Notes under the pieces: model-generated
The model's database searches: none
What the model was told of the DNA's origin: nothing
The model's input: only the letters and a program-made list of their open reading frames with translations
Translations under genes and position numbers: made by a program
Shown: one piece after another, positions 1-64,000 of the stretch
Position numbering within the stretch: position 1 is the first letter of the stretch
How the letters are laid out: each line of letters starts with the position of its first letter
Source: Cupriavidus pauculus
GTDB taxonomy: Bacteria; Pseudomonadota; Gammaproteobacteria; Burkholderiales; Burkholderiaceae
Direction: 5' to 3'
Assembly: GCF_003854935.1 (NCBI RefSeq)
Contig: NZ_CP033971.1
Span: 269,966 to 333,965 of the forward strand
Length of the DNA: 64,000 nucleotides

Positions 1-404
1 TCGGCCATAGCCCAAATCGGCTTGTTCTCGAACATGAGCCGCGAGCGGAATTTTGCCGCAGCCGTTGCGCTCCCGCATGCTTCACCCAGCAGCGTATCGT
101 CGAAGTGGATCGCCACGCAACGAAAGCCGCGAATGAAACGGGTATAGCCGTAGGCTTCGCCGCCTTGCTCGATCAGACTCAAGTGATCACTGCCGTGATA
201 GGCATCGACAAGCGGCTTGGATGGCGCGTAGCGTGCCTCAATACGGCCGCCGATCTCTCGCAAGGCCGCCCGCAGACTAACTCGCTGCGATCCAATCGGA
301 CGCGCCACGTCTTGCAATTCGCCGTATTCGAGGACTTCCACTTCTGTGTTTGCCCAGATGCCGCTGGTACGGCTTTGATGCACGTTTGTCACGATACGGA
401 CCAC
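1..404 (-). CDS. Hypothetical protein, 3' end beyond the window
   Basis: An uninterrupted reading frame runs leftward from a GTG at 402-404 through the window edge, giving about 134 residues without a stop. GGGAG sits seven bases before this GTG, while the nearby ATG at 404-406 is in another frame and stops at once. The product looks soluble, with no signal peptide or membrane segment, and I do not recognise its family. It is divergent from the MocR regulator gene with about 115 bases between them. MocR regulators often control the adjacent divergent gene, so it may be the target, but this is inference from layout only. Confidence 0.5.
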   Translation of the reverse strand, partial: MVRIVTNVHQSRTSGIWANTEVEVLEYGELQDVARPIGSQRVSLRAALREIGGRIEARYAPSKPLVDAYHGSDHLSLIEQGGEAYGYTRFIRGFRCVAIHFDDTLLGEACGSATAAAKFRSRLMFENKPIWAMA

Positions 405-519
405 ATTCAGTCTCCCACCTGAACGTGGTCCGTGCGCTCCGCTTGACCAACGCAACTGGAGCCCGCGATGGCACAGATATAAGAACCGAGTATTTCAATC
501 AGTGTGTGTACGAAAGTAT

Positions 520-1929
520 ATGGACGCGACGCTACAAATCCACTTGGACCGGAAAGCAAAGATTCCCTTGTCAGAGCAGATTCGACTAAGTATTGCAAAG
601 GCAATTGACACCGGGGTGCTCGCGCCGGGTACTCGATTGCCGTCGTGGCAAGACCTCGCGGCGCAACTCGGTGTAGCGCGCGGTACCGTTCAAGCGGCGT
701 ATGAGCGCTTGGCCGACGCACAGAGAATCGAGGCCTTTGGAGCGCGGGGTACCCGCGTCGCGCCTTGGCGGAGTACGCCAACCGCTCTGCCCGGATCGCT
801 CGCTCACGGGGATTTTTTCCGTACCTATCTCGCAATGCATGCGGGGCCGGCCATATTTCAGCTTGGAATTCCGGCGTTAGGCTCATTACCGGACACGCTT
901 TTCGCTCGCGCGCGCTCCTCAAATGTATTGAAAGTAGGATCTTCCTCGTCATTGGTCTATCCCGATCCCCGCGGGGAGTTAGAGCTGCGCCGGGAGATTG
1001 GCGCTTATCTCGCGATTTCCCGGAACCTTCACTGCGTCCCAGAGCAGCTGTTTATCACTTCCGGATACAGCGCCGGTCTCGGGCTCGCACTACGCGTACT
1101 CGGGCTCGACCGTAAAAAGGTCTGGATGGAGGAGCCCGGCTTCATGGTGACCCGAAAGGCGTTGGAACTCGCTCGCCTAGAGCGTGTTTTGGTCCCTGTA
1201 GATGCCGAAGGTTTGGATGTCGACTATGGAATCGAAAAGGCTTCAGACGCCGCGCTCGCTGTTGTGACGCCCGGCCAACAAGCACCTTTGGGTCCGACCC
1301 TGTCGTTACAGCGACGGCTTCAGTTGCTTGAATGGGCAGTATCCAGCGGCGCCTGGATTATCGAAGACGACTACCTCAGCGAATTGCAGTTGGAGGGCAG
1401 GGCTGCCCCCGCTCTGGCGTCTTTGGGAGAAAGCAATCGGGTCATCCATATCGGGACGTTCAGTAAGACCATCAGCCCGGGACTGCGGCTTGGATTCTTG
1501 GTGGCACCGGTTAATTTGATCAACGAATTCTCTGAAGTGGTGGCCTCGCTTTCCCCGGCGCCCTCGCCGATCATTCAGCTTGCCACAGCCCAGTTCCTGC
1601 GCGATGGGCACTACATCCGGCGCGTTCGTCGGCTCAAGCGCCTATATACAGCCCAGCGTGACGCGCTATGCGAGCAGTTGCGAACCCACCATGCGCTATG
1701 GACAAACGCGGGCCTAGCCATACTTCTCAGGCTCCCGCATGGCGCCCCCGACATACAAATCGCTCGAGAGGCGACAAACGCCGGGATGGCACCGTCACCG
1801 CTTTCCGGGTGGTTCGCGCAGCCGTCTTGTGGTTCGGCTGGCCTTCTTCTCGGGATTGCGACAGCACCTGAATCGCAAGTCGTGACTGCATGCAATCGTC
1901 TCTTTGAGATCATCGATCGCCATTGCTAA
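520..1929 (+). CDS. MocR/PdxR-family regulator (GntR HTH plus aminotransferase-like domain)
   Basis: The product (469 residues) has a GntR-type winged helix at about 10-80, seen in PLSEQI and the recognition helix GVARGTVQAAYERL. A class I aminotransferase fold fills about 110-460. PLP-binding features are visible: IIEDDYLSE near 281-289 and the Schiff-base lysine in GTFSKTISPGLRLGF at about K316. Such proteins use PLP or an amino compound as effector and commonly regulate the divergent gene. I chose the ATG at 520, which begins the usual N-terminus and has GAAAG just upstream; a GTG at 502 would add six residues. The family is clear; the target and ligand are unknown. Confidence 0.88.
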   Translation: MDATLQIHLDRKAKIPLSEQIRLSIAKAIDTGVLAPGTRLPSWQDLAAQLGVARGTVQAAYERLADAQRIEAFGARGTRVAPWRSTPTALPGSLAHGDFFRTYLAMHAGPAIFQLGIPALGSLPDTLFARARSSNVLKVGSSSSLVYPDPRGELELRREIGAYLAISRNLHCVPEQLFITSGYSAGLGLALRVLGLDRKKVWMEEPGFMVTRKALELARLERVLVPVDAEGLDVDYGIEKASDAALAVVTPGQQAPLGPTLSLQRRLQLLEWAVSSGAWIIEDDYLSELQLEGRAAPALASLGESNRVIHIGTFSKTISPGLRLGFLVAPVNLINEFSEVVASLSPAPSPIIQLATAQFLRDGHYIRRVRRLKRLYTAQRDALCEQLRTHHALWTNAGLAILLRLPHGAPDIQIAREATNAGMAPSPLSGWFAQPSCGSAGLLLGIATAPESQVVTACNRLFEIIDRHC

Positions 1930-1957
1930 CGCGGTACATTGAACCGGTTTGTACTCG

Positions 1958-2470
1958 CTAAACGTCAGGCGCTGCGGTGCCCAAACATGTGCTGCGGAGA
2001 GACGCCAAAAGAAGAGAGATCGATGCGGCGAGCAGAACGAGATCTTTAAGAAGGAACTGACCAGGCAGCGCTGAAATCGCCGGGAAGCCACCCGCTGTCG
2101 CTTCTGCTACGCCCGGTGTGCTCAGAAAGAACGTGAGCGTGATCAGATAGGTCGTAGTGGACATCGCTGCGCCTAAAGCGGAGAACCCAGGCTGGAAGGC
2201 TCCAAGAATCAGCGCCAAGGCGGTCGACAACTCCAGTACGCCAACGGCGTAACTTGCGCCTTGAACGCCAAAAAAGGCATGCAGCCAACTCATGATCGGA
2301 CTGTTGGCGATGAAAGGCGCGATCCCGTGGGCTTCGTATGCGGTGAATTTCATCGCGCCAAACCAAAGAAAGATGACGACCAGTGCCCACCTCAGTGGGG
2401 CGAGAAGAGAGAGCGATTGGACGCCCTTTTCGGCGATTCTCAGACGAAATGCATTTGTATTGGCAGTCAT
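1958..2470 (-). CDS. DUF417 (YkgB/RclC-like) inner membrane protein
   Basis: A 170-residue membrane protein with about four hydrophobic segments at roughly 25-45, 70-90, 95-120 and 135-155. The opening pattern LRWALVVIFLWFGAMKFTAYEA and the central GVLELSTALAL are typical of DUF417 (YkgB/RclC) proteins. In E. coli, RclC is induced with RclA and RclB by the reactive-chlorine sensor RclR. A cupin-AraC regulator of RclR type lies just upstream on the same strand, which supports a reactive chlorine or oxidant role. No RclA reductase gene is nearby. The start has AGGGA seven bases upstream. Family assignment is firm; function is inferred from context. Confidence 0.8.
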   Translation of the reverse strand: MTANTNAFRLRIAEKGVQSLSLLAPLRWALVVIFLWFGAMKFTAYEAHGIAPFIANSPIMSWLHAFFGVQGASYAVGVLELSTALALILGAFQPGFSALGAAMSTTTYLITLTFFLSTPGVAEATAGGFPAISALPGQFLLKDLVLLAASISLLLASLRSTCLGTAAPDV

Positions 2471-2726
2471 TTTCTTTCCCTTTCAATGACGGTTGGTTGG
2501 ACGCTTTCACTTTATCGCTGCACCCTAGCGGTTTCGAGACTGGAATGACTCAATATGATGCTTACAAGGATCAAGAAGACGGCCGTCGTCATGTCCGGCC
2601 ACGGACAAGCTACGGTTACGCTGTATCGAAAATGGCAGCTTGGCATAGTCGATCGCGAGGGCTTGCGACCTTGCGGGTGGCGTGTGGCCGGGCTGCGCGA
2701 GGACGGCGCGTGACAAGCGAGGGGTA

Positions 2727-3677
2727 TTACTCACCGTTGCGCGCCAGACGTCGCCATTGCCCCGGCGTCATGTTCATCCTGTTAGTGAATACCCGACGGA
2801 AGGCGGCAACGGACTGATATCCGACCGAGTCGGCCACCGCCTCCGTGGTCATCGTCGGCTTCTTCAATTCGTTGGCGGCTATGCTTATCCGGATATCAGT
2901 TAGCAGGTCGTTTGCCGAGCGCCCGAGCGTGGACTGAAAGTGCCGCATAAACGTGGCGCGGGACATATTGCACAAGCCTGCTAGGTCGGACAGACTCCAG
3001 GGCCGAGCCGGATCGGCGAACATGGCTGAAATAGCCGGGGCCAGTCGTGGGTGGCCGGCAAGCGCCAATAAGCCCTCGGGCGACTGCTCCAACTCACTCG
3101 CGGCGCGCAGCACAAGAGTGAATAGCGCGAAGCTCAGCGCGTTGAGCATGGCGTTGCCTCCGGGCTTGTCGCCGGTAGCCTCCATGCGCATCAGTCCCAC
3201 GAGGCTTGCAAGATCTGTCGAGGCCGACATGATGCCGTCTTCCCCGTCTACGGACCGTACCACCAACCTTTCCGGAAGATAATCGCGGATGATCCGATCA
3301 TGGGGCGACCGGATACAAAACCGCCCGCAAAGCATGTCGAGACGTTCCCCGTCGCCGTCGTTCTCGCTAAGCAGGAATCCCGCGGAGCCCTGTCGATTGT
3401 TGGTCAGACGGGGTGCGTGTCCGCTGCCATCGTGCAACACATGGGCCGACCCGTGCGGTAACAGTACGATATCGCCGCCCAGGAGCTCCTTAAATGAGCC
3501 TGTCTGTGGATCCTCAAGAATGGCCCTACCCTTGAGGACGACGTGGTAAGGAATTTCATGCGGTGCGGACTGATCCCATGCGACACGCCATGGCGCGCCA
3601 TAGATGCAGCGAACCTCAAGTTGGCCTGTGACGTTGATCATTTGCAGGAGTTGGCTCAACCAGTCGACTTGGGACAT
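2727..3677 (-). CDS. AraC-family regulator with N-terminal cupin domain (RclR-like)
   Basis: This 316-residue regulator has an N-terminal cupin_6-type sensor, about residues 5-180, with the signature IPYHVVLKGRAILE and GGDIVLLPHGSAHVL. A C-terminal pair of AraC helix-turn-helices follows at about 205-310 (LSDLAGLCNMSRATFMRHF and VADSVGYQSVAAFRRVF). This is the architecture of E. coli RclR, which senses hypochlorous acid through oxidised cysteines; cysteines are present in the sensor half (LDMLCGRFCI). It sits upstream of the DUF417 gene on the same strand with about 255 bases between, so it probably activates that gene. GAGG lies four bases before the ATG. AraC family is certain, RclR orthology likely. 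Confidence 0.85.
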   Translation of the reverse strand: MSQVDWLSQLLQMINVTGQLEVRCIYGAPWRVAWDQSAPHEIPYHVVLKGRAILEDPQTGSFKELLGGDIVLLPHGSAHVLHDGSGHAPRLTNNRQGSAGFLLSENDGDGERLDMLCGRFCIRSPHDRIIRDYLPERLVVRSVDGEDGIMSASTDLASLVGLMRMEATGDKPGGNAMLNALSFALFTLVLRAASELEQSPEGLLALAGHPRLAPAISAMFADPARPWSLSDLAGLCNMSRATFMRHFQSTLGRSANDLLTDIRISIAANELKKPTMTTEAVADSVGYQSVAAFRRVFTNRMNMTPGQWRRLARNGE

Positions 3678-3903
3678 AGGACCTCGAAAACATCAAGCGC
3701 TAGAGCGAAATATACTGATTTGGTCGCACATCTGTTATACCGGACCGATGGTCTGAGCCGGCACGCGCATCAGCACCCCGCCCGTCTGCGCGGCCGCCCG
3801 GCTGCCCGGCTGCGGGAAGGGCGATCACCCTGTCCGGCATAGAAGGGCAGGAGCGATCCCCGCGCTGGCCAGGTCCTGACGATGGTGTATTCGCGTCAGC
3901 GGA

Positions 3904-4353
3904 TTAGCGCAAGCGCCTTCGATACTGGACGAAACCCGTACGTGCAGCGACGCGGTCGTAAAGCTGCATGCCGCGATGGTTAGATTCGTGTGTCAGCCAG
4001 TGCACACGAGGCGCACCCCAGCGATTCGCATGCGCGCAAACATGCTCGATGAGTGCACGACCGATGTCGGACCCGCGCGCATGGTCCACCACGAACAGAT
4101 CCTGTAGGTAGCAATCGTCGCCGACTGTCCAGACAGAACGATGGTAGGTGACATGCACAATCCCAGTGCCTGTTCGCCTACGATGGCCAGCGCTGCATAC
4201 ATTGGTTCGTTAGGGTCTAGAAAGCGCTGCCAGGTATCGTGTGTCACGGAGTCCGCGATCTCTACGTTATAGATTCGCTAATAGCTTTTCCAAAACGGCA
4301 GCGAGGTGTTGAAAATCTTGGCAATCGATGGCCCTGACCGTAATGGTTTGCAT
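3904..4353 (-). pseudogene. Decayed GNAT N-acetyltransferase
   Basis: Pieces of one GNAT acetyltransferase are spread over different frames. An N-terminus beginning MQTITVRAID starts at the ATG ending at 4353, with GGGAG upstream, and stops at about 4270. The next piece (YNVEIADSVTHDTWQRFLDPNEP) continues in another frame. The acetyl-CoA binding half (YLQDLFVVDHARGSDIGRAL, then WLTHESNHRGMQLYDRVA) resumes in a third frame at about 4155. Joined together these read as a normal GNAT of about 150 residues, so at least two frameshifts have broken it. A non-functional gene is the simplest reading; sequencing error is the alternative. Confidence 0.75.
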
Positions 4354-4473
4354 ACGATCTCCCTGCGATACGTGGTGTGCGTTGCAGCGCCGGTCGTCAC
4401 ATATGGCATGCCAAGCCTGCCACATAGGCGACGTCGGTCGGCTGTGGGTTGCGGTGACTAGGGCAATCTTTGG

Positions 4474-5169
4474 CTAGGCTGCCGTCACTTCGAGTCCGCG
4501 TTGCACGCCGGGACGGCAGAGGCCACGGTCGAGCCACTGTTGAACACGAGCAAAGCGTTCGAAGCCGACGAGCTCACGGGCTTCGTAAAAGCCGATCAGA
4601 TTGCGCACCCAACCTAGCAGTGAGATATCGGCGATGCTATAGTCGCGCCCCATCACCCAGTCTCTGCCTGCGAGCCGTTCGTCAAGCACGCCGAGCAGCC
4701 GCGCTGATTCAGTTAGGTAGCGCTCGAGCGGGCGCTTGTCTTCATAGGCTTTGCCGGCAAATTTGTTGAAGAACCCAACCTGGCCGAACATCGGTCCGAC
4801 ACCGCCTACCTGCCACATCACCCACTGAATGGTTTCGTAGCGGGTGGCGGGATCAGTAGACAGAAACCGTCCCGTCTTGTCCGCGAGATAGATCAGGATC
4901 GCTCCCGATTCGAACAACGCCAGGGGCTGTTCACCTGGCCCATGCGGATCGTAAATCGCAGGAATCTTGCCATTCGGGTTGAGCGCGACAAATGCCGGAT
5001 CATGGTGCTCGTGAGCGATGATGTCGACGCGATGCGGCTCATAAGCGAGACCCGTTTCTTCCAACATGATGCCCACCTTCACGCCGTTTGGCGTCGGTAA
5101 GGAAAACAGCTGCATTCGATCGGGGTGCCGTGCAGGCCAGCGCGAAAAAATTGGATGATTGAGGGTCAC
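4474..5169 (-). CDS. Glutathione S-transferase-like protein (YghU/YfcG group)
   Basis: A 231-residue GST with the thioredoxin-fold N-domain at about 15-105 (LFSLPTPNGVKVGIMLEETG and the LNPNGKIPAI loop with cis-Pro) and an all-helical C-domain at about 110-220 (DYSIADISLLGW). The motif PTPNGVKV and the leading RWPARHPDR are characteristic of the YghU/YfcG disulfide-reductase subgroup, which uses glutathione but lacks the usual catalytic Tyr/Ser/Cys. I start it at the GTG ending at 5169: AGGA lies five bases upstream and the N-terminus then matches the subgroup. A longer frame upstream lacks such support. No obvious operon partner. Confidence 0.88.
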   Translation of the reverse strand: MTLNHPIFSRWPARHPDRMQLFSLPTPNGVKVGIMLEETGLAYEPHRVDIIAHEHHDPAFVALNPNGKIPAIYDPHGPGEQPLALFESGAILIYLADKTGRFLSTDPATRYETIQWVMWQVGGVGPMFGQVGFFNKFAGKAYEDKRPLERYLTESARLLGVLDERLAGRDWVMGRDYSIADISLLGWVRNLIGFYEARELVGFERFARVQQWLDRGLCRPGVQRGLEVTAA

Positions 5170-5324
5170 TGTCTTCCTCGAGATATTGTCAACTTGTACA
5201 AAGATTACCGAGGCACCCCAAGACACATGCTTTGGGATACCTCAGACCTTCGTTGTTACGTCAGGCTCCACCGCTCAATACTTCGGCCGATTCTCGGTGC
5301 GAAGCCGATGGCGCTTGATTTGGC

Positions 5325-5870
5325 TCAAATCGATCCCGCCGGTGCCACAGCAGGGAAGTCTTTATCTGGATCGAACACGTTGTTAAAGTAGTTGGTGAGC
5401 GAGTACATGGCTACGAGCGCGACGATCTCCATGAGATTGGCATCTGTGTAGCCGGCTTCGCGAACGGCGCTCAGATCGGCGTCGCTGACTTGGCCGCGGG
5501 TCAAGATGACCTTGCGTGCAAACTGCAGTGCTGCATCGCGCTTGGGCTCACTGGCGTGCCCCTTGCGGGCCAGGAGGATTTCGTCGGGGGGCAACTTGGC
5601 CATGTGCGCGGCCGTAAAGCTATGCACGGTCAGGCAGTAGTTGCAACCATTCACCTCGGACACAGCCAGGCCGATACCGTCGCGCGTCTTTACATCGAGC
5701 GCCTTGCTCAGGCCGGCTAGGAGCGTCGCCCATGCGTTAAACGCAATCGGACTCTGCGCGAAGCTCGCCATCATGTTCGGCGTGAAGCCGATGTTTCTCG
5801 TGAATGCATCGAGCGTCGCCCTCGATTCGGCCGGTACCTGTTCCGAGTTCAGCACTGCGGTTCTTGCCAT
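5325..5870 (-). CDS. Carboxymuconolactone decarboxylase / AhpD-like peroxidase family protein
   Basis: A 181-residue helical protein with the AhpD-type redox motif NGCNYCLTVHS (C76, C79, H83), typical of peroxidase-related CMD proteins that reduce organic peroxides through a cysteine pair. AAGGAG lies three bases before one ATG and six before the next; the second (ending at 5870) has better spacing. It is 37 bases downstream of the nitroreductase gene on the same strand, so the two are probably co-transcribed, and a LysR regulator lies upstream of both. The context suggests detoxification of electrophiles or peroxides. Substrate unknown. Confidence 0.87.
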   Translation of the reverse strand: MARTAVLNSEQVPAESRATLDAFTRNIGFTPNMMASFAQSPIAFNAWATLLAGLSKALDVKTRDGIGLAVSEVNGCNYCLTVHSFTAAHMAKLPPDEILLARKGHASEPKRDAALQFARKVILTRGQVSDADLSAVREAGYTDANLMEIVALVAMYSLTNYFNNVFDPDKDFPAVAPAGSI

Positions 5871-5907
5871 CATGGACTCCTTGGATAAATGGAAAAGTGA
5901 TTGACGG

Positions 5908-6543
5908 TTAAACGAGATCCAGCACGTCGGCCACGGGCAGGCGCGGCTTCTGCGCCCAGTTTCCGGGACGCTCGACGCCCACGGAGAGCAGCATGACCGG
6001 CACCTCGTTGGCTGCCAGTCCAAACTCTCTATGCACCGCCTCGGCATCGAAGCCGATCATCGGGGTCGACCCCAGGCCCAGCGACCGGGCCGCGTAGATC
6101 ATTGCCGCCGCGCCGAACGTGCCGGTGCGCACGGCTTCATCCCGCTGGCGTTGCGGATAGTCTTGGTATAGATCGCGTGCGGGGTTTTCCCACTCGGGCA
6201 CCATCGCTGCCGGCATAACGCCAGCCGCCACCAGTGGCGCCAGACGTTCCGGAATCACGCTGGCATCGGCCAGTTGGCCGACGATGATGAAGGTCACGGC
6301 GGCGTCGGCGATCGCAGGCTGGCTCCAGGCAATCGGGCTAAGCTTGGCCTTGGCCGCCGCAGTGCGTACGGCGATAAAGCGCCAGTTCTGCATGTGGAAC
6401 GACGTCGGCGCGGATGTGCCGATGCGCACCAGCTCGCGAATCTGGTCGTCGCTCAGGGCGGCGGCCGGGTCGTAGTACTTGGCCGCGCTGCGGCTCAGAA
6501 TGCATTCAATAACGGCGTTGGTCATGTTGATTGCGGTGGTCAT
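5908..6543 (-). CDS. Nitroreductase-family FMN oxidoreductase
   Basis: A 211-residue nitroreductase-fold protein. Visible landmarks are the N-terminal SRSAAKYYDP (FMN phosphate binding region), SAPTSFHMQNWRFIAV (the Ser/Asn/Gln FMN contacts) and the C-terminal GLGSTPMIGFD loop. Family members are dimeric NAD(P)H- and FMN-dependent reductases of nitro compounds, quinones or enones. GGAG stands six bases before the ATG ending at 6543, which I prefer over upstream in-frame starts. It leads a probable two-gene operon with the AhpD-like gene downstream. The exact substrate cannot be read from sequence. Confidence 0.87.
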   Translation of the reverse strand: MTTAINMTNAVIECILSRSAAKYYDPAAALSDDQIRELVRIGTSAPTSFHMQNWRFIAVRTAAAKAKLSPIAWSQPAIADAAVTFIIVGQLADASVIPERLAPLVAAGVMPAAMVPEWENPARDLYQDYPQRQRDEAVRTGTFGAAAMIYAARSLGLGSTPMIGFDAEAVHREFGLAANEVPVMLLSVGVERPGNWAQKPRLPVADVLDLV

Positions 6544-6810
6544 GTTGATCTCCGAGGTCGAAGTCATGCGCCGAAGGCCATTGGGCAAGGCGGCGCGAAC
6601 TTCCGGCGCGAACGTTTCATAAGTTAGTTGTGAGCCTCCACTTTAGGTGTGTCGGGTAGCGATTTCGAGTCTGTTTTTGCTCAAAAAAGTGCTCAAAAGG
6701 ATCAGGTGCATATGACCTTCAAGGCGCAAGGGCAGCACCGGGCCACCGCGCCTCAGGGGGTGCGTCGTACGTGACATGCGAGGGCAATAAATCCTTGGTA
6801 TGTGTCTGGA

Positions 6811-7737
6811 TCAGGCCGCGAGCTTTGGCGCCTCAGCACTGAAATGCGGATGCCGGGAAAATATGTCGGCAGCCCAGTTCACGAACACCCGCACCTTTGC
6901 CGACAGGTGCCGATTCTGCGGATACATCGCGGAGATCGGTATTGGGTCGGTCTGCCACCCGGACATGATTTCCACCAGCCGGCCACTGCCGACATAAGGC
7001 GCGGCTGTCGCCCGTGACATGCGTGCAATGCCGTGGCCGTCCAACGCGCAGCCAAGAAGGACATCGGTATCATTCGTGGCAATCACTGAGGGCAGCAGCA
7101 CTTCGCCGCGTTCGCCGCCGCAAGCGAGCGACCACGGCGTCGCGCGTCCGGTGCGGTTCGACAGAAAATTCACCGCCTTGTGCTGCGCCAGTTCGGTAAG
7201 ATCCTCTGGCGTGCCGAAGCGGCGCAGATAGATCGGCGACGCATAGAGGGCCAGCCGCAGCCAACCTATGCGGCGTGCCACCATGGCTTCTTCCAGCGCG
7301 CCCACGCGCAGCACCACGTCGACGCCTTCTTTTAGCAAGTCAATCGGCTTGCCGTTGCTGGTCAGTTCGAGCCGGAGCTCCGGATACGCATTGCAGAAGT
7401 CATGCAGTTGCGGCAGCAGGATCATTTTCGCGATCCCGCTCGTGGTGTCTACGGTCAGCGTGCCGCGCGGCGAGTTGTTATGGCGCGTTAGCAGATACTC
7501 CGCTTCGTCGATATCGGCCAAGATGCGCACGCAGCGTTCGTAGTAGGCGGCGCCATCGGTAGTCACGCTGATGCGACGCGTCGTCCGGTGCAGCAGCTTG
7601 ACCGCAAGATGCGTCTCCAGCTTCTGGATCAGCCTGGTAAGCGTGGCCTTGGGAAGATTCAGCGATTCCGCGGCGCCCGCAAAGGTACCCACATCCACCA
7701 CCCGCGTGAAAGCCTGCATCGAGACGAGACGATCCAT
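6811..7737 (-). CDS. LysR-family transcriptional regulator
   Basis: A 308-residue LysR regulator. The winged helix at residues 1-60 carries VVDVGTFAGAAESLNLPKAT and LHRTTRR; the periplasmic-binding-like effector domain covers about 90-300. The signature is of the group near short-chain and nitroreductase genes in Burkholderiales. It lies on the same strand as, and 267 bases upstream of, the nitroreductase/AhpD-like pair, which it probably controls. A further 1.2 kb beyond it holds no intact gene. Family call is secure; effector and target are inferred. Confidence 0.9.
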   Translation of the reverse strand: MDRLVSMQAFTRVVDVGTFAGAAESLNLPKATLTRLIQKLETHLAVKLLHRTTRRISVTTDGAAYYERCVRILADIDEAEYLLTRHNNSPRGTLTVDTTSGIAKMILLPQLHDFCNAYPELRLELTSNGKPIDLLKEGVDVVLRVGALEEAMVARRIGWLRLALYASPIYLRRFGTPEDLTELAQHKAVNFLSNRTGRATPWSLACGGERGEVLLPSVIATNDTDVLLGCALDGHGIARMSRATAAPYVGSGRLVEIMSGWQTDPIPISAMYPQNRHLSAKVRVFVNWAADIFSRHPHFSAEAPKLAA

Positions 7738-8933
7738 GACGACAGCTCTCCAAAGGCGTAGGGCTTAGAGACCGTCTCACGCTTGGCGCTGGCCGAGTGA
7801 ATAGGAGACCGTCTTGGTGTCCGCATTCTGTACGGTTGGCGGCGCGATTTGAAGAACCAAGATTTTCGCTTTCGTGTGTACCAAGAATGAAATGCACGAA
7901 GGTGCGTTGACGGAACCGGCCAAGCACACTAATAGTCAGGACGATGTGCTTGCGCCGCCTCGACTTCTCGGATGCGTTAAACGACGCTGATGGTTCGGTA
8001 GTAGCCTAGCGCCTGCCAGCACCCTGCTAAGGGTGGTCTATTGCAGACACCGGATGCGGATTCAACCGGTCAACGCAACAGCTTTTTGGAATCGTTCAGC
8101 CATGTATCGGACTCTAGTGTTTTGCGTGGACGATAGCGTGCCGTCTTCCATGCCGCTGGCGACGAGTGGCAAGCTCAAGCACGTGGTGTCGTTGCGGCCA
8201 AGCGCCCATGGACCCTGACAATCCGACGGTGGCCAAAGATGGACTTCCCAGTTCGAAAAATGAAGAACTGGTTTGCGCTACTGGCACCCGCTGGCACACC
8301 GGGAGAGATTGTCGCTCTGCGCTACCACGTACTTGCTCTGGCAAACTCTGCTTCGTTCGGCTTCGGGCCCGCCAGCCCAACCTACACATCGAGCGTATCG
8401 AGGTAGCGCTTGCCGCGCTTCCAGAGACTGATGCGAAGTTCCTTCGCGAACTAGCTAAGGCGTTCCAGTGCTATGTAAAGCTTGCTGCCGTCTTTCGCAT
8501 CTTCATCAGATACCACGATGAAAGTCCGCAGGTCGAGGTGTCATCGATCCGTTATTACGATGTGGACAATCCTAACGACGGAGCAAAGAGACGATGCTCA
8601 CTCTCTACCGGGCCGGCTTCAACCGACGTTTGATCGGCTTGACACGATGGGCGCTGGGTCCGAAATCAACCCAAAAGGAGACATCCGTGGTGTCGCGCCT
8701 GGATGTCTCACATGGGTCGACACCGTCCCGTTGCGATAATGGCCGGGGTATCGCTATAACCCAGGGCCCGGCATCGGCGCCCCCCGCCCAAACCCCTCCG
8801 GTGCCGCCACCGGCGCGTTTCTTCAACGGATAGTTCAAAAAGGAAAAGACCGCGCTTCCACGCGATAGCCTTCCTGTTGCATTCCCTAGAATCACCTCGT
8901 CTCGAATCTGGACAAGTGCACCAGGGAGTCAAC
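7738..8933. other. 1.2-kb stretch without a supportable gene
   Basis: I find no intact gene here. A plus-strand frame at 8166-8633 encodes a protein-like middle but has no recognisable domain, no clear ribosome site, and a composition like its neighbours. The segment GGATTCAACCGGTCAACG at 8058 resembles one at 11292 and may be an old insertion-sequence edge. The stretch ends directly before gene stubs at 8934 and 9053, so it is best read as degraded DNA. Confidence 0.4.
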
Positions 8934-9056
8934 ATGTGGATCGGCGGTCTCGCCTTGCGCAGACCCTATGCCTTCATCGTGCTCGCCATCCTGCTGTTGC
9001 TGGGCGGCGTGGTGGCCGTCCTGCGCATGCCGACGGGGAGGGAGCGAACACACTAG
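8934..9056 (+). pseudogene. 5' stub of an RND efflux transporter gene
   Basis: A start with a good ribosome site (GGGAG five bases before the ATG) opens MWIGGLALRRPYAFIVLAIL, then a hydrophobic run to LRMPTG. This matches the first 36 residues of AcrB/MexB-type inner membrane pumps: a short cytoplasmic helix followed by TM1. The match stops where the conserved family sequence would continue into the periplasmic domain, and the frame ends at 9056. The rest of the pump, about 1000 residues, is absent, so this is a deletion remnant joined to an unrelated sigma-factor fragment. Confidence 0.65.
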
Positions 9057-9130
9057 CTATCCCCATCGGGACCATCATTTCCCGTCTTTTCCGTGCCAAG
9101 AAATCACTGCGCGAACTGATTGACGGCGAG
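9053..9130 (+). pseudogene. Fragment of an ECF sigma factor (region 4)
   Basis: In a frame different from the RND stub, the residues IPIGTIISRLFRAKKSLREL are visible. This is the recognition helix and tail of sigma region 4 in ECF sigma factors, where the usual form is PIGTVMSRLxRAR. Nothing of region 2 or the rest of region 4 precedes it; the junction falls at about 9041-9053, directly against the RND stub. It therefore looks like the last part of a sigma gene left by the same deletion. No anti-sigma gene follows. Confidence 0.6.
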
Positions 9131-9484
9131 ACATTTCATCCGCCTCTTCAGATTCTTAAACGGCCGCCCTGTTGCCCCAGCGTCGACGGCGAGCTAGACG
9201 CCACATCGGGGGGAAAAATCGAGGCGATGATTGCGAGTAAGCCAACGCGGTTGTGTTGAAATCGAGCGGATCCGGCTCGAATCACAACGCCTGCGCGAGG
9301 CCAGCCCCTGCTGACACCCGGCGGGGCGCGATCCATTTCGCATCCGTGGGCCTCTGCGTGACCGCTTTCATCCCAACCCGAGTTAAAAAAATGAAGAGCG
9401 GTGGGAATAGCGGTGCATGCGGTTCGTCCTACTGGAACCCAACGCTTGAATGCTTCATGCGTATGACCATCGAAAGGATCGAAC
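9131..9484. other. Non-coding stretch before the hydrolase gene
   Basis: I see no gene in these 354 bases on either strand. They presumably contain the promoter of the exported hydrolase gene that starts at 9485, but no convincing -35/-10 pair stood out. Confidence 0.35.
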
Positions 9485-10267
9485 ATGAAACTGACCCACA
9501 CCCTCCTGGCCGCCATGGCCACCGTCGCAGCCACCGTCACGCCCGCCGCCTGGGCCGATGACAACAGCACCATCAGCACGGCACCGATCCGCAATGTAGT
9601 GCTCGTCCATGGCCTTTACGCCGATGGATCGAGCTGGCAGAAAGTCATCGCGCAGTTACAGGAGAAAGGACTGCATGTGACCTCCGTGCAGAATCCGACA
9701 ACGTCACTCGACGCGGACGTCGATGCGGTAAAGCGCACGCTGGCCCAGCAGGACGGTCCGACCTTGCTCGTTGCTCATTCTTACGGTGGCATGGTGATTT
9801 CTCAGGCCGGTGACGATCCGAAGGTCGCCGGGCTTGTCTATATCGCGGCGCGCGCGCCGGATGCTGGCGAAGACTATGCAGCGCTTACACGCAAGTTCAC
9901 GCCTACGCCGGCTTCGCAAGGGCTGCAATGGTCAGGCGACGGATATGGCAAGCTGTCCGAGCAGGCGTTTGTGAAGGACTTCGCCGGTGACCTGCCCGTT
10001 AAGGAAGCGAAAGGCTACCACGCGGTACAGCAGCCAATGGGTAAGGCCATCACGATGGCAAAGACAACGATCGCAGCGTGGCATCAGAAACCCACCTGGT
10101 ATGCGGTGTCGACGGAGGACCGCACCATCGACCCCAACCTTCAGCGCTTCATGGCGAAGCGCATGGGCGCACATACGATCGAAATTGCGTCCAGCCACGT
10201 ATCACTTCTGTCGCATCCCGCCGAAGTCAGCAATCTGATTCTCGACGCGGCGAATCATCGTCAGTGA
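9485..10267 (+). CDS. Exported alpha/beta hydrolase
   Basis: A 260-residue protein with a Sec signal peptide ending near TPAAWA (residue 24). The mature part is an alpha/beta hydrolase: oxyanion-hole HG in VLVHGLYADGSSW, nucleophile elbow AHSYGG with Ser99, and a C-terminal SSHVSLLSHP carrying the catalytic histidine region near 238. It resembles secreted hydrolases related to salicylate/pheophorbide esterase-like proteins. AAGGA lies six bases before the ATG. It stands alone, with non-coding DNA on both sides. Substrate unknown. Confidence 0.88.
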   Translation: MKLTHTLLAAMATVAATVTPAAWADDNSTISTAPIRNVVLVHGLYADGSSWQKVIAQLQEKGLHVTSVQNPTTSLDADVDAVKRTLAQQDGPTLLVAHSYGGMVISQAGDDPKVAGLVYIAARAPDAGEDYAALTRKFTPTPASQGLQWSGDGYGKLSEQAFVKDFAGDLPVKEAKGYHAVQQPMGKAITMAKTTIAAWHQKPTWYAVSTEDRTIDPNLQRFMAKRMGAHTIEIASSHVSLLSHPAEVSNLILDAANHRQ

Positions 10268-10759
10268 TTCGCAACCGGGTATCCCACACGAAGAGCACGT
10301 CAATGCCAAGGTAACGCTGTCGTGCCCTTCCTCCCAGATTGTCCCCTGATAGTAGGAATCGGCTTTACCGATCTTGGCACACGTGACTTGGCCCCCAGGC
10401 TACGGGCCGTTCCTTTCGACATTACGCTGGAACAATGGATTACAAAAGCTCTCCAAGGCGGCTCTTCAGCACCTTCTTGCTGTAGTCCCCCGCAATGGCG
10501 GCCTACTGAAGCGCTAATTGCATGGCGATTAATTGCATTTAATGCGAACAGTCGACTAGAGGCCCACACTACCCCGGAAGCGCCAAATGGGGCTATAGAT
10601 ACGACCTAAATAGCCATGGCCCAATAATTGTGCGCAGCCGCGGATCAATAATCACATTCACTTGTAATGCAATAGGCATCGACTATGTTGGAGCCAAAGC
10701 GAGACAGATGGGCGTCTTGCGCGAAGGGCATATAGCGATAATCGGAGAGGGGACGCATC
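10268..10759. other. 492-base stretch without a supportable gene
   Basis: Open frames here are short and lack recognisable motifs or ribosome sites. On the minus strand around 10440-10500 a short run reads AGDYSKKVLKSRLGELL before a stop, which may be the tail of a lost gene, but I cannot name it. Confidence 0.35.
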
Positions 10760-11143
10760 ATGGGTGTACAACTCAACCACACGATCGTCTGGTGCAGCGA
10801 TAAAGAAAGATCGGCAAGGTTCCTCGTGGCCACTTTAGGGCTGCCAAGCCCCGTCCCCTTTGGGCAGATGCTGGTCGTCCAACTCGATAACGGTGTCTCG
10901 CTCGACTTCTTCGAGCGCGATGGCGCAATTTCCATGCAGCACTACGCATTCCTGCTCAGCGAGGAAGAGTTCGACCGCGTCTTCGCACGCGTTCGTGACA
11001 GAGGAATTCAGTACTGGGGGGACCCCAGCAAACGGCGGGCCAGCGAAACCTACCTGCACAATGGCGGCCGGGGAATGTATTTCGACGATCCTGACGGTCA
11101 TTTTCTTGAGGTGATGACCCGCCCTTACGCGATCGGCGGCTAA
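10760..11143 (+). CDS. VOC-superfamily (glyoxalase/bleomycin resistance-like) protein
   Basis: A 127-residue protein of the vicinal oxygen chelate fold, two beta-alpha-beta-beta-beta units. The first metal-ligand position is in LNHTIVW, and the second half ends with the typical GRGMYFDDPDGHFLEVMTRPY, in which GHFLE supplies the glutamate ligand. Family members include dioxygenases, glyoxalases and drug-binding proteins, so no reaction can be assigned. AGGGG is seven bases before the ATG. It is monocistronic as far as can be seen. Confidence 0.85.
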   Translation: MGVQLNHTIVWCSDKERSARFLVATLGLPSPVPFGQMLVVQLDNGVSLDFFERDGAISMQHYAFLLSEEEFDRVFARVRDRGIQYWGDPSKRRASETYLHNGGRGMYFDDPDGHFLEVMTRPYAIGG

Positions 11144-11614
11144 CGCGCGATCCGATCCGAGTCCTCCATGCTAATGAGTAGATTTCTGCGCAGATCGAAC
11201 CGGTGCCGGCGGAAGCGTAGATCATCACGCGCCCTGGCAGCCGCTGTCTGACGTCGAGCGGGGAGCTTCAGCGAGGACCGGGTTCGGCTGTGGATTCAAC
11301 TGGCCGATGCAACGGTCTGACGAACGTCTGCTCTACGAGCATGAACAGACGCTTGTTCGGCTTCGTGATCGATCCCGATCACGACAAGGTCTGTTTCGGC
11401 CCGTTTCGCCGCCTCTACCGGCATTCACAACAAGCCACTTAGCTCCCACCAAAGCCTGTGACGGAGCTTGATACCGCTTCATTGGCATGCGCTCCTCATG
11501 AGCTCCAGTTTGCCAAGCGAGACGCTGCAGGAAGTCAATATGTCAATGAGTCGTGCGCGCACGCATTGCAACTGTACCCTCGCCACGTCTCCGTTTGGAA
11601 TCGTTACGTAGACC
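11144..11614. other. 471-base stretch without a supportable gene
   Basis: No intact gene is visible. A segment at 11292-11315 (GGATTCAACTGGCCGATGCA and following bases) resembles 8058-8081 and may be an insertion-sequence remnant. A short plus-strand frame near 11340 begins MNRRLFGFVIDPDHDK but is unrecognised. Confidence 0.35.
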
Positions 11615-12150
11615 TCAGCGCTCGGTAAGAAATTGGTGAATCTGCGCGACCACCGCCGCACCTTCTCCTACAGCGGACGCGACCCGCTTATTGGAACCGC
11701 AGCGCACGTCGCCAACGGCGAACACGCCTTCGACGTTGGTTTGCAATGGGCAAACCGCCTCATTGTCATGAGGTACATCGCCTCCCGTCAGAACGAAACA
11801 GTTGTTGTGCAACTTCACATCAGAGCTCTTGAGTCACGAAGTATTTGGGTTGGCCCCAATGAACAAAAAAAGATGTTGCACGGTCATTGTCCCTTCAATG
11901 CCACCAATACCTCGATAGCGTACGGGTTCCAGATGGTGATCTCCTTCGAGGGCGACGAGTTCCCTGCCCGTGTGCAAAGTGAGGTTCGGCAACGCTCGGA
12001 CACGCTCGACCAAGTACCGCGACATGCTGTAATCCAAGCTCTCCGCGCCTGATAAACATGTGGACGTGGGCAGCTTGCGACGAGAGGAACACTGCAGCCT
12101 GGCCGGCGGCCAGATTAAACTGCCGGTCCTCGGCGCCGTTTCCACGGCCC
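11615..12150 (-). pseudogene. Decayed FAD-dependent thioredoxin-reductase-like gene
   Basis: The C-terminal half of a thioredoxin reductase-like flavoprotein is recognisable but broken. AAGQAAVFLSSQAAHVHMFIRR (NADPH-domain GxGxxG follow-on) lies in one frame at about 12060-12130. The next part, SLDYSMSRYLVERV through LFLFIGANPNTS, is in a second frame and ends at a TGA near 11837. Reading continues in that frame as LKSSDVKLHNNCF to the FAD-binding end VEGVFAVGDVRCGSNKRVASAVGEG. The conserved residue at the stop would be Trp, so TGG has become TGA. The N-terminal FAD half and the CxxC are missing. Confidence 0.75.
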
Positions 12151-12311
12151 GGGTACCATCGCACTCCTGGTCGGTTGTGTCAGTTCATAAGCTTCCGCCT
12201 TGGGCTCAATAATTCGCGAAAGCACGCGTACGCGATGTCCGGTGGTTGGCGAACAGGGGACATCGAGACTTATTCGTTGAGTGACAAAGGTTGGGCAAGA
12301 GTCTTTTTACG

Positions 12312-13262
12312 CTATTTCCTTCGCTCTGGAGTGCCAGATCCATCAACCGGCGGCCGCAACCATGGAGGTGAAGACAAGTGTTCTGCCAGGTAATCGGCTA
12401 GCGCGCTGACCTTTGCAGGCCGAGTTCGTGCCGATGGTGTGACGAAGTACAGTCCGCCCCGTGTCAGGCTCCAGCCAGGCAGGATCGCCTCCAGCCGCCC
12501 ATCGGCCAGATATTCGCCCGCCATGAATTCCGGCAACTCTGCAATGCCCTGCCCCGCTAGCAGCATCGGTAGAAACGCTTCCGAGTTGGTCACGCGCAGC
12601 GGCCCCACCGGCGTCACCGGGTGCTCCTCACCCGCGTCATTGGCGAAGCGCCAGACGTCGCCACGCGCCCGGTAGGCATACGAAAAGCATGGTCTGCCAA
12701 CGAGATCGCGGGGATGGGCCGGGCGACCGAAAACGTCCAGGTACGCTGACGACGCCACCAAGATCTGTGAGACCCGGCACAACCGCCGGGCGATCAGCGA
12801 GGAATCCGGTAGTGCGGCAATGCGCAATGCCGCGTCAAATCCCTGGGCGACGATGTCTGTGGTGGCATCGGCCAAGTGTAGATCGATGGAGACCTCGGGA
12901 TAGGCCTGGAAGAATGCCGGGAGCAGAGGCGCTACCCAGCGCACGCCAAAGGACATCGGCACAGCAAGGCGGATGAGGCCACGTGGCTGCGTCGACATTT
13001 CCCTAGCGGCACTCTCTGCCTCTTCGGCCTGCCGGTAGATGTCGCCCGCTTTTTCGGCAATCGTCGCGCCGAACTCCGTCAGCGCCAGTTGCCGTGAGGT
13101 GCGATTGAATAGCCGTGCGCCTAGCCGCTCCTCCAGCCTGGCAACGCCGCGCGACACGGTGGCCACGGACACGCCCATGACGCGCGCCGCCGCGGCAAAC
13201 GACCCCTCTTCCGCCACCTTCGCAAACATCGCCAGCCCTTCGAAATCAGGAAACTTGATCAT
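12312..13262 (-). CDS. LysR-family transcriptional regulator (divergent from SDR gene)
   Basis: A 316-residue LysR protein with helix-turn-helix EEGSFAAAARVMGVSVATVS at about 15-35 and LFNRTSRQLALTEFG following. The effector domain spans about 90-295, with the RIAALPDSSLIARRL segment typical of the CrgA/DmlR-like subgroup. I start it at the ATG ending at 13262 (MIKFPDFEGL), the usual family N-terminus; an ATG ten codons upstream is possible. It is transcribed divergently from the SDR gene at 13393 with 130 bases between. LysR regulators of this subgroup commonly control such a neighbour. Confidence 0.9.
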   Translation of the reverse strand: MIKFPDFEGLAMFAKVAEEGSFAAAARVMGVSVATVSRGVARLEERLGARLFNRTSRQLALTEFGATIAEKAGDIYRQAEEAESAAREMSTQPRGLIRLAVPMSFGVRWVAPLLPAFFQAYPEVSIDLHLADATTDIVAQGFDAALRIAALPDSSLIARRLCRVSQILVASSAYLDVFGRPAHPRDLVGRPCFSYAYRARGDVWRFANDAGEEHPVTPVGPLRVTNSEAFLPMLLAGQGIAELPEFMAGEYLADGRLEAILPGWSLTRGGLYFVTPSARTRPAKVSALADYLAEHLSSPPWLRPPVDGSGTPERRK

Positions 13263-13309
13263 TTCATTTTTGCAAAGATGATTTGCGATCAATTCTATTT
13301 CGAAATGAT
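13258..13309. promoter_or_regulatory. Inverted repeat in the LysR/SDR divergent promoter
   Basis: ATCATTTC at 13258-13265 is repeated inverted as GAAATGAT at 13302-13309, 36 bases apart, between the divergent LysR and SDR genes and overlapping the LysR start. Its position fits a binding region for the regulator. The left arm includes coding sequence, so this is only a candidate. Confidence 0.35.
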
Positions 13310-13392
13310 GAGTCCGTCGATATGCTTCCTACATCGCCTCCCGCGGCTAAACATCAACGACCATCAACCGATATCAGGCAAGGAGAATCACC

Positions 13393-14145
13393 ATGACCCG
13401 CAGACTCGAAAACAAGATTGCACTCGTTACCGGTGGCACGAGCGGCATCGGCCTGGCCACTGCCAAGCGGTTCGCCGCCGAAGGCGCGCACGTGTATGTC
13501 ACCGGCCGCAGGCAGGCCGAACTCGATGCAGCGGTCGTAGCCATTGGCAACGCCACCGGCGTGCGTGTGGACTCGTCGAAGCCTGAAGAACTGGATCTGC
13601 TCTACAAGCAGATCCGCACCGAGAAGGCCCGGCTCGATGTGCTGTTTGCCAACGCCGGCGGCGGCACGATGGTGCCGCTTGGCGACATCACCGAGGCCCA
13701 CTATCACGACACCTTCGACCGCAACGTCAAGGGCACGCTGTTCACCGTGCAGAAGGCATTGCCGCTGCTCTCCAGAGGCGCGTCAGTGATTCTGGCCGGT
13801 TCCACCACGACCATTGAAGGCACCGCCGCTTTCAGCGTCTATTCCGCCTCGAAGGCTGCGATTCGGGCGTTCGCCCGTAGCTGGATTCTGGACCTGAAGG
13901 ACCTCGGCATTCGCGTCAATACGATCAGCCCGGGTGCCACGCGTACGCCCGGCCTGGTCGACCTGGCGGGTCCCGATGCCTCGCAGCAGCAGGAGCTGCT
14001 CGACTATCTTGCATCGCGCATCCCGATGGGGCGTGTAGGCGAGCCTGACGAGATTGCCGGTGCTGCCCTATTCCTCGCCTCCGACGACTCGAGCTTCGTC
14101 AACGGCGCAGAATTGTTCGTTGACGGTGGGCAGGCACAAGTCTGA
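13393..14145 (+). CDS. Short-chain dehydrogenase/reductase
   Basis: A 250-residue classical SDR. The nucleotide-binding motif [13 protein letters not shown] is at about 13-25, NAGGG near 86-90, the catalytic Ser in [10 protein letters not shown] near 138, and YSASK (Tyr/Lys pair) at about 151-155. The C-terminal [16 protein letters not shown] is standard. It would be an NAD(P)-dependent oxidoreductase of an alcohol or ketone. The start follows AAGGAGAATCACC, a good ribosome site. It is divergent from a LysR gene, its likely regulator, and is followed by a long stem-loop. Confidence 0.92.
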
Positions 14146-14162
14146 GGATGTGAGGCAATGTT

Positions 14163-14206
14163 GGCCCGCGACGCCATGCTTGGAGATCAAGCGTGGCGTC
14201 GTGGCC
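14163..14206. terminator. Long stem-loop after the SDR gene
   Basis: GACGCCATGCTTG (14170-14182) pairs with CAAGCGTGGCGTC (14188-14200) around a five-base loop with one mismatch, and GGCC on each side extends the stem. It begins 18 bases after the SDR stop codon. There is no T-run after it, so it may be a factor-dependent terminator or a stabilising 3' structure rather than an intrinsic terminator. Confidence 0.45.
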
Positions 14207-14429
14207 GCAAGGGGAGATGGCGCGCCAGCGGTCGGTTGCCGGCCATTTTGCGTCAATGGTGCTAGCTGGCATGAATGGCCTTTGAGCCCCCAATGCCGGC
14301 CACCCATGGCGCAAATCTGCACGCCAAAAGTGCATCTTTGCACTCTTGCAGCCCACCTCAGATGTTAGGCTTGAGCCGTTCTAAGCCCATCCGTCGGCTC
14401 CAATCGATCCTTTTCCCCAAGATGCAAGC

Positions 14430-14894
14430 ATGACCACTAATCAAAATTCGCTCGAAAAGAAAACCGCCTATTGGGGTGTTCCGTGGGAGGACGCATATGG
14501 CTATGCGCAGGCAGTCAAAGTAGGTGAAGACATCTATGTGTCCGGACAACTGAGCCATGATAGCAACGGACAACTTGTCGCTCCGGCCGCTCTTGACGAA
14601 GCAGGGAAGCCTCGCGATTTTTCCATGATGGAAGCGCAAATGCGTGCCACGTACGAGAACATCGCCACCCTTCTAGGGAAATTCGGTGCAACGCTCGACA
14701 ATGTTGTAGAAGAAACGCTGTACGTTCTGGACGTCGACGCGGCATTCGCAGCCGCCGGCAAAGTACGCAAAGCAGCGTATGGTACTGAACGCCCTCAATG
14801 CGCCAGTAACCTTATCGGTGTCTCGCGCCTGGCGATGCCACCGCAATTAATTGAGATTGCCTGCAAGGCGGTCTTGCGCAAACCGGGGACCTAG
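14430..14894 (+). CDS. RidA/YjgF/UK114-family protein
   Basis: A 154-residue RidA-superfamily protein, somewhat longer than canonical RidA (about 128) owing to an N-terminal extension. Landmarks are YAQAVKVGEDIYVSGQLSHD, the middle MRATYENIATLLGKFGATLDNVVEETLYV, and a C-terminal IEIACKAVL. RidA proteins hydrolyse reactive enamine/imine intermediates, but the divergent subgroups have other roles and the catalytic Arg is not certain here. The gene converges with the LysR gene at 14907, leaving 12 bases between stops. Confidence 0.88.
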   Translation: MTTNQNSLEKKTAYWGVPWEDAYGYAQAVKVGEDIYVSGQLSHDSNGQLVAPAALDEAGKPRDFSMMEAQMRATYENIATLLGKFGATLDNVVEETLYVLDVDAAFAAAGKVRKAAYGTERPQCASNLIGVSRLAMPPQLIEIACKAVLRKPGT

Positions 14895-14906
14895 CGACCT
14901 GGTTTT

Positions 14907-15875
14907 TCACAACCTTCCGATTGGATTCGCTTCGCGGCCTTCGATCAACGCCTTCTGCTTTGCTACCACCGCAGCACAAAAGCTCATAAATGTTTTGACG
15001 CGTCGTGTCCGTCGAATATCTGGATGTGTGAGTAGCCAAAGCTCATCCTCCAGTTCGGGGACCACAGGACCGACGCGGACCAACTCGGTCGTCAAATCGC
15101 CCAGCATGCACGGAAGGTAACCCATACCGAGCCCGGCAGCGACCGCTTTGCTCACGGCAGCAACTGAGTCGGAACGGTATGCAACGTTGATCGGTGGAAC
15201 GCGGCTTTGAAGGTATTGGGATGCTCTGAGCCCCGACAGTTTCCCGGTGTAAGAAACCCACGTCATATCAAAAATTCGATCCGCTGCAGGCCGCTTCCGG
15301 CGAAATTGAAGGGCGCTTCCGTACGGCGCCCACGCAATGCTCGCAAGCTTTCGCCCCACTAGATTCTCCAATGGATTCCGTGTTGCTCTTATCGCGATGT
15401 CCGACTCGTCCCGGGCGAGATCAAGTTTGTCATTTCCGACTAGAACGTCAACCGATAAGGAAGGGTTGCGGGTCCTGAATTCGGCGAGGATTGGAGTCAG
15501 GAAATACAGCAACAGCGAATCACTTGTGGTAATACGAAGGGTGCCCAACGGCCCATGTACTGCACCTGCGACCTGTCGCGCTACGCTGACGACATCCAAC
15601 TCGACACGCTCGCTCAGCGCCCTCAGCTCCACCCCTTCAGGGGTCAGCTTGTAGCCAGCACGTCTCCGGTCAAACAACGCAACGCCCAATGCGGCCTCGG
15701 CCTGCGCTACCCGGCGCGAAACGGTGGACACGTTAATGCCCAATCTTTCGGCGGCAATCGCGCGACTGCCGCACTCGCTTAGCATTTTGATGATGCGGAG
15801 ATCGTCCCAAGAAAATCGAAGAGCTGCATCGCCAATTGCTATTCCTTCGCGATCTGGCACAGTTGAGGATGGCAT
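14907..15875 (-). CDS. LysR-family transcriptional regulator
   Basis: A 322-residue LysR regulator. It has an unusually long lead of about 20 residues before the helix-turn-helix (WDDLRIIKMLSECGSRAIAAERLGINVSTVSRRV, residues about 24-57). The effector domain covers about 110-300 with LRITTSDSLLLYFLTPIL. Its gene converges on ridA; upstream lie 380 bases without a gene, so no divergent partner identifies a target. Family secure, function unknown. Confidence 0.9.
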   Translation of the reverse strand: MPSSTVPDREGIAIGDAALRFSWDDLRIIKMLSECGSRAIAAERLGINVSTVSRRVAQAEAALGVALFDRRRAGYKLTPEGVELRALSERVELDVVSVARQVAGAVHGPLGTLRITTSDSLLLYFLTPILAEFRTRNPSLSVDVLVGNDKLDLARDESDIAIRATRNPLENLVGRKLASIAWAPYGSALQFRRKRPAADRIFDMTWVSYTGKLSGLRASQYLQSRVPPINVAYRSDSVAAVSKAVAAGLGMGYLPCMLGDLTTELVRVGPVVPELEDELWLLTHPDIRRTRRVKTFMSFCAAVVAKQKALIEGREANPIGRL

Positions 15876-16259
15876 GATAATGAAAACTGTACGTTAAGGC
15901 CTTGCGCAGGCCTTTCGCTGAAAACGCGCATCATCGCACAGTAGGATCACGAGTTTGAAGGGAGCCGGTACGGCGGAGAAGCTGGGGCTGCCGGTCAGAA
16001 CGCAGCTCACCCTAATTTTCCTCAACAAACGGTTGCTTCTGATTGCCTCACTCACGGTACTGAGATAGTTGGCAGGGGAGCGGCTCTGCACGCTCACTGG
16101 GCACGGCGTTCATTTGGCTCCTCCGCCCTACATCGCCGCCGTTCGAGGCATATGCGCTCGGTGGCCGAGAAGGGTCGCAAGGCGCCGTTTACCCGCCGAG
16201 CAGGCCTCCTACGGGCTCGTGGTCAGACGATACACAACGACAGGCAATAGGAGGATCCG
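15876..16259. other. 384-base stretch without a supportable gene
   Basis: No recognisable coding sequence or RNA. It separates the LysR gene from the broken yggL gene and presumably contains the LysR promoter. Confidence 0.35.
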
Positions 16260-16610
16260 CTAGACCGCCGCAGAATCGCCATACCAAGCGTCAATCAAAG
16301 GGCCGACGGTCACTGCCCAAAAATTTAGCGCGGCTCTTCACCCCGTCGATGACAGTCCGTCGGTGCTCCTCGGTGGAGGAGCTACGATTGCCCTCTGGCG
16401 AAACGAATCCATCCAGACGATCGCCGATGGCGCCGCCATAGGTCAGCCGGTTCGCTTCGTGCCATCGCGAATGAAGGCATCACAAGCCGCAACTCGCGCC
16501 TCGGCATCAAGGCCTTCAGCAAGCTGCGCGGTGACATGAAAGCCGGGTTCATGAAATTCGGTCACGCGCAGCTTTTTCCGCTGGCGCAGGTTCCGTCCTT
16601 TGCTCGTGAT
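16260..16610 (-). pseudogene. yggL: Frameshifted YggL (DUF469) family gene
   Basis: Three consecutive frames together give a DUF469/YggL protein, a small 50S-associated family. The N-part reads SKGRNLRQRKKLRVTEFHEP then AEARVAACDAFIRD, the middle part LTYGGAIGDRLDGFV and STEEHRRTVIDGV, and the end VGPLIDAWYGDSAAV with a stop at 16260-16262. Frameshifts lie near 16440-16450 and near 16330. The codon where the family start would be (16608-16610) is ATC rather than ATG, after AGAGG. The gene looks inactivated. Assignment is by remembered E. coli YggL pattern (RRLRKK, EFQELGF, TEEH). Confidence 0.7.
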
Positions 16611-16671
16611 CCAATCCTCTGAAAAATAGGACACACGGTCGGACAAGCAGTACCGGGCCCCTATTCGCACC

Positions 16672-17253
16672 TCAAGGGACAACGACTGCCTGGCAAAGCA
16701 CAAGTGCGCCAATGTTCAGGACCACTGTCGCCCAGAAGACCACCTGAAACGCGTGCTTCCGATTCTTGTGCCGAAGCAGGTGTTGCGCAGCCAGCGCGCC
16801 CGGCCATCCTCCGCACAGTGCAACGAGATGCAGATTGGCCTCCGGGATGCGCAAGGCCTTCCGATTCGCGCGAGCCTTATCGTCGGCGTACGCGATGAAT
16901 GCGACGACACTGGCCATCACGCTGGCAATGCCAACGAGTCGAGGAAGATAGCCTCCCAGCGCACCCAGGACGATTGCCGCCAGCGCCATCACTCCTACCA
17001 ACGCCGGCAGCCAATTGGGCGCGGCGCCAGCGCCTGGTTTTGGGGCACCCGCTATGGCGACGTTGAGCGCCTGCATTCGACCATCCTTGCCTTTGGCAAG
17101 CTCGAAACTCACGCGGTCGCCCACCTTCGGCTGAACAGCGCGCGTGCGCAGCGCACTCACATGAAAGAACACCTCCTTGAGATCCGCATGGATGTCGATG
17201 AAGCCAAAGCCCTTGTCGGCATGCCAGGATTTGATCCGCCCCGCTTTCTTCAT
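16672..17253 (-). CDS. Cold-shock domain plus DUF1294 membrane protein
   Basis: A 193-residue two-part protein. Residues 1-67 form a cold-shock domain with RNP1-like KGFGFI (14-19) and RNP2-like VFFHVSAL (28-35), which binds single-stranded nucleic acid. The rest has about four membrane segments and the DUF1294 signature: YADDKARANRKALRIPEANLH, then GGWPGALAAQHLLRHKNRK. This fusion is common in proteobacteria; its role is unknown. I start at MKKAGRIKSW (ATG ending at 17253), the normal beginning of the cold-shock domain. It is divergent from the DUF3455 gene. Confidence 0.9.
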   Translation of the reverse strand: MKKAGRIKSWHADKGFGFIDIHADLKEVFFHVSALRTRAVQPKVGDRVSFELAKGKDGRMQALNVAIAGAPKPGAGAAPNWLPALVGVMALAAIVLGALGGYLPRLVGIASVMASVVAFIAYADDKARANRKALRIPEANLHLVALCGGWPGALAAQHLLRHKNRKHAFQVVFWATVVLNIGALVLCQAVVVP

Positions 17254-17349
17254 GTTCTTTTGGGTTGGTGTTGCCGGTTGATATTGCGGGAGGCACGCAG
17301 TGTACGCTTTTGGACTATTCTGCTCCAGGGACCAAGGCAAGGAGCCGAA

Positions 17350-17874
17350 ATGGCAATCCCTCAGCATTTCCATGGCGCATGGCTCACTGTACTGGGCCTG
17401 TCAGGCGTACTCGCCTCGTGTGCCACTTCCCGGATCACTGCCCCGCCCGACCTTCAGCCTTCGGATGTTCGTGGAACGGTCGCCGTGCTGCACGCCGCCG
17501 GTACGCAGAACTATCAGTGCAAGCAAGCCAGCGACGGCAGGCTGCTATGGACCTTCGTGGCACCGGATGCCACCCTGAAAGACGACCTCGGGCAGGTCGT
17601 TGTCAAACACTACGCGGGGCCAACCTGGGAAGCACCGGACGGCAGCAAGATCACCGGAAAGGTATTGAAACAGCTACCGAACGCTCAGGCGCCGGACAGC
17701 ATTCCACTCTTGCTGCTGCAGGCGACGAACACCGGTGGACCAGGCCTGCTGTCACGGACGCGTTACGTGCAACGCCTGAATACGCAAGGCGGTCAGGTCC
17801 TGCCTCAGACGTGCACGCAGGAGGGACAGGAGAATGGCATGCCCTATCGGGCTGACTACGTCTTTCTGGAATAG
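17350..17874 (+). CDS. DUF3455 lipoprotein
   Basis: A 174-residue protein with a lipoprotein signal peptide (lipobox LASC, Cys24). The DUF3455 body is recognisable: GTQNYQCK, then LLWTFVAPDATL, GPTWEAPDGSKITGKV and the C-terminal YRADYVFLE. The family is of unknown function and usually exported. AAGGAG lies five bases before the ATG at 17350. An open frame continues upstream through the divergent neighbouring gene, but that extension is not supported by ribosome site or homology. Confidence 0.87.
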   Translation: MAIPQHFHGAWLTVLGLSGVLASCATSRITAPPDLQPSDVRGTVAVLHAAGTQNYQCKQASDGRLLWTFVAPDATLKDDLGQVVVKHYAGPTWEAPDGSKITGKVLKQLPNAQAPDSIPLLLLQATNTGGPGLLSRTRYVQRLNTQGGQVLPQTCTQEGQENGMPYRADYVFLE

Positions 17875-17929
17875 CAGAGCAAAGCCGAACTGAACTGCCC
17901 GGGTCCGGTGTCCCGTCTCAAAGTTCTCA

Positions 17930-18634
17930 CTACTCCGTCACCGGCGCATGCACCGGCGCGATCGATGCGTGCTGGGTCTGCGTGCGCTGGGCGGCCTTGT
18001 GGACCATCGTGTAGGCGTAGTCGATGCCCATGCCGTAGGCGCCCGAGTGTTCCTTGGCCAGGCCGGTCACCGCGTCGTACGTTTCCTTGTTCTTCCAGTC
18101 GCGCTGCCATTCCAGCAGCACCTGCTGCCAGGTGACCGGCACCACGCCAGCCTGGATCATGCGCTGCATGGCGTAGTCGTGCGCTTCCTTGGTGGTGCCG
18201 CCCGAGGCGTCGGCCACCATGTAGATCTCGTAGTCGCCTTCCAGCATGGCCGACAGCGCGAAGGTGGTGTTGCAGACTTCGGTCCAGAGCCCGGCCACCA
18301 CGATCTTCTTGCGGCCATTGGCGGCCAGCGCGTCGCGCACCTTCTGGTCGTCCCACGAGTTCATCGACGTGCGTTCCAGCGTTTCCTTGCCCGGGAAGAC
18401 GTCGAGCAGCTCGGGGTAGGTGTAGCCCGAGAACGAATCGCTCTCGACCGTGGTGATGGTGGTCGGCACGTCGAAGATCTTGGCCGCCTTGGCCAGGCCG
18501 ACGACGTTGTTCTTCATCGTCTGGCGGTCCATCGACTGGACGCCGAAGGCCATCTGGGGCTGGTGGTCGATGATGATCAGTTGGCTGTTGCGCGGGGTCA
18601 GGACTTGCAGCTTGGCGTTGTTGGCGTTCGACAT
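17930..18634 (-). CDS. Isochorismatase-family cysteine hydrolase (YcaC-like)
   Basis: A 234-residue cysteine hydrolase. Asp in LIIIDHQPQM (near 24) and the nucleophile Cys in VVAGLWTEVCNTTFAL (near 120) are visible, with the cis-peptide region just before the Cys. The sequence is of the YcaC group, octameric hydrolases of unknown natural substrate; relatives act on amides such as nicotinamide. GGAG lies six bases before the ATG. An inverted repeat about 165 bases upstream may be an operator. The C-terminal tail (PVHAPVTE) is longer than in E. coli YcaC. Confidence 0.88.
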   Translation of the reverse strand: MSNANNAKLQVLTPRNSQLIIIDHQPQMAFGVQSMDRQTMKNNVVGLAKAAKIFDVPTTITTVESDSFSGYTYPELLDVFPGKETLERTSMNSWDDQKVRDALAANGRKKIVVAGLWTEVCNTTFALSAMLEGDYEIYMVADASGGTTKEAHDYAMQRMIQAGVVPVTWQQVLLEWQRDWKNKETYDAVTGLAKEHSGAYGMGIDYAYTMVHKAAQRTQTQHASIAPVHAPVTE

Positions 18635-18796
18635 GATGGGCTCCGGTATAAAAGGTGATTCAATGAATTTGAGTGGTTATTGGGCGGTGCTGGCTTCGCG
18701 TTGTCGCGCTTCGTTTCGCTTCGCTGCGTTGTCGCGCCGTCCATGTGCTGAACTATAGCGACCGCCGGCCCGGCGCAAACAGGCTATCGCTGTCAT

Positions 18797-18813
18797 AGTT
18801 ATTCAAAATAACT
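18797..18813. promoter_or_regulatory. Inverted repeat AGTTATT-CAA-AATAACT
   Basis: A perfect 7-base inverted repeat, AT-rich in a GC-rich setting, lies about 165 bases upstream of the isochorismatase-family gene and 200 upstream of the lipoprotein gene on the other strand. It could be an operator for either gene. No regulator gene is adjacent. Confidence 0.35.
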
Positions 18814-19009
18814 GAATACTCGACTGACAGGCCGTCCAATGCCAACCGAGGTTTTCCACTGGTTCCAGCCCGACCCTCCTCCCGGCTCTGCTCACACGGT
18901 GCGGTAGCCATCTCAGACTTTCGCCCATGCGTAACACCTTCCGCTACATTAGTAAGAGGGCCAACACCGCCAGCATCCGGGCACACATCTGAAGGACGGT
19001 GCCGACGCC

Positions 19010-19390
19010 ATGAAATTCGCTTACTCCGCGACTGGCCTCTGTGTCATCTTGACTGCGTGCATATCCACCGGCGTAGACGTGAGGCCCGAGCATTTAGCTA
19101 ACTTCTTACCCGGCTTCTCCACACTTGAGGACGTTACCGCTCAGCTGGGGGCGCCGACCTCTGCGGTGACGCTGAAAAGCGGAACAGCGATCCTCATCTA
19201 TTCGTTTGCAACGTCGCGACCGCATCCCGAAAGCTATATTCCCTTCATCGGCCCCCTTTTTTCCGGAGGCGAAATTCGTTCCTCTACTGTTCTGTTTGAG
19301 TTTGACGAGAATGGGGTTCTTCGCAGTCAGCGCAGGACTACGTCAAGTGGCACCTCAGGATTGAGCGTACTTCCGCTCGATCCGATGTGA
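19010..19390 (+). CDS. Small lipoprotein with SmpA/BamE-like fold
   Basis: A 126-residue protein with a lipobox LTAC (Cys17). The mature part contains LANFLPGFSTLEDVTAQLGAPTS followed by a beta strand (AILIYSF) and a closing strand STVLFEFDENGVL. This is the layout of SmpA/OmlA (BamE-like) small outer membrane lipoproteins, where the motif is G.st..ev...lG.P. It is not necessarily BamE; several such paralogues occur per genome. The start follows GAAGGACGGTGCCGACGCC with moderate spacing. Confidence 0.7.
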   Translation: MKFAYSATGLCVILTACISTGVDVRPEHLANFLPGFSTLEDVTAQLGAPTSAVTLKSGTAILIYSFATSRPHPESYIPFIGPLFSGGEIRSSTVLFEFDENGVLRSQRRTTSSGTSGLSVLPLDPM

Positions 19391-19433
19391 TAGAGGATCA
19401 CGCCAGGCGGTTATCGGGACTGCCGGTTCTCGA

Positions 19434-20591
19434 TCATTGCGACGAAGAGAACTCTTTTTCAGCGTCCCCGAACCGGTAGAGGTGCGTGTTATCCGGCGCC
19501 TCACCAATTCTCGTGCCCAACGGGCTGAAAAGCGCATGCCGACGAAAGTTATCGGCATCTGATCGAGCGCTCCTGTTTGCGTGCTCCACAGCAGCAGCAT
19601 AAGCCATTGACTGCTTGCTCCTCTCGATCTCAAGCAACTGAGTCGAGCCATTCAATCGCACGCTGTATCTTCCAAGGTTGTAGAAGAGATACATCGCATA
19701 GAGATTGTCGAAGTCTCTATAAGCGCCCTGTTCCCGTCGGAAATCTAGAGAAAGCACCGAAGGGAATCGATCAGGGAGATCCTTGAATGGAATCTTCGGT
19801 TCCTCACGGGGTTCAACGTAGTTCGAGCCCTCGTACTTCTTATACAGCACCACATCCATACCGTAACCTCGATTCCCCCACTCTGCGAGCAGTTTGATCG
19901 CCATCTCGGTCGGAATGTTCGCCGTGGCCGCGGCCACTACCCGTCGGCGGGACAGCACTTTCGGTGCTTTAACTACCAAGCCATCGTAACCAGCGCCATA
20001 CTTGAACGCCGCGCCGATCGCTTTTGCACAGTTCAGGCGCAAGTAGTCATACTTGACTTCGCCTGCGTGGTATTCGGTATCTCTCCTACGTTCATGGTAG
20101 TCGTCGTTAATTCGCCCGAAGTATCTGACCAGGGCTTGTTTTTCTTGGAGCGGCACACCATAAACGCGAACCCCTACCACCGAGCGCTTATAGGTTTCCC
20201 CAAAGTCGAGGCCGAACACCGCCAGCTCTGATGTCGAAGAAGTGGTATGGAAAAGATACTCCCGCTTCGGAATGGTCACGATAAGATCGGCGGTGTGGAA
20301 TTTTCCTTCGTGTCGACGATCTCTGTCCGCATAGAAGTTGGCCGAATACACAAGCTCCTCGTTGGAAGCAGTATCACGGATGGCGAGCGCTATATGACCT
20401 GCTGATCCACCCTTCGATGTCCCAAAGCTGATCAGCAGTTCCAGATCGTATGGGTCCTGACCCAGAAAGTCGCTGATCTCGGCGACATTGAGAGGCGCAG
20501 GGCCATCTTTACTGCCGAGTTCAGTGCCGGCCGCCCGACAGGGAACCAGGAAGGCAATAACCAGCAACCAAAAAGTAGATCGTCGCCTCAT
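19434..20591 (-). CDS. Exported hypothetical protein, possible permuted papain-like fold
   Basis: A 385-residue protein with a signal peptide ending near CRAAG (residue about 22). An early GGSAGHIALAIRD (His near 66) and a later YDYLRLNCAKAIGAAF (Cys near 190) are arranged as in circularly permuted papain-like enzymes such as the DUF4105/Lnb-type and related periplasmic domains, where His precedes Cys. The C-terminal half (after about 260) has no motif I recognise. It converges on the lipoprotein gene at 19010. Enzyme activity is a guess from two motifs. Confidence 0.6.
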   Translation of the reverse strand: MRRRSTFWLLVIAFLVPCRAAGTELGSKDGPAPLNVAEISDFLGQDPYDLELLISFGTSKGGSAGHIALAIRDTASNEELVYSANFYADRDRRHEGKFHTADLIVTIPKREYLFHTTSSTSELAVFGLDFGETYKRSVVGVRVYGVPLQEKQALVRYFGRINDDYHERRRDTEYHAGEVKYDYLRLNCAKAIGAAFKYGAGYDGLVVKAPKVLSRRRVVAAATANIPTEMAIKLLAEWGNRGYGMDVVLYKKYEGSNYVEPREEPKIPFKDLPDRFPSVLSLDFRREQGAYRDFDNLYAMYLFYNLGRYSVRLNGSTQLLEIERSKQSMAYAAAVEHANRSARSDADNFRRHALFSPLGTRIGEAPDNTHLYRFGDAEKEFSSSQ

Positions 20592-20768
20592 TTTTCATCT
20601 GGCTTGAAGGGCACATCGATCCCTCACGTTAGGCGATGCGCCAGCATTCTGGCTAGGGACCATGGGCTAACCTGGCCGCCCTTCGGTGCGTCCGTGGCGA
20701 CGATGGCGCACCATCCGTTTAAGCTGGGCCTCGGCGCGCAGATTCATCGGTCGCAGATCTGCGTTCCG

Positions 20769-21224
20769 TTAGGCGTTGCCAATGTCTCCTGCGGGGACCG
20801 CACTCCGACTGCTATTGATAACGTCAAGCACTGCAGCAGTCATAACCGAAGCCGACATGCCGAACATGAGGATTCCATTAGCCGCCTCCAGTGGCCCTAA
20901 TAGGCGCCAGCGCTCCGACATTACGATATCGCCATAACCCAAGGTGGAGAAATTGACACCAGAGTGATACAGGGCAGTATAGAAAGTCTGGAATTCGCCG
21001 AGCGCAAGGAACAAGAGCGCCCATATCGCCATCTGCGCCACGTTGCAAAGCAAGGTAAGCAGCATGACGCCCGCCAGTAGGAGCACGTCGGTCCAGAGCG
21101 AACGCCGACCGTCTTGCGTAGACCGGAATCGAGCGTAACGTCGCAGACAAACGGCAATAACCAAGCCTTGTAATACCAAGCACAGCAGCATGACAGGAGC
21201 GGCAACCAGCAGATGAAGGGGCAT
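20769..21224 (-). CDS. Pore-domain potassium channel-like membrane protein
   Basis: A 151-residue membrane protein with hydrophobic segments at about 5-27, 46-74 and 105-130. Between the last two is a pore loop FYTALYHSGVNFSTLGYGD whose TLGYGD (94-99) is a K+ selectivity filter of the Ion_trans_2 type. There is no RCK/TrkA domain and no voltage sensor, so it would be a minimal channel gated in some other way. In related annotations it is called two-pore-domain or ion channel family protein. It stands alone. Confidence 0.8.
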   Translation of the reverse strand: MPLHLLVAAPVMLLCLVLQGLVIAVCLRRYARFRSTQDGRRSLWTDVLLLAGVMLLTLLCNVAQMAIWALLFLALGEFQTFYTALYHSGVNFSTLGYGDIVMSERWRLLGPLEAANGILMFGMSASVMTAAVLDVINSSRSAVPAGDIGNA

Positions 21225-21339
21225 GGCGGGCTTCCAGATAATGGATTTACGCCGGCAAGATTTACCGGCAGGCTACCTACTAATGTTGCCATGTGTCGGC
21301 TGTCAACTTACCGGGCAGCGCCCGACCGCCACGGAATAC

Positions 21340-21490
21340 GCAAACTCCTTCGATAACCAGAATCTCGCGCGTACACATCAAATCATAGAAAGGCATCAGT
21401 ATCGGCCCTTTCCCGGGCATCCTGTCCATGGACAGTTTTTTTGCATGACCATCGTTGGTGCCAGTATAGATATTGAAGATAAGCCAGAGC
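21340..21490 (-). pseudogene. HipA C-terminal kinase fragment
   Basis: About 45 residues of a HipA-type Ser/Thr kinase toxin remain: LLWLIFNIYTGTNDGHAKKLS followed by GPILMPFYDLMCTRE. In intact HipA the catalytic segment reads as N-x-DxHxKN and then APFYDLxxT; here the catalytic N-D-x-H-x-K pattern is kept as NDGHAK. The first about 230 residues and the tail are absent, and only about 80 bases separate it from the hipB remnant, so an internal deletion has removed most of the gene. Confidence 0.6.
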
Positions 21491-21570
21491 AGAAAACGGC
21501 GCGGGCTCACAAGAGGCTGCGCTGTGCTCGCGGATGTTCCTGGCGCAGTCGGGCGGGTCACCAGATTTCC

Positions 21571-21760
21571 CTACGGAATATCCGACCGAATCACAACTTC
21601 CAGGCCAAGCAGTTGCCGCACTTCCAAGGACTTTTCCAACTGTAGCTGGCGCTTTCCGCATTCAAGGTAGACGAGGAGGCGGTTCCAGTTCCGGTTACGC
21701 CGGCGATGTGAGCTTGTTTCAGGCCTTGTTGTTTGCGCTCTCACACGCAAGGGCGCCTGC
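21571..21760 (-). pseudogene. HipB-like antitoxin remnant with frameshift
   Basis: A HipB-type helix-turn-helix is split over two frames. ERKQQGLKQAHIAGVTGTG lies in the first and NRLLVYLECGKRQLQLEKSL then LGLEVVIRSDIP in the second, with a stop at 21571-21573. One missing A after GGAACTGG restores a normal reading (GTGNRLLVYLE) in the style of HipB proteins. It lies just upstream of the HipA fragment on the same strand, so the pair is a dead hipBA module. Confidence 0.6.
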
Positions 21761-22353
21761 TTCTTCGAAGAACGGACGATTGTCTCTTCGCTGGCAGCTT
21801 ACTGCATCTGCGATAGCGGTCGCCCGCCGATTACCGATCGGTATCTCAAGATCAAGATCGCCAAAATATCAACGAAAACCAGCAATCTATCCGTGCTATT
21901 ACGGCGAAACCCATGGAAATCGCGCGACCGCCCTGTTCCCTGAATTCCCCCTAGAATTGGCCACGTCCTCCAAGTGAGTTCGGAGTAATCAGTGGCCACC
22001 TTCCATGCCGGTAAGCCGAGTGCAGCCGGGTTATACCGAGCAGCCGTGTACGGCGGACGGCAAGTTACCGCGCGTGGCGGTCATCGACAGTAACAACAGC
22101 CGAGCTTCGATTCAAGGCGATGCGATTTGCTGGCTTAGCAGGTTTCTCGATGGCGCATGGGCATCCTTGCTGGTTTCGGAGCCTTCCGGCGTGCCCCTGC
22201 CGGCCAGCAAACAGGTGCGGTATGTCGATGAGGCCGATGGCGGGTGCCAGCAGCACGCGTCGCTCCATCATTTTTCGAGCTGCCGAAACCCTTACAGTCG
22301 CCCGCAGGGGTGCGCCGCTGCTACCCGACTATGGCGAGGGAATTTTTTTCCGG
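21761..22353. other. 593-base stretch without a supportable gene
   Basis: Several short frames overlap here on both strands, but none has a domain, a ribosome site or a recognisable relative. It separates the hipBA remnant from a small exported protein gene. Confidence 0.35.
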
Positions 22354-22689
22354 TTATTTCGACTTCGACCGGCCGTCGGTGTAGGGATCGAACTTACCCG
22401 TTTTGGCCACGTTGTCCGGAAGAGGAGGCGGATCTTCGGGTGCAAGCTTGGCGGCGTGAGATTGCCCGCCGGTGCGGGTGCCTTCCGTATACGGGTCGAA
22501 TTTCCCGCTGCGCTGAGCCGAGCTCTTCTTCTGACTCTGCTTCGCAGGCGATTCCTTTGTAGGCGGGGTGTGTGAGCCGCCGTAGAGGTCGCCACCGTCC
22601 GTGTAGTTCTTCTGCGCGCTAGCGGGCGAGGCGAGCAGTAGAGCGACGATCGCAGCGAGCGTGGCGCCAGCACCGAATCTGTTTTCCAT
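22354..22689 (-). CDS. Small exported protein with repeated KFDPYT motif
   Basis: A 111-residue protein with a signal peptide ending at ASPASA (near 25). The mature part is polar and low-complexity. It carries a duplicated motif, SGKFDPYTEGTRTGG and TGKFDPYTDGRSKSK, with a shorter relative, NYTDGGDLYGG, nearer the N-terminus. I do not recognise the family, though small exported proteins of this kind recur in Burkholderiales. The start at 22689 has GGAG six bases upstream; an ATG four codons earlier is also possible. It is divergent from the flavodoxin gene. Confidence 0.65.
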   Translation of the reverse strand: MENRFGAGATLAAIVALLLASPASAQKNYTDGGDLYGGSHTPPTKESPAKQSQKKSSAQRSGKFDPYTEGTRTGGQSHAAKLAPEDPPPLPDNVAKTGKFDPYTDGRSKSK

Positions 22690-22837
22690 CTCAATCTCCA
22701 TCAGGTAGTCAACGTCTTAACCAAGACTAGTCCAATGGGGTGTTCAGTCCTTGATTCACGTCAAAACTGCACCGTTCCTGCGTTCTAATCTTGTTGTACC
22801 GGTCTCCCCGGACCCCACGTCCACCAGGGTGCGAACT

Positions 22838-23368
22838 ATGCCTAACACAGCGATTCTCTACTACTCTCGGACGGGCACCACGCGTCAGGCGGCGCAACTG
22901 TTGGCACAGCGTCTCGGTTGTCCCGTCTTCGAGGTGTTCGACCGCGTCCGTCGCGCAGGCTTGTGGGGCGACCTGCGTTGTATCGTTGACAACCTGCTTC
23001 GCAGACGTGTGGCGTATTGCTATGCGGGTCCGGTCTTGAACGACTACAGCCGGCTCGTCGTCATGGCCCCGGTTTGGATGGGACATCTCGCTGCCCCAAT
23101 GCGAAGCTACCTGAAGGATCACCCATACTGTGGCCAGCAACTGGCGGCAATCGTTGTCATGGCAGCGCGAGGAGGTTTCAGGGCGGCAGAGGAAATTGCC
23201 TTCGCAGCGGGCCGCCCTCCCAATCCGACCATTGTGGTCCTAGAACGGGATATCAGTTCAGGGGCCGCCCTCCCCGACATAGAGGAATTCGCCAACGCCT
23301 TGGAAGGCAGCGAAGTCGACAGCGCACGAACATGGCGGGCGGCCTGGCTGTCGCCCAGTGAAGCGTAA
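22838..23368 (+). CDS. Flavodoxin-family protein
   Basis: A 176-residue flavodoxin-like protein. The FMN phosphate loop YYSRTGTTRQAAQLL is at about 8-22, the VVMAPVWMGHLAAPMRSYL segment (second FMN loop) near 75-93, and AIVVMAARGG near 105. Relatives are single-domain FMN proteins that act as electron carriers or NADPH-dependent reductases. I start it at MPNTAILYY (22838), the usual family N-terminus, rather than at an ATG 29 codons upstream. No operon partner follows. Confidence 0.82.
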   Translation: MPNTAILYYSRTGTTRQAAQLLAQRLGCPVFEVFDRVRRAGLWGDLRCIVDNLLRRRVAYCYAGPVLNDYSRLVVMAPVWMGHLAAPMRSYLKDHPYCGQQLAAIVVMAARGGFRAAEEIAFAAGRPPNPTIVVLERDISSGAALPDIEEFANALEGSEVDSARTWRAAWLSPSEA

Positions 23369-25642
23369 CTTAGCAGCAGCATTCAATGTTTGAAGCTGAC
23401 GTCCGCGCTTATAGTGGCAAACGATCCGCTAAGCCGGGCATTAAGAACGGCCACGCAGTGCATTGTGGTAGCTCGAAGGACGACATGGCCAGGGCCGCGA
23501 GAGATTCGACTGAGGCCCTGCGATAGCCGCCTACAAGGAGCAAAGAGGCCGAGGAGGATGGCGATGGCAAGGCTTTTAGGGTCGTATGTGACCTGCGTGT
23601 CGCCATTAGCATCCCCTAGCTGCAAGCTCTCGCCCGCGGCCAAAGCCAGAGTCCGCGCAGCCCACCCGTATAGGTCGTGCAGTACCACGCGTGAGGCGTC
23701 AGCGCGGCCTTGGCGCATAGCCGATTTCCGGTCGGCTCATCCGTGCAGGCCGCCAGCGTCACGGCGCATGCGGCGTAGGCCGAATCAGGCTGGCCACCTT
23801 TTCGTTGTTCCCGACGGCGGCCGCGTCGCCACGAAGGTTGCGCCTTCCGTCGTCGGCAACCAGTCGGCCAGGCCGCCTACCCCTTTTGCTCCTTCTGAGC
23901 GGCGCACGGCGAGCGCCGTTGTCCGCGCGTCGCCCCAGTTTGTTACTGCCGACGTCGCGGGCGCCACCATGCGGGGTAAGACTTGGCCGGCGCCTCCTGC
24001 ACCACCAAGTGCATCACGCTGGCCACGCGGCAGCCAGTGGGGAGCGTTGCGGTGGCCGTTACAATGGTCGCGCCGGCGGTTACGGTCCGGACGGTCGCGC
24101 AAGTGCCGACCAGCGTCGGGACCGAGGCAGACCCGCTTCCCGCGTCTTGTCCGAGGCTGCCGCGATGGCGACGGACGGATCCGGGGAGGTCCACGCGAAG
24201 CTTGCCCCTGAATCTCGCTAGTCAGGTATCGGCAAGGTGACCTTCAGTTTCAGCGTGCCGGCGGCGCGGTAGACGTCTGGACTTCGGATCGCATGAACCC
24301 CGCGGCGAGCAAGATGAGGCCGGCAACCCGCGGTGGAAAGGTGGACTTAACCCACATTTATATAGAAGGACCGCCGACCGGCGGCCATGCTCTCCGGCTC
24401 AGGCGTCGTGTGGGCGACTATGGCAGCGCGGGGACGTGGCGCATTTCCGGGATGAGGTGGCTGGCTAATGACGTCATCCAAAGTTTGCCGTTGAGTTGGG
24501 TAAGCAGGGGCGGCAGAGTAGAACCACCCCGGGAGGCCGTGGCGCCGGGCGCAGCGGGGAGGTAACTGTTTCGGCCCAGAGCCACGAACACTTCGAAGCC
24601 AGTAGGGCGATGGGGCACGGGCGCGCCGCAGCTAGTCGGCCCCCTTCCTTTCGAGGGATCCGGCCTTGAGCCTGCAGTCGCTCCGGGCCCCGCCTCTAGC
24701 GGGCCCCCTTCCGCAGGACAAAAAATAATTTGCATAGCATTTTATAGCCCAATTCTGGGCGGCTAATAGGGCGCACTGACAAGATATGAATATAATCAAG
24801 CACTTACGCCTTCAGTTCCACTGCCTCATAAGGCCTCTGGACATCGCAATTCTTGGGGTTGGGTCGCGGTGTCTGTAAAAGTTTTCTCGGCCGTCTTCCA
24901 CATGTCATTTCAGGGAAATGGTTGCGACGCTGAAGATCTGCTCCCTGTATCGTCCCGCTATATAAGCCAGGTCGCAATGGCGTCCCAGCGCGGGATCGAT
25001 TCAGGCTACGCGGCGTTCTGAGGCGGTCTGACCCGTGGTCGCTTCGGCGAGACCGGCTCCGCGCCCGGTTTGGCAAGGCCCGCACACCCACCGGCAGCGC
25101 GTGGCTGAGCTTTACCACTGTCGCGACGGCGATTGCAGTGCCCTCCTCACTGGCCGCACCGTCGGCTTCAGTTCGGCGCTCCAAACATGTGGCCGTTCTT
25201 CGAACTTGCTCCCGCTCTGAGGTTTCCGCCAATTCCCACAGCGTCGTTCGACCTTGTGACTTAGAGGCATGTCAATGGAAAACCGATATCCGTTCAGAGT
25301 TCGTAGCCTGCGGAAGTCCACGTTCTTCTAGCAACGGGATAATTCTCGACCGTCTCATTACGGGACCTCTCTAATAAGGGCACGGACAATACCAGGGCCG
25401 AGAAATTGGCTTGCCAAAATTGATATTTATATTAAATTTCAAAATACTTACTGATACTCTCGCCGGTAATACGCCGGACGGGCGTGGCACAAAGGCGTGG
25501 CTTTTTTGGAGGGCCGAACCGAGTAGTTCGGTAAAGATGGCCCTCCTCCCCAATTTTAAGGGGCTTCATGTCGAAGGAGTTTTAAGGTAGGCATTTGGAA
25601 GGGCAACGCAGGTAGTTGGGCAAAGCGATATGTGGCCGGGCA
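23369..25642. other. 2.3-kb stretch without a supportable gene
   Basis: The longest frames (23390-24211 plus; 23785-24102 minus) are rich in Arg/Pro/Ala, as expected from high-GC DNA read out of frame, and lack any recognisable motif. GC drops after about 24720. An inverted repeat lies at 24684-24710. The stretch forms the boundary between the accessory genes on the left and the plasmid maintenance module on the right. Confidence 0.4.
24684..24710. repeat. GC-rich inverted repeat
   Basis: CGGGCCCCGC and GCGGGCCCCC face each other around CTCTA, giving a mostly paired stem. It is followed within 15 bases by a run of A (ACAAAAAATAA). On the minus strand a T-run lies before, not after, the stem, so it is not a standard intrinsic terminator. 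Role unknown. Confidence 0.35.
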
Positions 25643-25660
25643 ACTTTCAAGCTTGAAAGT
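25643..25660. repeat. Candidate parS palindrome 1
   Basis: ACTTTCAAGCTTGAAAGT, a perfect 18-base palindrome, is the best of four related sites upstream of parA. It is a candidate ParB-binding centromere site. Confidence 0.6.
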
Positions 25661-25769
25661 GCGGGAGGCAAAGAGCCTCTGGCAAGTACCTGGACCGAGA
25701 AGCGCTTGCTCTCGCATAACATGGCCTGCGTGCCCGTCGGCATGCGCCAAGTCGGAAGTTGCTTGCCCG

Positions 25770-25787
25770 GCTTTCAAGCTTGAAAGT
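25770..25787. repeat. Candidate parS palindrome 2
   Basis: The 16-base core CTTTCAAGCTTGAAAG is perfect, with G at the left outer position and T at the right. Confidence 0.6.
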
Positions 25788-25922
25788 ACCGCTAGCCACG
25801 GATCTTGCCGGCACCTTCCGTATGGTTTTTCTGCGCTCGCCAATCGTGACGCCGCGCGGCGTCAACTGCGTCATTAACGCGATTAAAGCTCTTATTTTTT
25901 CATCACGGTGCACGGGAGTGAC

Positions 25923-25942
25923 GACTTTCATGCTTGAAAGTC
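25923..25942. repeat. Candidate parS palindrome 3
   Basis: GACTTTCATGCTTGAAAGTC extends the palindrome to 20 bases but has one central mismatch (CAT/CTT). Confidence 0.58.
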
Positions 25943-26244
25943 ACAACTGCACCAACGGCCGTAAGTGTCTGGCTTCGGACTTTTATCCTGGCATCTGCCC
26001 ACGCAAAAGATTACGAATCATCTCCCACCATCGCCAACTATGTAGATCCAAATTCGCCCTGCTCGAATCCTGTTGACTCGTGTCCCAAGCGATCATCGCT
26101 TCAGCACGGCTGAGCTTTGAGAATATCCGCAGGCGGAGACCGTTCTGAAGACATAGGCCCCTTCAGAGAACGTCTCCAACTCGGTTGCTCCTAGCTTCAG
26201 GCGCGGGGGCTGGACCACAGATTTCGCGGGGTGTGGTGCCCCGT

Positions 26245-26262
26245 GCTTTCACGCTTGAAAGT
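26245..26262. repeat. Candidate parS palindrome 4
   Basis: GCTTTCACGCTTGAAAGT keeps both arms with a central change (CAC/CTT). It lies about 190 bases before parA and could also act in parAB autoregulation. Confidence 0.58.
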
Positions 26263-26353
26263 ACGGGTCGCGTTCTGGCAGGAAGGTTGCAGGTCTGAAC
26301 GGAAGGAGGAGGCGAGTTTTGCGTCGCAAGTGTGCAACTTAACGAGATACTGC

Positions 26354-26382
26354 TTGGATTTTTCGTCAGTATGAAGTATTAA
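26354..26382 (+). promoter_or_regulatory. Possible parAB promoter
   Basis: TTGGAT (26354-26359) and TATTAA (26377-26382) are 17 bases apart, 67 bases before the parA start. The match to the sigma-70 consensus is only moderate. Confidence 0.3.
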
Positions 26383-26448
26383 TCGCAAGTGCTCGCTCAG
26401 TTACGCAACCTGCGTGGAAGTAAAAGATATATCTTATGTGGAGAATAT

Positions 26449-27162
26449 ATGGCAGCTAGAATCATCACCGTTTTCAACCAGAAGGGCGGTTGCGGCAAGA
26501 CGATGACATGCATGCAGTTGTCGGCTGCCTTCGCGCTGCGCGGCCTGCGCGCTCTGCTCGTGGATATGGACAAGCAAGGGACCAGTACGATTTGGGCCGG
26601 CCAAGCAGGGAAAGAGCGTCCCTTTCCGGCGGAAGTCATAAGCTTGGCCCCGCTGCGCGAAAAAATGCTGGGAGAGATTGAGAAACGCGCCGACACGTAT
26701 GACTTCATATTCATCGACTGCCCGCCAGCTATCGAGTCATCCATCCCTTGGGCTGCGCTCAACATTTCGGATATCGCGTTGATCCCGGTCATACCCTTGA
26801 TGGACAACGTCTGGGCTAGCCGCGAAGCCAAAGAGCTTGCACGGAGGGCCAAGACCGAGAACCCAGCCTTGCAGACGTACTGCATCCCATCGATGTCTCG
26901 CCGCGGGAACGTGTTCAAGGCCTGCACCGAGATCCTTCAGGACGATCACGACATTCCGCTCCTGGATACGGGGCTGCAGCAGCGTAACGCTTACGGGGAA
27001 TCCCAAATGTTCGGGCTTAGTGTGCACGCCGTGTCAGGAGCATCGGCGGCAGTAAAGGAAGTTGAAGCTCTCGCTGACACGGTTCTTCAGAACCTAGGCT
27101 TTTCTGTTCAAAGGAAGCAGAGCAAAGGGAAAAACGCTAAGCAGAAAGAGGAGGTGGTCTGA
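26449..27162 (+). CDS. parA: ParA-family partition ATPase
   Basis: A 237-residue type Ib-like ParA without an N-terminal DNA-binding domain. The deviant Walker A motif KGGCGKT is at 12-18, the A' motif LLVDMDKQGT near 37-46, and Walker B FIFIDCPPAIE near 87. It drives plasmid segregation by an ATP-dependent gradient on the nucleoid, stimulated by ParB. GGAG lies five bases before the ATG at 26449; an upstream in-frame extension to 26389 lacks a site. Its stop overlaps the parB start (TGATG), showing translational coupling. Palindromes likely to be the centromere lie upstream. Confidence 0.92.
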   Translation: MAARIITVFNQKGGCGKTMTCMQLSAAFALRGLRALLVDMDKQGTSTIWAGQAGKERPFPAEVISLAPLREKMLGEIEKRADTYDFIFIDCPPAIESSIPWAALNISDIALIPVIPLMDNVWASREAKELARRAKTENPALQTYCIPSMSRRGNVFKACTEILQDDHDIPLLDTGLQQRNAYGESQMFGLSVHAVSGASAAVKEVEALADTVLQNLGFSVQRKQSKGKNAKQKEEVV

Positions 27163-28190
27163 TGGCAAAGAGTCGACTCGAGCAAATGCGGGACCAGGCC
27201 GCCAAAGCTCTTTCAGCAGCGCCTCCCGCAGATCGTTTCGCGCGCGCTCAGGCTTTGGTGGAGCGTCAGCCGAATGGCTTCGCGGAAAAACGTATGGATG
27301 CTCCGGCGCCCGACAGTACTGCCTCGGTCACTGCTCCCGCCGCGATCACCCTTCATCCTGCCGACGCAACCGAGCCCCGCGATAGGGAGCCGTACTTCGA
27401 AGAAGTCGATATCTCTCTAATTGATGAGAACCCGTACAACGCGCGCCGCCTCTACCGTCCGGAGCGTGTGCATGAACTCGCAGGCGAAATTCGGGCAGAC
27501 GGTCAACTCGTTCCGGGTCTAGCGACAATCAGGAACGGTCGCCGCGTGCTGGCGGGTGGTCACTACCGATTCCGCGCCCTCAAGGCCGCTGGAAAGACCC
27601 GGATGAAACTGATGATTCATCCGGACCTCACTGACCAACAGCTCTACCAGATCTCGTATAAGGAGAATGCGGAGCGTGAGCAGCAGTCCCCGCTCGATAA
27701 TGCGCTCGCATGGAAATCGCTCATGGACGAGGGCATCTATCCGAACGAGTCGGCCATTTCGGAAGCTACGGGCATGTCTTTGCCGAACGTCAACAAGACG
27801 ATGTCGATCCTCAAGTTGTCCGACGGCATACTGGACATCGTGAAGGAACGGCCGGAACCGTTTGCGCTTTCTACCTTGTATCAGCTGACCTTGCTTGAGC
27901 GAGCAGCAGGATCTTCTGTCGCGGCGACGATGGCCATGAAGGTGCGAGACGAAGTTGCCGTGTGTCGGGATGTCGAGGAAGCACGCGCGCGCTACGAGAA
28001 CAAGCCAGCGCGCAAGCAGAAGGAGACTTCTCGTCAGCACAAGCTGCTTTCGGCGGACGGGAAGCCGTTGGGCGTGTTGAAGGACTGGGATTCTGGGAAG
28101 GTGACCTTTGAAATCACGCTGCTGGATCCGGTGCGGCGCCAGGCGCTCGTCGAGGAGTTGAAAGCAAAGTTCACATCCACCGAGGCTTAG
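27162..28190 (+). CDS. parB: ParB-family partition protein
   Basis: A 342-residue ParB. After a variable lead of about 75 residues that probably contacts ParA, the CTP-binding ParB/Srx domain appears: ISLIDENPYNARRLY near 86-100, then AGGHYRFRALKAAG near 128-141. The helix-turn-helix is seen in ESAISEATGMSLPNVNKTMSIL near 193-214. A basic linker and a C-terminal dimerisation part follow. It should bind the palindromes at 25643-26262 and form the partition complex. The start codon overlaps the parA stop. The diverged spacing suggests a plasmid rather than chromosomal ParB. Confidence 0.9.
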   Translation: MAKSRLEQMRDQAAKALSAAPPADRFARAQALVERQPNGFAEKRMDAPAPDSTASVTAPAAITLHPADATEPRDREPYFEEVDISLIDENPYNARRLYRPERVHELAGEIRADGQLVPGLATIRNGRRVLAGGHYRFRALKAAGKTRMKLMIHPDLTDQQLYQISYKENAEREQQSPLDNALAWKSLMDEGIYPNESAISEATGMSLPNVNKTMSILKLSDGILDIVKERPEPFALSTLYQLTLLERAAGSSVAATMAMKVRDEVAVCRDVEEARARYENKPARKQKETSRQHKLLSADGKPLGVLKDWDSGKVTFEITLLDPVRRQALVEELKAKFTSTEA

Positions 28191-28410
28191 CCCGTAGCGA
28201 TCCGTTCTGGGCTTCACCCTCCGCCTAGACATACTCTTCCCTTGGGCGCTTCACCATTAGCGCCCACTCTCGCCGCTACCCAATAATGTTCACCTCCAGA
28301 TGTTTACCTAAGAGCACTTGCGGTTTAAGTGATTTGGTAAACACTGTAAACCCTTTAGTAAACCTTTAGCTTCTGCAAACGCCTGATTTCATTGGATTTT
28401 TCACGCTCAA

Positions 28411-29027
28411 GGTGAACGATGATGGGGCAATGGTGAAGTTCTATGGGGTCCTAGGGGTGTGGATTTGGGGATCGGGTGAAACGCTTTGGGGAGAAGGGGT
28501 TGTGGATTTGGGGCACAGGTGAATGCCGTTAGGGATCAACGCCTGAAGACATAGGGTGAACCCATTTGGGGATCCCAGGGGTGAAGTGATTTGGGGCGCC
28601 GCGTGCCCGGGATTCCACCTCAAGTCCCATAGGTGAATAGTTTTGGGTCCAAGGATGGGTGAAAGGATTTGGGTCCTTAAGTAGCACAGCTACCCGGAAA
28701 CCCTTTCGGTATCGACAAGGTGAACATCCTTGGGGGCAGCATAGGTGAAGGACTTTGGGGTAAAGTCAGTTGGTGTGCGCTTACTTTACAGCTGTAAATA
28801 CCCCCCAGGTGAACTCCTTTGAGGAATCGTTGGTGAAAGGATTTAGGGATTCCGTCTGAGCATCGTCGGCATTGCATCAAGGAAGCACCGTGGGCCCCAA
28901 TGGCTTTCACCTTTCGCGAGGTTCTCGCCTCAAAACAGTGGCCTCAACCTGCAGCATTTCGCTGTGGTCTGTGAAAGGTGAACATATTTGGGTAGCTTTC
29001 GGAGCGCTAGGGTGAACCCTTTTGGGG
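28411..29027 (+). repeat. Iteron array, probable replication origin (oriV)
   Basis: At least fourteen direct repeats of GGTGAA-N5-TTTGGGG, all in one orientation and 17 bases long, start at 28411, 28432, 28475, 28518, 28555, 28580, 28632, 28658, 28719, 28744, 28808, 28832, 28977 and 29011. Shortened copies start at 28456 and 28498. Many neighbours are 20-26 bases apart, about two helical turns. The array is preceded by an AT-rich tract (28275-28410) with three GTAAAC repeats at 28337, 28346 and 28358, a candidate melting region. It lies directly upstream of the Rep_3 initiator gene, which would bind the iterons. The N5 centre varies freely. Confidence 0.85.
28785..28798. repeat. Palindrome TTTACAGCTGTAAA in the origin
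   Basis: A perfect 14-base palindrome sits between iterons in the origin region. It may bind a host or plasmid protein; no known box matches exactly. Confidence 0.4.
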
Positions 29028-29110
29028 TGAGCCCGGCTTTACCGGGGCAGGGAAGTCATTGATTCGACTGGCCTATGCTGGAGAACCGTTGGAAAACTAC
29101 ACGTACCCTT

Positions 29111-29147
29111 GATAGGTGAACAATACGCGTCTAAGATTTCACCCATC
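29111..29147. promoter_or_regulatory. Inverted half-iterons, probable Rep operator
   Basis: GATAGGTGAA (29111-29120) faces TTCACCCATC (29138-29147) with 9 of 10 bases matching and 17 bases between. Each arm contains the iteron half-site GGTGAA. In iteron plasmids, Rep dimers repress their own gene at such inverted half-iterons just before the start codon, which here is at 29166. Confidence 0.65.
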
Positions 29148-29165
29148 AAGAGTCGGGAAATAGAC

Positions 29166-30473
29166 ATGCCGCGAGCCAAGGCGCCTGCAAAGGGATCCCA
29201 GATTGCACTGTTCCAGCAAGCTGAGGTGCCCGAACCATTCAAGAAGGCGGTCCAGGCAATCCACGTTTCGCCAGTGGGCGGCGCACTGACTCTCCAACAG
29301 CGCCGGCTGTTTAACGCGCTGATCAAAAACGCAATCGAGCATCGCCTGGGTCAAGCCGGGTCTACGGACACCTTCCAGATTTCGATCCCCGAGATGATGT
29401 CCAACCTGGCTTTGACCACAAAGGACACCGGGTACATCAAAGAGACGGCAAAGTCGCTGATGCGCACGGTTGTCGACTGGGATCAACTGAATAGCGATGG
29501 AACTGCAACCTGGACCGGGTCGACGCTCTTGGCCGGCGCGAAGATTACCGGCTCCTTGCTTTCGTACTCGTTTGCGCCCCAGATCAGAGAGGAACTCCTG
29601 AATCCGGAGCGCTACGCAATGATCGACATGCGTATCGCGAAGCTATTCCGCAGGGCGCATTCCCTTGCCCTGTGGGAGAACACGGTTCGGTACGAACGCG
29701 TTGGAATTACGGCCCGCATTCCTCTGCCGGTGTTTCGCAATCTGATTCTCGGACGCGAGGAGAGCGAGACGAAGTACAAGGAGTACAAGATCTTCAAGCG
29801 TGCAGTCCTGAACCCCTGCATAGCGGAGATCTGTGACGTCTCGGACCACACTCTTGAACTGATTGAGCACAAGATCGGTAGGTCGGTATCCGACCTCCAG
29901 TTCAAGATCACCCGCAAGGAACAAGCCGTCCAAGAAGACGCCGGGGGAGGTGAACTGGTGCAAGCGATGATCAAACTGGGTCTTCCGGCAAGCGAGGCTC
30001 GAAAGCTTGTCAAGACTCACAGCTCAGGATCGTTGCGAGACGCTTTGGCCTATGTTCGTGCCAGGCTGTCAAAGAAAAATGCCCCTGCCGTCGATAACGT
30101 TCCTGCCTACTTCCGTAAGACGTTGGCTGAGGCTTGGGGGCGAGGCATGGATGCGGAAGAGGTCGCCGAGCAGCCTGCAGCTGCCGAGGCTCCCAAAGCC
30201 AAGTCTGCAGCCGAAGCGATGGAGAAGTACATTGCCGCTCGGTTGCCCGTTGCTCAAGAATACTTCGCCGAACTATCGGCGGAAGAGCAGACGCCGCTGA
30301 TGGAGCGGTACAACGACCAGTGCGCGGCGGCCGATCTGAAGCTCGTGGCCAACAAGCGTCCTTCGAAACTTGCTCAAACGAGTTTCTACACTTGGCTAGC
30401 CGACCAAACTTGGGGGGCGCCTACATCGGAGGACATCCTTTCCTACGTATTAACCGGAAAGGTGGCTGTCTAG
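29166..30473 (+). CDS. Rep_3-family (RepB/RepA-like) replication initiator
   Basis: A 435-residue initiator. The first winged helix of Rep_3 proteins is seen at about 40-140 (LTLQQRRLFNALIKNAIEH, and ETAKSLMRTVVDWD), the second at about 170-260 (LALWENTVRYERVG, YKIFKRAVLNPCIAEI). The rest is a long C-terminal extension with Ala/Glu-rich linkers (about 330-365). It should bind the iterons as a monomer to open the origin and repress itself as a dimer at the inverted half-sites. I start at MPRAKAPAKG (29166) because an earlier in-frame start would overlap the operator. It defines the replicon type. Confidence 0.9.
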   Translation: MPRAKAPAKGSQIALFQQAEVPEPFKKAVQAIHVSPVGGALTLQQRRLFNALIKNAIEHRLGQAGSTDTFQISIPEMMSNLALTTKDTGYIKETAKSLMRTVVDWDQLNSDGTATWTGSTLLAGAKITGSLLSYSFAPQIREELLNPERYAMIDMRIAKLFRRAHSLALWENTVRYERVGITARIPLPVFRNLILGREESETKYKEYKIFKRAVLNPCIAEICDVSDHTLELIEHKIGRSVSDLQFKITRKEQAVQEDAGGGELVQAMIKLGLPASEARKLVKTHSSGSLRDALAYVRARLSKKNAPAVDNVPAYFRKTLAEAWGRGMDAEEVAEQPAAAEAPKAKSAAEAMEKYIAARLPVAQEYFAELSAEEQTPLMERYNDQCAAADLKLVANKRPSKLAQTSFYTWLADQTWGAPTSEDILSYVLTGKVAV

Positions 30474-30566
30474 GTGCGGGCGTTGTGGTCGAGTTGGAGC
30501 TCTCCAGCAGTGAACTTGCAAATTTGTCTGTCTGTAAAGCCAGCTTAGACAGATTCAATGGGCAGC

Positions 30567-32294
30567 TTAAGCTAGACCTGCTTCGATCACGAACCGAGAG
30601 GTCGGGCTCTTCTTTGCTGTAGAAAGAAGCATAACGCGTCTGGCGCGGGTGGCCCCGACGTAGAACAACCTCCGTTCCTCCGACTCGACGCTGCCTTCAT
30701 CTGGGATGACTGTTTCCTCCAGCCGAATGAGGGCGGTGTGATCCCACTCTAGCCCTTTGCTGGAATGGAATGTCGTAAGCACGATCGCGTCGGCAGTAGC
30801 CTCGTTGTTCTTTCGACGAAGAAAGTTCAGTCGGTCGGAGAAGCTACCGTTCAGGCGTGACAGCACATCGTACGTGGTGTTTATCGATCGCTTCCCTTGA
30901 TCGTTGCTAGCCCACTTCAGCATCCATTCGTGAACGCCATCCAGCACCAATGCGGGGAAGTCTCGCGTGCAAAGGGACCGCCACTCAGCCATCCTTTTGC
31001 TCAGATCGAGATACTTGCTTGCGGCGTCGTCTCCGAGCCCGGCCGCGAGCAATTCCTTTTTTGTCACATTCGAGGGGACTTTTGATGGGGTAATGAATTT
31101 TTGAATAACCTGGAGATCAGTGATCCCGATCCCGGCGAATCCAAGAACGGCGTCGAGACCAGCGGATTTGCCATGCTCTACAAGCGCGAGAAGGTTGCCA
31201 AACAGAGCGGACTCTGGCCGGTCAAGGATAGACCGGCCAGCGGCGCGGTGATATTTGACGCCATGGGAGCGGCATACCGCCTCGACTGGATCTAGGATTC
31301 TATTTGTACGAGCCAGTATTGCAGCGCTCTCGCCGCCGCGGATCGCTGCAGCCATTGCCTCGACCGCGGCCACAGCTTCCTTGTATTCATCATCGTGCCG
31401 GATGAACCTCACGTCACCGCCTGAACCCTTGAAAGCCACAAGCTCCTTTACTATTCGCTCCCGGTTATTGCGAATTACTTTGTCGGCAACCGATAGAATC
31501 TCCGAGTGCGAGCGGTAATTGATCCCGAGCACGATTTGTCGTGCATCAAACTCTCTTACGAATGCGTCAATTCCCTTCTTGCCTAGCGCAGAGCGGAAGC
31601 AAAAAATGGTCTGATCATCGTCGGCAACCACGGCCGTTGCAGCGCCGGCGCGGGCATGTATGCTGGTCCATTCTGCCTGCAGCTGATCCGAATCCTGGAA
31701 CTCATCAACCAGCAACGCATCAACAGCGAATGGTTTGATAGTGCCGTCACGCATCCCGCGTACCGCGTGGCGCATGAGGTCCTGGAAATCCAGCCTGCCA
31801 TTGCGCTCTAGAGCTTGCTGATATCCCGCATAGAGCTGGCCTTCAACCGTGTCAGCGGACGGATAGCTTAACTCCGTCTTACACTTCTCGATCGCCGACA
31901 CCGCATCTTCCAATTTCCATTCCAGCCCCATTTCCTGTAACAACTGAACAACAATTGCTGCACGCTCGCCATCGGTTGCGATGTCTGGCCTTTTGCTGGC
32001 CGTTAGGGATAGTTGCTTGTAGGCCAACGAATGGAACGTGCCCGCGATTAAACGCTTCTTGGCAGATGGACCCGTCAGGGCCAAGATTCGGTCTCGGAGC
32101 TCAATCGCGGCATCCTTGCTGAAGGTGACCGCGCCTACAGACACGCGAGGGTCGCTCAGTAGCAAGGCGGCCTTGGCTGCGATTGTGGCCGTTTTTCCCG
32201 CCCCCGGCACAGCCACCGCGACGCAATGGTCACGGCATTCCACTACTTCCCGTTGAGAGGGATTCAGTTTTTCAAGGGCTTTGTGGAGGGACAT
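30567..32294 (-). CDS. UvrD/Rep-family superfamily 1 DNA helicase
   Basis: A 575-residue SF1A helicase, shorter than UvrD (about 720). Q motif LNPSQREVVEC at 10-20, Walker A AVPGAGKT at 28-35, Walker B LLVDEFQDSDQLQ near 188-200, motif III region DDDQTIFCFRSALGKKG, motif V TFHSSKGLEWD and motif VI RRLFYVGATRARR are all visible. It should unwind DNA 3' to 5'. It lies next to, and convergent with, the rep gene, which fits a plasmid replication or transfer accessory helicase, but phage- or defence-linked helicases of this size also exist. No nuclease domain is seen. Confidence 0.88.
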   Translation of the reverse strand: MSLHKALEKLNPSQREVVECRDHCVAVAVPGAGKTATIAAKAALLLSDPRVSVGAVTFSKDAAIELRDRILALTGPSAKKRLIAGTFHSLAYKQLSLTASKRPDIATDGERAAIVVQLLQEMGLEWKLEDAVSAIEKCKTELSYPSADTVEGQLYAGYQQALERNGRLDFQDLMRHAVRGMRDGTIKPFAVDALLVDEFQDSDQLQAEWTSIHARAGAATAVVADDDQTIFCFRSALGKKGIDAFVREFDARQIVLGINYRSHSEILSVADKVIRNNRERIVKELVAFKGSGGDVRFIRHDDEYKEAVAAVEAMAAAIRGGESAAILARTNRILDPVEAVCRSHGVKYHRAAGRSILDRPESALFGNLLALVEHGKSAGLDAVLGFAGIGITDLQVIQKFITPSKVPSNVTKKELLAAGLGDDAASKYLDLSKRMAEWRSLCTRDFPALVLDGVHEWMLKWASNDQGKRSINTTYDVLSRLNGSFSDRLNFLRRKNNEATADAIVLTTFHSSKGLEWDHTALIRLEETVIPDEGSVESEERRLFYVGATRARRVMLLSTAKKSPTSRFVIEAGLA

Positions 32295-32469
32295 AGTGCT
32301 GCTGGATCAGATCAGGCCATTGGACCGGTACTGTCAGACCTGCTCGGATTTGTCCCGGCAACATGGCGCAAGTGCCACGAGCCTTCTCGGGCATGTGCCT
32401 CATTCTCGCACTGCGAGGGACATGGTCCGACCGACTCCGACCACGATTTGTGAGAGCGTTGCAAAGACG

Positions 32470-32484
32470 TGCCACATGGTGGCA
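32470..32484. promoter_or_regulatory. Inverted repeat TGCCAC-ATG-GTGGCA
   Basis: A perfect 6-base inverted repeat in the 248-base gap between the helicase gene and the end of the transfer operon. It could be an operator for the helicase gene. Confidence 0.3.
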
Positions 32485-32542
32485 TCAAGACCAATCAAGA
32501 CTTAGTGGAGCGGACCTGATGCCACGATGGCTGAGCGGCAGA

Positions 32543-33376
32543 TCAGATGCCGCGCACCGTTGTCATGAGCTTCAAATGGGTGGTGTAGCTGCGAAGGCCC
32601 AACGGCTGGAACTTGCGCAGGAACCGCGACACTTCCTCGTTGACATCGCTCTGGTCCCGGATGCCGTTCCAGACCATGAAATCGAACTGATCCATCGTCT
32701 GGTCGAACTTGACCAGAACCTGCAGCGCGCGGACGGCAAAACGCGAGTAAGCCTGAATCTCGAGCGAGAGCGAAGGGCGCTGGATCGTCGGCGCAAAGAC
32801 GATGTCTCCCGCCGCACGCATCTCGGTTTCGCGTTGCTCCCTGTACGCCTTCGCCACGCGTACCTGTTCGTCGACGTAGTCCTCGAGTTTCGACAGCTCG
32901 CGTTCCAGGTACGCCTCCAACGTGGAAAGCTCGGCGCGCGTGAAGGTGCTTTGGCCGAACCGCTGGAGATTGAGCGACATCCGGTTCATGTAGGGCCACC
33001 ATTGCTCGAAGAGGGGGCGCAGGCGCGTGTGATTCAGCTTCAAAGCGACAGGCACGACGGCTGCCCCCGCGAGCTCGCGGTCGAGGATCTGCAGGCCGAG
33101 TTCGCGACGCCGGCGGATGATCGCCTGGCGCTGCTCAGGCGGTAGTTCACGAAAGAGCTTGCGCGTCCGCTCGACGTCAGCTTTGCGCTGCTCATGATCG
33201 GCCGGCGAGAGCAGGCCCTCGTTGCGCAGCGCATCGGCCGAAGCATCCATCTCGTTGAGCTCGTGCTCGACGTCCCCGGTGCTGTCGATGGTTCCGAGCG
33301 TGCTCGGGGTAGGGGAAGCCGCTACCGAAGCGTCCAGGATGTTCTCATCGGCGGGGATCAGGTCGGTCGTGGTCAT
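32543..33376 (-). CDS. DUF1845 / AcaB-like (PFL_4669-type) conjugative element protein
   Basis: A 277-residue soluble protein. After an acidic lead of about 60 residues come charged helices, then the family block MSLNLQRFGQSTFTRAELST near 130-150 and the C-terminal SLEIQAYSRFAVRALQVLVKFDQ and FMVWNGIRDQSDVN. I read this as DUF1845, the family that includes AcaB of IncC plasmids and PFL_4669 proteins of integrating conjugative elements. AcaB is a transcription activator of transfer genes, so a regulatory role is possible. It is the last gene of the leftward operon. The start (ATG ending at 33376) follows CGGAG. Family assignment is from memory of the pattern. Confidence 0.62.
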   Translation of the reverse strand: MTTTDLIPADENILDASVAASPTPSTLGTIDSTGDVEHELNEMDASADALRNEGLLSPADHEQRKADVERTRKLFRELPPEQRQAIIRRRRELGLQILDRELAGAAVVPVALKLNHTRLRPLFEQWWPYMNRMSLNLQRFGQSTFTRAELSTLEAYLERELSKLEDYVDEQVRVAKAYREQRETEMRAAGDIVFAPTIQRPSLSLEIQAYSRFAVRALQVLVKFDQTMDQFDFMVWNGIRDQSDVNEEVSRFLRKFQPLGLRSYTTHLKLMTTVRGI

Positions 33377-33431
33377 GATTTCTCCGTTTGGAAGGCCATC
33401 CACATGGCCTTGTCGTCATTGAGTGGCCGGA

Positions 33432-34049
33432 CTATTTGCCGACATGGAACGACGCCGCTAGGCGCCAGCAAAGCAGGCCCACCAGGCACACCACATAGGT
33501 CCACCAATTGGCGAGCAGGGTAACCGGGAGAAGCAATGCGGAGGCTCCAATCCCGAAGCAAAGCATGAGGCCGTGGGCTGCGACATGGAAGGACACGGGA
33601 TTGGCGAATCCCGCGCTTGCAGCCCGGATCTTTCGTGATACCGATCCATCGTTGAAAACTGCCAGAATCAACACTGTCGCGCCCAAGAGCCAGTGGTGGG
33701 CTACCGCCGAACGGTATAGCGCGCGATAGATGGTCAGCCAGAAGTGTTGCATCCAGCCGCGGCCGAACGTTGACGCGCCCCCGTCCGAGAAAGCCGTCGG
33801 GGTATCGGAACCCGCGAAGGATGCTTTCACCGCCCCGGAGTCGATAAACCACTCGCGAAAGCGGGCGTTTGCCGATGCCACCGCGATATCTGCCTTCTCC
33901 GTCCCAAGGACCCCTTCGACAGACGCCTGTTCGGAACGACTGATCTCGAACGCTGTCTGGTCCTGAATGAATGGCGCCAGCGTGCAGATCATGAGTGGCG
34001 AAATAATCAGCCAAAGACGGACGTGGGATGCGAATCGGCTACTTGCCAT
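33432..34049 (-). CDS. DUF4400 conjugation membrane protein
   Basis: A 205-residue protein with a first hydrophobic segment at about 12-27, a periplasmic-sized loop to about 110, and three further membrane segments at about 118-132, 155-175 and 180-197. The middle part with RGWMQHFWLTIYRALYR and the end SFHVAAHGLMLCFG match DUF4400 (TIGR03747-type) proteins, which lie beside coupling-protein genes in conjugative elements. It is three bases from the gene upstream and therefore in the same operon. Its role in transfer is not known. Confidence 0.75.
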   Translation of the reverse strand: MASSRFASHVRLWLIISPLMICTLAPFIQDQTAFEISRSEQASVEGVLGTEKADIAVASANARFREWFIDSGAVKASFAGSDTPTAFSDGGASTFGRGWMQHFWLTIYRALYRSAVAHHWLLGATVLILAVFNDGSVSRKIRAASAGFANPVSFHVAAHGLMLCFGIGASALLLPVTLLANWWTYVVCLVGLLCWRLAASFHVGK

Positions 34050-34052
34050 GGT

Positions 34053-34349
34053 TCAGATCCACCGCAGTAGCAGCAGGACGGGGAAGCTGGGAATCGCGAC
34101 AAGCGCGGCCCAGAACACACCCGGCCTGGCGAGAGAGATGTGCACAAGCGCGAAGCAAGGTGCGGCCTTGGGGGCTGTGAAGGCATCGGGCGGCGTCTCG
34201 GCCGGATAGGCATGCGAGGCCAACCAGTCGTCCATGGCCAGCGCCAGGGCCGGGTCGACGTTACAGATGCGCGCGGCCACCATGGCCGGAATACGGCGAA
34301 GCCGCTGCGCGACTCGGCGTGCGTCAGTGTGCAAAGCTGCCAGCGACAT
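34053..34349 (-). CDS. Small hypothetical protein of the transfer operon
   Basis: A 98-residue protein with one membrane segment near the C-terminus (about 78-96, VFWAALVAIPSFPVLLLL). The N-terminal part is basic and helical (ARRVAQRLRRIPAMVAARI). Its start overlaps the end of the gene upstream by 26 bases, and its stop is three bases from the DUF4400 gene, so it is in the operon. I do not recognise the family. A role as a small inner membrane partner of the coupling protein is only a guess. Confidence 0.6.
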   Translation of the reverse strand: MSLAALHTDARRVAQRLRRIPAMVAARICNVDPALALAMDDWLASHAYPAETPPDAFTAPKAAPCFALVHISLARPGVFWAALVAIPSFPVLLLLRWI

Positions 34350-34830
34350 CGTAGCTCTCGAAGTAACGGGAGAAGGCGTATCCGGTCAGCACCCGGGCCG
34401 CAAGTTGAAATGCAGCACAGCGCTGGGAAATCTCGCCGGGGACCGGCTCGTCAACGACTTGGCAGACGTAGCCTGCCAGCTGCCGTTGCTCGAATGCCGG
34501 GATCGATTCGTGGAACGGATACCAGACGTTGTACTTCTCGCCCTTGAATGCGGCATAGCGCTTGTTGTACAGGTCGTGCGCGCGCGAGAAGAGGCCCTTC
34601 ATGAACGCGACAGACGGATCGCCATGCTTGCGCGCGGCGCGCCATGCTGCGATGCCGTCCGTCAGCATTTCTTTGATCAAAGGCTCTTCACGCACACGGT
34701 AGTTCGTGCCGATGTAGTCGACCACGCGCGCGCAGATCTCATCGAGGTCCGGAGAGAGGGTGAACACCGGGGAGAGCTTCGCCGACAGATTGTGTTGCTT
34801 GATAACTTCGCGGAACAGGCTGCTGCGCAT
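34324..34830 (-). CDS. Hypothetical soluble protein of the transfer operon
   Basis: A 168-residue protein with no signal peptide or membrane segment and mixed helices. The centre has DLDEICARVVDYIGTNYRV and a Tyr-rich stretch KRYAAFKGEKYNVWYPFHES. I do not recognise it. It begins six bases after the coupling ATPase gene stops and overlaps the next gene, so it is co-transcribed. In related conjugative operons a small accessory gene often sits at this place, but its role cannot be read from the sequence. Confidence 0.65.
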   Translation of the reverse strand: MRSSLFREVIKQHNLSAKLSPVFTLSPDLDEICARVVDYIGTNYRVREEPLIKEMLTDGIAAWRAARKHGDPSVAFMKGLFSRAHDLYNKRYAAFKGEKYNVWYPFHESIPAFEQRQLAGYVCQVVDEPVPGEISQRCAAFQLAARVLTGYAFSRYFESYDVAGSFAH

Positions 34831-34836
34831 GGATGG

Positions 34837-36705
34837 TTAGTCCTGAATAATTGGAACACGACCTTGGTAGACGGCGCCGCCGGATATCCGCAGGAAGTAC
34901 TGGAGGTTCGGCAGTTGCATGACCAGGTCATGCGGAATCAGGGGTACCTTTTCAAGCTGTGCGGACCGCGAAACGGAGCCACTGAATTCACCTACGTGCG
35001 CTTCCGTGCCGGTACTTGTGCTGCTGGAAATCACCAAGTTTCGGATTGCCGTCGTTCCTGCCTTCTCGGCAAACCATTGGGCGGTGTCGATGTCTTCCAA
35101 GCGTAGAACGATCTGGTTGTTCAGATTGCCCAAAACCTGCTGCATTTTGGCCACGTTTCCAAGTTTTGCCGTGAAATCGGAACGCGTCTGGTAAGCAACG
35201 AACGCCTTGAAGCCTGCACCACGCCCCTTGTTGAGAAGCTGGAGCAACTGCTCGTTGATGGCCTCAGCCGTTTCGTCAACCTGAAGGACGATCTCGGGAG
35301 GCTTCGCGTAGAAGTTGTAGATCGCGCCCGCGACCGAAGCAATGTCCGCAAGCAGCATCGACATCACGGCTTGTGCGACCATGGAGTTCGACAGGGAGTC
35401 CGCACCGACGTAGAGCACGGCCTTCTGCTTGATGACCTTGTCGATATCCCAGATTTCTCGATCGTCCTCGAAGTCATCTGCTTTGGGCGCCAGCATGAGG
35501 CCGGTCTCGCCGGTGGCCAGCATCTGCAGGAGGGGCAGGGCGGAAGCGATGATCCGGCCGTAGTGGTCTCGATCGTGTTGAAACGTCGAGATGAGACCGT
35601 CGATCGACTCGTGGCCCTTGCCCAGATTCGAGAAGCGGTCGATATACAGTCGAACCATAGCGTCCAGACGGGTACCGCCACCTTTCTGACCAACTTGCTG
35701 CATGTATCCGGCGACCTCGTCTTGCCAGTCCGTCATGCCGGCTTCGGGGAAAAAGCGCTGAAGCGCGCGCTCGAGCAGGTTGTTGATACCGTTCTGTGCG
35801 TATTGGAGGATGGAGCGCAGGTTGGGCTTGTCGCCGACGTAGAGCTCGCCTTTGACAGAACGATCGATGAACAGGAACGCGAACTGCCGGAACGGGCCTT
35901 CCTCCATGAGCTGGGCGACACGCGTGGGTATTTCCGATGGCTGCGACCAGTTTTCCAGTGGATTCAGACGGATGGATTGGGACGGCGCCGCCTGTTTCCA
36001 ATACAGAAACTTCCGACCCGTACGCTCGCATTCTCGTCGGCATCTTGCGACCCACTCGACGTCGTTCTTCGGATCGATCACGATCAAAACGTCGTTAGGG
36101 TTGTGAATTACCTGAGTGGAAATCAGTTCGAACGTGCGCGTCTTGCCCGCACCGGTGGTGCCGCTGATGGACGTGTGCCCGCCCATCGCCTTGTAGTGAA
36201 ACGGCACGGGCTGCTTCTTCGTCTCCAGACCCGCAATCCACGGTTTGCCTTGAGGCGAATGGTCCGCAATGCTGTTGGCAGGAGCAAAGGCCTTCTCGAT
36301 GGCGCGTACCGTCTCATTCGGCAACCATTTTGGCAAGCCGGGAATGTCGGTGGACGGCATGCGCAGAATATCGTGCGCGAGTTGACAGTGCTTCTGGGTC
36401 CATTCGTAGCCAGTGCCGAGGTACATGGCATCCGCGTCTTTGTCCTTCGAGCGGAGACGGCGGCTGGCATCGAAGAGATCATCGATCTTGACGACAGTAA
36501 GCCACTTGGTGGAAATGGCAAGTCGGAACCTGAGGGCGCGCCAAACCTGTACGGACCGCAGCAGCAGGGCACACAGGCACAAGAGCGCGAAATAGCCGGC
36601 GTGCGGCATGCCGCTTAGCAGAATCAACAATGCTGCGATGGTCCAGCCGACGGCCGCGCGGAACTCGTAGATGGGCCGGAAATGATTGATGTAGTGGTTC
36701 ATCAT
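34837..36705 (-). CDS. Type IV coupling protein (TraD/VirD4 family ATPase)
   Basis: A 622-residue coupling ATPase that would link the relaxosome to the secretion channel. Two membrane segments lie at about 17-33 and 38-52; Walker A SGTTGAGKT at 181-189; IVIDPKNDVEWV near 207-218 and the Walker B-like VLQVDETAEAINEQL near 453-467. It has the style of the SXT/TOL subfamily of TraD proteins. The start overlaps the stop of the TraI_2 gene (ATGATGA), showing coupling. A second in-frame ATG follows directly. Family assignment is firm; the subfamily is likely. Confidence 0.92.
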   Translation of the reverse strand: MMNHYINHFRPIYEFRAAVGWTIAALLILLSGMPHAGYFALLCLCALLLRSVQVWRALRFRLAISTKWLTVVKIDDLFDASRRLRSKDKDADAMYLGTGYEWTQKHCQLAHDILRMPSTDIPGLPKWLPNETVRAIEKAFAPANSIADHSPQGKPWIAGLETKKQPVPFHYKAMGGHTSISGTTGAGKTRTFELISTQVIHNPNDVLIVIDPKNDVEWVARCRRECERTGRKFLYWKQAAPSQSIRLNPLENWSQPSEIPTRVAQLMEEGPFRQFAFLFIDRSVKGELYVGDKPNLRSILQYAQNGINNLLERALQRFFPEAGMTDWQDEVAGYMQQVGQKGGGTRLDAMVRLYIDRFSNLGKGHESIDGLISTFQHDRDHYGRIIASALPLLQMLATGETGLMLAPKADDFEDDREIWDIDKVIKQKAVLYVGADSLSNSMVAQAVMSMLLADIASVAGAIYNFYAKPPEIVLQVDETAEAINEQLLQLLNKGRGAGFKAFVAYQTRSDFTAKLGNVAKMQQVLGNLNNQIVLRLEDIDTAQWFAEKAGTTAIRNLVISSSTSTGTEAHVGEFSGSVSRSAQLEKVPLIPHDLVMQLPNLQYFLRISGGAVYQGRVPIIQD

Positions 36706-37934
36706 GACGCAGTCTCCGGCGCGATCAGACGTCCCACTTCGTCGATCAACAGAATGTTCTGGCCATCGACCTTGTATAGGTGCTTGCCCTTTCGAAGGTG
36801 CTCGATAAGGGTGTCCGACGCCAGGCCATAGTTGCCGAGCGACCGCTTGCTAATGGAGACTTTGCCGTCGATCCGCGCAATCTTGGCTTTGCCACTGGCA
36901 ACGTCCTGGGCCAGCGCCTTGAAGAACTCCCGCATCAAGTTCGAGGCGCCGGCCAAAGCCTTGAAGGGATCGTCAGCTGATGACTCCCTGCGCAGCGAAC
37001 GAGCCCCGTCGAGCTGAACCACGTTTCGCTCTGCAGAGGTCTCCGCGGCGGTGGTATCGGGCGCTTCGATGATGGCCTGCGATCCAGTGACCGAGGATTC
37101 CGCTTGCAACCCGTTGCCTGTTTCGTCGGTGGGCTTCGCGGGAGCTGACGGCGCGGTCGTCACGGCCTGGGTCATGGATGGATTGATGGCCTTCTCCAGC
37201 ACCTCGGCGTTCGGTACCGGCGTCGAGTCCGGGGCGAATTCCGCTTTCCTGGCCTTGATCTCGAACTGGGTCAGTGTGTCGATGGATTGCCGTACGACCT
37301 TATGCAGCAATGTTTCGAGTCCGGTCGGCCTGGGATCCGGATTGATCGCACCGAGAAGCTCGGTGAGCACCTGGCTGTCGAAGGCGCTCAATCGTTCGCT
37401 ACCGAGAATCTCGCGCGCGAGAAGTGCGGTGCGCATGCGCTCAATGGGGTGGATCGCCTCGCGTCTCGTGACACGGTAGGTGCTCGTGCCGACCCAGGGA
37501 CCGAAGGCGCCGTGGGCGGCGGGGATCCACTCTGCACCGTCGCTGTCGCGATAGAACTGAAAGTGACGGCACGGCTCGTCAAGCCGCGAGCAGCACGCGG
37601 CAAGGAAAAGGGCGTAGAGATACTGAGGTTCGAGCATGCGCCGACGCTCAGACGGCTGGTCCGCGCCGAACTTCTGCGCGCCGGACAGGCGCATCGCAAA
37701 GTACGCCGCTTCGACGGTAGCACGGAATGCACCGCCCGGTTCCGCGTGTTCAGCGAAGCGCAACGGCATACTGGAGAACCAGTCCGCGCACCGCGTCAGA
37801 ATGCTCAGCCATTTCGTGGCAAACAAGTCGCCAGAAACCTCGTTCGCATACTGGCGAATCAGCGCAATGCGGCTCTCGTGAGCCGACAATAGCGCCGCTG
37901 CCGGCATCGAGGTATGGGTATGCGTACTCATCAT
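36702..37934 (-). CDS. TraI_2-domain (MobH-like) conjugation protein lacking the HD motif
   Basis: A 410-residue protein with the TraI_2 layout. At about 15-200 comes the N-terminal MobH-type helical domain (LLSAHESRIALIRQY, PGGAFRATVEAAYFAMRL, PQYLYALFLAACCSRLDEP, WVGTSTYRVTRREAIHP). After a low-complexity linker (about 235-335) follows a TraI_2_C-like winged helix (FFKALAQDVASGKAKIARID to IDEVGRLI). In MobH relaxases the domain carries HD and other His ligands; here the expected LHDxGK reads CSRLDE (S116, R117, E120) and the GGLLRHTLE histidine is A72. It may therefore be a structural or regulatory relative rather than an active relaxase. Start overlaps the previous stop. Confidence 0.72.
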   Translation of the reverse strand: MMSTHTHTSMPAAALLSAHESRIALIRQYANEVSGDLFATKWLSILTRCADWFSSMPLRFAEHAEPGGAFRATVEAAYFAMRLSGAQKFGADQPSERRRMLEPQYLYALFLAACCSRLDEPCRHFQFYRDSDGAEWIPAAHGAFGPWVGTSTYRVTRREAIHPIERMRTALLAREILGSERLSAFDSQVLTELLGAINPDPRPTGLETLLHKVVRQSIDTLTQFEIKARKAEFAPDSTPVPNAEVLEKAINPSMTQAVTTAPSAPAKPTDETGNGLQAESSVTGSQAIIEAPDTTAAETSAERNVVQLDGARSLRRESSADDPFKALAGASNLMREFFKALAQDVASGKAKIARIDGKVSISKRSLGNYGLASDTLIEHLRKGKHLYKVDGQNILLIDEVGRLIAPETAS

Positions 37935-38983
37935 TTCGGCTTCGCCAGGAACTTGCCGATGCCGCTGGCAGCCTTGAGGCCAATCCGCATGGCCCCACCA
38001 CCGCTGATGCCACCACCGGAGCCGAAGATCGCGCCGGCTATTTTAGGCAGCTCGAAGGCGACAAGAATCATGAACAGCGCAACGCTCAGGGCATACATGG
38101 CACCAGCGAGCGTCGCTGTGCCGGCGCTCTTCTGATCGGTGAGCGTGGACACCAGTGCACTCGAGACGAGGCGAGCCATCACAGCGGCAACGACCGAGTA
38201 CATCGAGGCGCCGATCATGAAGTCCAGCCACGAAGAGAAGTAGCGACGGCTATAGTCGGAGAATCCCAGGGCGACGGCAATAGGTCCAATCACGATTCCG
38301 ATGGCTGCTGTTATCTCGCCGAGGGAAATGAAGAACGTGTAGAGAAGCGCTGCGACGGCGCAAAAAGCGAACGCAGCCAGCAACACCATTCCAGCAAACG
38401 CTATCATCAAGACGTCCGAGATACCGCTTGCCGCCTTCATAGACTCAATATAGGAATCAAGGAATCCGGCGCCGACGGACGCGAGCGTCATCGCGGGAGA
38501 CATCGCTTGCGTGCCTGCGATCTTGTCGGCGAGATGCTGGAAGTATTCGTAGATGCCCGGCCCGAACTTGTCATAGCCGGTGTAGAGGGACGCGAAGATG
38601 CCAAGCATAAGGAGCGTTTCGAAGACCTCGGTCCAGGCCGCGACAGGTTGTGACGCCGCGGCGAAACGAATTCCAGCCAACGTCAGCGTAATGACGGCAA
38701 GCCCGAAGGCGATCTTGTCGGCGTCCGGAGTGAGGGACTTGCTCAATGTGGTGGCGCCCCCGATCAGACCGGTACGGAACGATTCGAACTGACTGAGCCA
38801 GCTCTTGAGCGATTCGCCAATCGATCCAGGCTGCGCGAATAGCCCGGGGTTGCCACCCTTGTTCGAGGCAGTTTGCTGTGCGGTGTCGGTGCCCGCTTCA
38901 GGGGCGGACGCTTGTGCGAATGCCGGCGGCGAGTGCAAAAGAAGGGCCGTCAGAAGCAAGACGATGAAGCGGGCGATCTGCAT
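37931..38983 (-). CDS. VirB6/TrbL-family inner membrane channel protein
   Basis: A 350-residue polytopic protein with a signal-like first segment (residues 5-23) and about six more hydrophobic segments between about 90 and 320, among them FGLAVITLTLAGIRF and VLMIAFAGMVLLAAFAFCAVAA. The TrbL/VirB6 pattern (IGPIAVALGFSDYSRRYFSSWLDFMIGASMY) is present near 240-270. VirB6 forms part of the inner membrane complex through which substrate passes. It lies between the VirB5 and TraI_2 genes, overlapping the latter by four bases. Confidence 0.85.
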   Translation of the reverse strand: MQIARFIVLLLTALLLHSPPAFAQASAPEAGTDTAQQTASNKGGNPGLFAQPGSIGESLKSWLSQFESFRTGLIGGATTLSKSLTPDADKIAFGLAVITLTLAGIRFAAASQPVAAWTEVFETLLMLGIFASLYTGYDKFGPGIYEYFQHLADKIAGTQAMSPAMTLASVGAGFLDSYIESMKAASGISDVLMIAFAGMVLLAAFAFCAVAALLYTFFISLGEITAAIGIVIGPIAVALGFSDYSRRYFSSWLDFMIGASMYSVVAAVMARLVSSALVSTLTDQKSAGTATLAGAMYALSVALFMILVAFELPKIAGAIFGSGGGISGGGAMRIGLKAASGIGKFLAKPK

Positions 38984-38995
38984 AGTGGGGGATGG

Positions 38996-39754
38996 TCAGT
39001 TGGACTGCAGCTTGCGGGAGAAGACACGGGCTCGGAGATTCTTGAGCTCTTCATCTTGTGCGGCTGCCAGTGATCGCATCGCTTCTGCGCTCTGGGTTTC
39101 CTTGGCAACGGTCTGCTGGTCCCGATCGGCATCGGCTTGGGCACGCACACTCATGAGCTGCAGCAGATCGGAGTTCTGGCTCGCCAGTACGTCGAGCATC
39201 TGGTTGGTGGTTTGCGCGGCAGCTTGCGCGGTTGGCGAAAGTTTGATCTGCGACTGGATCTTCTGGCGTCGCTTGGCGACAGATTGCGTGTTCTTGAAGA
39301 TCTGCTCGCCCAGGCTGAAAAGCGCCTTGGCTGTCTTGTCGCCGTTGGTCAGGAGGGAGCGCTGATCTTCGAACCACTGTTCCTTCGTCTTGCCGGACGA
39401 AACGACCATGCTCTGGATCTTCTTGAGATAGTCGGCGTTGTCGGAGACGGTGCCATACAGGTCCTTGAGCGTAGTGCCGTACACTTCGTACTTGCCGATT
39501 TCGTCCTTGATGCTGTTGAACTGCTCCATGATGGCTTCAGCATCGAGCCCGGTGGCCTGCAGCAACTGGTTAGCCATCATCTGGTACTGGTAGACGATGT
39601 TGGTGTTCTCGTACACCTCGGACTTGATGGACTGCAACGCCGAGATCGTGGTCTGCACGAGGCCCACCCAATCGGTGACGGGCAGGGCGGCGTGAGCGGG
39701 GGCGGCGCCCAGGACGGACGCGGCGACGGCGAGGTTGGCGATCCACTTCTTCAC
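38996..39754 (-). CDS. VirB5/TrbJ-family pilus-associated protein
   Basis: A 252-residue exported protein with a signal peptide cut near AHAAL (residue 22). The rest is almost entirely helical with heptad-like stretches, for example QQLL and EEL segments at about 60-110 and 150-240, as in VirB5/TrbJ, the minor pilus component at the tip or base of the conjugative pilus. Conserved starting motif is PVTDWVGLVQTT. It lies 15 bases downstream of the VirB4 gene. The assignment is from layout and overall pattern, as this family diverges quickly. Confidence 0.8.
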   Translation of the reverse strand: MKKWIANLAVAASVLGAAPAHAALPVTDWVGLVQTTISALQSIKSEVYENTNIVYQYQMMANQLLQATGLDAEAIMEQFNSIKDEIGKYEVYGTTLKDLYGTVSDNADYLKKIQSMVVSSGKTKEQWFEDQRSLLTNGDKTAKALFSLGEQIFKNTQSVAKRRQKIQSQIKLSPTAQAAAQTTNQMLDVLASQNSDLLQLMSVRAQADADRDQQTVAKETQSAEAMRSLAAAQDEELKNLRARVFSRKLQSN

Positions 39755-39769
39755 TTTCTATCTCCGTGT

Positions 39770-42226
39770 TTAGGCTGCGCGGGCGAGCATTTCGCGCACG
39801 TAGCGGTCTTGCCAGTCGGGCTCGCCCGACGCGTAATGGGTGTCGCAGATGGATTGCGCCACACCGTCAGAGCGCAGCATTGCCACCATCTCGTCGCTGA
39901 AAGCGGTCTGGAGCATTCGGGTCTGGACGTTGGTGATCCAGAGGTAGTCACGGTTCGGTACCGCGTCGGAGATCATCTGGATCTGGTCTTTGGTCAGGCC
40001 GAACTTGTCCCCGTAAAGGTCCGTGCTCGTTTTGGCCTGGCTGTTGGGCAGATAGATCCAGTTGGCGATGTTCTCCTTGAGGATTTCGAAGTTCGCCACG
40101 CGCGCGATTTGCCGCAGGGATTGCGTCGCCGCCCAGATGGAGCCGTTGAGCTTCCGGATGGTGGTGATCCAGTCTTCGAAGCGCTTGTAGAAGCGCTCGT
40201 TCTGGAAGAAGAAGCCGCATTCCTCTACTTCGATGACGGTGTAGCGGATGCCGTCCATCGACTGACTGATCCGGTAGAACGCATAGTCGGTGAAGAGCGC
40301 TGCCGCCCGAGGAAATTTCTGGAACAGTTCGCCGCACTCGATGCAGAGGTTGTCGCTCACTGCGAAGGCATCCTCGACATGATCGAAGAAGTGACCGTAC
40401 TGCCCGCCCACCAGCCAAATTTGCAGCCGCTCGCGCAGATCGGCATGGAGCATCGTGGAGAGGGCACTGAGGGTCCACCGCTCGCGGGGATAGCTCGCGA
40501 GCAGCTTCACTGCCTCGAACATGTCCTGACTTTGTTGCGGCGAAAGGGAGAAATCGTCGTCTTCGAGGGCCAGCGTCAGCCATTCGGTGACGTAGGTGAA
40601 GCTGCCCGGGTCGGCGAGGAGCGACAGCGGATTGACCGGCGTGCTCGCCTGGAACTTGCCGGTTACGTCGATGAATGCCCCCCCGCTGAGCAGCGTGGGG
40701 ATACGCGTGGAGCGGTCCTTGTCGAAACGGATGCGACGCGCCTTGTGCCGATCCGCCTGCGACACCAGGAAGTTGAGGAAGACCGACTTCCCGGCCCCGA
40801 TCGGGCCGATCACAAACAAGTGTCCGTTGCCGCCCGGCTGATGCATATCGACGCGTTGCCCGGTGCGGTGCCGAGTCGGCAAGCAGGTGAGGGGTGGCAC
40901 CTCGGTCCCGGTCTTCTCGGAGAGCCATGCGTTGCGGGTGGGCCCTTCGAGCACCGATCGCACCGGGGCGATATCCGAGACGGCGGGGGTCTCGACAAAC
41001 TGAAGGCGTCGCTGGCGGTCCCAGCGGCCGGGCAGGGTACTGTTCCACGCTGCCATCAGGTTCGTCTTCTCGCGGATCGCGCCAAAGCCGGCATTGGTCA
41101 GCGTGCCAATCACTTCGCTCACCGCGTCTTCGACTTCGGCTTCCGTATCGGCATAGATGACGATGGAGATGTTGGCGAAGCCGTGCTGCACACCTTCCGC
41201 TGTCAGACGTTTGAGCGCCTTGCCCGCTTCCTTGGCCAGTTCCTCCCGCCCTTCGTCGTTCTCATTCTCTTCCTTCGAGACATACTGCTGGACCATGGAA
41301 CGGAGGTTGACTGCCGCCATCTTGTAGAAGCGACGCACCTTCTCGATATAGGCCGTCGCGCGTGCCGTATCGAGGAAGCGGTACATGATGCAGATGTCCA
41401 GCTCCGCATCGACTTGCAGGAGAGCGTCGAGCGCGGCTTCCTGGAAGCTCATCCATTCCTTTACGGCGACAACCGCGGCATAGCGCTTGCCGTGCGCCGA
41501 CTCGAACAGAAGGCGTTCGGAACCTACCGTAATCTCCGACTCGCTCAGGTGAGTGTCGAGCATCGTCACCGGGAAACGGATGCGGCGCTTCGGTACGCTG
41601 GGGTTGGCGACCTGATGGAGCGCGGCGTAGCTGTCCTGCATCGCCAGGCGCGTCGGTTTAATGCGCGGAATGCCACCGGTGAACGCGTCGAGCATGGCCT
41701 CGAACCGCCGCGTGTCCGAGCGGATCTTCTCCATGTCGAAGGCGAAGGCGCTGCGGGCAAGCACCGTATCCTTGGTCGCTTCGAGCAGGGCGGCGAGGAT
41801 CGGCTTACCGCCCACGGTCATGTGATGGCCAATCTTTTCGAAGAACTTGGCCACGCCCGTCTCCGGGGTATAGGCGATGCTCAGCGAATGCGCATTGCGG
41901 TAATACCTGCCCGTTGTCATGTGGGCGCGGTTGAGCGCGTCGAGACGGGCATCGGTTCCGTTGCTGAACTCGCCCTCTACGTACCCCTTGGTACGCCGGT
42001 GCGTCAGGCGCCACCAAGCTGTGATGCGGTTGTCAAAGGCGCGGCAGGCCTGGTCGAGCTGGTCGCGTGCGGAGGTGATGTCGCTCGCGTCCGCGCTATC
42101 GGCGTCCACACCACGGAAATCGTAGTTTGCGAGCAATGACCCGTCCTTGTTCAGGATGAGCTCGGGCGTAATCGAGGTGAGCCACGGGGCGATTTCCGCC
42201 AGCGGCCGTCGTTTCAGCTTCAGCAT
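39770..42226 (-). CDS. VirB4/TrbE-family conjugation ATPase
   Basis: An 818-residue VirB4 ATPase that powers assembly of the transfer pilus. The N-terminal CagE/TrbE domain is at about 70-370; Walker A FVIGPIGAGKSVFLN lies near residue 475, Walker B-like YTVIEVEECGFFFQN near 660, and SIWAATQSLRQIA (motif III-like) near 690. Length fits the family (about 800). The start overlaps the VirB3 stop by seven bases. On the opposite strand the gene carries an open frame of about 1000 codons, which I take as a high-GC artefact. Confidence 0.93.
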   Translation of the reverse strand: MLKLKRRPLAEIAPWLTSITPELILNKDGSLLANYDFRGVDADSADASDITSARDQLDQACRAFDNRITAWWRLTHRRTKGYVEGEFSNGTDARLDALNRAHMTTGRYYRNAHSLSIAYTPETGVAKFFEKIGHHMTVGGKPILAALLEATKDTVLARSAFAFDMEKIRSDTRRFEAMLDAFTGGIPRIKPTRLAMQDSYAALHQVANPSVPKRRIRFPVTMLDTHLSESEITVGSERLLFESAHGKRYAAVVAVKEWMSFQEAALDALLQVDAELDICIMYRFLDTARATAYIEKVRRFYKMAAVNLRSMVQQYVSKEENENDEGREELAKEAGKALKRLTAEGVQHGFANISIVIYADTEAEVEDAVSEVIGTLTNAGFGAIREKTNLMAAWNSTLPGRWDRQRRLQFVETPAVSDIAPVRSVLEGPTRNAWLSEKTGTEVPPLTCLPTRHRTGQRVDMHQPGGNGHLFVIGPIGAGKSVFLNFLVSQADRHKARRIRFDKDRSTRIPTLLSGGAFIDVTGKFQASTPVNPLSLLADPGSFTYVTEWLTLALEDDDFSLSPQQSQDMFEAVKLLASYPRERWTLSALSTMLHADLRERLQIWLVGGQYGHFFDHVEDAFAVSDNLCIECGELFQKFPRAAALFTDYAFYRISQSMDGIRYTVIEVEECGFFFQNERFYKRFEDWITTIRKLNGSIWAATQSLRQIARVANFEILKENIANWIYLPNSQAKTSTDLYGDKFGLTKDQIQMISDAVPNRDYLWITNVQTRMLQTAFSDEMVAMLRSDGVAQSICDTHYASGEPDWQDRYVREMLARAA

Positions 42227-42549
42227 GGCAGGTCGCTGTCAAAGCCATAGGGACGGCGGAACACCGCGTGAGACTTGCCGTGCCACGGCAGGGACTCGTA
42301 TACGTCGCCGTACTGGTTGTAGACGTTCAGGATCTGGTTCCACCACGGATCACGGCTTGTCAGCCACGCGAGCAAGGCGTGGCTGCATAGGCCATACACA
42401 AACACTGCCACCGGGATTTGCCAGCCGCTCCGATACGTGACGTAAATCAGCAGCGCAACGATGGTGCCGTTGGCGATGGCCAGACCCCGTACTGCGCCGG
42501 CGATCAGGCGCGGCATGGACAAGCCGATGCTCACGTGGTGCTTGCGCAT
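42220..42549 (-). CDS. VirB3/TrbD-family inner membrane protein
   Basis: A 109-residue protein with two close membrane segments at about 18-40 and 45-65 (GLAIANGTIVALLIYVTY and IPVAVFVYGLCSHALLAWL) and a polar C-terminal tail. Size, topology and position between VirB2 and VirB4 genes identify VirB3/TrbD, which anchors VirB4 to the inner membrane. The conserved VirB3 start (HHVSIGLSMPRLIAGA) resembles the usual L.RP.l.aGV. It overlaps the VirB4 gene and is one base from the VirB2 gene. Confidence 0.85.
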   Translation of the reverse strand: MRKHHVSIGLSMPRLIAGAVRGLAIANGTIVALLIYVTYRSGWQIPVAVFVYGLCSHALLAWLTSRDPWWNQILNVYNQYGDVYESLPWHGKSHAVFRRPYGFDSDLPC

Positions 42550-42550
42550 G

Positions 42551-42898
42551 TCAGAACCCGGTACAGGAGGCGATCAGGCCGAGCGACTTGAGGATGGAGG
42601 GTGCTGCGGCCGCGAGACCCACACCGACGCAGGCGCCGGAGATGAACTTCGAAAGGGACGATTCCGCGTTGGCATACGCGTATGCGCCCAGGACGATCAC
42701 GATCAGGCCCACCACGAAGAGGTACTTCGTGTTGATGAACGTTGCGATGCCACAGATGAAGTTGCCGAGGTTATTCAGGAACGCGTCGTCGGCGGCGACT
42801 GCCGACGTGGCAACAGCCATCATGCCGACCATCAGCAGGGCTGAGGGCGCGTACTTGCGTGCGGTGGCTCGCACACGGTGGTTGAGGGTGAAGGTCAT
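42551..42898 (-). CDS. VirB2/TrbC-family conjugative pilin
   Basis: A 115-residue prepilin. A long basic leader (residues 1-36) ends at SAVAADD, a signal peptidase site, and the mature part has two hydrophobic helices at about 58-77 and 88-108 (KYLFVVGLIVIVLGAYAYA and ISGACVGVGLAAAAPSIL). The mature pilin of about 79 residues fits VirB2/TrbC. It should form the conjugative pilus shaft. I start at MTFTLNHRVR (ATG ending at 42898); a longer frame runs into the VirB11 gene. Two Cys (near C50 and C113) could form a disulfide. Confidence 0.85.
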   Translation of the reverse strand: MTFTLNHRVRATARKYAPSALLMVGMMAVATSAVAADDAFLNNLGNFICGIATFINTKYLFVVGLIVIVLGAYAYANAESSLSKFISGACVGVGLAAAAPSILKSLGLIASCTGF

Positions 42899-42917
42899 TT
42901 CGGATGGACTCCGTTGG

Positions 42918-43967
42918 TTAAAAAACGCGTTTGATGTCATATTCGCCGTTGCTGAAACCCTTGATCTCGATGATTTCCGAGACGTGACGCATCTCACCGG
43001 TACGCTTCATGTGCACGACGTAGTGGATGCAGTCGGCGATGAGCTTTCGCATGTCGTCGAGCTTCCATCCCGAGCCGGGTGGAATCCCGAGAAGGGCCAT
43101 GCTCTCCAGGCGAGAGAGGGCCGAGCGAGCGCTGCTGGCGTGAAGGGACGCCATGCCGCCGTCGTGGCCGGTGTTGAGCGCTTGCAGCATGTCGAAGGCT
43201 TCGCCAAAGCGCACTTCGCCAACGAAGATGCGGTCAGGCCGGAAGCGCAGGGCGAGCGCGACAAGATGCTGCGTGGTGACGCCTTTATCCTTGTTGGACA
43301 ACAGACGCACCAGGTTCGGTACCGTGAGCTTGAGTTCCATGGTGTCCTCGATGGTGAGGACGCGGTCGGTGGCCGGGACGCGGCCGGCGAGTGCGTTAAG
43401 GAAGGTGGTCTTGCCCGACGATGTGCCGCCCGCGACGATGATGTTCTTGCGCCGTACCATCAGCTGCTCGAGCGCGCGCACCAGGGCCTCGTCTTCCTCG
43501 TTTCCGTGGAATATCGGCTCCTCAGCCTGCGTGGTGGCGTTGCGCAACGAGAACGCGCCCGCCTTGGCGTAGTCCTCCAGCGTGAGATTCGTTTCGCGGT
43601 GCCGGCGGATGCTCAGCGCGTGGCCGTCAATTGCCGTCGGCTGCATGACCGCAGCGATCCGCAGTCCTTTGTGGCCGGCATTGATGATGCCTTGGGACGT
43701 GCCACGCACTGCGGACTTCTCGACGGACGAAGCAAGGGAGCGAACGGCGCCCTCCACCTTGATCGGGTCCAGGACGATGTCGAGCTTGGTCAATACCCCA
43801 CGTCGCTCCACCCAGATGCTGTCGTGGCGGTTGATCATGACTTCAGCGACGTCCGCTGCATGGATGACGTCTTGCAACGGCGCCAGGGACTCGAAGAACA
43901 TCGAGACCGCGCTGTCCGCAAGCTGCGTCAATTGCAAGAGGGGGTGGTTGGTCGCTGGGGTTTCCAT
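42918..43967 (-). CDS. VirB11/TrbB-family conjugation ATPase
   Basis: A 349-residue hexameric traffic ATPase of the GspE/VirB11 superfamily. Walker A VAGGTSSGKTTFLNAL is near 182-196, the Asp box VLTIEDTMELKL near 205-215, Walker B with FVGEVRFGEAFDMLQALNTGHDGG near 250-272, and the His box ASLHASS near 275. It supplies energy for switching between pilus assembly and transfer. First gene of the leftward operon; 19 bases separate it from the VirB2 gene. Divergent from the VirB8 gene. Confidence 0.93.
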   Translation of the reverse strand: METPATNHPLLQLTQLADSAVSMFFESLAPLQDVIHAADVAEVMINRHDSIWVERRGVLTKLDIVLDPIKVEGAVRSLASSVEKSAVRGTSQGIINAGHKGLRIAAVMQPTAIDGHALSIRRHRETNLTLEDYAKAGAFSLRNATTQAEEPIFHGNEEDEALVRALEQLMVRRKNIIVAGGTSSGKTTFLNALAGRVPATDRVLTIEDTMELKLTVPNLVRLLSNKDKGVTTQHLVALALRFRPDRIFVGEVRFGEAFDMLQALNTGHDGGMASLHASSARSALSRLESMALLGIPPGSGWKLDDMRKLIADCIHYVVHMKRTGEMRHVSEIIEIKGFSNGEYDIKRVF

Positions 43968-44365
43968 GCCCGCTATTGTTGGCGGGCAAACGGGTCAGGA
44001 TGGCGGCGAAAGCTGGCCGATTTTCGGTAGCTTTCGACAAATTCGCTTTGTGGCAACCTCAGGGCCCATCCGCCTTCAGCAGCCAGGAAGGAACATGTTC
44101 CTTTCAAAAAAGGCGAATCACACGGTCAAAACCTGAGTATTCGACTTTCTAAGGCACTTTCCGCATCCTCAAGCACGGCTTGCCTGCATGTCTGTGGTCA
44201 AGCCGACTTGAGAGGGCCAATCCCCGGCCGGGGTCAGCGACATGGGGATATGAAAGTCGCCCTCATGCAAATAAATGGAAAGCTCTGCGAAATGGCACAG
44301 CTTTCGGGGCAAACGAACAGCGAATCGCTGTTTCAATTGGCGGCATCCCATTGGACCGCCGCAGC
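43968..44365. promoter_or_regulatory. Divergent promoter region of the two transfer operons
   Basis: These 398 bases separate the leftward (VirB11-first) and rightward (VirB8-first) operons and contain no supportable gene, so promoters for both must lie here. A short AT-richer part at about 44100-44165 is a likely place. I could not pick a convincing promoter pair or operator, and I see no obvious palindrome shared with other parts of the window. Confidence 0.5.
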
Positions 44366-45073
44366 ATGCCAATCTTCCGAAAGTCCGCCGACAAAGCCAA
44401 GCCCCTGACCGTTGCGCCGGGCATGTATGGCAATGAGAGCCCGGAGCAAGCGATCTTCGACCGCACCACGCGCATCAGCGTGGATCGCAATCATTGGAAG
44501 CTGGCGACTGTGGGCCTCGGCGTCATTGCCGTGGCGGCCATCCTGACGCGTGAGCCGCCCCCATCTGTCGTGAAGGTGGTGGGCGTGTCGTCGGACGTGA
44601 CCGGTAAGCCCATCACCCGAGAGCTCGACGCATTTCGTCCGGACGAGCGCCAGGTGCAGGCGGCGCTCAAGGACCTCGTGCAACGATGGTTCACGATCGA
44701 GCCGATCCTGACGCCGCAGATCGAGTCTTCCCGTATGGCCGCCAATCTGCGGTCCGTTCGTGAGCAGATGCTGGGCGCCGCCAAGGACCAGTTCAATGCC
44801 TGGGTGCAAGAGGACGAGCCGTTTCGGCAGGTTATGTCGTCCCCCACGCTTACGCGCGAGCCGAAGTTCGTCAACATCGCGAGCCTGCCCGATAGCACGG
44901 TGGTGATCGAGTTCGTCACGACGACTACCGAAGACGGCTACAAGCCACGCAAGCAGCGCTACACCATCACGTTTCGGTATCAGACCAAGCCGGCAGACAA
45001 AGAGGCTGTGCTCGGTACCAATCCGTTCGGGGTGTACCCCATCTTTTTCAGCATTCAGAAATCGGCGGCCTGA
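44366..45073 (+). CDS. VirB8/TrbF-family inner membrane protein
   Basis: A 235-residue protein with a cytoplasmic N-terminus, one membrane segment at about 44-60 (LATVGLGVIAVAAIL) and a periplasmic domain of the VirB8/NTF2-like type (RQVQAALKDLVQRWFTIEP near 97-115, YTITFRYQTKP near 205). VirB8 links the inner membrane complex to the outer core. I start it at MPIFRKSADK (44366); an open frame extends further upstream through the promoter region without support. First gene of the rightward operon. Confidence 0.85.
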   Translation: MPIFRKSADKAKPLTVAPGMYGNESPEQAIFDRTTRISVDRNHWKLATVGLGVIAVAAILTREPPPSVVKVVGVSSDVTGKPITRELDAFRPDERQVQAALKDLVQRWFTIEPILTPQIESSRMAANLRSVREQMLGAAKDQFNAWVQEDEPFRQVMSSPTLTREPKFVNIASLPDSTVVIEFVTTTTEDGYKPRKQRYTITFRYQTKPADKEAVLGTNPFGVYPIFFSIQKSAA

Positions 45074-45090
45074 TCGTCGCGCATACGCCC

Positions 45091-46002
45091 ATGGAAGCTC
45101 GTACCCCCTCCCGGTTCATCCCTCTGGCCATCGCGCTTTGCCTGGCCTTGCTGCTGTCCGCACCCGACAGTCGAGCTGCGGACAAGAATGTGCGTCGCAC
45201 CGGCGCCGGCATGGCCGCGCTGGGAATCGGTGACCTCAGCGATGCGATGAATCCTGCCAATCCCTTCAATGGCGGCGTCGACCCGATCGCGTTGCCCGGC
45301 GACTCTCGGCTCGTGGTCTTCACCTACAGCCGCGACCAGATCTTCCGGGTCCTCAGTGCACCGCTGAAGATCACGACCATCGAATTCCCCGACGACGAAC
45401 AGATCGTCGGCGACCCCGCCTGGGGCGAGAACGTGCGATGGGACTATGACACGGATGGCGCCAATCACCTTTACGTGAAGCCGCAGGCGCCGGGGCTGGT
45501 CAACACGCTGTCCGTCAATACGAACAAGCGCAGCTACGAGTTCACGCTGGTTTCGTCGCCGCTCGGCGGCATCTTCTATCAGAAGGTCCGATTCAAGATT
45601 CCGACGTCGATCTCCGCCAAGGTGAAGGCGCGCAACGACGCACGTGGCGACGCTCCGGGCGAGGAAAGGGCAGGGGAACCTGAGGCGTCGCGCAGTCCCG
45701 ATGCCGTTGGTGTTTCCCCCGACCAGCTCAATTTCGAGTACGCAATCTCGGGCAGCGCCAGCTTCAAGCCGGAAACCGCCTTCGACGACGGCAAGGCGCT
45801 GTGGCTGCGTTTGCCGAATGCAGCACTGCAGAACTGGCCGGTGGCGTTCATCAAGGACGGCAGCGATTTTGTGGTCGTCAATGCCATCCGTCGCGGCGGG
45901 TACCTGGTGGTGCAGCGACTAGCGGACACTGTCGTTCTGCGCTCGGGCGACGATGAAGTGAAGATCGAACGCGGCCGCCGTCGCGTCCTGGGGCTGTTCT
46001 GA
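45091..46002 (+). CDS. VirB9/TrbG-family outer membrane core protein
   Basis: A 303-residue exported protein with a signal peptide cut near DSRA (residue 30). N-terminal VirB9 domain: DSRLVVFTYSRDQIFRVL and GDPAWGENVRWDYDT near 72-120. After a charged linker (about 185-215) the C-terminal VirB9/CagX domain: LNFEYAISGSASFKPETAFDDGKALWLRLP and GGYLVVQRLADTVVLRSGDDEVKI. It forms the ring of the outer core with VirB10. The stop overlaps the VirB10 start (TGATG-like), so the two are translationally coupled. Confidence 0.9.
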   Translation: MEARTPSRFIPLAIALCLALLLSAPDSRAADKNVRRTGAGMAALGIGDLSDAMNPANPFNGGVDPIALPGDSRLVVFTYSRDQIFRVLSAPLKITTIEFPDDEQIVGDPAWGENVRWDYDTDGANHLYVKPQAPGLVNTLSVNTNKRSYEFTLVSSPLGGIFYQKVRFKIPTSISAKVKARNDARGDAPGEERAGEPEASRSPDAVGVSPDQLNFEYAISGSASFKPETAFDDGKALWLRLPNAALQNWPVAFIKDGSDFVVVNAIRRGGYLVVQRLADTVVLRSGDDEVKIERGRRRVLGLF

Positions 46003-47246
46003 TGCGCGGCAAGCAAAACGCGGATAACGTCACCGACGTGACGGCGGCGCAGGAGCGGACCGTCAAAGGCAAGCTCCCCCGTAACGTCGTCATGGCGCTC
46101 GGCGGTGTGGCGGCGCTGCTGGTCGGGGCCCTGGGCTACTACTTCCAGACCGTGTCCGACGAGCAGCTCGATGCCAAGGCTGAGCAGGCCCGGGCCGACC
46201 AGATCAAACAGCGGGCGGGCAGCGCGGACAACGGGCAGAGTCTCGAAGCAGCCATTCGCGCGCAGGCTGAGAAGGCGCGTGAGGAATCCGAGAAGCAGCG
46301 CAAACAGGCCATTGCCGCCGATACCAAGGCGCCCGTCATGACCGCCGGCGATCTCACTGGCACGGCAAAAACCACCGGCGCTGCGCCGGATGCGAAGAAG
46401 AATGCGGAAGACGACCTCTTCACGTCCTCGGTGTTCAAAAGCGGGACACGCAAGTCGCAGGTCGCCCAGGTAAAGCAGCCGGCAGGCATGGCGGACGTGA
46501 CGGACCCCGCGCAGATGCGTGCCATCCAGCAGGCGGTCGCTGCAAAGGCCGCAGCCGCCAATGCTGCGGCGGCCACCCCAGACGGCCTCGCGCCGCAGCC
46601 GTCATCGTCGGATCGCCAATTCCTGCGCGACGCCGGAAGCACGAACACGTTGCGCACGGGTTTCGACGGCAAGCTGCCGCGCTGCACGCTGAGCCGCGGC
46701 TTCATTATCCCGGCCAATTTCGCGGGCGGGCTCAACTCCGACAAGCCCGGCGAGTTCCGTGCGACGGTATCGCAAGACGTCTACGACACGGTCAAGGGCA
46801 CCTGCAAGATCATCCCGGCCGGCACGACGCTGGTTGGAATGTACAGCGCCGACATTGCCGTGGGCCAGGAACGCATCTTGACCGCTTTCGTGCGCATGCA
46901 ATTGCCTAACGGGAAAACTGTTCCGCTCTTGGGCATGCAGGGAGCGGACCCGGACGGCACGGCCGGCAATACGGGCGACGTCAACAACCACTTCCTCAAG
47001 ATCTTCGGGGGGGCGCTGGTAATCGGCGCGCTGTCGCTGCGCTTCAACGACAACCCGACAACTACCACGGTAGGACCCTCGGGGCTCGTGGCGTACGGCA
47101 ATTCGGCCGGGCAGGTGGCGACCCAGACGGCGCAGACGATCCTGAACCGAAACCAGAACATCCGCCCAACCATCACCACCGAGCCTGGACAGAAGATGAT
47201 GGTTCAGGTCAAGCATGACATCGTCCTGGAGCCGTACCGTGATTAA
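46002..47246 (+). CDS. VirB10/TrbI-family core channel protein
   Basis: A 414-residue protein with one inner membrane helix at about 28-46 (NVVMALGGVAALLVGALGYYF), an Ala/Lys/Glu-rich periplasmic stalk at about 50-190, and the TrbI/VirB10 beta-barrel domain at about 220-400 (CTLSRGFIIPANFAGGLNSDKPGEF, GTCKIIPAGTTLVGMYSADI). VirB10 spans both membranes and senses ATP use. Its end overlaps the next gene, with the stop at 47244-47246. Confidence 0.92.
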   Translation: MRGKQNADNVTDVTAAQERTVKGKLPRNVVMALGGVAALLVGALGYYFQTVSDEQLDAKAEQARADQIKQRAGSADNGQSLEAAIRAQAEKAREESEKQRKQAIAADTKAPVMTAGDLTGTAKTTGAAPDAKKNAEDDLFTSSVFKSGTRKSQVAQVKQPAGMADVTDPAQMRAIQQAVAAKAAAANAAAATPDGLAPQPSSSDRQFLRDAGSTNTLRTGFDGKLPRCTLSRGFIIPANFAGGLNSDKPGEFRATVSQDVYDTVKGTCKIIPAGTTLVGMYSADIAVGQERILTAFVRMQLPNGKTVPLLGMQGADPDGTAGNTGDVNNHFLKIFGGALVIGALSLRFNDNPTTTTVGPSGLVAYGNSAGQVATQTAQTILNRNQNIRPTITTEPGQKMMVQVKHDIVLEPYRD

Positions 47247-48036
47247 GCGGGTCGCGGCCTTCCTCCTCTGTGCAGCGACATGGGCCGGCGCCCATGCGGC
47301 GACCATTGAGGCCGTCATCAGCCCCAACGCCATTGTGGTGAAGGACGGCGGACAGGTGCGTGTACACACGCTCGATGGCAAGCCGGTCCTCTACTGCGGC
47401 CTTGACGCGTTCCTTGGCTGGTCCGCCCGGCTGCTGGGTGCGCAGATCGAGCCGGGTGCCGACGATGGACCGATCGTGACGTTGGCTGGCAAGGCCACGC
47501 CAATTGCTCGACTGTTCACGCGAGAAGGCTGGCTGCGACCGTCCGCGCTAAGCGATGCGGCGCAAGAAGCCCTGGCCGAGCGGCGCGGTGGCTGGGCGTG
47601 CGCGCCGAAGACCGAGCCGTTTGCCCAGATGGGTGTTCGCGTGGATCCCAAGATTACCGCCGGCATCGCGATGAACGAGTCGTCCTATCGTGGCCGCCCG
47701 TGGCCCTGGACGCTCAATGTGGCTGGGCGAGGCATGTTCTTTGCCACGCGCGAAGAAGCCTACGCAGCCGTTACCCGCCTGATCGCGAACGATCGTTGCG
47801 ATTTTGATGTGGGCCTGATGCAGGTCAACTGGTGCTACCACGGCAAGCGGTTTGCGTCCCCCTGGGATGCGCTGGCGCCCGCCACCAACATTCGCGTCGC
47901 TGAAGACATTTTGGCCGAGAACCTCCAACGCAGCGGCTCGGCCATGAAGGCCGTGGCCTGGTATCACAGTGCGAACCCCGAGCGCGGTGGTCCGTACTTC
48001 TCCCGCTTCATGAAACACGTCGCACAATTCCAATGA
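47239..48036 (+). CDS. VirB1-like lytic transglycosylase
   Basis: A 265-residue exported SLT-domain protein. A signal peptide (KRVAAFLLCAATWAGAHA) is followed by an N-terminal part of about 110 residues without a recognised domain, then the SLT domain: catalytic Glu in GIAMNESSYRG near 150, DVGLMQVNWCYHG near 195 and MKAVAWYHSAN near 235. It should open peptidoglycan for the secretion apparatus. I prefer the GTG at 47239, with GGAG seven bases upstream, over the ATG at 47215; both overlap the VirB10 gene. Confidence 0.82.
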   Translation: MIKRVAAFLLCAATWAGAHAATIEAVISPNAIVVKDGGQVRVHTLDGKPVLYCGLDAFLGWSARLLGAQIEPGADDGPIVTLAGKATPIARLFTREGWLRPSALSDAAQEALAERRGGWACAPKTEPFAQMGVRVDPKITAGIAMNESSYRGRPWPWTLNVAGRGMFFATREEAYAAVTRLIANDRCDFDVGLMQVNWCYHGKRFASPWDALAPATNIRVAEDILAENLQRSGSAMKAVAWYHSANPERGGPYFSRFMKHVAQFQ

Positions 48037-49271
48037 TCAGGCCGCTCCTATTTTCCGCTCTTGCGCTGGTCGCTGCGTGCGCCCATGCGGCCGACACTGA
48101 TCCGCTCGACTTCGACTATCAGGTCATTGCCCGCGCTGCAGATCGCCCGGCCATGGTCTTCAACGACGGCCAGTCGACCTACATTCAACCGCGGCACGGT
48201 CAGCTCGTGCAGGCGGACGGTGCCATTCAGAATGGGCCCTACTGGGTGGTCGACGGCGTACCGGATGTGCTGCGCTATACCGTGAACGGTCAGCCTGTGG
48301 TGGCACGTTGGAAGCGCGCCAACGGATTTACATCCGAGCCGGCCAACGCAGGCGGCGACATGCCACGCAACCTCGCGTCCGTGTCGGGCCGCCTCGCGCT
48401 GATCGGCACCTATTCGGAATTGCCACTGGTGCGGGCTGGCCGCTCATCCCTGCCACTGGCGCAGATGATCAAGTCCATCGCACCGGCAGGCTGGAGTGGT
48501 ACGGCGCAGAAGGATATCCCGCTCACCGACGACGTGTCGCTGGACACACGCGCCGGCGAGAACTGGGTGCAGGCGCTCGCGCGGGTGCTGGAACAGCGCA
48601 ATCTCTATGCAGAGGTGGATTTCGGCCGAAAGAATATCGCGCTGCGCGCGACGCCGCCCAAGGCGTTTGCCGTGGAGCCCGGGGCAGCGACGCCTGCAGG
48701 CGGCATGCTCCGCGCCGCCGCGCCGGTGGTGGCGGCACCTGTGCAGGACACGCCTCCTGCCGGCACGGCCTTGCCGGAAGGTCCGACGTTGGCCTCGGCC
48801 TTCAATGCGCTGGCGATTCGGGACGCGAAGAACGGCCGCATCGAGGTGCGTTTCGACTCGGAGCCGAAGGACCTGGAAGTGCGCGATGGCGCCGGCGCCA
48901 AGTTGCGCACCCGCTGGGACGATACCGAACGGGTGCTGTCCTTCCCGACGGTGGACAGCTTCGTCGCCAGCGGCGGTGGCAAGCGCGTGGAAGTCGCGCG
49001 CGTACCCGGCATCAACTTCCTGTTTCCGCGGGACAACGGCGCTGGCCTCGAGCGTGTCTTCGAAAAGGATGGCGCGACCTATCTGAGCTTCGCCAAGTCG
49101 ATGGCAAGCATCTCGGTGTTCGGGGACAACCACCAGGGTGGCGGGGAGCAGAAGGACCGCTACTACAAGTTCAACGGCGTGTCGGACCACCTGACGGTCA
49201 TCGCAGACGGCAACGTGGTGCGCGTGGACCGCCTGCCGGAGGTCCGCTTCTACGAGCGGGCAGTCCAATGA
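48033..49271 (+). CDS. Chimeric VirB9-like / TcpQ-like envelope protein
   Basis: A 412-residue exported protein (signal peptide to about AHAAD, residue 19) that I read as three parts. About 20-90 is VirB9/CagX C-domain-like: RPAMVFNDGQSTYIQPR and DGVPDVLRYTVNGQPVVARW. About 110-210 is TcpQ/PilL-like: APAGWSGTAQKDIPLTDDV and GENWVQALARVLEQRNLYAEVDF. About 255-410 is a second VirB9-like part: RVFEKDGATYLSFAKSMASISVFGD and LTVIADGNVVRVDRLPEVRFY. It lies between the T4SS core genes and the pilus genes and would physically link the two machines. Current pipelines may call it TrbG/VirB9. The three-part reading is mine. Confidence 0.6.
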   Translation: MIRPLLFSALALVAACAHAADTDPLDFDYQVIARAADRPAMVFNDGQSTYIQPRHGQLVQADGAIQNGPYWVVDGVPDVLRYTVNGQPVVARWKRANGFTSEPANAGGDMPRNLASVSGRLALIGTYSELPLVRAGRSSLPLAQMIKSIAPAGWSGTAQKDIPLTDDVSLDTRAGENWVQALARVLEQRNLYAEVDFGRKNIALRATPPKAFAVEPGAATPAGGMLRAAAPVVAAPVQDTPPAGTALPEGPTLASAFNALAIRDAKNGRIEVRFDSEPKDLEVRDGAGAKLRTRWDDTERVLSFPTVDSFVASGGGKRVEVARVPGINFLFPRDNGAGLERVFEKDGATYLSFAKSMASISVFGDNHQGGGEQKDRYYKFNGVSDHLTVIADGNVVRVDRLPEVRFYERAVQ

Positions 49272-49693
49272 TCGCGATCCGGATTGGTCTGCTGATCGCC
49301 GGCACGGCGCTCGCCAGCGTTGTGCATGCAGATTGCCTCGACGACGCGGCGGCGTTCCATCGCGTGAGTCCCGTGCTGGCGCGTGGCATCGCACAGGTGG
49401 AATCCGGTATGCGCGCGTGGGTAACGAACCGCAACACCAATGGCAGCGAGGACATTGGCCTGATGCAGATCAACTCTGCTCACCTGCCGCGCCTTGCGCG
49501 GTTCGGGATCACCCGCCAGAGCCTCTTTGACCCTTGCACCAATGCCTACGTCGGCACCTGGATCCTCGCCGATTGCCTGGGCCGGTACGGCGAGACGTGG
49601 ACGGCTGTCGGTTGCTACAACGCCGGCTCCCCAGACAAGCGGCTCCGGTACGCCAACCGCGTCTACCAGAAGCTGCAATCGACGACGAAGTAA
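49268..49693 (+). CDS. Lytic transglycosylase, PilT/IpgF-like
   Basis: A 141-residue exported SLT protein: signal peptide to VVHA (residue 20), catalytic Glu in GIAQVESGMRAW near 46, GSEDIGLMQINSAHLPRL near 60-77 and WTAVGCYNAGS near 117. Small SLT enzymes of this kind occur in type IVb pilus (R64 PilT) and T3SS (IpgF) clusters. Its start overlaps the previous stop (ATGA). It is the second peptidoglycan-cutting enzyme in the operon, suggesting that the two machines each bring one. A much longer upstream frame in the same phase is an artefact of the preceding gene. Confidence 0.88.
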   Translation: MIAIRIGLLIAGTALASVVHADCLDDAAAFHRVSPVLARGIAQVESGMRAWVTNRNTNGSEDIGLMQINSAHLPRLARFGITRQSLFDPCTNAYVGTWILADCLGRYGETWTAVGCYNAGSPDKRLRYANRVYQKLQSTTK

Positions 49694-49721
49694 CCCATTC
49701 GAATTGAAACGGAATACAGCC

Positions 49722-50312
49722 ATGCACCAGTCTCGATCGTTGTCCCGGATGTGCCGGGTTCTTCTTGCGGGCGCCGCGGCCGTGGCGGTCTGTGGGCACG
49801 CCGCAGTGCCTGCGTCCTCCCCGTTCGGCGCCGACGCGTCGGGCAACTTCGAGCCGAGCAAGCCCCTGGCGGGCGGTGGCTGGCAACTGCTGTCCGATCG
49901 CAAAGCGCCGAAGGCCGATGCGACAACGGTTGCTGCGCTCACGCCAACACCTGCGGCCACCACTGCGGTGGTGTCGCCGGTGAACGCCGCGACGTCGGCG
50001 GTGCCGACTCCTGTGGCGGCACCGGTGCCCTCCAATGGCCAGCGCGACTGGTCGGTCTCGCCCGGCGATGGCAACTATCGCCTGCTCATCGAGAAGTGGG
50101 CCCGTGACGCCGGCTGGACCACGGCGCCGTGGGAGCCCGACCAGGACGTGCAGATCGAAGGCGCCGACGCCTTCACCGCGGACTTCAAGACGGCCGTGCG
50201 CCGCGTGCTTTCGGCGACGGAGATGACCGACTACAGCCTGAAGCCGTGCTTCTACTCCAACAACCTCGTCCGTGTGGTGAAGCTCACCACGAAGTGCGAC
50301 CCGACCAAGTGA
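49722..50312 (+). CDS. TcpQ-family (PilL C-domain-like) pilus assembly protein
   Basis: A 196-residue exported protein. Signal peptide to CGHA (residue about 27), a Pro/Ala/Thr-rich linker at about 70-105, and a C-terminal toxin-coregulated-pilus Q domain: SPGDGNYRLLIEKWARDAGWTT then EGADAFTADFKTAVRRVL and LKPCFYSNNLVRVVKLTTKC, with two Cys likely disulfide-bonded. TcpQ-type proteins assist the pilus secretin in reaching the outer membrane. It directly precedes the PilN secretin gene. Corresponds to the C-terminal domain of R64 PilL. Confidence 0.82.
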   Translation: MHQSRSLSRMCRVLLAGAAAVAVCGHAAVPASSPFGADASGNFEPSKPLAGGGWQLLSDRKAPKADATTVAALTPTPAATTAVVSPVNAATSAVPTPVAAPVPSNGQRDWSVSPGDGNYRLLIEKWARDAGWTTAPWEPDQDVQIEGADAFTADFKTAVRRVLSATEMTDYSLKPCFYSNNLVRVVKLTTKCDPTK

Positions 50313-50319
50313 GCTGCAG

Positions 50320-52125
50320 ATGAAGCTGAAACACATTCTCCGACCGGCAACCGGCGCCGCCCTGGTCTGTACCACACTCTCCGGTTGTGTCTCCCCGACG
50401 CTGCTCAAGGACGTCCGTCAGACCACGGACACGACGACGATGCAGATCACGCAGACGACCGAGGAACTGTACGCTCGGATCCGGCGGGATCGCGCGGCGG
50501 TGGAGGCCGAGCAGGAAGTGAACCGCCCGTTCCTGGCCGGCAAGCGCGTGCCGGTGGCGCGTAACGTGACGCTGCCCGTTGCACTGCGCAAGGACGTCGA
50601 CACGCTGGTCGTGTTTCCGGAGCGCTCGATGTCGCTGGCGGTTGCCGCCCAGCGCGTGCAGATGGCGACCGGCATCCCCGTCAAGATCGAGTCCGACGTG
50701 TACCTGCCGCCGAATCTGCTGCTGCCGCGCACGTTTGCCGCGCAGGCCCAGCAACAACTGCGCACGGCGCAGCAAGGGCAGGGCGCTGCCGTGAATCCGC
50801 TGTCGCAGGGTCTGGGCCCGGCGCCGGCGCTCAACTCGCCGCTGCCGTCTGCCTTGACGGCTGCCGGAGGCATCGGCGTGACGCAGGCCACGGCGCTCCT
50901 TGAGACGCCGCTCAACGTCGAGTTCAAGAACAGCGAAAAGATGCCGCTGGCGAACATGCTCGACCTGATCGCCACACGACTTGGCATCAACTGGGAGTAC
51001 AACGCCGAGAAGGGGCTGGTCCGGTTCTATCGCCTGGTCACGAAGACCTGGCAATTGCCGATGGCCGGCGGGACCAACTCGTTCACGACCGAGTTCAAGC
51101 AATCGGCTGAGGGCGGTTCGTCGGGTGGCGGCGGCTCGGGCGGAACGGGCCAGTCCGCCCAGATCGATGCCGCGGCCAAGGCCGAGATCAAGGAACAGAA
51201 CGACCTCGAGGGCGTCAAGACCAGCATCCTGCCGGCCATGACGATGGTGGGCAGCTCCGAGCTGAATCCGGCCACCGGTGTGCTCACGCTGCGCGACACG
51301 AAGGAAGCGGTCGACGCTGCCGACGAGATCATTCGTAGGCAAATCGCCATCTACTCGCGGATGGTGACGCTCAAGTTCCAGATGATCGACTTGACGGTCT
51401 CGGACGCAGGCGAGGCCGGGGTGGACTGGAACGTCGTGCTGACTAAGGCATTGCAGAATCTTCCGGGGTTCACGGTCAACGCGCTCTCGCCTGCGACGCT
51501 CGTCTCGTCCACCGCTGGCGGCGTAGGGCTGGGTATCACCTCGGGCGGCTTCGCTGGCACGCAGGCCATCGTGAACGCCCTGAAGCAGTACGGCACCGTG
51601 ACCTCCGGTGTCACGATCCCGGTGTCGATGCGCAACCGGCACGGGTTCCAGTACAACAATCGCCGGACCTTCTCGTATGCGTCGGGCTCGACGCCGGCGA
51701 CGACGACGGCTGGTGGCACGGGCGGCATCCCGGGGATCATCACGTCGACGGCTACGGTCGGCTTCAAGCTGGCTGCCTACGCTGACGCCACCTCGCGTGA
51801 CGACGTGAACCTCACGATCGCCCTGGATCAGTCGAAGCAGGACGGCCCGCTGGAGAAGTTCACGTCGGGCACGGGCAACAACCAACAGTCGGTCCAGACC
51901 ATCAACATCGTCGGCAAGGGTATTCCGAAGCAGGACATCATCGTCCGCAACGGCCAGACGGTCCTCATGGCCGCACTGGACCAGGACGACACCGCCAATA
52001 CCCGCCGGACGCTCGGCGAGTCGTTGCCGATGCTGCTCGGCGGCTCGCAGACCGTATCGAAGACGCGTACGTTCACGCTCCTGCTGGCGACGGTCATGGT
52101 GCAGGACCACGGGGAGGGCAAGTGA
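50320..52125 (+). CDS. pilN: PilN-family type IVb pilus secretin
   Basis: A 601-residue lipoprotein secretin. Lipobox LSGC (Cys23), then N-domains at about 90-240 and the secretin core at about 330-595 with MVTLKFQMIDLTVSDAGEAGVDW, a gate region rich in Gly/Thr near 400-480, and QDIIVRNGQTVLMAALDQDD followed by ESLPMLLGGS at the end. It should form the outer membrane pore for the thin pilus, as PilN of R64 does. A poly-Gly/Ser insertion (SGGGGSGG) lies near 270. Neighbour TcpQ gene is seven bases upstream. Confidence 0.9.
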   Translation: MKLKHILRPATGAALVCTTLSGCVSPTLLKDVRQTTDTTTMQITQTTEELYARIRRDRAAVEAEQEVNRPFLAGKRVPVARNVTLPVALRKDVDTLVVFPERSMSLAVAAQRVQMATGIPVKIESDVYLPPNLLLPRTFAAQAQQQLRTAQQGQGAAVNPLSQGLGPAPALNSPLPSALTAAGGIGVTQATALLETPLNVEFKNSEKMPLANMLDLIATRLGINWEYNAEKGLVRFYRLVTKTWQLPMAGGTNSFTTEFKQSAEGGSSGGGGSGGTGQSAQIDAAAKAEIKEQNDLEGVKTSILPAMTMVGSSELNPATGVLTLRDTKEAVDAADEIIRRQIAIYSRMVTLKFQMIDLTVSDAGEAGVDWNVVLTKALQNLPGFTVNALSPATLVSSTAGGVGLGITSGGFAGTQAIVNALKQYGTVTSGVTIPVSMRNRHGFQYNNRRTFSYASGSTPATTTAGGTGGIPGIITSTATVGFKLAAYADATSRDDVNLTIALDQSKQDGPLEKFTSGTGNNQQSVQTINIVGKGIPKQDIIVRNGQTVLMAALDQDDTANTRRTLGESLPMLLGGSQTVSKTRTFTLLLATVMVQDHGEGK

Positions 52126-52928
52126 TCATGCATGCGATCCGAACGCTGTTAGCTGACACGCTGGCCTTGTATCGACGCTATCCGTTGGTGGCATGCCTGA
52201 CCTGGCTGCCGGGCCTCTCGATGGCGCTTGCGCAGAGCCATGGGCAAACCATCGGCCAGGTGGTCTACGGGGCAGCGGTATGCGCGGTCCTCACAATGAT
52301 TGCCCAAGGGCTTCTGACGGTCTATGGCCTGTCGCTGGAGCAACGGATGGCGGCGACGACTGGCCGAACCTGGACAGTCCAGGCCCACTGCATGGATCTG
52401 GGGGTGATCTCGGACGTCGAATACGCCTCGCTGCGGCACCAAGCGGCCTTCTCAGTTGCGAACTATCTGCGCCAGATCGTCAACGTCTTCGAGATGGCGT
52501 TCAACTTGATCCGTCTGATGACGCGCGCCATTCCGTTCTTTGCCTTCTGGGTCGTGATTGGAGGGCTGCTGCTCGACCCGACCATAGCGCTGGTCGTGGG
52601 GCGCAAGCTGTGGCTGCTCGCTCTGACGTCGCCCGAGTCATTCGCGTCCGGCATGGCTAAAGGCCTGGCCATGGTGATCGCATGGGTTGCCGCGATCTAC
52701 GGCATGTTCATGCCTGGTGCGATTGGATTCTGCAACCAGTTTCGCGCCGACTTGGAGCATTCGCTGCGCCGGCGACTGAATCTGCCGACGAACGCGCGCC
52801 TGGATCTCTACAGTCTCGACGGGAACAAGCGGGTGCCGGCGGCCGAGAGGGCGGAGTTCCGCGCTTTCCTGCGGGCACGCCTGTCCAAGGCGAATAGCGA
52901 CAGCGTGGCGCAGGGAGTCGCCCGATGA
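52122..52928 (+). CDS. Hypothetical membrane protein of the pilus operon
   Basis: A 268-residue protein with hydrophobic segments at about 15-38, 45-70, 130-155 and 180-205 and a polar C-terminal tail. The second part (YLRQIVNVFEMAFNLIRLMTRAIPFF) is amphipathic. I do not recognise it; R64 has no obvious counterpart. It overlaps the secretin gene (GTG at 52122, with GGAGG five bases upstream) and the PilO gene (four bases), so it is surely in the operon. It may be an inner membrane partner of PilO or the T4SS. Confidence 0.7.
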   Translation: MIMHAIRTLLADTLALYRRYPLVACLTWLPGLSMALAQSHGQTIGQVVYGAAVCAVLTMIAQGLLTVYGLSLEQRMAATTGRTWTVQAHCMDLGVISDVEYASLRHQAAFSVANYLRQIVNVFEMAFNLIRLMTRAIPFFAFWVVIGGLLLDPTIALVVGRKLWLLALTSPESFASGMAKGLAMVIAWVAAIYGMFMPGAIGFCNQFRADLEHSLRRRLNLPTNARLDLYSLDGNKRVPAAERAEFRAFLRARLSKANSDSVAQGVAR

Positions 52929-54289
52929 TCCTCGAGATCCACGGCAAGGCGATAGCCTTCGGCATGCAATGGCGCACCCTGACCGGGAACGCGCCCGCGC
53001 CTGACCTGGCCGCCAAGGTTGCCAAGGAAGTGAAGGCCACGCGGATCTGGCACGACGGGACTGCCCTGCACATGGGCTACCTCGCCCAGGAAGACGCGCA
53101 GACCAAGGTGAAGGACAAGCTCTATTCGGCGGCCGTCGCGGTGGCCCGCATTCCGGGGCTGATGCCGAACGTGTTCTTCGCCTACAGGCTGGAACACGCG
53201 GGCCAGCACGTCGGCTACCTGGTTTGCGGCATCCTCAAAGGCCGGCCACGTGTCGGGTTCGACCGCGTCATCCAGGACGAGCAGGCACTGTCCGAACTGG
53301 CGATCGAGTTCGCGCGGGTCGCCGGCGGCACCTTCAGGCTCGCCGGAAACCTCCCCGAGTTGGCCCAATTGCTCGGCAATGTGCCGGCCCTGACTTTCTC
53401 GGAACTGACGCTCGAGCAGCTCGCCGACGCCGCCGACCAGCACGCGGCACTGCGCAAACCGAGTTCTGCCGCGACGAAGAAGCGTTTGGTGGCGCTGGCT
53501 GCGCTCGTACTGCTGGGAGCCGTTGGCTACAAGTACGGCATGGCGCAGTACCGTGCCTATGAGGCACGCAAGCATCCGCCGCCCCCGCAGAAGAGCCCGG
53601 CGCAACGCTATGCCGAAGACATCCTCGCTCGCGGCCGCGCGCCGTCGGCGGTCGCTGCGGTGGCGGTGCCGCGCTTCGCAAAGTGGTTCGTCGACGTCGA
53701 TCCGCTGTTTGTTGGCGGGTGGAAGCTGACGAAGGTTGCCTGCGGCTCGGTCGTGGCGCCGCAGGCGACTTGCTCGCTCACCTACGGAATGGACGGCGCA
53801 AAGGGCGCCCCGCGCGGCGTGACCAATGCCACATTCCTGGCCGCGCTGCCGGACGCCTTCAGCGCACCGGTCTTCGCCAAGGAAGACAAGGAGGTCACCG
53901 TGCAGGCGATGGTGCCATTCGGCCCCGACGCGTCGCTGGGCAAGCTGCTCGAAACGCTGCCGACCTCGATGGCGCTGCGCACGGACTTCGGTTCGACGCT
54001 GCAGCTCCTGCGTCCTGCGGCGTCCAAGGCGGTGCTGCAGGATATCGGACTGTTCGGCTCGATCCCGGGTGAGGGGGTTGCCTCGATCCCGTATGTCTAC
54101 AAGAGCGCGAAGTGGGAGATGGAGGGGCCGCTGCGCAACGCGGCGGAGATCGGCACCTTTCCGCCAAACGTGTCGGTCAACGAGATCGCCCTGACGATCA
54201 ACCTGGACGCGGACTCCGACATCCAGAAATCGAAGTTTGAACTCAATGTGAAGGGCGATGCGTACGCCCGCGATGGAGGAAACCAATGA
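52925..54289 (+). CDS. pilO: PilO-family type IVb pilus accessory protein
   Basis: A 454-residue protein. An N-terminal cytoplasmic domain (1-175) with WRTLTGNAPAPDLAAKVAKEV is followed by one membrane segment at about 183-202 (LVALAALVLLGAVGYKYG) and a large periplasmic domain with a Cys pair (VACGSVVAPQATCSLTY near 280-296). This is the layout of R64 PilO (PilO2-type), an inner membrane alignment protein. Coupled to both neighbours by four-base overlaps (ATGA). Assignment by layout, position and pattern. Confidence 0.85.
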   Translation: MILEIHGKAIAFGMQWRTLTGNAPAPDLAAKVAKEVKATRIWHDGTALHMGYLAQEDAQTKVKDKLYSAAVAVARIPGLMPNVFFAYRLEHAGQHVGYLVCGILKGRPRVGFDRVIQDEQALSELAIEFARVAGGTFRLAGNLPELAQLLGNVPALTFSELTLEQLADAADQHAALRKPSSAATKKRLVALAALVLLGAVGYKYGMAQYRAYEARKHPPPPQKSPAQRYAEDILARGRAPSAVAAVAVPRFAKWFVDVDPLFVGGWKLTKVACGSVVAPQATCSLTYGMDGAKGAPRGVTNATFLAALPDAFSAPVFAKEDKEVTVQAMVPFGPDASLGKLLETLPTSMALRTDFGSTLQLLRPAASKAVLQDIGLFGSIPGEGVASIPYVYKSAKWEMEGPLRNAAEIGTFPPNVSVNEIALTINLDADSDIQKSKFELNVKGDAYARDGGNQ

Positions 54290-54918
54290 AACGCATCGCC
54301 ATGACTCTTCTTGCAGTTGCTGCCTCGCTGGCGCATGCGGAAGGCGACAAGACCGTGACGCGGGTGCTTCTGGAGAAGGACGCGCAGATCGCCGTGCAGA
54401 AGGCGGACCAGGAGCTGGCCAAGACGAATCCGGCGCCGGTGGTTGCCGCGCCGGCGCCGACCGCAGAGCAACGCGAGGCCCGCGCGGTTCCCAAGACCGT
54501 CGCGATCTTTGGCGTGGACGGCAGCAAGGCCGGCCTGCCCGTATCGCTGCGCAGCTACGTGAAGTGGGGCAATCAGATCTACCCGGCGAAGGTCGGTGGC
54601 AGCGTGCGCGGGTTCAAGGTGGTGTCCATCTCCGAGTCGGGCACGCGGCTCTCCAAGGGAAAACAGACCCTGACCGCCGAGCGGGCCGACGACGATGTGG
54701 TGCTGCTGGACGAGCCTGCGCCGCGCGCGTCGGTGGCAAACGCCGGCGCCCCCATCCCGAACCATGCAATGCCCGGCGGGTCCGCGCCGATGCCCTCCCA
54801 GCCGCCGGTGATGCCGGTTCCGTTGCCTGGAGCCGGGGGCAATGGCGCGGCTCCGGTGATGCCCCCGGCGCCGGCAGTGCCGGCCGTGCCGCCTGCCGCG
54901 GCAGTGGCGCAGGGCTAA
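54286..54918 (+). CDS. pilP: PilP-family type IVb pilus protein
   Basis: A 210-residue exported protein with a signal peptide (AVAASLAHA, residue 18). The middle reads SLRSYVKWGNQIYPAKVGGS and GFKVVSISESGTRLSKGKQTLTA, a PilP-like beta domain; the tail is a Pro/Gly/Ala-rich region of about 60 residues. PilP is thought to connect the inner membrane PilO part to the secretin. Overlaps the PilO stop by four bases and precedes the PilQ ATPase gene by 11. Confidence 0.82.
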   Translation: MKRIAMTLLAVAASLAHAEGDKTVTRVLLEKDAQIAVQKADQELAKTNPAPVVAAPAPTAEQREARAVPKTVAIFGVDGSKAGLPVSLRSYVKWGNQIYPAKVGGSVRGFKVVSISESGTRLSKGKQTLTAERADDDVVLLDEPAPRASVANAGAPIPNHAMPGGSAPMPSQPPVMPVPLPGAGGNGAAPVMPPAPAVPAVPPAAAVAQG

Positions 54919-54929
54919 GGGAGGCCATC

Positions 54930-56747
54930 GTGCGATTCTTTGAACGCTCCCGGAAGGGGCTGGTGCCCGAAGCCTCAGGCGGCATCATGGTTATCTCCGG
55001 GGCTGGCGCGGCGCGAGCGGGCCAGGCCCCGACGGCCACGGCCACCATCCATGCCGAGCCCTCTCTTTCGATCCCGGAGGTGAGCGAGGTCGGGTGTACG
55101 GAAGTGCGGACGACCGACGATCTGCCCCCGTTCGCCCGGGCGCTGTACGACGATCTGTCGTTGGCGCAATCGCTACGGCACCAGATCTGCCCGGTGCTGA
55201 TCGAGGCGCCGGCAGATGGCCATCGCGGCAAGTTCGCCTTCATCCTGCTGGCGGACATGCGGTACTCCGACTATACGGACGAGATCCTGCGCCAGGCAAA
55301 GCTGCGCTGGGACGCGGCAGACCCGCTGTTCTACACCGCCACGCCGCAGGTGATGACGGCGCTGTCGCGTGGCGTTGAAGGCAGCGTCCGGCAGGAGGGC
55401 GTCCAGACCACCGGGCTGCGCAATGCGAGCGGCCTGTGGCAAACGTTCCTGGCCGCCGCGCAGTTTGCGAAGCGGGAGCAGGCATCGGATATCCACTTCG
55501 AGGTGAAGGACAACAGCGAGCTCTCGCAGATCCGCTTCGCCATCGATGGGCACCTGGTCCTGCCGCCCGAGTTTCGCCTGCGCACGACCGACCTGCTGGA
55601 CATGCTGTCTCACGTCTTCCAGAAAGGGAAGGGCGGCTCCCACGGTGTATTCAGCCGCGTGCAGCCGCAGCAGACAAGCATCCGCACGGTCGTCGATGGC
55701 GTACCGATGGTGTTCCGGTGGGCTTCGATGCAGAGCGCCGACGGCCACGTGACCGTCATGCGGATGAATCCCGAGAATGCGACCACGACGCAGGTCGACT
55801 TCGTCAAGGACCTGCACTTCTTCCAGCAGCAGGCGGATGTGATCGACCGTTGCACCATGCAGATGGGCGGCGGCGTCGTACTGGTCGGGACAGTTGGCTC
55901 GGGGAAGACGACCACGGCGCACGCCGTGATGCAGCGCCTTCCGTCCTGGATGAACAAGATGTCGATCGAGGACCCGGTCGAACTGATGGCCCACGGCACG
56001 CACCATTTCTCCGTAGCGCGGCAGCTCGATGGTTCGAACCGGGAGGAGGACCCGTTCATCGTTGCGAAGCGGCAGCTCAAGCGGATGAACCCCCACTTCG
56101 TGATGATCGGCGAGGTGCGGGATTTCGAGTCGGCCGGGCTGTTCCGCGACGTCGCCGGCGCGGGCCTGCGCGCGATGACCACGCTGCACGCGCCTTCGGC
56201 CACCGCCGCCACCGACCGGCTGGCAGACAGCGAACTGCAGATTCCGCGCAGCGTGCTGGCCACGCCGGGATTTGTGAACCTGTACGTGTACCAGGCGCTG
56301 CTCGCCAAGACGTGTGAGTGCGGGCATCACGGCGAGGAAGCCAAGGCCATTCTGGGTGCCACCAAGCTGCACCGGATCGAGCGCCTGTTCCAGTTCGACG
56401 TCGAGAACATCCGCGTGCGGCGCGAAGCGGGGTGCGAGAAGTGCCGCCGCGCGAACCTGCCGGACCTCAACGGCATCCGCGGCCGCGTCATGGCCGCCGA
56501 AATGTTCGAACCCGACGAGCTGGACCTGATGTACATCCGCGATGCACGCGCGATCGAGCTGCAGGCGCACCAACGTGAGAAGCGCGTCACGGGCTTCGAC
56601 GTGCCCGACAGCACCGGCAAGTCGGTATTCGAGGTGGCCATGTATCACGTGTTCGCCGGCACCGTGGACCCTCGGCAGGCCGAGCGGATTCTGTCGCTGG
56701 ACGCATACGAAGCCAAGCTGAAACGAATGAAGGGGGCCCGAGCATGA
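54930..56747 (+). CDS. pilQ: PilQ-family (GspE-type) pilus assembly ATPase
   Basis: A 605-residue traffic ATPase. N-terminal part to about 170, then FLAAAQFAKREQASDIHFEV near 175-195, Walker A VLVGTVGSGKTTTA near 317-330, Walker B region MIGEVRDFESAGLFRDVAGAG near 390-411 and the His box TTLHAPS near 416. C-terminal CECGHHG and GCEKCRRANL near 461 and 500 form a CxC...CxxC zinc site as in GspE/PilB. The start is a GTG at 54930 with GGGAGG five bases upstream. It should power pilus extension. PilQ naming follows R64. Confidence 0.92.
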   Translation: MRFFERSRKGLVPEASGGIMVISGAGAARAGQAPTATATIHAEPSLSIPEVSEVGCTEVRTTDDLPPFARALYDDLSLAQSLRHQICPVLIEAPADGHRGKFAFILLADMRYSDYTDEILRQAKLRWDAADPLFYTATPQVMTALSRGVEGSVRQEGVQTTGLRNASGLWQTFLAAAQFAKREQASDIHFEVKDNSELSQIRFAIDGHLVLPPEFRLRTTDLLDMLSHVFQKGKGGSHGVFSRVQPQQTSIRTVVDGVPMVFRWASMQSADGHVTVMRMNPENATTTQVDFVKDLHFFQQQADVIDRCTMQMGGGVVLVGTVGSGKTTTAHAVMQRLPSWMNKMSIEDPVELMAHGTHHFSVARQLDGSNREEDPFIVAKRQLKRMNPHFVMIGEVRDFESAGLFRDVAGAGLRAMTTLHAPSATAATDRLADSELQIPRSVLATPGFVNLYVYQALLAKTCECGHHGEEAKAILGATKLHRIERLFQFDVENIRVRREAGCEKCRRANLPDLNGIRGRVMAAEMFEPDELDLMYIRDARAIELQAHQREKRVTGFDVPDSTGKSVFEVAMYHVFAGTVDPRQAERILSLDAYEAKLKRMKGARA

Positions 56748-57979
56748 TGCAGCGCCTGAAGGACGCATTTGCCGCGATCAAGCGCAAGAAGTACGCCGCG
56801 GCCGCCGAGAGTATTGGCGGCGCGACCGGACGGTTTCCCGACAAGCTGTGGTTCGCAAAGCTGGAGTTCTCGCCCAAGCGCGCGGACTACTACTTTGACT
56901 TGGCCATGCGCATCGAGAAGATGCCGGGCGAGCCGATCTCGAACCACTTTGCCAAGGATGCGGCGCGCCGCGCGGGCGAGCCGCTGGGCCTGCTGGCGGC
57001 CCTGTGGCTGGCACGCTACGAAGGCCTCGATGGGCAGATGCAGGAGTCGCGCCTGGCTGAAATCTTCCGGGGCACGGTTCCTGACGAAGACCTCGCCATC
57101 TTGGCGGTGGCCGAGCAGGGCGGTGACGTGAAGGACGGCTTGTTCCGGCTCGCGGACAACCTTCGGGCTATGAGCGAGGCGAAGTCCAACATCCTGCTGC
57201 TGCTGGCAAGCATGGGCATTACGCTGATCATCCTGCACGTCTACCTCGGCGTCATGGCGTTCATCGTGGCCCCGATGCTGGATCGGAGCTTCGCAAACCT
57301 TCTGCCCGTGGACGGCTACGGGCCGATCGCCCGGGCATTCCATCTCGGCACCACGTTCCTGCGTGAGTGGGGCTGGCTGGTGCTCCTGGGTGAAGCGGGG
57401 CTTGTGTGGTGGGTAGCGCGTGCGCTGCGCAACTACACCGGCCCGTACCGCGCGTGGCTGGACAAGAACGTCATCATCTTCGACTTCTTCCGCAGGTTTC
57501 AGGGTGCGCAGTTCCTCGGCGCCATGTCGGCCGTCACGCAGCGATTCGGCGGCGACATGAACAATCTGAGCAATGCGCTGGAGATGATGCGCGCCAACGC
57601 GTATCCCTACCTTGCCCAGCACATCCGGCGTATCGAGGCGACGCTTGAAGAGTCGCCCAACGCCGGCGGCAAGATGTTCGACACGGGCCTCTTTGACCGG
57701 GATACCACCTATCGCATTCAGGATATCGCGGAGTATGAGGACGACCTCTCCAAGATGCTGAATACGGTGTCGATGACCCTGCTGAAGACCGCGCCGCGCG
57801 AGCTTGAACAGCGGGCATCGAAGTTCAATCGGCGTTCCTCGATCCTGCTAATCATCCTGATCACCGCCCTCGCTTTCATGCCCGCATTCATGGCGCGCGA
57901 GCTGAAGCAGAGCATGCAGGTGCACGGCATGAAGACACACCAGAAAAGCACCAATCCTTCCACCCTCCCATCCAACTGA
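56744..57979 (+). CDS. pilR: PilR-family (GspF-type) inner membrane platform protein
   Basis: A 411-residue platform protein with membrane segments at about 150-172, 205-225 and 365-388 (SILLIILITALAFMPAFM) and two GspF-like helical repeats in between; ELEQRASKFNRRSSI near 348-363 is the typical last cytoplasmic stretch. It anchors the ATPase and gathers pilins. The start overlaps the PilQ stop by four bases. Named after R64 PilR. Confidence 0.88.
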   Translation: MMQRLKDAFAAIKRKKYAAAAESIGGATGRFPDKLWFAKLEFSPKRADYYFDLAMRIEKMPGEPISNHFAKDAARRAGEPLGLLAALWLARYEGLDGQMQESRLAEIFRGTVPDEDLAILAVAEQGGDVKDGLFRLADNLRAMSEAKSNILLLLASMGITLIILHVYLGVMAFIVAPMLDRSFANLLPVDGYGPIARAFHLGTTFLREWGWLVLLGEAGLVWWVARALRNYTGPYRAWLDKNVIIFDFFRRFQGAQFLGAMSAVTQRFGGDMNNLSNALEMMRANAYPYLAQHIRRIEATLEESPNAGGKMFDTGLFDRDTTYRIQDIAEYEDDLSKMLNTVSMTLLKTAPRELEQRASKFNRRSSILLIILITALAFMPAFMARELKQSMQVHGMKTHQKSTNPSTLPSN

Positions 57980-57995
57980 CGAACAAGGCTGAATC

Positions 57996-58628
57996 ATGGA
58001 CAACAACCTGCAAACCAACACGGCGGCTCGCGACACGACGGCGGGCGACACCCTGGTACCGCTCAACCGCCTGAGCCGTGCCGAGCAATGGAAGCGCATC
58101 CGTAGCAATCCGCGCTTCCGTGGCCAGCACGGCGGCATTCTGGACGAATACGGTTTCTACCTGCTGCTCGTGGCCTTCTCGCTCGTTGCGATCCTCGTGC
58201 TCTTCTCGGGCAACTCGACCGATTCGCAGGTCCAGCAGTTCACGACCGAGCTCAACAAGGTGATGGGCAAGGTGAAGACGAACTATCGCGGCCGTTACGG
58301 CACGGTGACCGTGGCTTCGGTGGTCGACAACGGCACGTTCAAGGACCTCACGACGATGACGGTAGACAGCGGAACGGTGACCGTGCAGCCGGGCGGCGGC
58401 ACGCTGACGATCGTGCCGGGCAAGCTGCTGACGGCCAACGATTCGGTCCAGTACACCATCCCGAATCAGCCCGACGCCGCGTGCACGCAGATTGCTTCGG
58501 CCTTCCAGAGCAGCGCCGGCAAGATCGTTGTCAACGGTGTCCCTATTAAGAGCGTCGGGGGCAGTGTGAATATGACGGAGGTGAAGTGCTCCGGCGACAG
58601 CAACACGATCGACCTTTTCATGTCCTGA
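57996..58628 (+). CDS. pilS: PilS-like type IVb major prepilin
   Basis: A 210-residue prepilin with a long basic leader (about 46 residues), then QHGGILDEYGFYLLLVAFS and a hydrophobic helix to about 70. Cleavage between G46 and G47 would put Glu at mature position 5 (G-I-L-D-E), the pilin hallmark, and leave a mature protein of about 164 residues. Two Cys near the end (AACTQIAS and EVKCSGD) can form the pilin disulfide. The PilS name rests on position between PilR and PilV genes and on these features. A stem-loop follows the stop. Confidence 0.85.
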   Translation: MDNNLQTNTAARDTTAGDTLVPLNRLSRAEQWKRIRSNPRFRGQHGGILDEYGFYLLLVAFSLVAILVLFSGNSTDSQVQQFTTELNKVMGKVKTNYRGRYGTVTVASVVDNGTFKDLTTMTVDSGTVTVQPGGGTLTIVPGKLLTANDSVQYTIPNQPDAACTQIASAFQSSAGKIVVNGVPIKSVGGSVNMTEVKCSGDSNTIDLFMS

Positions 58629-58653
58629 TCTCGGTCTAACGCGGGTAGAGACT

Positions 58654-58675
58654 GCCCGGCCGCTGGCCGGGCTTT
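58654..58675 (+). terminator. Stem-loop between pilin and minor pilin genes
   Basis: GCCCGGCC (58654-58661) pairs perfectly with GGCCGGGC (58665-58672) over a three-base loop and is followed by TTT. Lying 26 bases after the pilS stop and 22 before pilV, it may act as a partial terminator or mRNA stabiliser, keeping the major pilin in excess over PilV. Confidence 0.5.
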
Positions 58676-58693
58676 GGCATAGGAGAGTGGAAT

Positions 58694-59962
58694 ATGTTGA
58701 TGTCGAACTACACCATGGGGCTGGCGCTCAGCAGCGTCGCGCTGTTGGCATCGATCCCGTGGACGTACGCGGAGATCGAGGAGGTGCAATCGGTCGGGAC
58801 GGGCAACTACCTGGCGACCATCGCTTCCGCCGCCAATACCTACACGTTCGAGGCGTTCACGGATCTGGCGAAGAGCCCGGCCGGCCCCACGAACCTGACC
58901 GTGGGCGGCAAGACGATCGGGGTGCAGGATCCCCTGCATCCCACAGTCCAGGACTTTATCAACTTCGGGCTCTTGCCGATCGGCTACACCGACATCAGTC
59001 CGCTGGGCCTGACGTTTCGGATCGACCTGACGCCGACGAACTGCGCGGTCAACATCACGGCCTGCTCGATCCCGGGTCTGGTGTACTCGACGACGGGATA
59101 CCGGGATGCGATCGGGCGTGTTCGGACGGATCTGCTCGGCCTTGCCGTTTCGAAGGCGGGGCAGGATGCCGGTGTTTCGTACGCGGAAACGCCCGCGACG
59201 ATCACGGGCATGTCCGCCAGCTGGTCGACCCCCAACCCCGTCGCTGGTAGGCCTTCCGGTGTTCTGGCGATGCGGACTGGCTCCAGCTCCCTCCTGGCGC
59301 AGTCGATGAACCAGTTCTACAAGCGCGACGGCTCGTTGAACCTGACGGGCCCTATGGACGCCAATAACCAGGCGATGAACCGGGTGGGGAACTTCCAGTC
59401 CAATGGTTCGGTTTCGGCGGCGGGGAATGTGTCAGCTTCGGGCAGCGTCGGTGCCTCGGGCAACGTAATCGCCGGCGCAAGTGTGTCCGGCAACGCCCTC
59501 TACGGAAACTATGTGCAATCCAATGGGGGCGCGCTCATTGGCGGTGAAATGCAGGCGGGACAAGTTACAGCAAATCTCGTCCAATCGACCGGTAATGTTA
59601 CGAGCGCTGGCAATATGGTCGCTAGCGGGTATATGTATGCTGCTGGGGCGCTCGTGCCTTCAGTGGGTGGAGGGCAGCAGGTTGTCGAAGGATGGGCATG
59701 CGCTGACCCTCAGGGCGCGATTCGGAGCGATCCAAACGGAAAGACGTTGTCTTGCCAGAATGGCGTGTGGCGGTCGGCGGGGGGCGGCGATGGCCTTATT
59801 GTGGGCTTTTGGAACGGCAGCAACTCGGCGGGAAACTATGCCGGTATCTGCATCTCCCATGCTGGTGCTAGTGGCGGCATGTACGATAACAGCTATATGG
59901 TGATGAATCCTGCTTGCCCAGCGGGGAGCTACGGTTACCCCACGAACTTCGCTACCCGTTGA
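58694..59962 (+). CDS. pilV: PilV-like type IVb pilus tip adhesin
   Basis: A 422-residue PilV-like protein. The N-terminus has a hydrophobic helix (GLALSSVALLASIPW) resembling a prepilin, then a constant part to about 255. A Gly/Ser/Asn-rich repeating part follows (SASGSVGASGNV, NVTSAGNMVASG; about 235-320). The tip region has the PilV hallmark VEGWACADPQGAIRS, LSCQNGVWRSAGG and a Cys-containing end. In R64 the tip is switched by a shufflon; here no inverted repeats or Rci gene are seen. The DNA from about 59480 on is less GC-biased than the front, suggesting tip exchange. Last gene of the operon. Confidence 0.85.
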   Translation: MLMSNYTMGLALSSVALLASIPWTYAEIEEVQSVGTGNYLATIASAANTYTFEAFTDLAKSPAGPTNLTVGGKTIGVQDPLHPTVQDFINFGLLPIGYTDISPLGLTFRIDLTPTNCAVNITACSIPGLVYSTTGYRDAIGRVRTDLLGLAVSKAGQDAGVSYAETPATITGMSASWSTPNPVAGRPSGVLAMRTGSSSLLAQSMNQFYKRDGSLNLTGPMDANNQAMNRVGNFQSNGSVSAAGNVSASGSVGASGNVIAGASVSGNALYGNYVQSNGGALIGGEMQAGQVTANLVQSTGNVTSAGNMVASGYMYAAGALVPSVGGGQQVVEGWACADPQGAIRSDPNGKTLSCQNGVWRSAGGGDGLIVGFWNGSNSAGNYAGICISHAGASGGMYDNSYMVMNPACPAGSYGYPTNFATR

Positions 59963-59982
59963 GTGGGGGTCCGCCAAGCAAA

Positions 59983-60006
59983 ACGGCCGGCTATACTGCC
60001 GGCCGT
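59983..60006. terminator. Bidirectional stem-loop terminator
   Basis: ACGGCCGGC (59983-59991) pairs perfectly with GCCGGCCGT (59998-60006) around TATACT. On the minus strand it is followed by TTTTG, so it can end the lipoprotein gene at 60025. In the plus direction it lies 21 bases past the pilV stop and may end the pilus operon too. Confidence 0.75.
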
Positions 60007-60024
60007 CGGACTAACAATTCTGCT

Positions 60025-60867
60025 TTACTGGCACTTAAGTACGACGACGCCCGTAACATCACCGCTTGACGGAGTGGGCATCGCATAGCCGATCGCGAGA
60101 TACGGCTGAGTCTGCGACGTGCCGAGAGTCTGCACGTGATGCAGGACTCCATTGGAGTTAAAGACCCCGTTGAGGATTGTGCCGGTAACGGTAGCGGTAG
60201 CATGAGAATCCGAACCGATCGCTACATCGAGGGTAAACGATTGCAGCGTCGGGCCAGCCAGCGAGATCTTTGCCGTCGCCGCGTTCAGTTTGCCCGGAGC
60301 AAAGTTGCCCGATACAGCCGTGGGCGACGTGCTTCCGATGGCCGTGCATGTCAGCTTGGGTCCGATCGACAGGTCAGGCTGAAGAGTCGTGTCTGGTAGC
60401 AGCTTCAGCGGCCGGCCTACAGCGTAATGGTCGCCCTGGTTCGTGCTCACACTGCCAATCGACGAAGACCCGTCGGTCCACCGACCGATCGCATAGTCGC
60501 CATTTCCGCTGACATCCACTACCTTTCCGCCGGCCAGTGTGATAAGGCTATTGGCATCGATGCCTACCTGGGTGTAGGCGCCCTCCGCGGTCGCTTTCTG
60601 TAGCGCCGTCGGAAATGCAGCATGCGAAATCGATTGCAGAACCGGCCGAGTCGACGTTTCAGTATGCGGCACGAAGACGACGGCCAGCGGGTCAGCTTGA
60701 ACGGCCGTCGCGTTCCCTTGCACCGTGATCGCCGGTGCAGGCGGCGTCGGATTGGACGGCTGAGCCGGCGTGGAACTGCCACCATCGCCGCCACCACCGC
60801 CGCAAGCGGCGAGGGCCAGCACGGCAGCAGCCGAGAGCGTGGAGAGAGCGAGTTTGGTCTTTTGCAT
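60025..60867 (-). CDS. Hypothetical lipoprotein
   Basis: A 280-residue lipoprotein: signal peptide with lipobox LAAC (Cys22) followed by a Gly/Ser/Pro-rich tether (GGGGGDGGSS and PSNPTPPAP). The rest is beta-rich without a family I recognise, with segments GIDANSLITLAGGKVVDVSG and TAKISLAGPTLQSFTLDVAIGSD. It converges on the pilus operon across a shared terminator and is not part of it. Beta-propeller or sandwich folds of this type are common in Burkholderiales surface lipoproteins. Function unknown. Confidence 0.8.
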   Translation of the reverse strand: MQKTKLALSTLSAAAVLALAACGGGGGDGGSSTPAQPSNPTPPAPAITVQGNATAVQADPLAVVFVPHTETSTRPVLQSISHAAFPTALQKATAEGAYTQVGIDANSLITLAGGKVVDVSGNGDYAIGRWTDGSSSIGSVSTNQGDHYAVGRPLKLLPDTTLQPDLSIGPKLTCTAIGSTSPTAVSGNFAPGKLNAATAKISLAGPTLQSFTLDVAIGSDSHATATVTGTILNGVFNSNGVLHHVQTLGTSQTQPYLAIGYAMPTPSSGDVTGVVVLKCQ

Positions 60868-60968
60868 CTTCTATCTTCCTCTGTTGTTGTTCAGGATGGA
60901 CCGCGATTCATCTGAACCGCTTACTTCCATCCTACGGGCTTAATCCGCAAGTCAAGCCCGCCTAAAAA

Positions 60969-61166
60969 CTAACGACCGCGACTGTTCAACGCGGCCTGAA
61001 TCTTCTTGTCGGTCTTGTACTGGCTCAGCGCGTAGGTCGACCAGATCGCAGCCGGAATCCAGCCGATGATCGTGAGTTGCAGGATCAGGCAGATAATCCC
61101 CGCAAACGGACGTCCAATCGTAAAGAACTGGAACCACGGCAGCAGAATCGCGAGCAGCAGGCGCAT
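60969..61166 (-). CDS. Pmp3/YqaE-family small membrane protein
   Basis: A 65-residue proteolipid with two membrane helices: LLLAILLPWFQFFTIGRPFA and IICLILQLTIIGWIPAAIWS. The Pmp3/YqaE hallmark (PP..V.l..G....i.iNi.Lt.lG.iPG.iHA) is kept in form, with an altered PP (PW) and End WSTYALSQY. Such proteins affect membrane potential and stress tolerance. I start at MRLLLAIL (ATG ending at 61166); a long frame continues upstream into the next gene without support. The ribosome site is weak. Confidence 0.8.
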   Translation of the reverse strand: MRLLLAILLPWFQFFTIGRPFAGIICLILQLTIIGWIPAAIWSTYALSQYKTDKKIQAALNSRGR

Positions 61167-61249
61167 TTTGTCAATGTCAAAAGTGGCAAGGACCGCAAGA
61201 ATACAAGATTGCGGACCGTCCTGGTATCGACAGCTCCGTTGCCAGTCTG

Positions 61250-61269
61250 AACCCCCAATAAGGGGGGTT
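61250..61269 (-). terminator. Small stem-loop at the end of the zinc-ribbon gene
   Basis: AACCCCC (61250-61256) pairs with GGGGGTT (61263-61269) around a six-base loop and overlaps the stop codon of the gene starting at 61600. There is no T-run, so termination is uncertain. Confidence 0.35.
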
Positions 61270-61600
61270 ATCGTGAGCGATACAGCGTCGTCCCGCAGTG
61301 GTTGCAGATGTGGTATTGCCGGACCTTGATGAATGCTTGCTCGCGCCACACGCGGATACTGCGCGACCCACAGCATTTGCAAGACATACCGCCGACCGCA
61401 TTGCCGGGATTGGCCTTGGCGTACTGTTCGACGCTGGGTGGGCCCGGACGGGTCAGGACGTAGACGACGAGTCCGAAGTAGGAGAAGACGAAGCATGCAA
61501 TGGTCCAACCGAACTTCGAGCGGTCATCCCGCTGGGCCCACCGGAAGGCCACGTAGGTTGGGATGAAAGTGACAACGAGCACAGCAAAATAGGGGGTCAA
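61268..61600 (-). CDS. Membrane-anchored zinc-ribbon protein
   Basis: A 110-residue protein with two membrane segments (about 4-20 and 32-50, FAVLVVTFIPTYVAF and TIACFVFSYFGLVVYVL). A C-terminal zinc ribbon follows: CKCCGSRSIRVW near 74-85 and CNHCGTTL near 98-105, four to five Cys in CxC..C/CxxC arrangement. The only good start is TTG ending at 61600, with GGAG seven bases upstream. It lies downstream of the FlhDC-like gene on the same strand with 42 bases between and may be co-transcribed. Family not recognised. Confidence 0.65.
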   Translation of the reverse strand: MTPYFAVLVVTFIPTYVAFRWAQRDDRSKFGWTIACFVFSYFGLVVYVLTRPGPPSVEQYAKANPGNAVGGMSCKCCGSRSIRVWREQAFIKVRQYHICNHCGTTLYRSR

Positions 61601-61642
61601 GGTTCAACTCCAGTGTGGCACCCGGATGAGCACCGTGTTTCG

Positions 61643-62824
61643 TTACTTGCGGCGACGGTTGCCACCCCGGGTGGCCGTGAGAGTTCCGTTGCAGCAAGGG
61701 CATGTGAAGGAGTGGAGAAGCTCGATCCTCTCCGACGAATTGGACGCTAGGTATGGGGTCCCGCATTTCCGGCACGGCCAGACCGCCAACTCCTCGGTCA
61801 TGGCCATCGAGCGTGCCAGGTGCATGGAGCGCTCCGGAGGCACCTTGCAATCTTCGGCGAAGAACGTTTTGTTGATGTCCATCGTCGCAACAAAGCTCTC
61901 GGGCGTCGAGACCTCCCGCGCAATGGCCGAGCGGAACAACCACATCTGGAACGTCGATTGCACGCGCCTCTGCGGAGTCTCGATGAACCACGTCAGCGAC
62001 GAAGGCGGCTGGCCCGACGGCGACGATTTGCCATGAATCCTTCGGTAGGCGTCCCGGGTGAATTCAAGGCTGGTATTGAACAGCGAAGAGACGCTCTTGG
62101 CGCGGCACCCGAAGTCGAGGAACGCCTCAAAGAGGGCATCGCGCACGAAGTTCTCCAGCCGGAACTTGCCCCACGGCTCCGAGTGGGGAAGCTTGTCGGT
62201 GTGCATGGGCGACGATTCCATGAGGTAGTGGGCAACGAGTTCGCGCGAGAGCCGGCCCGCGTGCGTCTCCAGCCAGAACATCTCGTTATCGAAACGCCAG
62301 TGGAAGAGCGGCACCAGGCGTTCCGATATGGCCACATCCATTTCGTGCTGCGGGACCGAGCGCAAATAGGCGGCAAGTTCGTTTGAGATGCCGACGAGCG
62401 GGGCCGCCAGCACCGACATGTTCAACATGTCGTACAGCGCCGTAATGTAGGACCGGTTTGTGTGCTCGAGCGCGAGACGTTCCACGATCGACAGATCGGC
62501 CGGCAAGGCCGACTGCAAACCATCCAGGGTGATGGTCGGAATACTGCCTTCGATGAAGGAACGCCAGTCCGCTACCGAGGATAGGGCAGGTGCGAATGCC
62601 AGGAAAGGCGTGCAGAAGACCTTGTTGGAGTTTTCCTGGTCGCTGCGGAACGCGAACAGGTCGTTGTGCTTGACCCGGAAAATGCGTTCCAGTTCGGGGC
62701 GGACGGCTACAGCGTTCACGACATAGTTGCTGATCCGCAGATTGGCCGACAAGGCGCGATCCTGTACCCAGTTCGGCAGGATGAACTGCTCGAAGATCGA
62801 GCGGGATGGGTTGGCTTGCATCAT
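61643..62824 (-). CDS. FlhC-family regulator with an FlhD-like segment (possible fused FlhDC/AcaDC)
   Basis: A 393-residue protein that I read as three parts. Residues about 1-110 are unrecognised. At about 118-190 is an FlhD-like helical part (HTNRSYITALYDMLNMSVLA, LVGISNELAAYLRSV, LFHWRFDNE), matching FlhD in the order SYL, LG, and FRFD. At about 225-385 is FlhC-like: RDAYRRIHGKSSPSGQPPSS (FlhC: YKELRGSPPPKG..P.S), WF near 279-280, then a zinc site C351, C354, C375, C378. FlhDC-like AcaCD and SetCD are master activators of conjugation in IncC plasmids and SXT. Start overlaps the upstream stop (TGATG). The FlhC part is likely, the FlhD part is inference. Confidence 0.65.
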   Translation of the reverse strand: MMQANPSRSIFEQFILPNWVQDRALSANLRISNYVVNAVAVRPELERIFRVKHNDLFAFRSDQENSNKVFCTPFLAFAPALSSVADWRSFIEGSIPTITLDGLQSALPADLSIVERLALEHTNRSYITALYDMLNMSVLAAPLVGISNELAAYLRSVPQHEMDVAISERLVPLFHWRFDNEMFWLETHAGRLSRELVAHYLMESSPMHTDKLPHSEPWGKFRLENFVRDALFEAFLDFGCRAKSVSSLFNTSLEFTRDAYRRIHGKSSPSGQPPSSLTWFIETPQRRVQSTFQMWLFRSAIAREVSTPESFVATMDINKTFFAEDCKVPPERSMHLARSMAMTEELAVWPCRKCGTPYLASNSSERIELLHSFTCPCCNGTLTATRGGNRRRK

Positions 62825-64000
62825 CAGGCTCCGGTAAGGCCAATCAGTTCGTTCTGGAAGGACTCCACCCGACGCCGCAGCGAAAGCAGGGCCGCACCGT
62901 GTTCCTTCTTTTTGATGGATTTGATCGTCGCACGGAACTTGTTCAGTGCGTCGTCCAGGTCGGCGCACAGGCCGTCGATGCGAAGCGCCGTGCTACGTGA
63001 ATCCGCCACCTGCGACTCGTGCGCCTGGATCTGGACGTTGAGATCGCCCAGGTGTTGCTGGGTCTCGCGCAACTGCGCCTTGGCCTCTTCCAGTTGCCTG
63101 TTGGCATCGAGGACGGCCTCCGCAATGTTCTTGTACTCCGACGGCACGACCTCGACCCGCACCTCCCGGACGACCTCGCGGATTTTCGATTCCGCCAGAG
63201 TCTTCTGCAGCGCCGTCTTCTCCGCGGTCAGCCGCGACACGAGCACCTGCAGCGACTCGACCGCATTTGCCTGGGAGCTCAGCGCCGCAGTGGAACGATC
63301 GAGCTGCTCTTTCTGCGCCAGCTTCTGCGCCTCGGAAAGGTTCGCTTGTTCCCGCATGATCCGCATCTGTGCTTCGAGATCCCGCTGGCGCTCGAGGCTC
63401 TCATTTAACTGGTCCTCGGCCGCCTGCAGCGTCGCCATGACGCTGTTCAGCTCCTGATGGGTCTTTCGGGACCATTCGATGTACGGAATGATGTCCTTGC
63501 GCGAATACGTCTCGTCGGACTTGCGCGCATCGATAAACCGCTGGATCTCTTCGTCTGTGATGTCAGATCGCTTGAGGATCGTCAGTTCGCCCAGGTTCAG
63601 AAACGTGATGGCGTCGGCGTTGTCCGAGAAGTGATGGAAAGCCTGAAGGTACTTGATGGCCGAGCCCCGGGAGATCCGCAACGCCTTGGCGGCGAAGGAA
63701 TACAGCAGCGTGTCAGCTTCGCTCTGCGCGCGCTCTCCGGCACCGAGCCGTTTCTGCACGGAGGTCAGGATCGCGTAATAGATCTGGAACATCCGTGAGC
63801 CGATGGCGGCGTGCTCGCTCAGAATGCGCCGGCGGGAGGTTTCAATCTCTTGTGCCGCCTGAACAATACGGCTGATTGCCGCATTGTCGACGTACTCGCC
63901 CAGCTGGTGAACGGCCAATTCACGTAACGAGTTCGATGCACCCGGATTGACGATATCGAATCGCGGGTTGTCCTTCTTGTCTTCGTTTCCTTTGCTTTCC
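62824..64000 (-). CDS. Coiled-coil DNA-binding-like protein, 5' end beyond the window
   Basis: An open frame of at least 391 residues runs from the right window edge (no stop reaching 64000) to a stop at 62824-62826. Sequence near residue 60-120 (of the part seen from LRELAVHQLGEYV) has FAAKALRISRGSAIKYLQAFHHF, a helix-turn-helix-like piece resembling DUF3102-type proteins. A long coiled coil follows (about 165-340; QANLSEAQKLAQKEQLDRS, LRETQQHLGDLNVQIQA). It overlaps the FlhDC-like gene by one base. The layout recalls KfrA/coiled-coil plasmid regulators, but the family is not certain. An ATG-like start at 63918 (TTG) lies inside the frame and is not the true start. Confidence 0.65.
   Translation of the reverse strand, partial: ESKGNEDKKDNPRFDIVNPGASNSLRELAVHQLGEYVDNAAISRIVQAAQEIETSRRRILSEHAAIGSRMFQIYYAILTSVQKRLGAGERAQSEADTLLYSFAAKALRISRGSAIKYLQAFHHFSDNADAITFLNLGELTILKRSDITDEEIQRFIDARKSDETYSRKDIIPYIEWSRKTHQELNSVMATLQAAEDQLNESLERQRDLEAQMRIMREQANLSEAQKLAQKEQLDRSTAALSSQANAVESLQVLVSRLTAEKTALQKTLAESKIREVVREVRVEVVPSEYKNIAEAVLDANRQLEEAKAQLRETQQHLGDLNVQIQAHESQVADSRSTALRIDGLCADLDDALNKFRATIKSIKKKEHGAALLSLRRRVESFQNELIGLTGA

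Follow-up and report, generated by a model that had tools for sequence, protein, structure and literature searches.

The window analysed here, a stretch of 64,000 nucleotides, corresponds to positions 269966-333965 of contig C4 (333,965 bases), one of the four contigs of the genome. C4 can be read as circular, because a gene at the end of the window (the partner gene described below) runs on across the end of the contig. Close to this end, the minus strand carries a long open frame for a predicted regulator with the following parts:

61643..62824, minus strand: predicted one-chain FlhD-FlhC regulator, 393 aa, order D′-D-C (profile searches, dN/dS)
61646..62179, minus strand: FlhC-like domain, residues 216-393, with C351-x2-C354 ... 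C375-x2-C378 (profile searches)
62180..62503, minus strand: FlhD-like domain, residues 108-215, aligned core 118-193 (profile-profile comparison, PDB search)
62501..62824, minus strand: N-terminal domain, residues 1-108, possible degenerate second FlhD-like copy (D′; suggestive, local profile match)
62824..64000, minus strand, open frame to 64011: operon partner, helical N-terminal part followed by a long coiled coil

The regulator frame begins with ATGATG, overlapping the TGA of the upstream partner gene. Its limits and strand are those given by a first-pass annotation, and all motifs quoted there are present in the translation. FlhD and FlhC are normally made as separate proteins. Plasmid homologues of the window protein bear the RefSeq label ‘FlhC family’, which leaves the FlhD half without a name.

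The Pfam FlhC family (PF05280, gathering score 27) matched residues 237-384 of the window protein with 23.9 bits (E 4.1e-5). The NCBIfam FlhC model gave 25.1 bits (E 1.2e-5), far from the 216-bit cut-off of the flagellar FlhC equivalog NF009365. When the 22 members of alignment A1 were searched, all of them matched PF05280 (E ≤ 1, best 2.8e-14), and two fusion relatives exceeded its gathering score (38 and 34.5 bits). C351, C354, C375, and C378 are invariant across the 22 sequences and form a candidate zinc site. The Pfam FlhD family (PF05247) had no match in the window protein itself and weakly matched three of the 22 members (best E 0.004). We then compared profiles with hhalign, using 43 sequences of <90% identity drawn from 83 members. 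Residues 216-393 matched FlhC with P 2.9e-14, and residues 108-215 matched FlhD over 75 columns with P 3.1e-6; a 35-sequence set gave 2.8e-14 and 1.1e-5, respectively. The score of the FlhD match was reached by none of 100 column shuffles in either local or global mode (35-sequence set) and by none of 119 windows of other proteins. Shuffles and windows together rule out a chance resemblance of the FlhD and FlhC parts.

A search of 177,635 distinct PDB sequences with profile A1 returned just three matches at E ≤ 10, all of them FlhC or FlhD: FlhC 8j56_C (1.9e-10), FlhC 2avu_E (4.3e-7), and FlhD 8j56_A (0.0019). A single-sequence PDB search with the window protein found neither FlhC nor FlhD; its two deubiquitinase matches are at chance level. 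The first-pass annotation had assigned the C-terminal half to FlhC and the segment before it to FlhD. The former assignment is borne out by the PF05280 match, the CxxC...CxxC arrangement, and the profile-profile comparison, with similarity over residues 220-385 well beyond chance; the latter holds on the strength of the PDB match to FlhD and of the profile-profile match, whose aligned core (residues 118-193) falls within residues 110-195.

The order FlhD-then-FlhC in one chain, also proposed at first pass, agrees both with the profile tests and with matches that continue across a stop codon. In genome G031, the match spans residues 118-383 across one TGA between the FlhD-like and FlhC-like frames, and the family profile likewise reads through a stop between these frames in several other genomes. 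Split copies, with two frames, were seen solely in the draft genomes G053 (contig C303) and G024 (contig C8), and 83 members (duplicates counted) cover at least 300 profile positions within one open frame. A tree built from 12 fusion rows and 31 others placed the fusions in one group apart from flagellar FlhC (97/89, with the bootstrap not settled). Two stand-alone FlhC-like sequences, L094 and L107, appeared as tree neighbours of this group; their branches are very long, and we gave the placement no weight. A fusion of FlhD and FlhC in one chain is, on all these comparisons, very probable.

The origin of residues 1-108 is a more delicate matter. A local alignment pairs residues 20-96 with residues 115-193 of the chain in 77 collinear columns (P 0.004). 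The score of 20.8 was reached by none of 150 column shuffles and none of 119 windows of other proteins, a control set that includes some antisense frames; the best of these windows came near it, with 19.9 over 25 columns. The size of the region also suits one FlhD. We are somewhat inclined to see in it a degenerate second FlhD-like copy, giving a putative D′-D-C chain. If so, two chains would carry four FlhD-type and two FlhC-type domains, as in D4C2. It is nevertheless quite possible that residues 1-108 are an unrelated sensor or oligomerisation domain added to a D-C chain: profile-profile comparison found no match of this region to FlhD itself (P 0.15 and 0.24) or to FlhC, swapping query and template shortens the local alignment to only 44 columns (P 0.005), and with a smaller set 43 of 100 shuffles were as good in global mode, which leaves that mode without support for the repeat, and 2 of 100 in local mode. 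The FlhD-like genes of the unfused relatives described below also look single-domain. An extra domain of this kind would still fit the function proposed below. The possible second FlhD-like domain and a constant coiled-coil partner are additions to what was noted at first pass, as is the finding that the gene has many relatives in a large family.

The fusion occurs on a group of large, related plasmids of Burkholderiaceae. By tblastn, 48 plasmid records matched, each with 80% or more of the protein covered in one place; the records are from Burkholderiaceae and include pMOL28, with its duplicates counted, and pHG1. Carriers belong to Cupriavidus, Burkholderia, Paraburkholderia, Caballeronia, and Robbsia; among named plasmids, the nearest matches (70-91% identity) are from Cupriavidus. 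Among 149 relatives, matches at E ≤ 1e-3 were found in 34, of which 28 are of the window's genus and six others have weak FlhC-type matches. At E ≤ 1e-20 the fusion was found in 42 of 300 genomes of the family, representing 5 of 25 genera. Across 399 genomes of the order, with up to four candidates scored per genome, two full-length matches were found, in G000 and G009, both of the window's genus. One scan of viral contigs found no relative. Compared with pMOL28, the dN/dS of the fusion gene is 0.043 (0.055, 0.037, and 0.036 for its three parts), which rules out a pseudogene.

The start of the partner gene falls just past the window end. In 82 of 84 loci (duplicates included) the gene is found upstream of the fusion and in the same orientation; both remaining loci represent one contig end, and in L042, one of the 82, an IS66 element is placed between partner and fusion. 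Three Pfam matches at E ≤ 10 suggested no convincing family for the partner, and none was to a DNA-binding family or to ParB. Kinship with FlhD or FlhC was discarded, as there was no convincing match. A hint of DUF2857 was given no weight either: it matched 3 of 26 members (best E 9.5e-4), but coiled-coil families score equally, and the one member scored for DUF2857 falls below the cut-off. A PDB search gave 139 matches at E ≤ 1, the best 60 of which fall on the coiled-coil half.

In annotated plasmids, the usual order is primase and SSB genes, partner, fusion, small genes, and a convergent type IV pilus operon. Many Burkholderia-type plasmids have a NERD gene ahead of the partner, and a CAP-domain gene often follows the small genes. 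T4SS genes continue the pilus operon wherever the compared stretch extended that far. L037 is an exception, with other genes after the fusion. In the window, the transfer genes form two divergent operons:

34837..43967, minus strand: left transfer operon, putative target (names from collinear pMOL28; TraD and TraI_2 by Pfam)
43968..44365, no strand: divergent promoter region of both transfer operons
44008..44035, minus strand: 28-bp inverted repeat GAAAGCT-N14-AGCTTTC, candidate operator, 40 bp before the virB11 start
44278..44305, plus strand: 28-bp inverted repeat, candidate operator, 60 bp before the virB8 start
44366..59962, plus strand: right transfer operon, putative target (names from collinear pMOL28; TrbI by Pfam)

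The left operon encodes a VirB11-type ATPase, TrbC/VirB2, VirB4, TrbJ, a T4SS protein, a TraI-domain protein, and TraD. The right one encodes VirB8, VirB9, TrbI/VirB10, and transglycosylases, followed by type IV pilus genes up to an adhesin.

Probable unfused relatives were found near transfer genes as well. Two other Burkholderiales, G136 and G145 (L243 and L244), have a stand-alone diverged FlhC-like gene (PF05280, 63 and 53 bits) less than 10 kb from homologues of the virB11, traD, and traI-type genes of the window plasmid, with a virB4 homologue also nearby. In G136, the order is a coiled-coil gene, an FlhD-like frame, and the FlhC-like gene; the FlhD-like frame was recognised by eye, its profile matches are not significant (E 0.27-0.47), and it has no Pfam match. 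In G145, a DUF3102/coiled-coil gene is followed by a small gene, a frame that weakly matches FlhD (E 0.005), and the FlhC-like gene; the DUF3102 score of the partner counterpart (24.4 bits) is exactly at the cut-off. In a two-protein search, the partner profile matched the G136 coiled-coil protein over 45 residues outside the coiled coil (E 2.4e-6). From these gene sets and the partner-profile match, we consider that the arrangement partner-FlhD-FlhC probably occurs next to related transfer modules in two states, fused and unfused. On a Methylobacter plasmid (L241 4935-6616), a DUF4325 gene is flanked by two FlhC-like genes; traD and mobH are close by.

Both copies of the 28-bp repeat in the divergent promoter region are exact. 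With up to three mismatches allowed, the window contains 7 matches, compared with 2.3 expected. We scanned 23 sources for the T4SS divergent region; 21 had both genes and gave 17 distinct sequences, L130 and L131 being left out since the compared stretches missed the genes. At least 12 of 14 arm bases were present on both sides of the region in 16 of the 17 sequences, with the repeat about 40 bp upstream of virB11 and about 60 bp upstream of virB8; L140 had no repeat at its T4SS region. Across the 61 genomes of the genus, the exact repeat occurs in 24 and the reversed pattern in none. It is present in 22 of 28 genomes with the fusion and in 2 of 33 without it (Fisher 4e-9), a co-occurrence that reflects in part common descent, since gene and element sit on a common plasmid backbone. 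Eight repeat places were inspected. Seven belong either to the virB11/virB8 region or to the stretch ahead of RMET_RS31230 homologues, one of them in G005, where the repeat is present and the fusion was not detected; the eighth, in G013, has no backbone homology. Exact repeats with another centre were found once each in G047, G055, G052, and G038, and also in G013.

A matrix was built from 32 T4SS sites of the window's genus alone, with no regulator-promoter site in the training set. When C4 and pMOL28 were scanned with it, the T4SS sites ranked first in both plasmids, followed by a site before the RMET_RS31230 operon (66 bp upstream in pMOL28) and one before the regulator operon, i.e. upstream of the partner gene. 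Ten shuffles of C4 gave a top score of 25.8 bits; thus, a lone site of 25-27 bits means little, and the sites before RMET_RS31230 and the regulator operon lean on their conservation. Of 26 loci with enough sequence upstream of the partner, 19 score at least 18 there (17 of 24, plus both of two added loci), and none does so in the reversed-sequence control. The other seven score below 18; three of these (L038, L044, and L051) score below 9, though both genes are present. In Burkholderia, the matrix also marks the virB8 promoter of all three plasmids scanned (24-30 bits); the fusion proteins of these plasmids share 35-36% identity with that of the window.

Further copies of the repeat were observed elsewhere. 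One with a single mismatch lies at 28973-29000, with a Rep3-type replication initiator ORF 108 bp further on (29109). Another, at pMOL28 75158-75185 (L163 5159-5186) and at C4:45751, the latter outside the window, precedes an operon that comprises a bactofilin gene and two genes of unknown function and is exact in some relatives. In pMOL28, IS1086 (137456-138475; L164 18457-19476) is inserted between the candidate operator and the partner-fusion operon and may alter the regulation of the latter.

The transfer promoter contains two more symmetrical elements. A perfect 16-bp palindrome, AAGGAACATGTTCCTT, is located at 44088-44103. Its core GGAACATGTTCC recurs at C4:12892 and ahead of the regulator operon in pMOL28, EM10, and pHG1; TGAGCATGCTCA takes its place in some plasmids. 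As an operator of the fusion, the palindrome is a poor candidate: it is present in 10 of the 17 distinct T4SS regions, compared with 16 of 17 for the 28-bp repeat, and the core or its variant precedes the regulator operon in just 5 of 24 loci. It may be the site of another plasmid regulator. The second element is a short inverted repeat, GCCCGC-N8-GCGGGC (43968-43987), immediately before the virB11 start codon. Both of its arms are changed in L128 and L129, and translational control is a possible function.

What the sequence establishes is an FlhD-FlhC fusion, a conserved gene pair, and a conserved DNA element common to the regulator operon and the transfer genes. With this element in common, the fusion probably turns plasmid transfer on, and control of transfer through the 28-bp repeat, with either the fusion or its partner as the binder, is a well-supported hypothesis. 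We judge it reasonably likely that the fusion is a one-chain activator of conjugation of the AcaCD/SetCD kind and acts via the repeat. The link to conjugation drawn by the first-pass annotation gains from the conserved context, the shared promoter element, and the probable unfused relatives beside homologous transfer genes. Where it spoke of a ‘new type of master regulator’, the protein is better described as a one-chain variant, itself new, within the FlhDC/AcaCD/SetCD kind.

According to the mechanism that we propose, two D′-D-C chains would pair as (D′D)2C2, restoring the arrangement of flagellar D4C2. The FlhC parts, each bearing a Cys4 site, would recognise both arms of GAAAGCT-N14-AGCTTTC and recruit RNA polymerase. 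The predicted targets are the two divergent transfer operons (T4SS, relaxase, coupling protein, and type IV pilus) and the operon of the fusion itself, the latter giving positive feedback of the type described for BisDC in parts of PMC7423338. The product of the upstream coiled-coil gene would act as a co-regulator. We infer the dimer stoichiometry, the identity of the repeat binder, activation over repression, and the feedback. Our fuller proposal, that a D′-D-C dimer rebuilds D4C2 and, together with the partner, forms a self-amplifying transfer switch of Burkholderiaceae megaplasmids (pMOL28, pHG1, and relatives), is put forward tentatively.

The roles of the two proteins might be divided differently, with the coiled-coil partner binding the repeat and the fusion working through it as a co-activator or co-repressor. 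The partner is no less constant than the fusion gene, being found with it in 82 of 84 loci, the element travels together with both genes, and the G145 counterpart scores at the cut-off for DUF3102. Yet none of the partner's three Pfam matches is to a DNA-binding family, and SetCD alone, with its box, activates in E. coli in the experiments that parts of PMC4344509 describe, so FlhDC-like proteins need no such partner there. We regard binding by the partner as rather unlikely. We also considered that the fusion mainly regulates other things, such as host flagella or plasmid replication, or that it represses transfer. The one-mismatch repeat before the Rep3 initiator gene would fit a role in replication, and the host has its own flhD and flhC, with whose products the subunits might mix. 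However, the two transfer operons carry the sites with the highest scores and the strongest conservation, and the probable unfused relatives likewise adjoin transfer genes, leaving such a principal role improbable.

If the fuller D′-D-C proposal is correct, this arrangement would fix the subunit ratio covalently and let the two D copies specialise. The fusion is a candidate transfer regulator for the well-known plasmids pMOL28 and pHG1, and the 28-bp repeat a candidate operator that can be searched for in other elements. The protein also offers a natural tethered construct for studying the division of work between FlhD and FlhC in D4C2, and through its probable unfused relatives, the way in which the fusion arose becomes open to testing.

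In elements of enterobacteria and vibrios, conjugation is under the master control of FlhDC-like complexes, which consist of two proteins throughout the literature excerpted here. In a review, the FlhCD-like regulators carried by mobile elements of Enterobacteriaceae and Vibrionaceae are presented as pairs of C and D; the words ‘Cupriavidus’ and ‘Burkholderia’ are absent from its main text (PMC4542580). In open-licence PMC papers, we found no description of a fused FlhD-FlhC form or of this gene.

AcaCD of IncA/C plasmids resembles the fusion in being FlhC- and FlhD-like, in belonging to a conjugative plasmid, and in having paired sites in a divergent tra promoter. Parts of PMC4207636 report that AcaC and AcaD (22.2 and 22.8 kDa) co-purify, that the complex activates tra promoters in a manner compatible with class II activation, that the vcrx059-traI divergent region has two AcaCD motifs, and that the predicted sites of Table 1 are 28 bp long, most with an A-rich centre. 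Unlike the fusion, AcaCD consists of two proteins and has another site sequence; no fusion is mentioned in these parts (PMC4207636). SetC of the SXT/R391 ICEs is matched by the FlhC-domain profile of our family (E 3.5e-9, five-protein search), and SetD weakly by the FlhD-domain profile (0.011, same search). SetCD differs in being encoded by two separate genes (99 and 177 aa) on an ICE. In the portions of PMC4344509 used here, its motifs stand back to back in one divergent region, and the box, the sole element added in the E. coli experiments, was enough for activation. Rts1 requires both setC and setD, as stated in part of PMC10838148.

BisC, the FlhC-like protein of ICEclc, works with the product of the upstream gene and activates transfer functions, and BisDC feeds back on its own promoter (sections of PMC7423338). 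BisDC differs from the fusion in that BisD has a ParB domain, with no FlhD domain detected in the same sections, the two proteins come from two genes, and BisC belongs to DUF2857. The partner of the window, by contrast with BisD, shows no ParB among its three Pfam matches at E ≤ 10. Flagellar FlhD4C2 is set apart from the fusion by its separate genes and by the position of flagellar FlhC outside the fusion group in the tree. It shares with the fusion the families of both halves, the Cys4 site, and the D-before-C order, and its solved entry 8j56 contains four FlhD and two FlhC chains.
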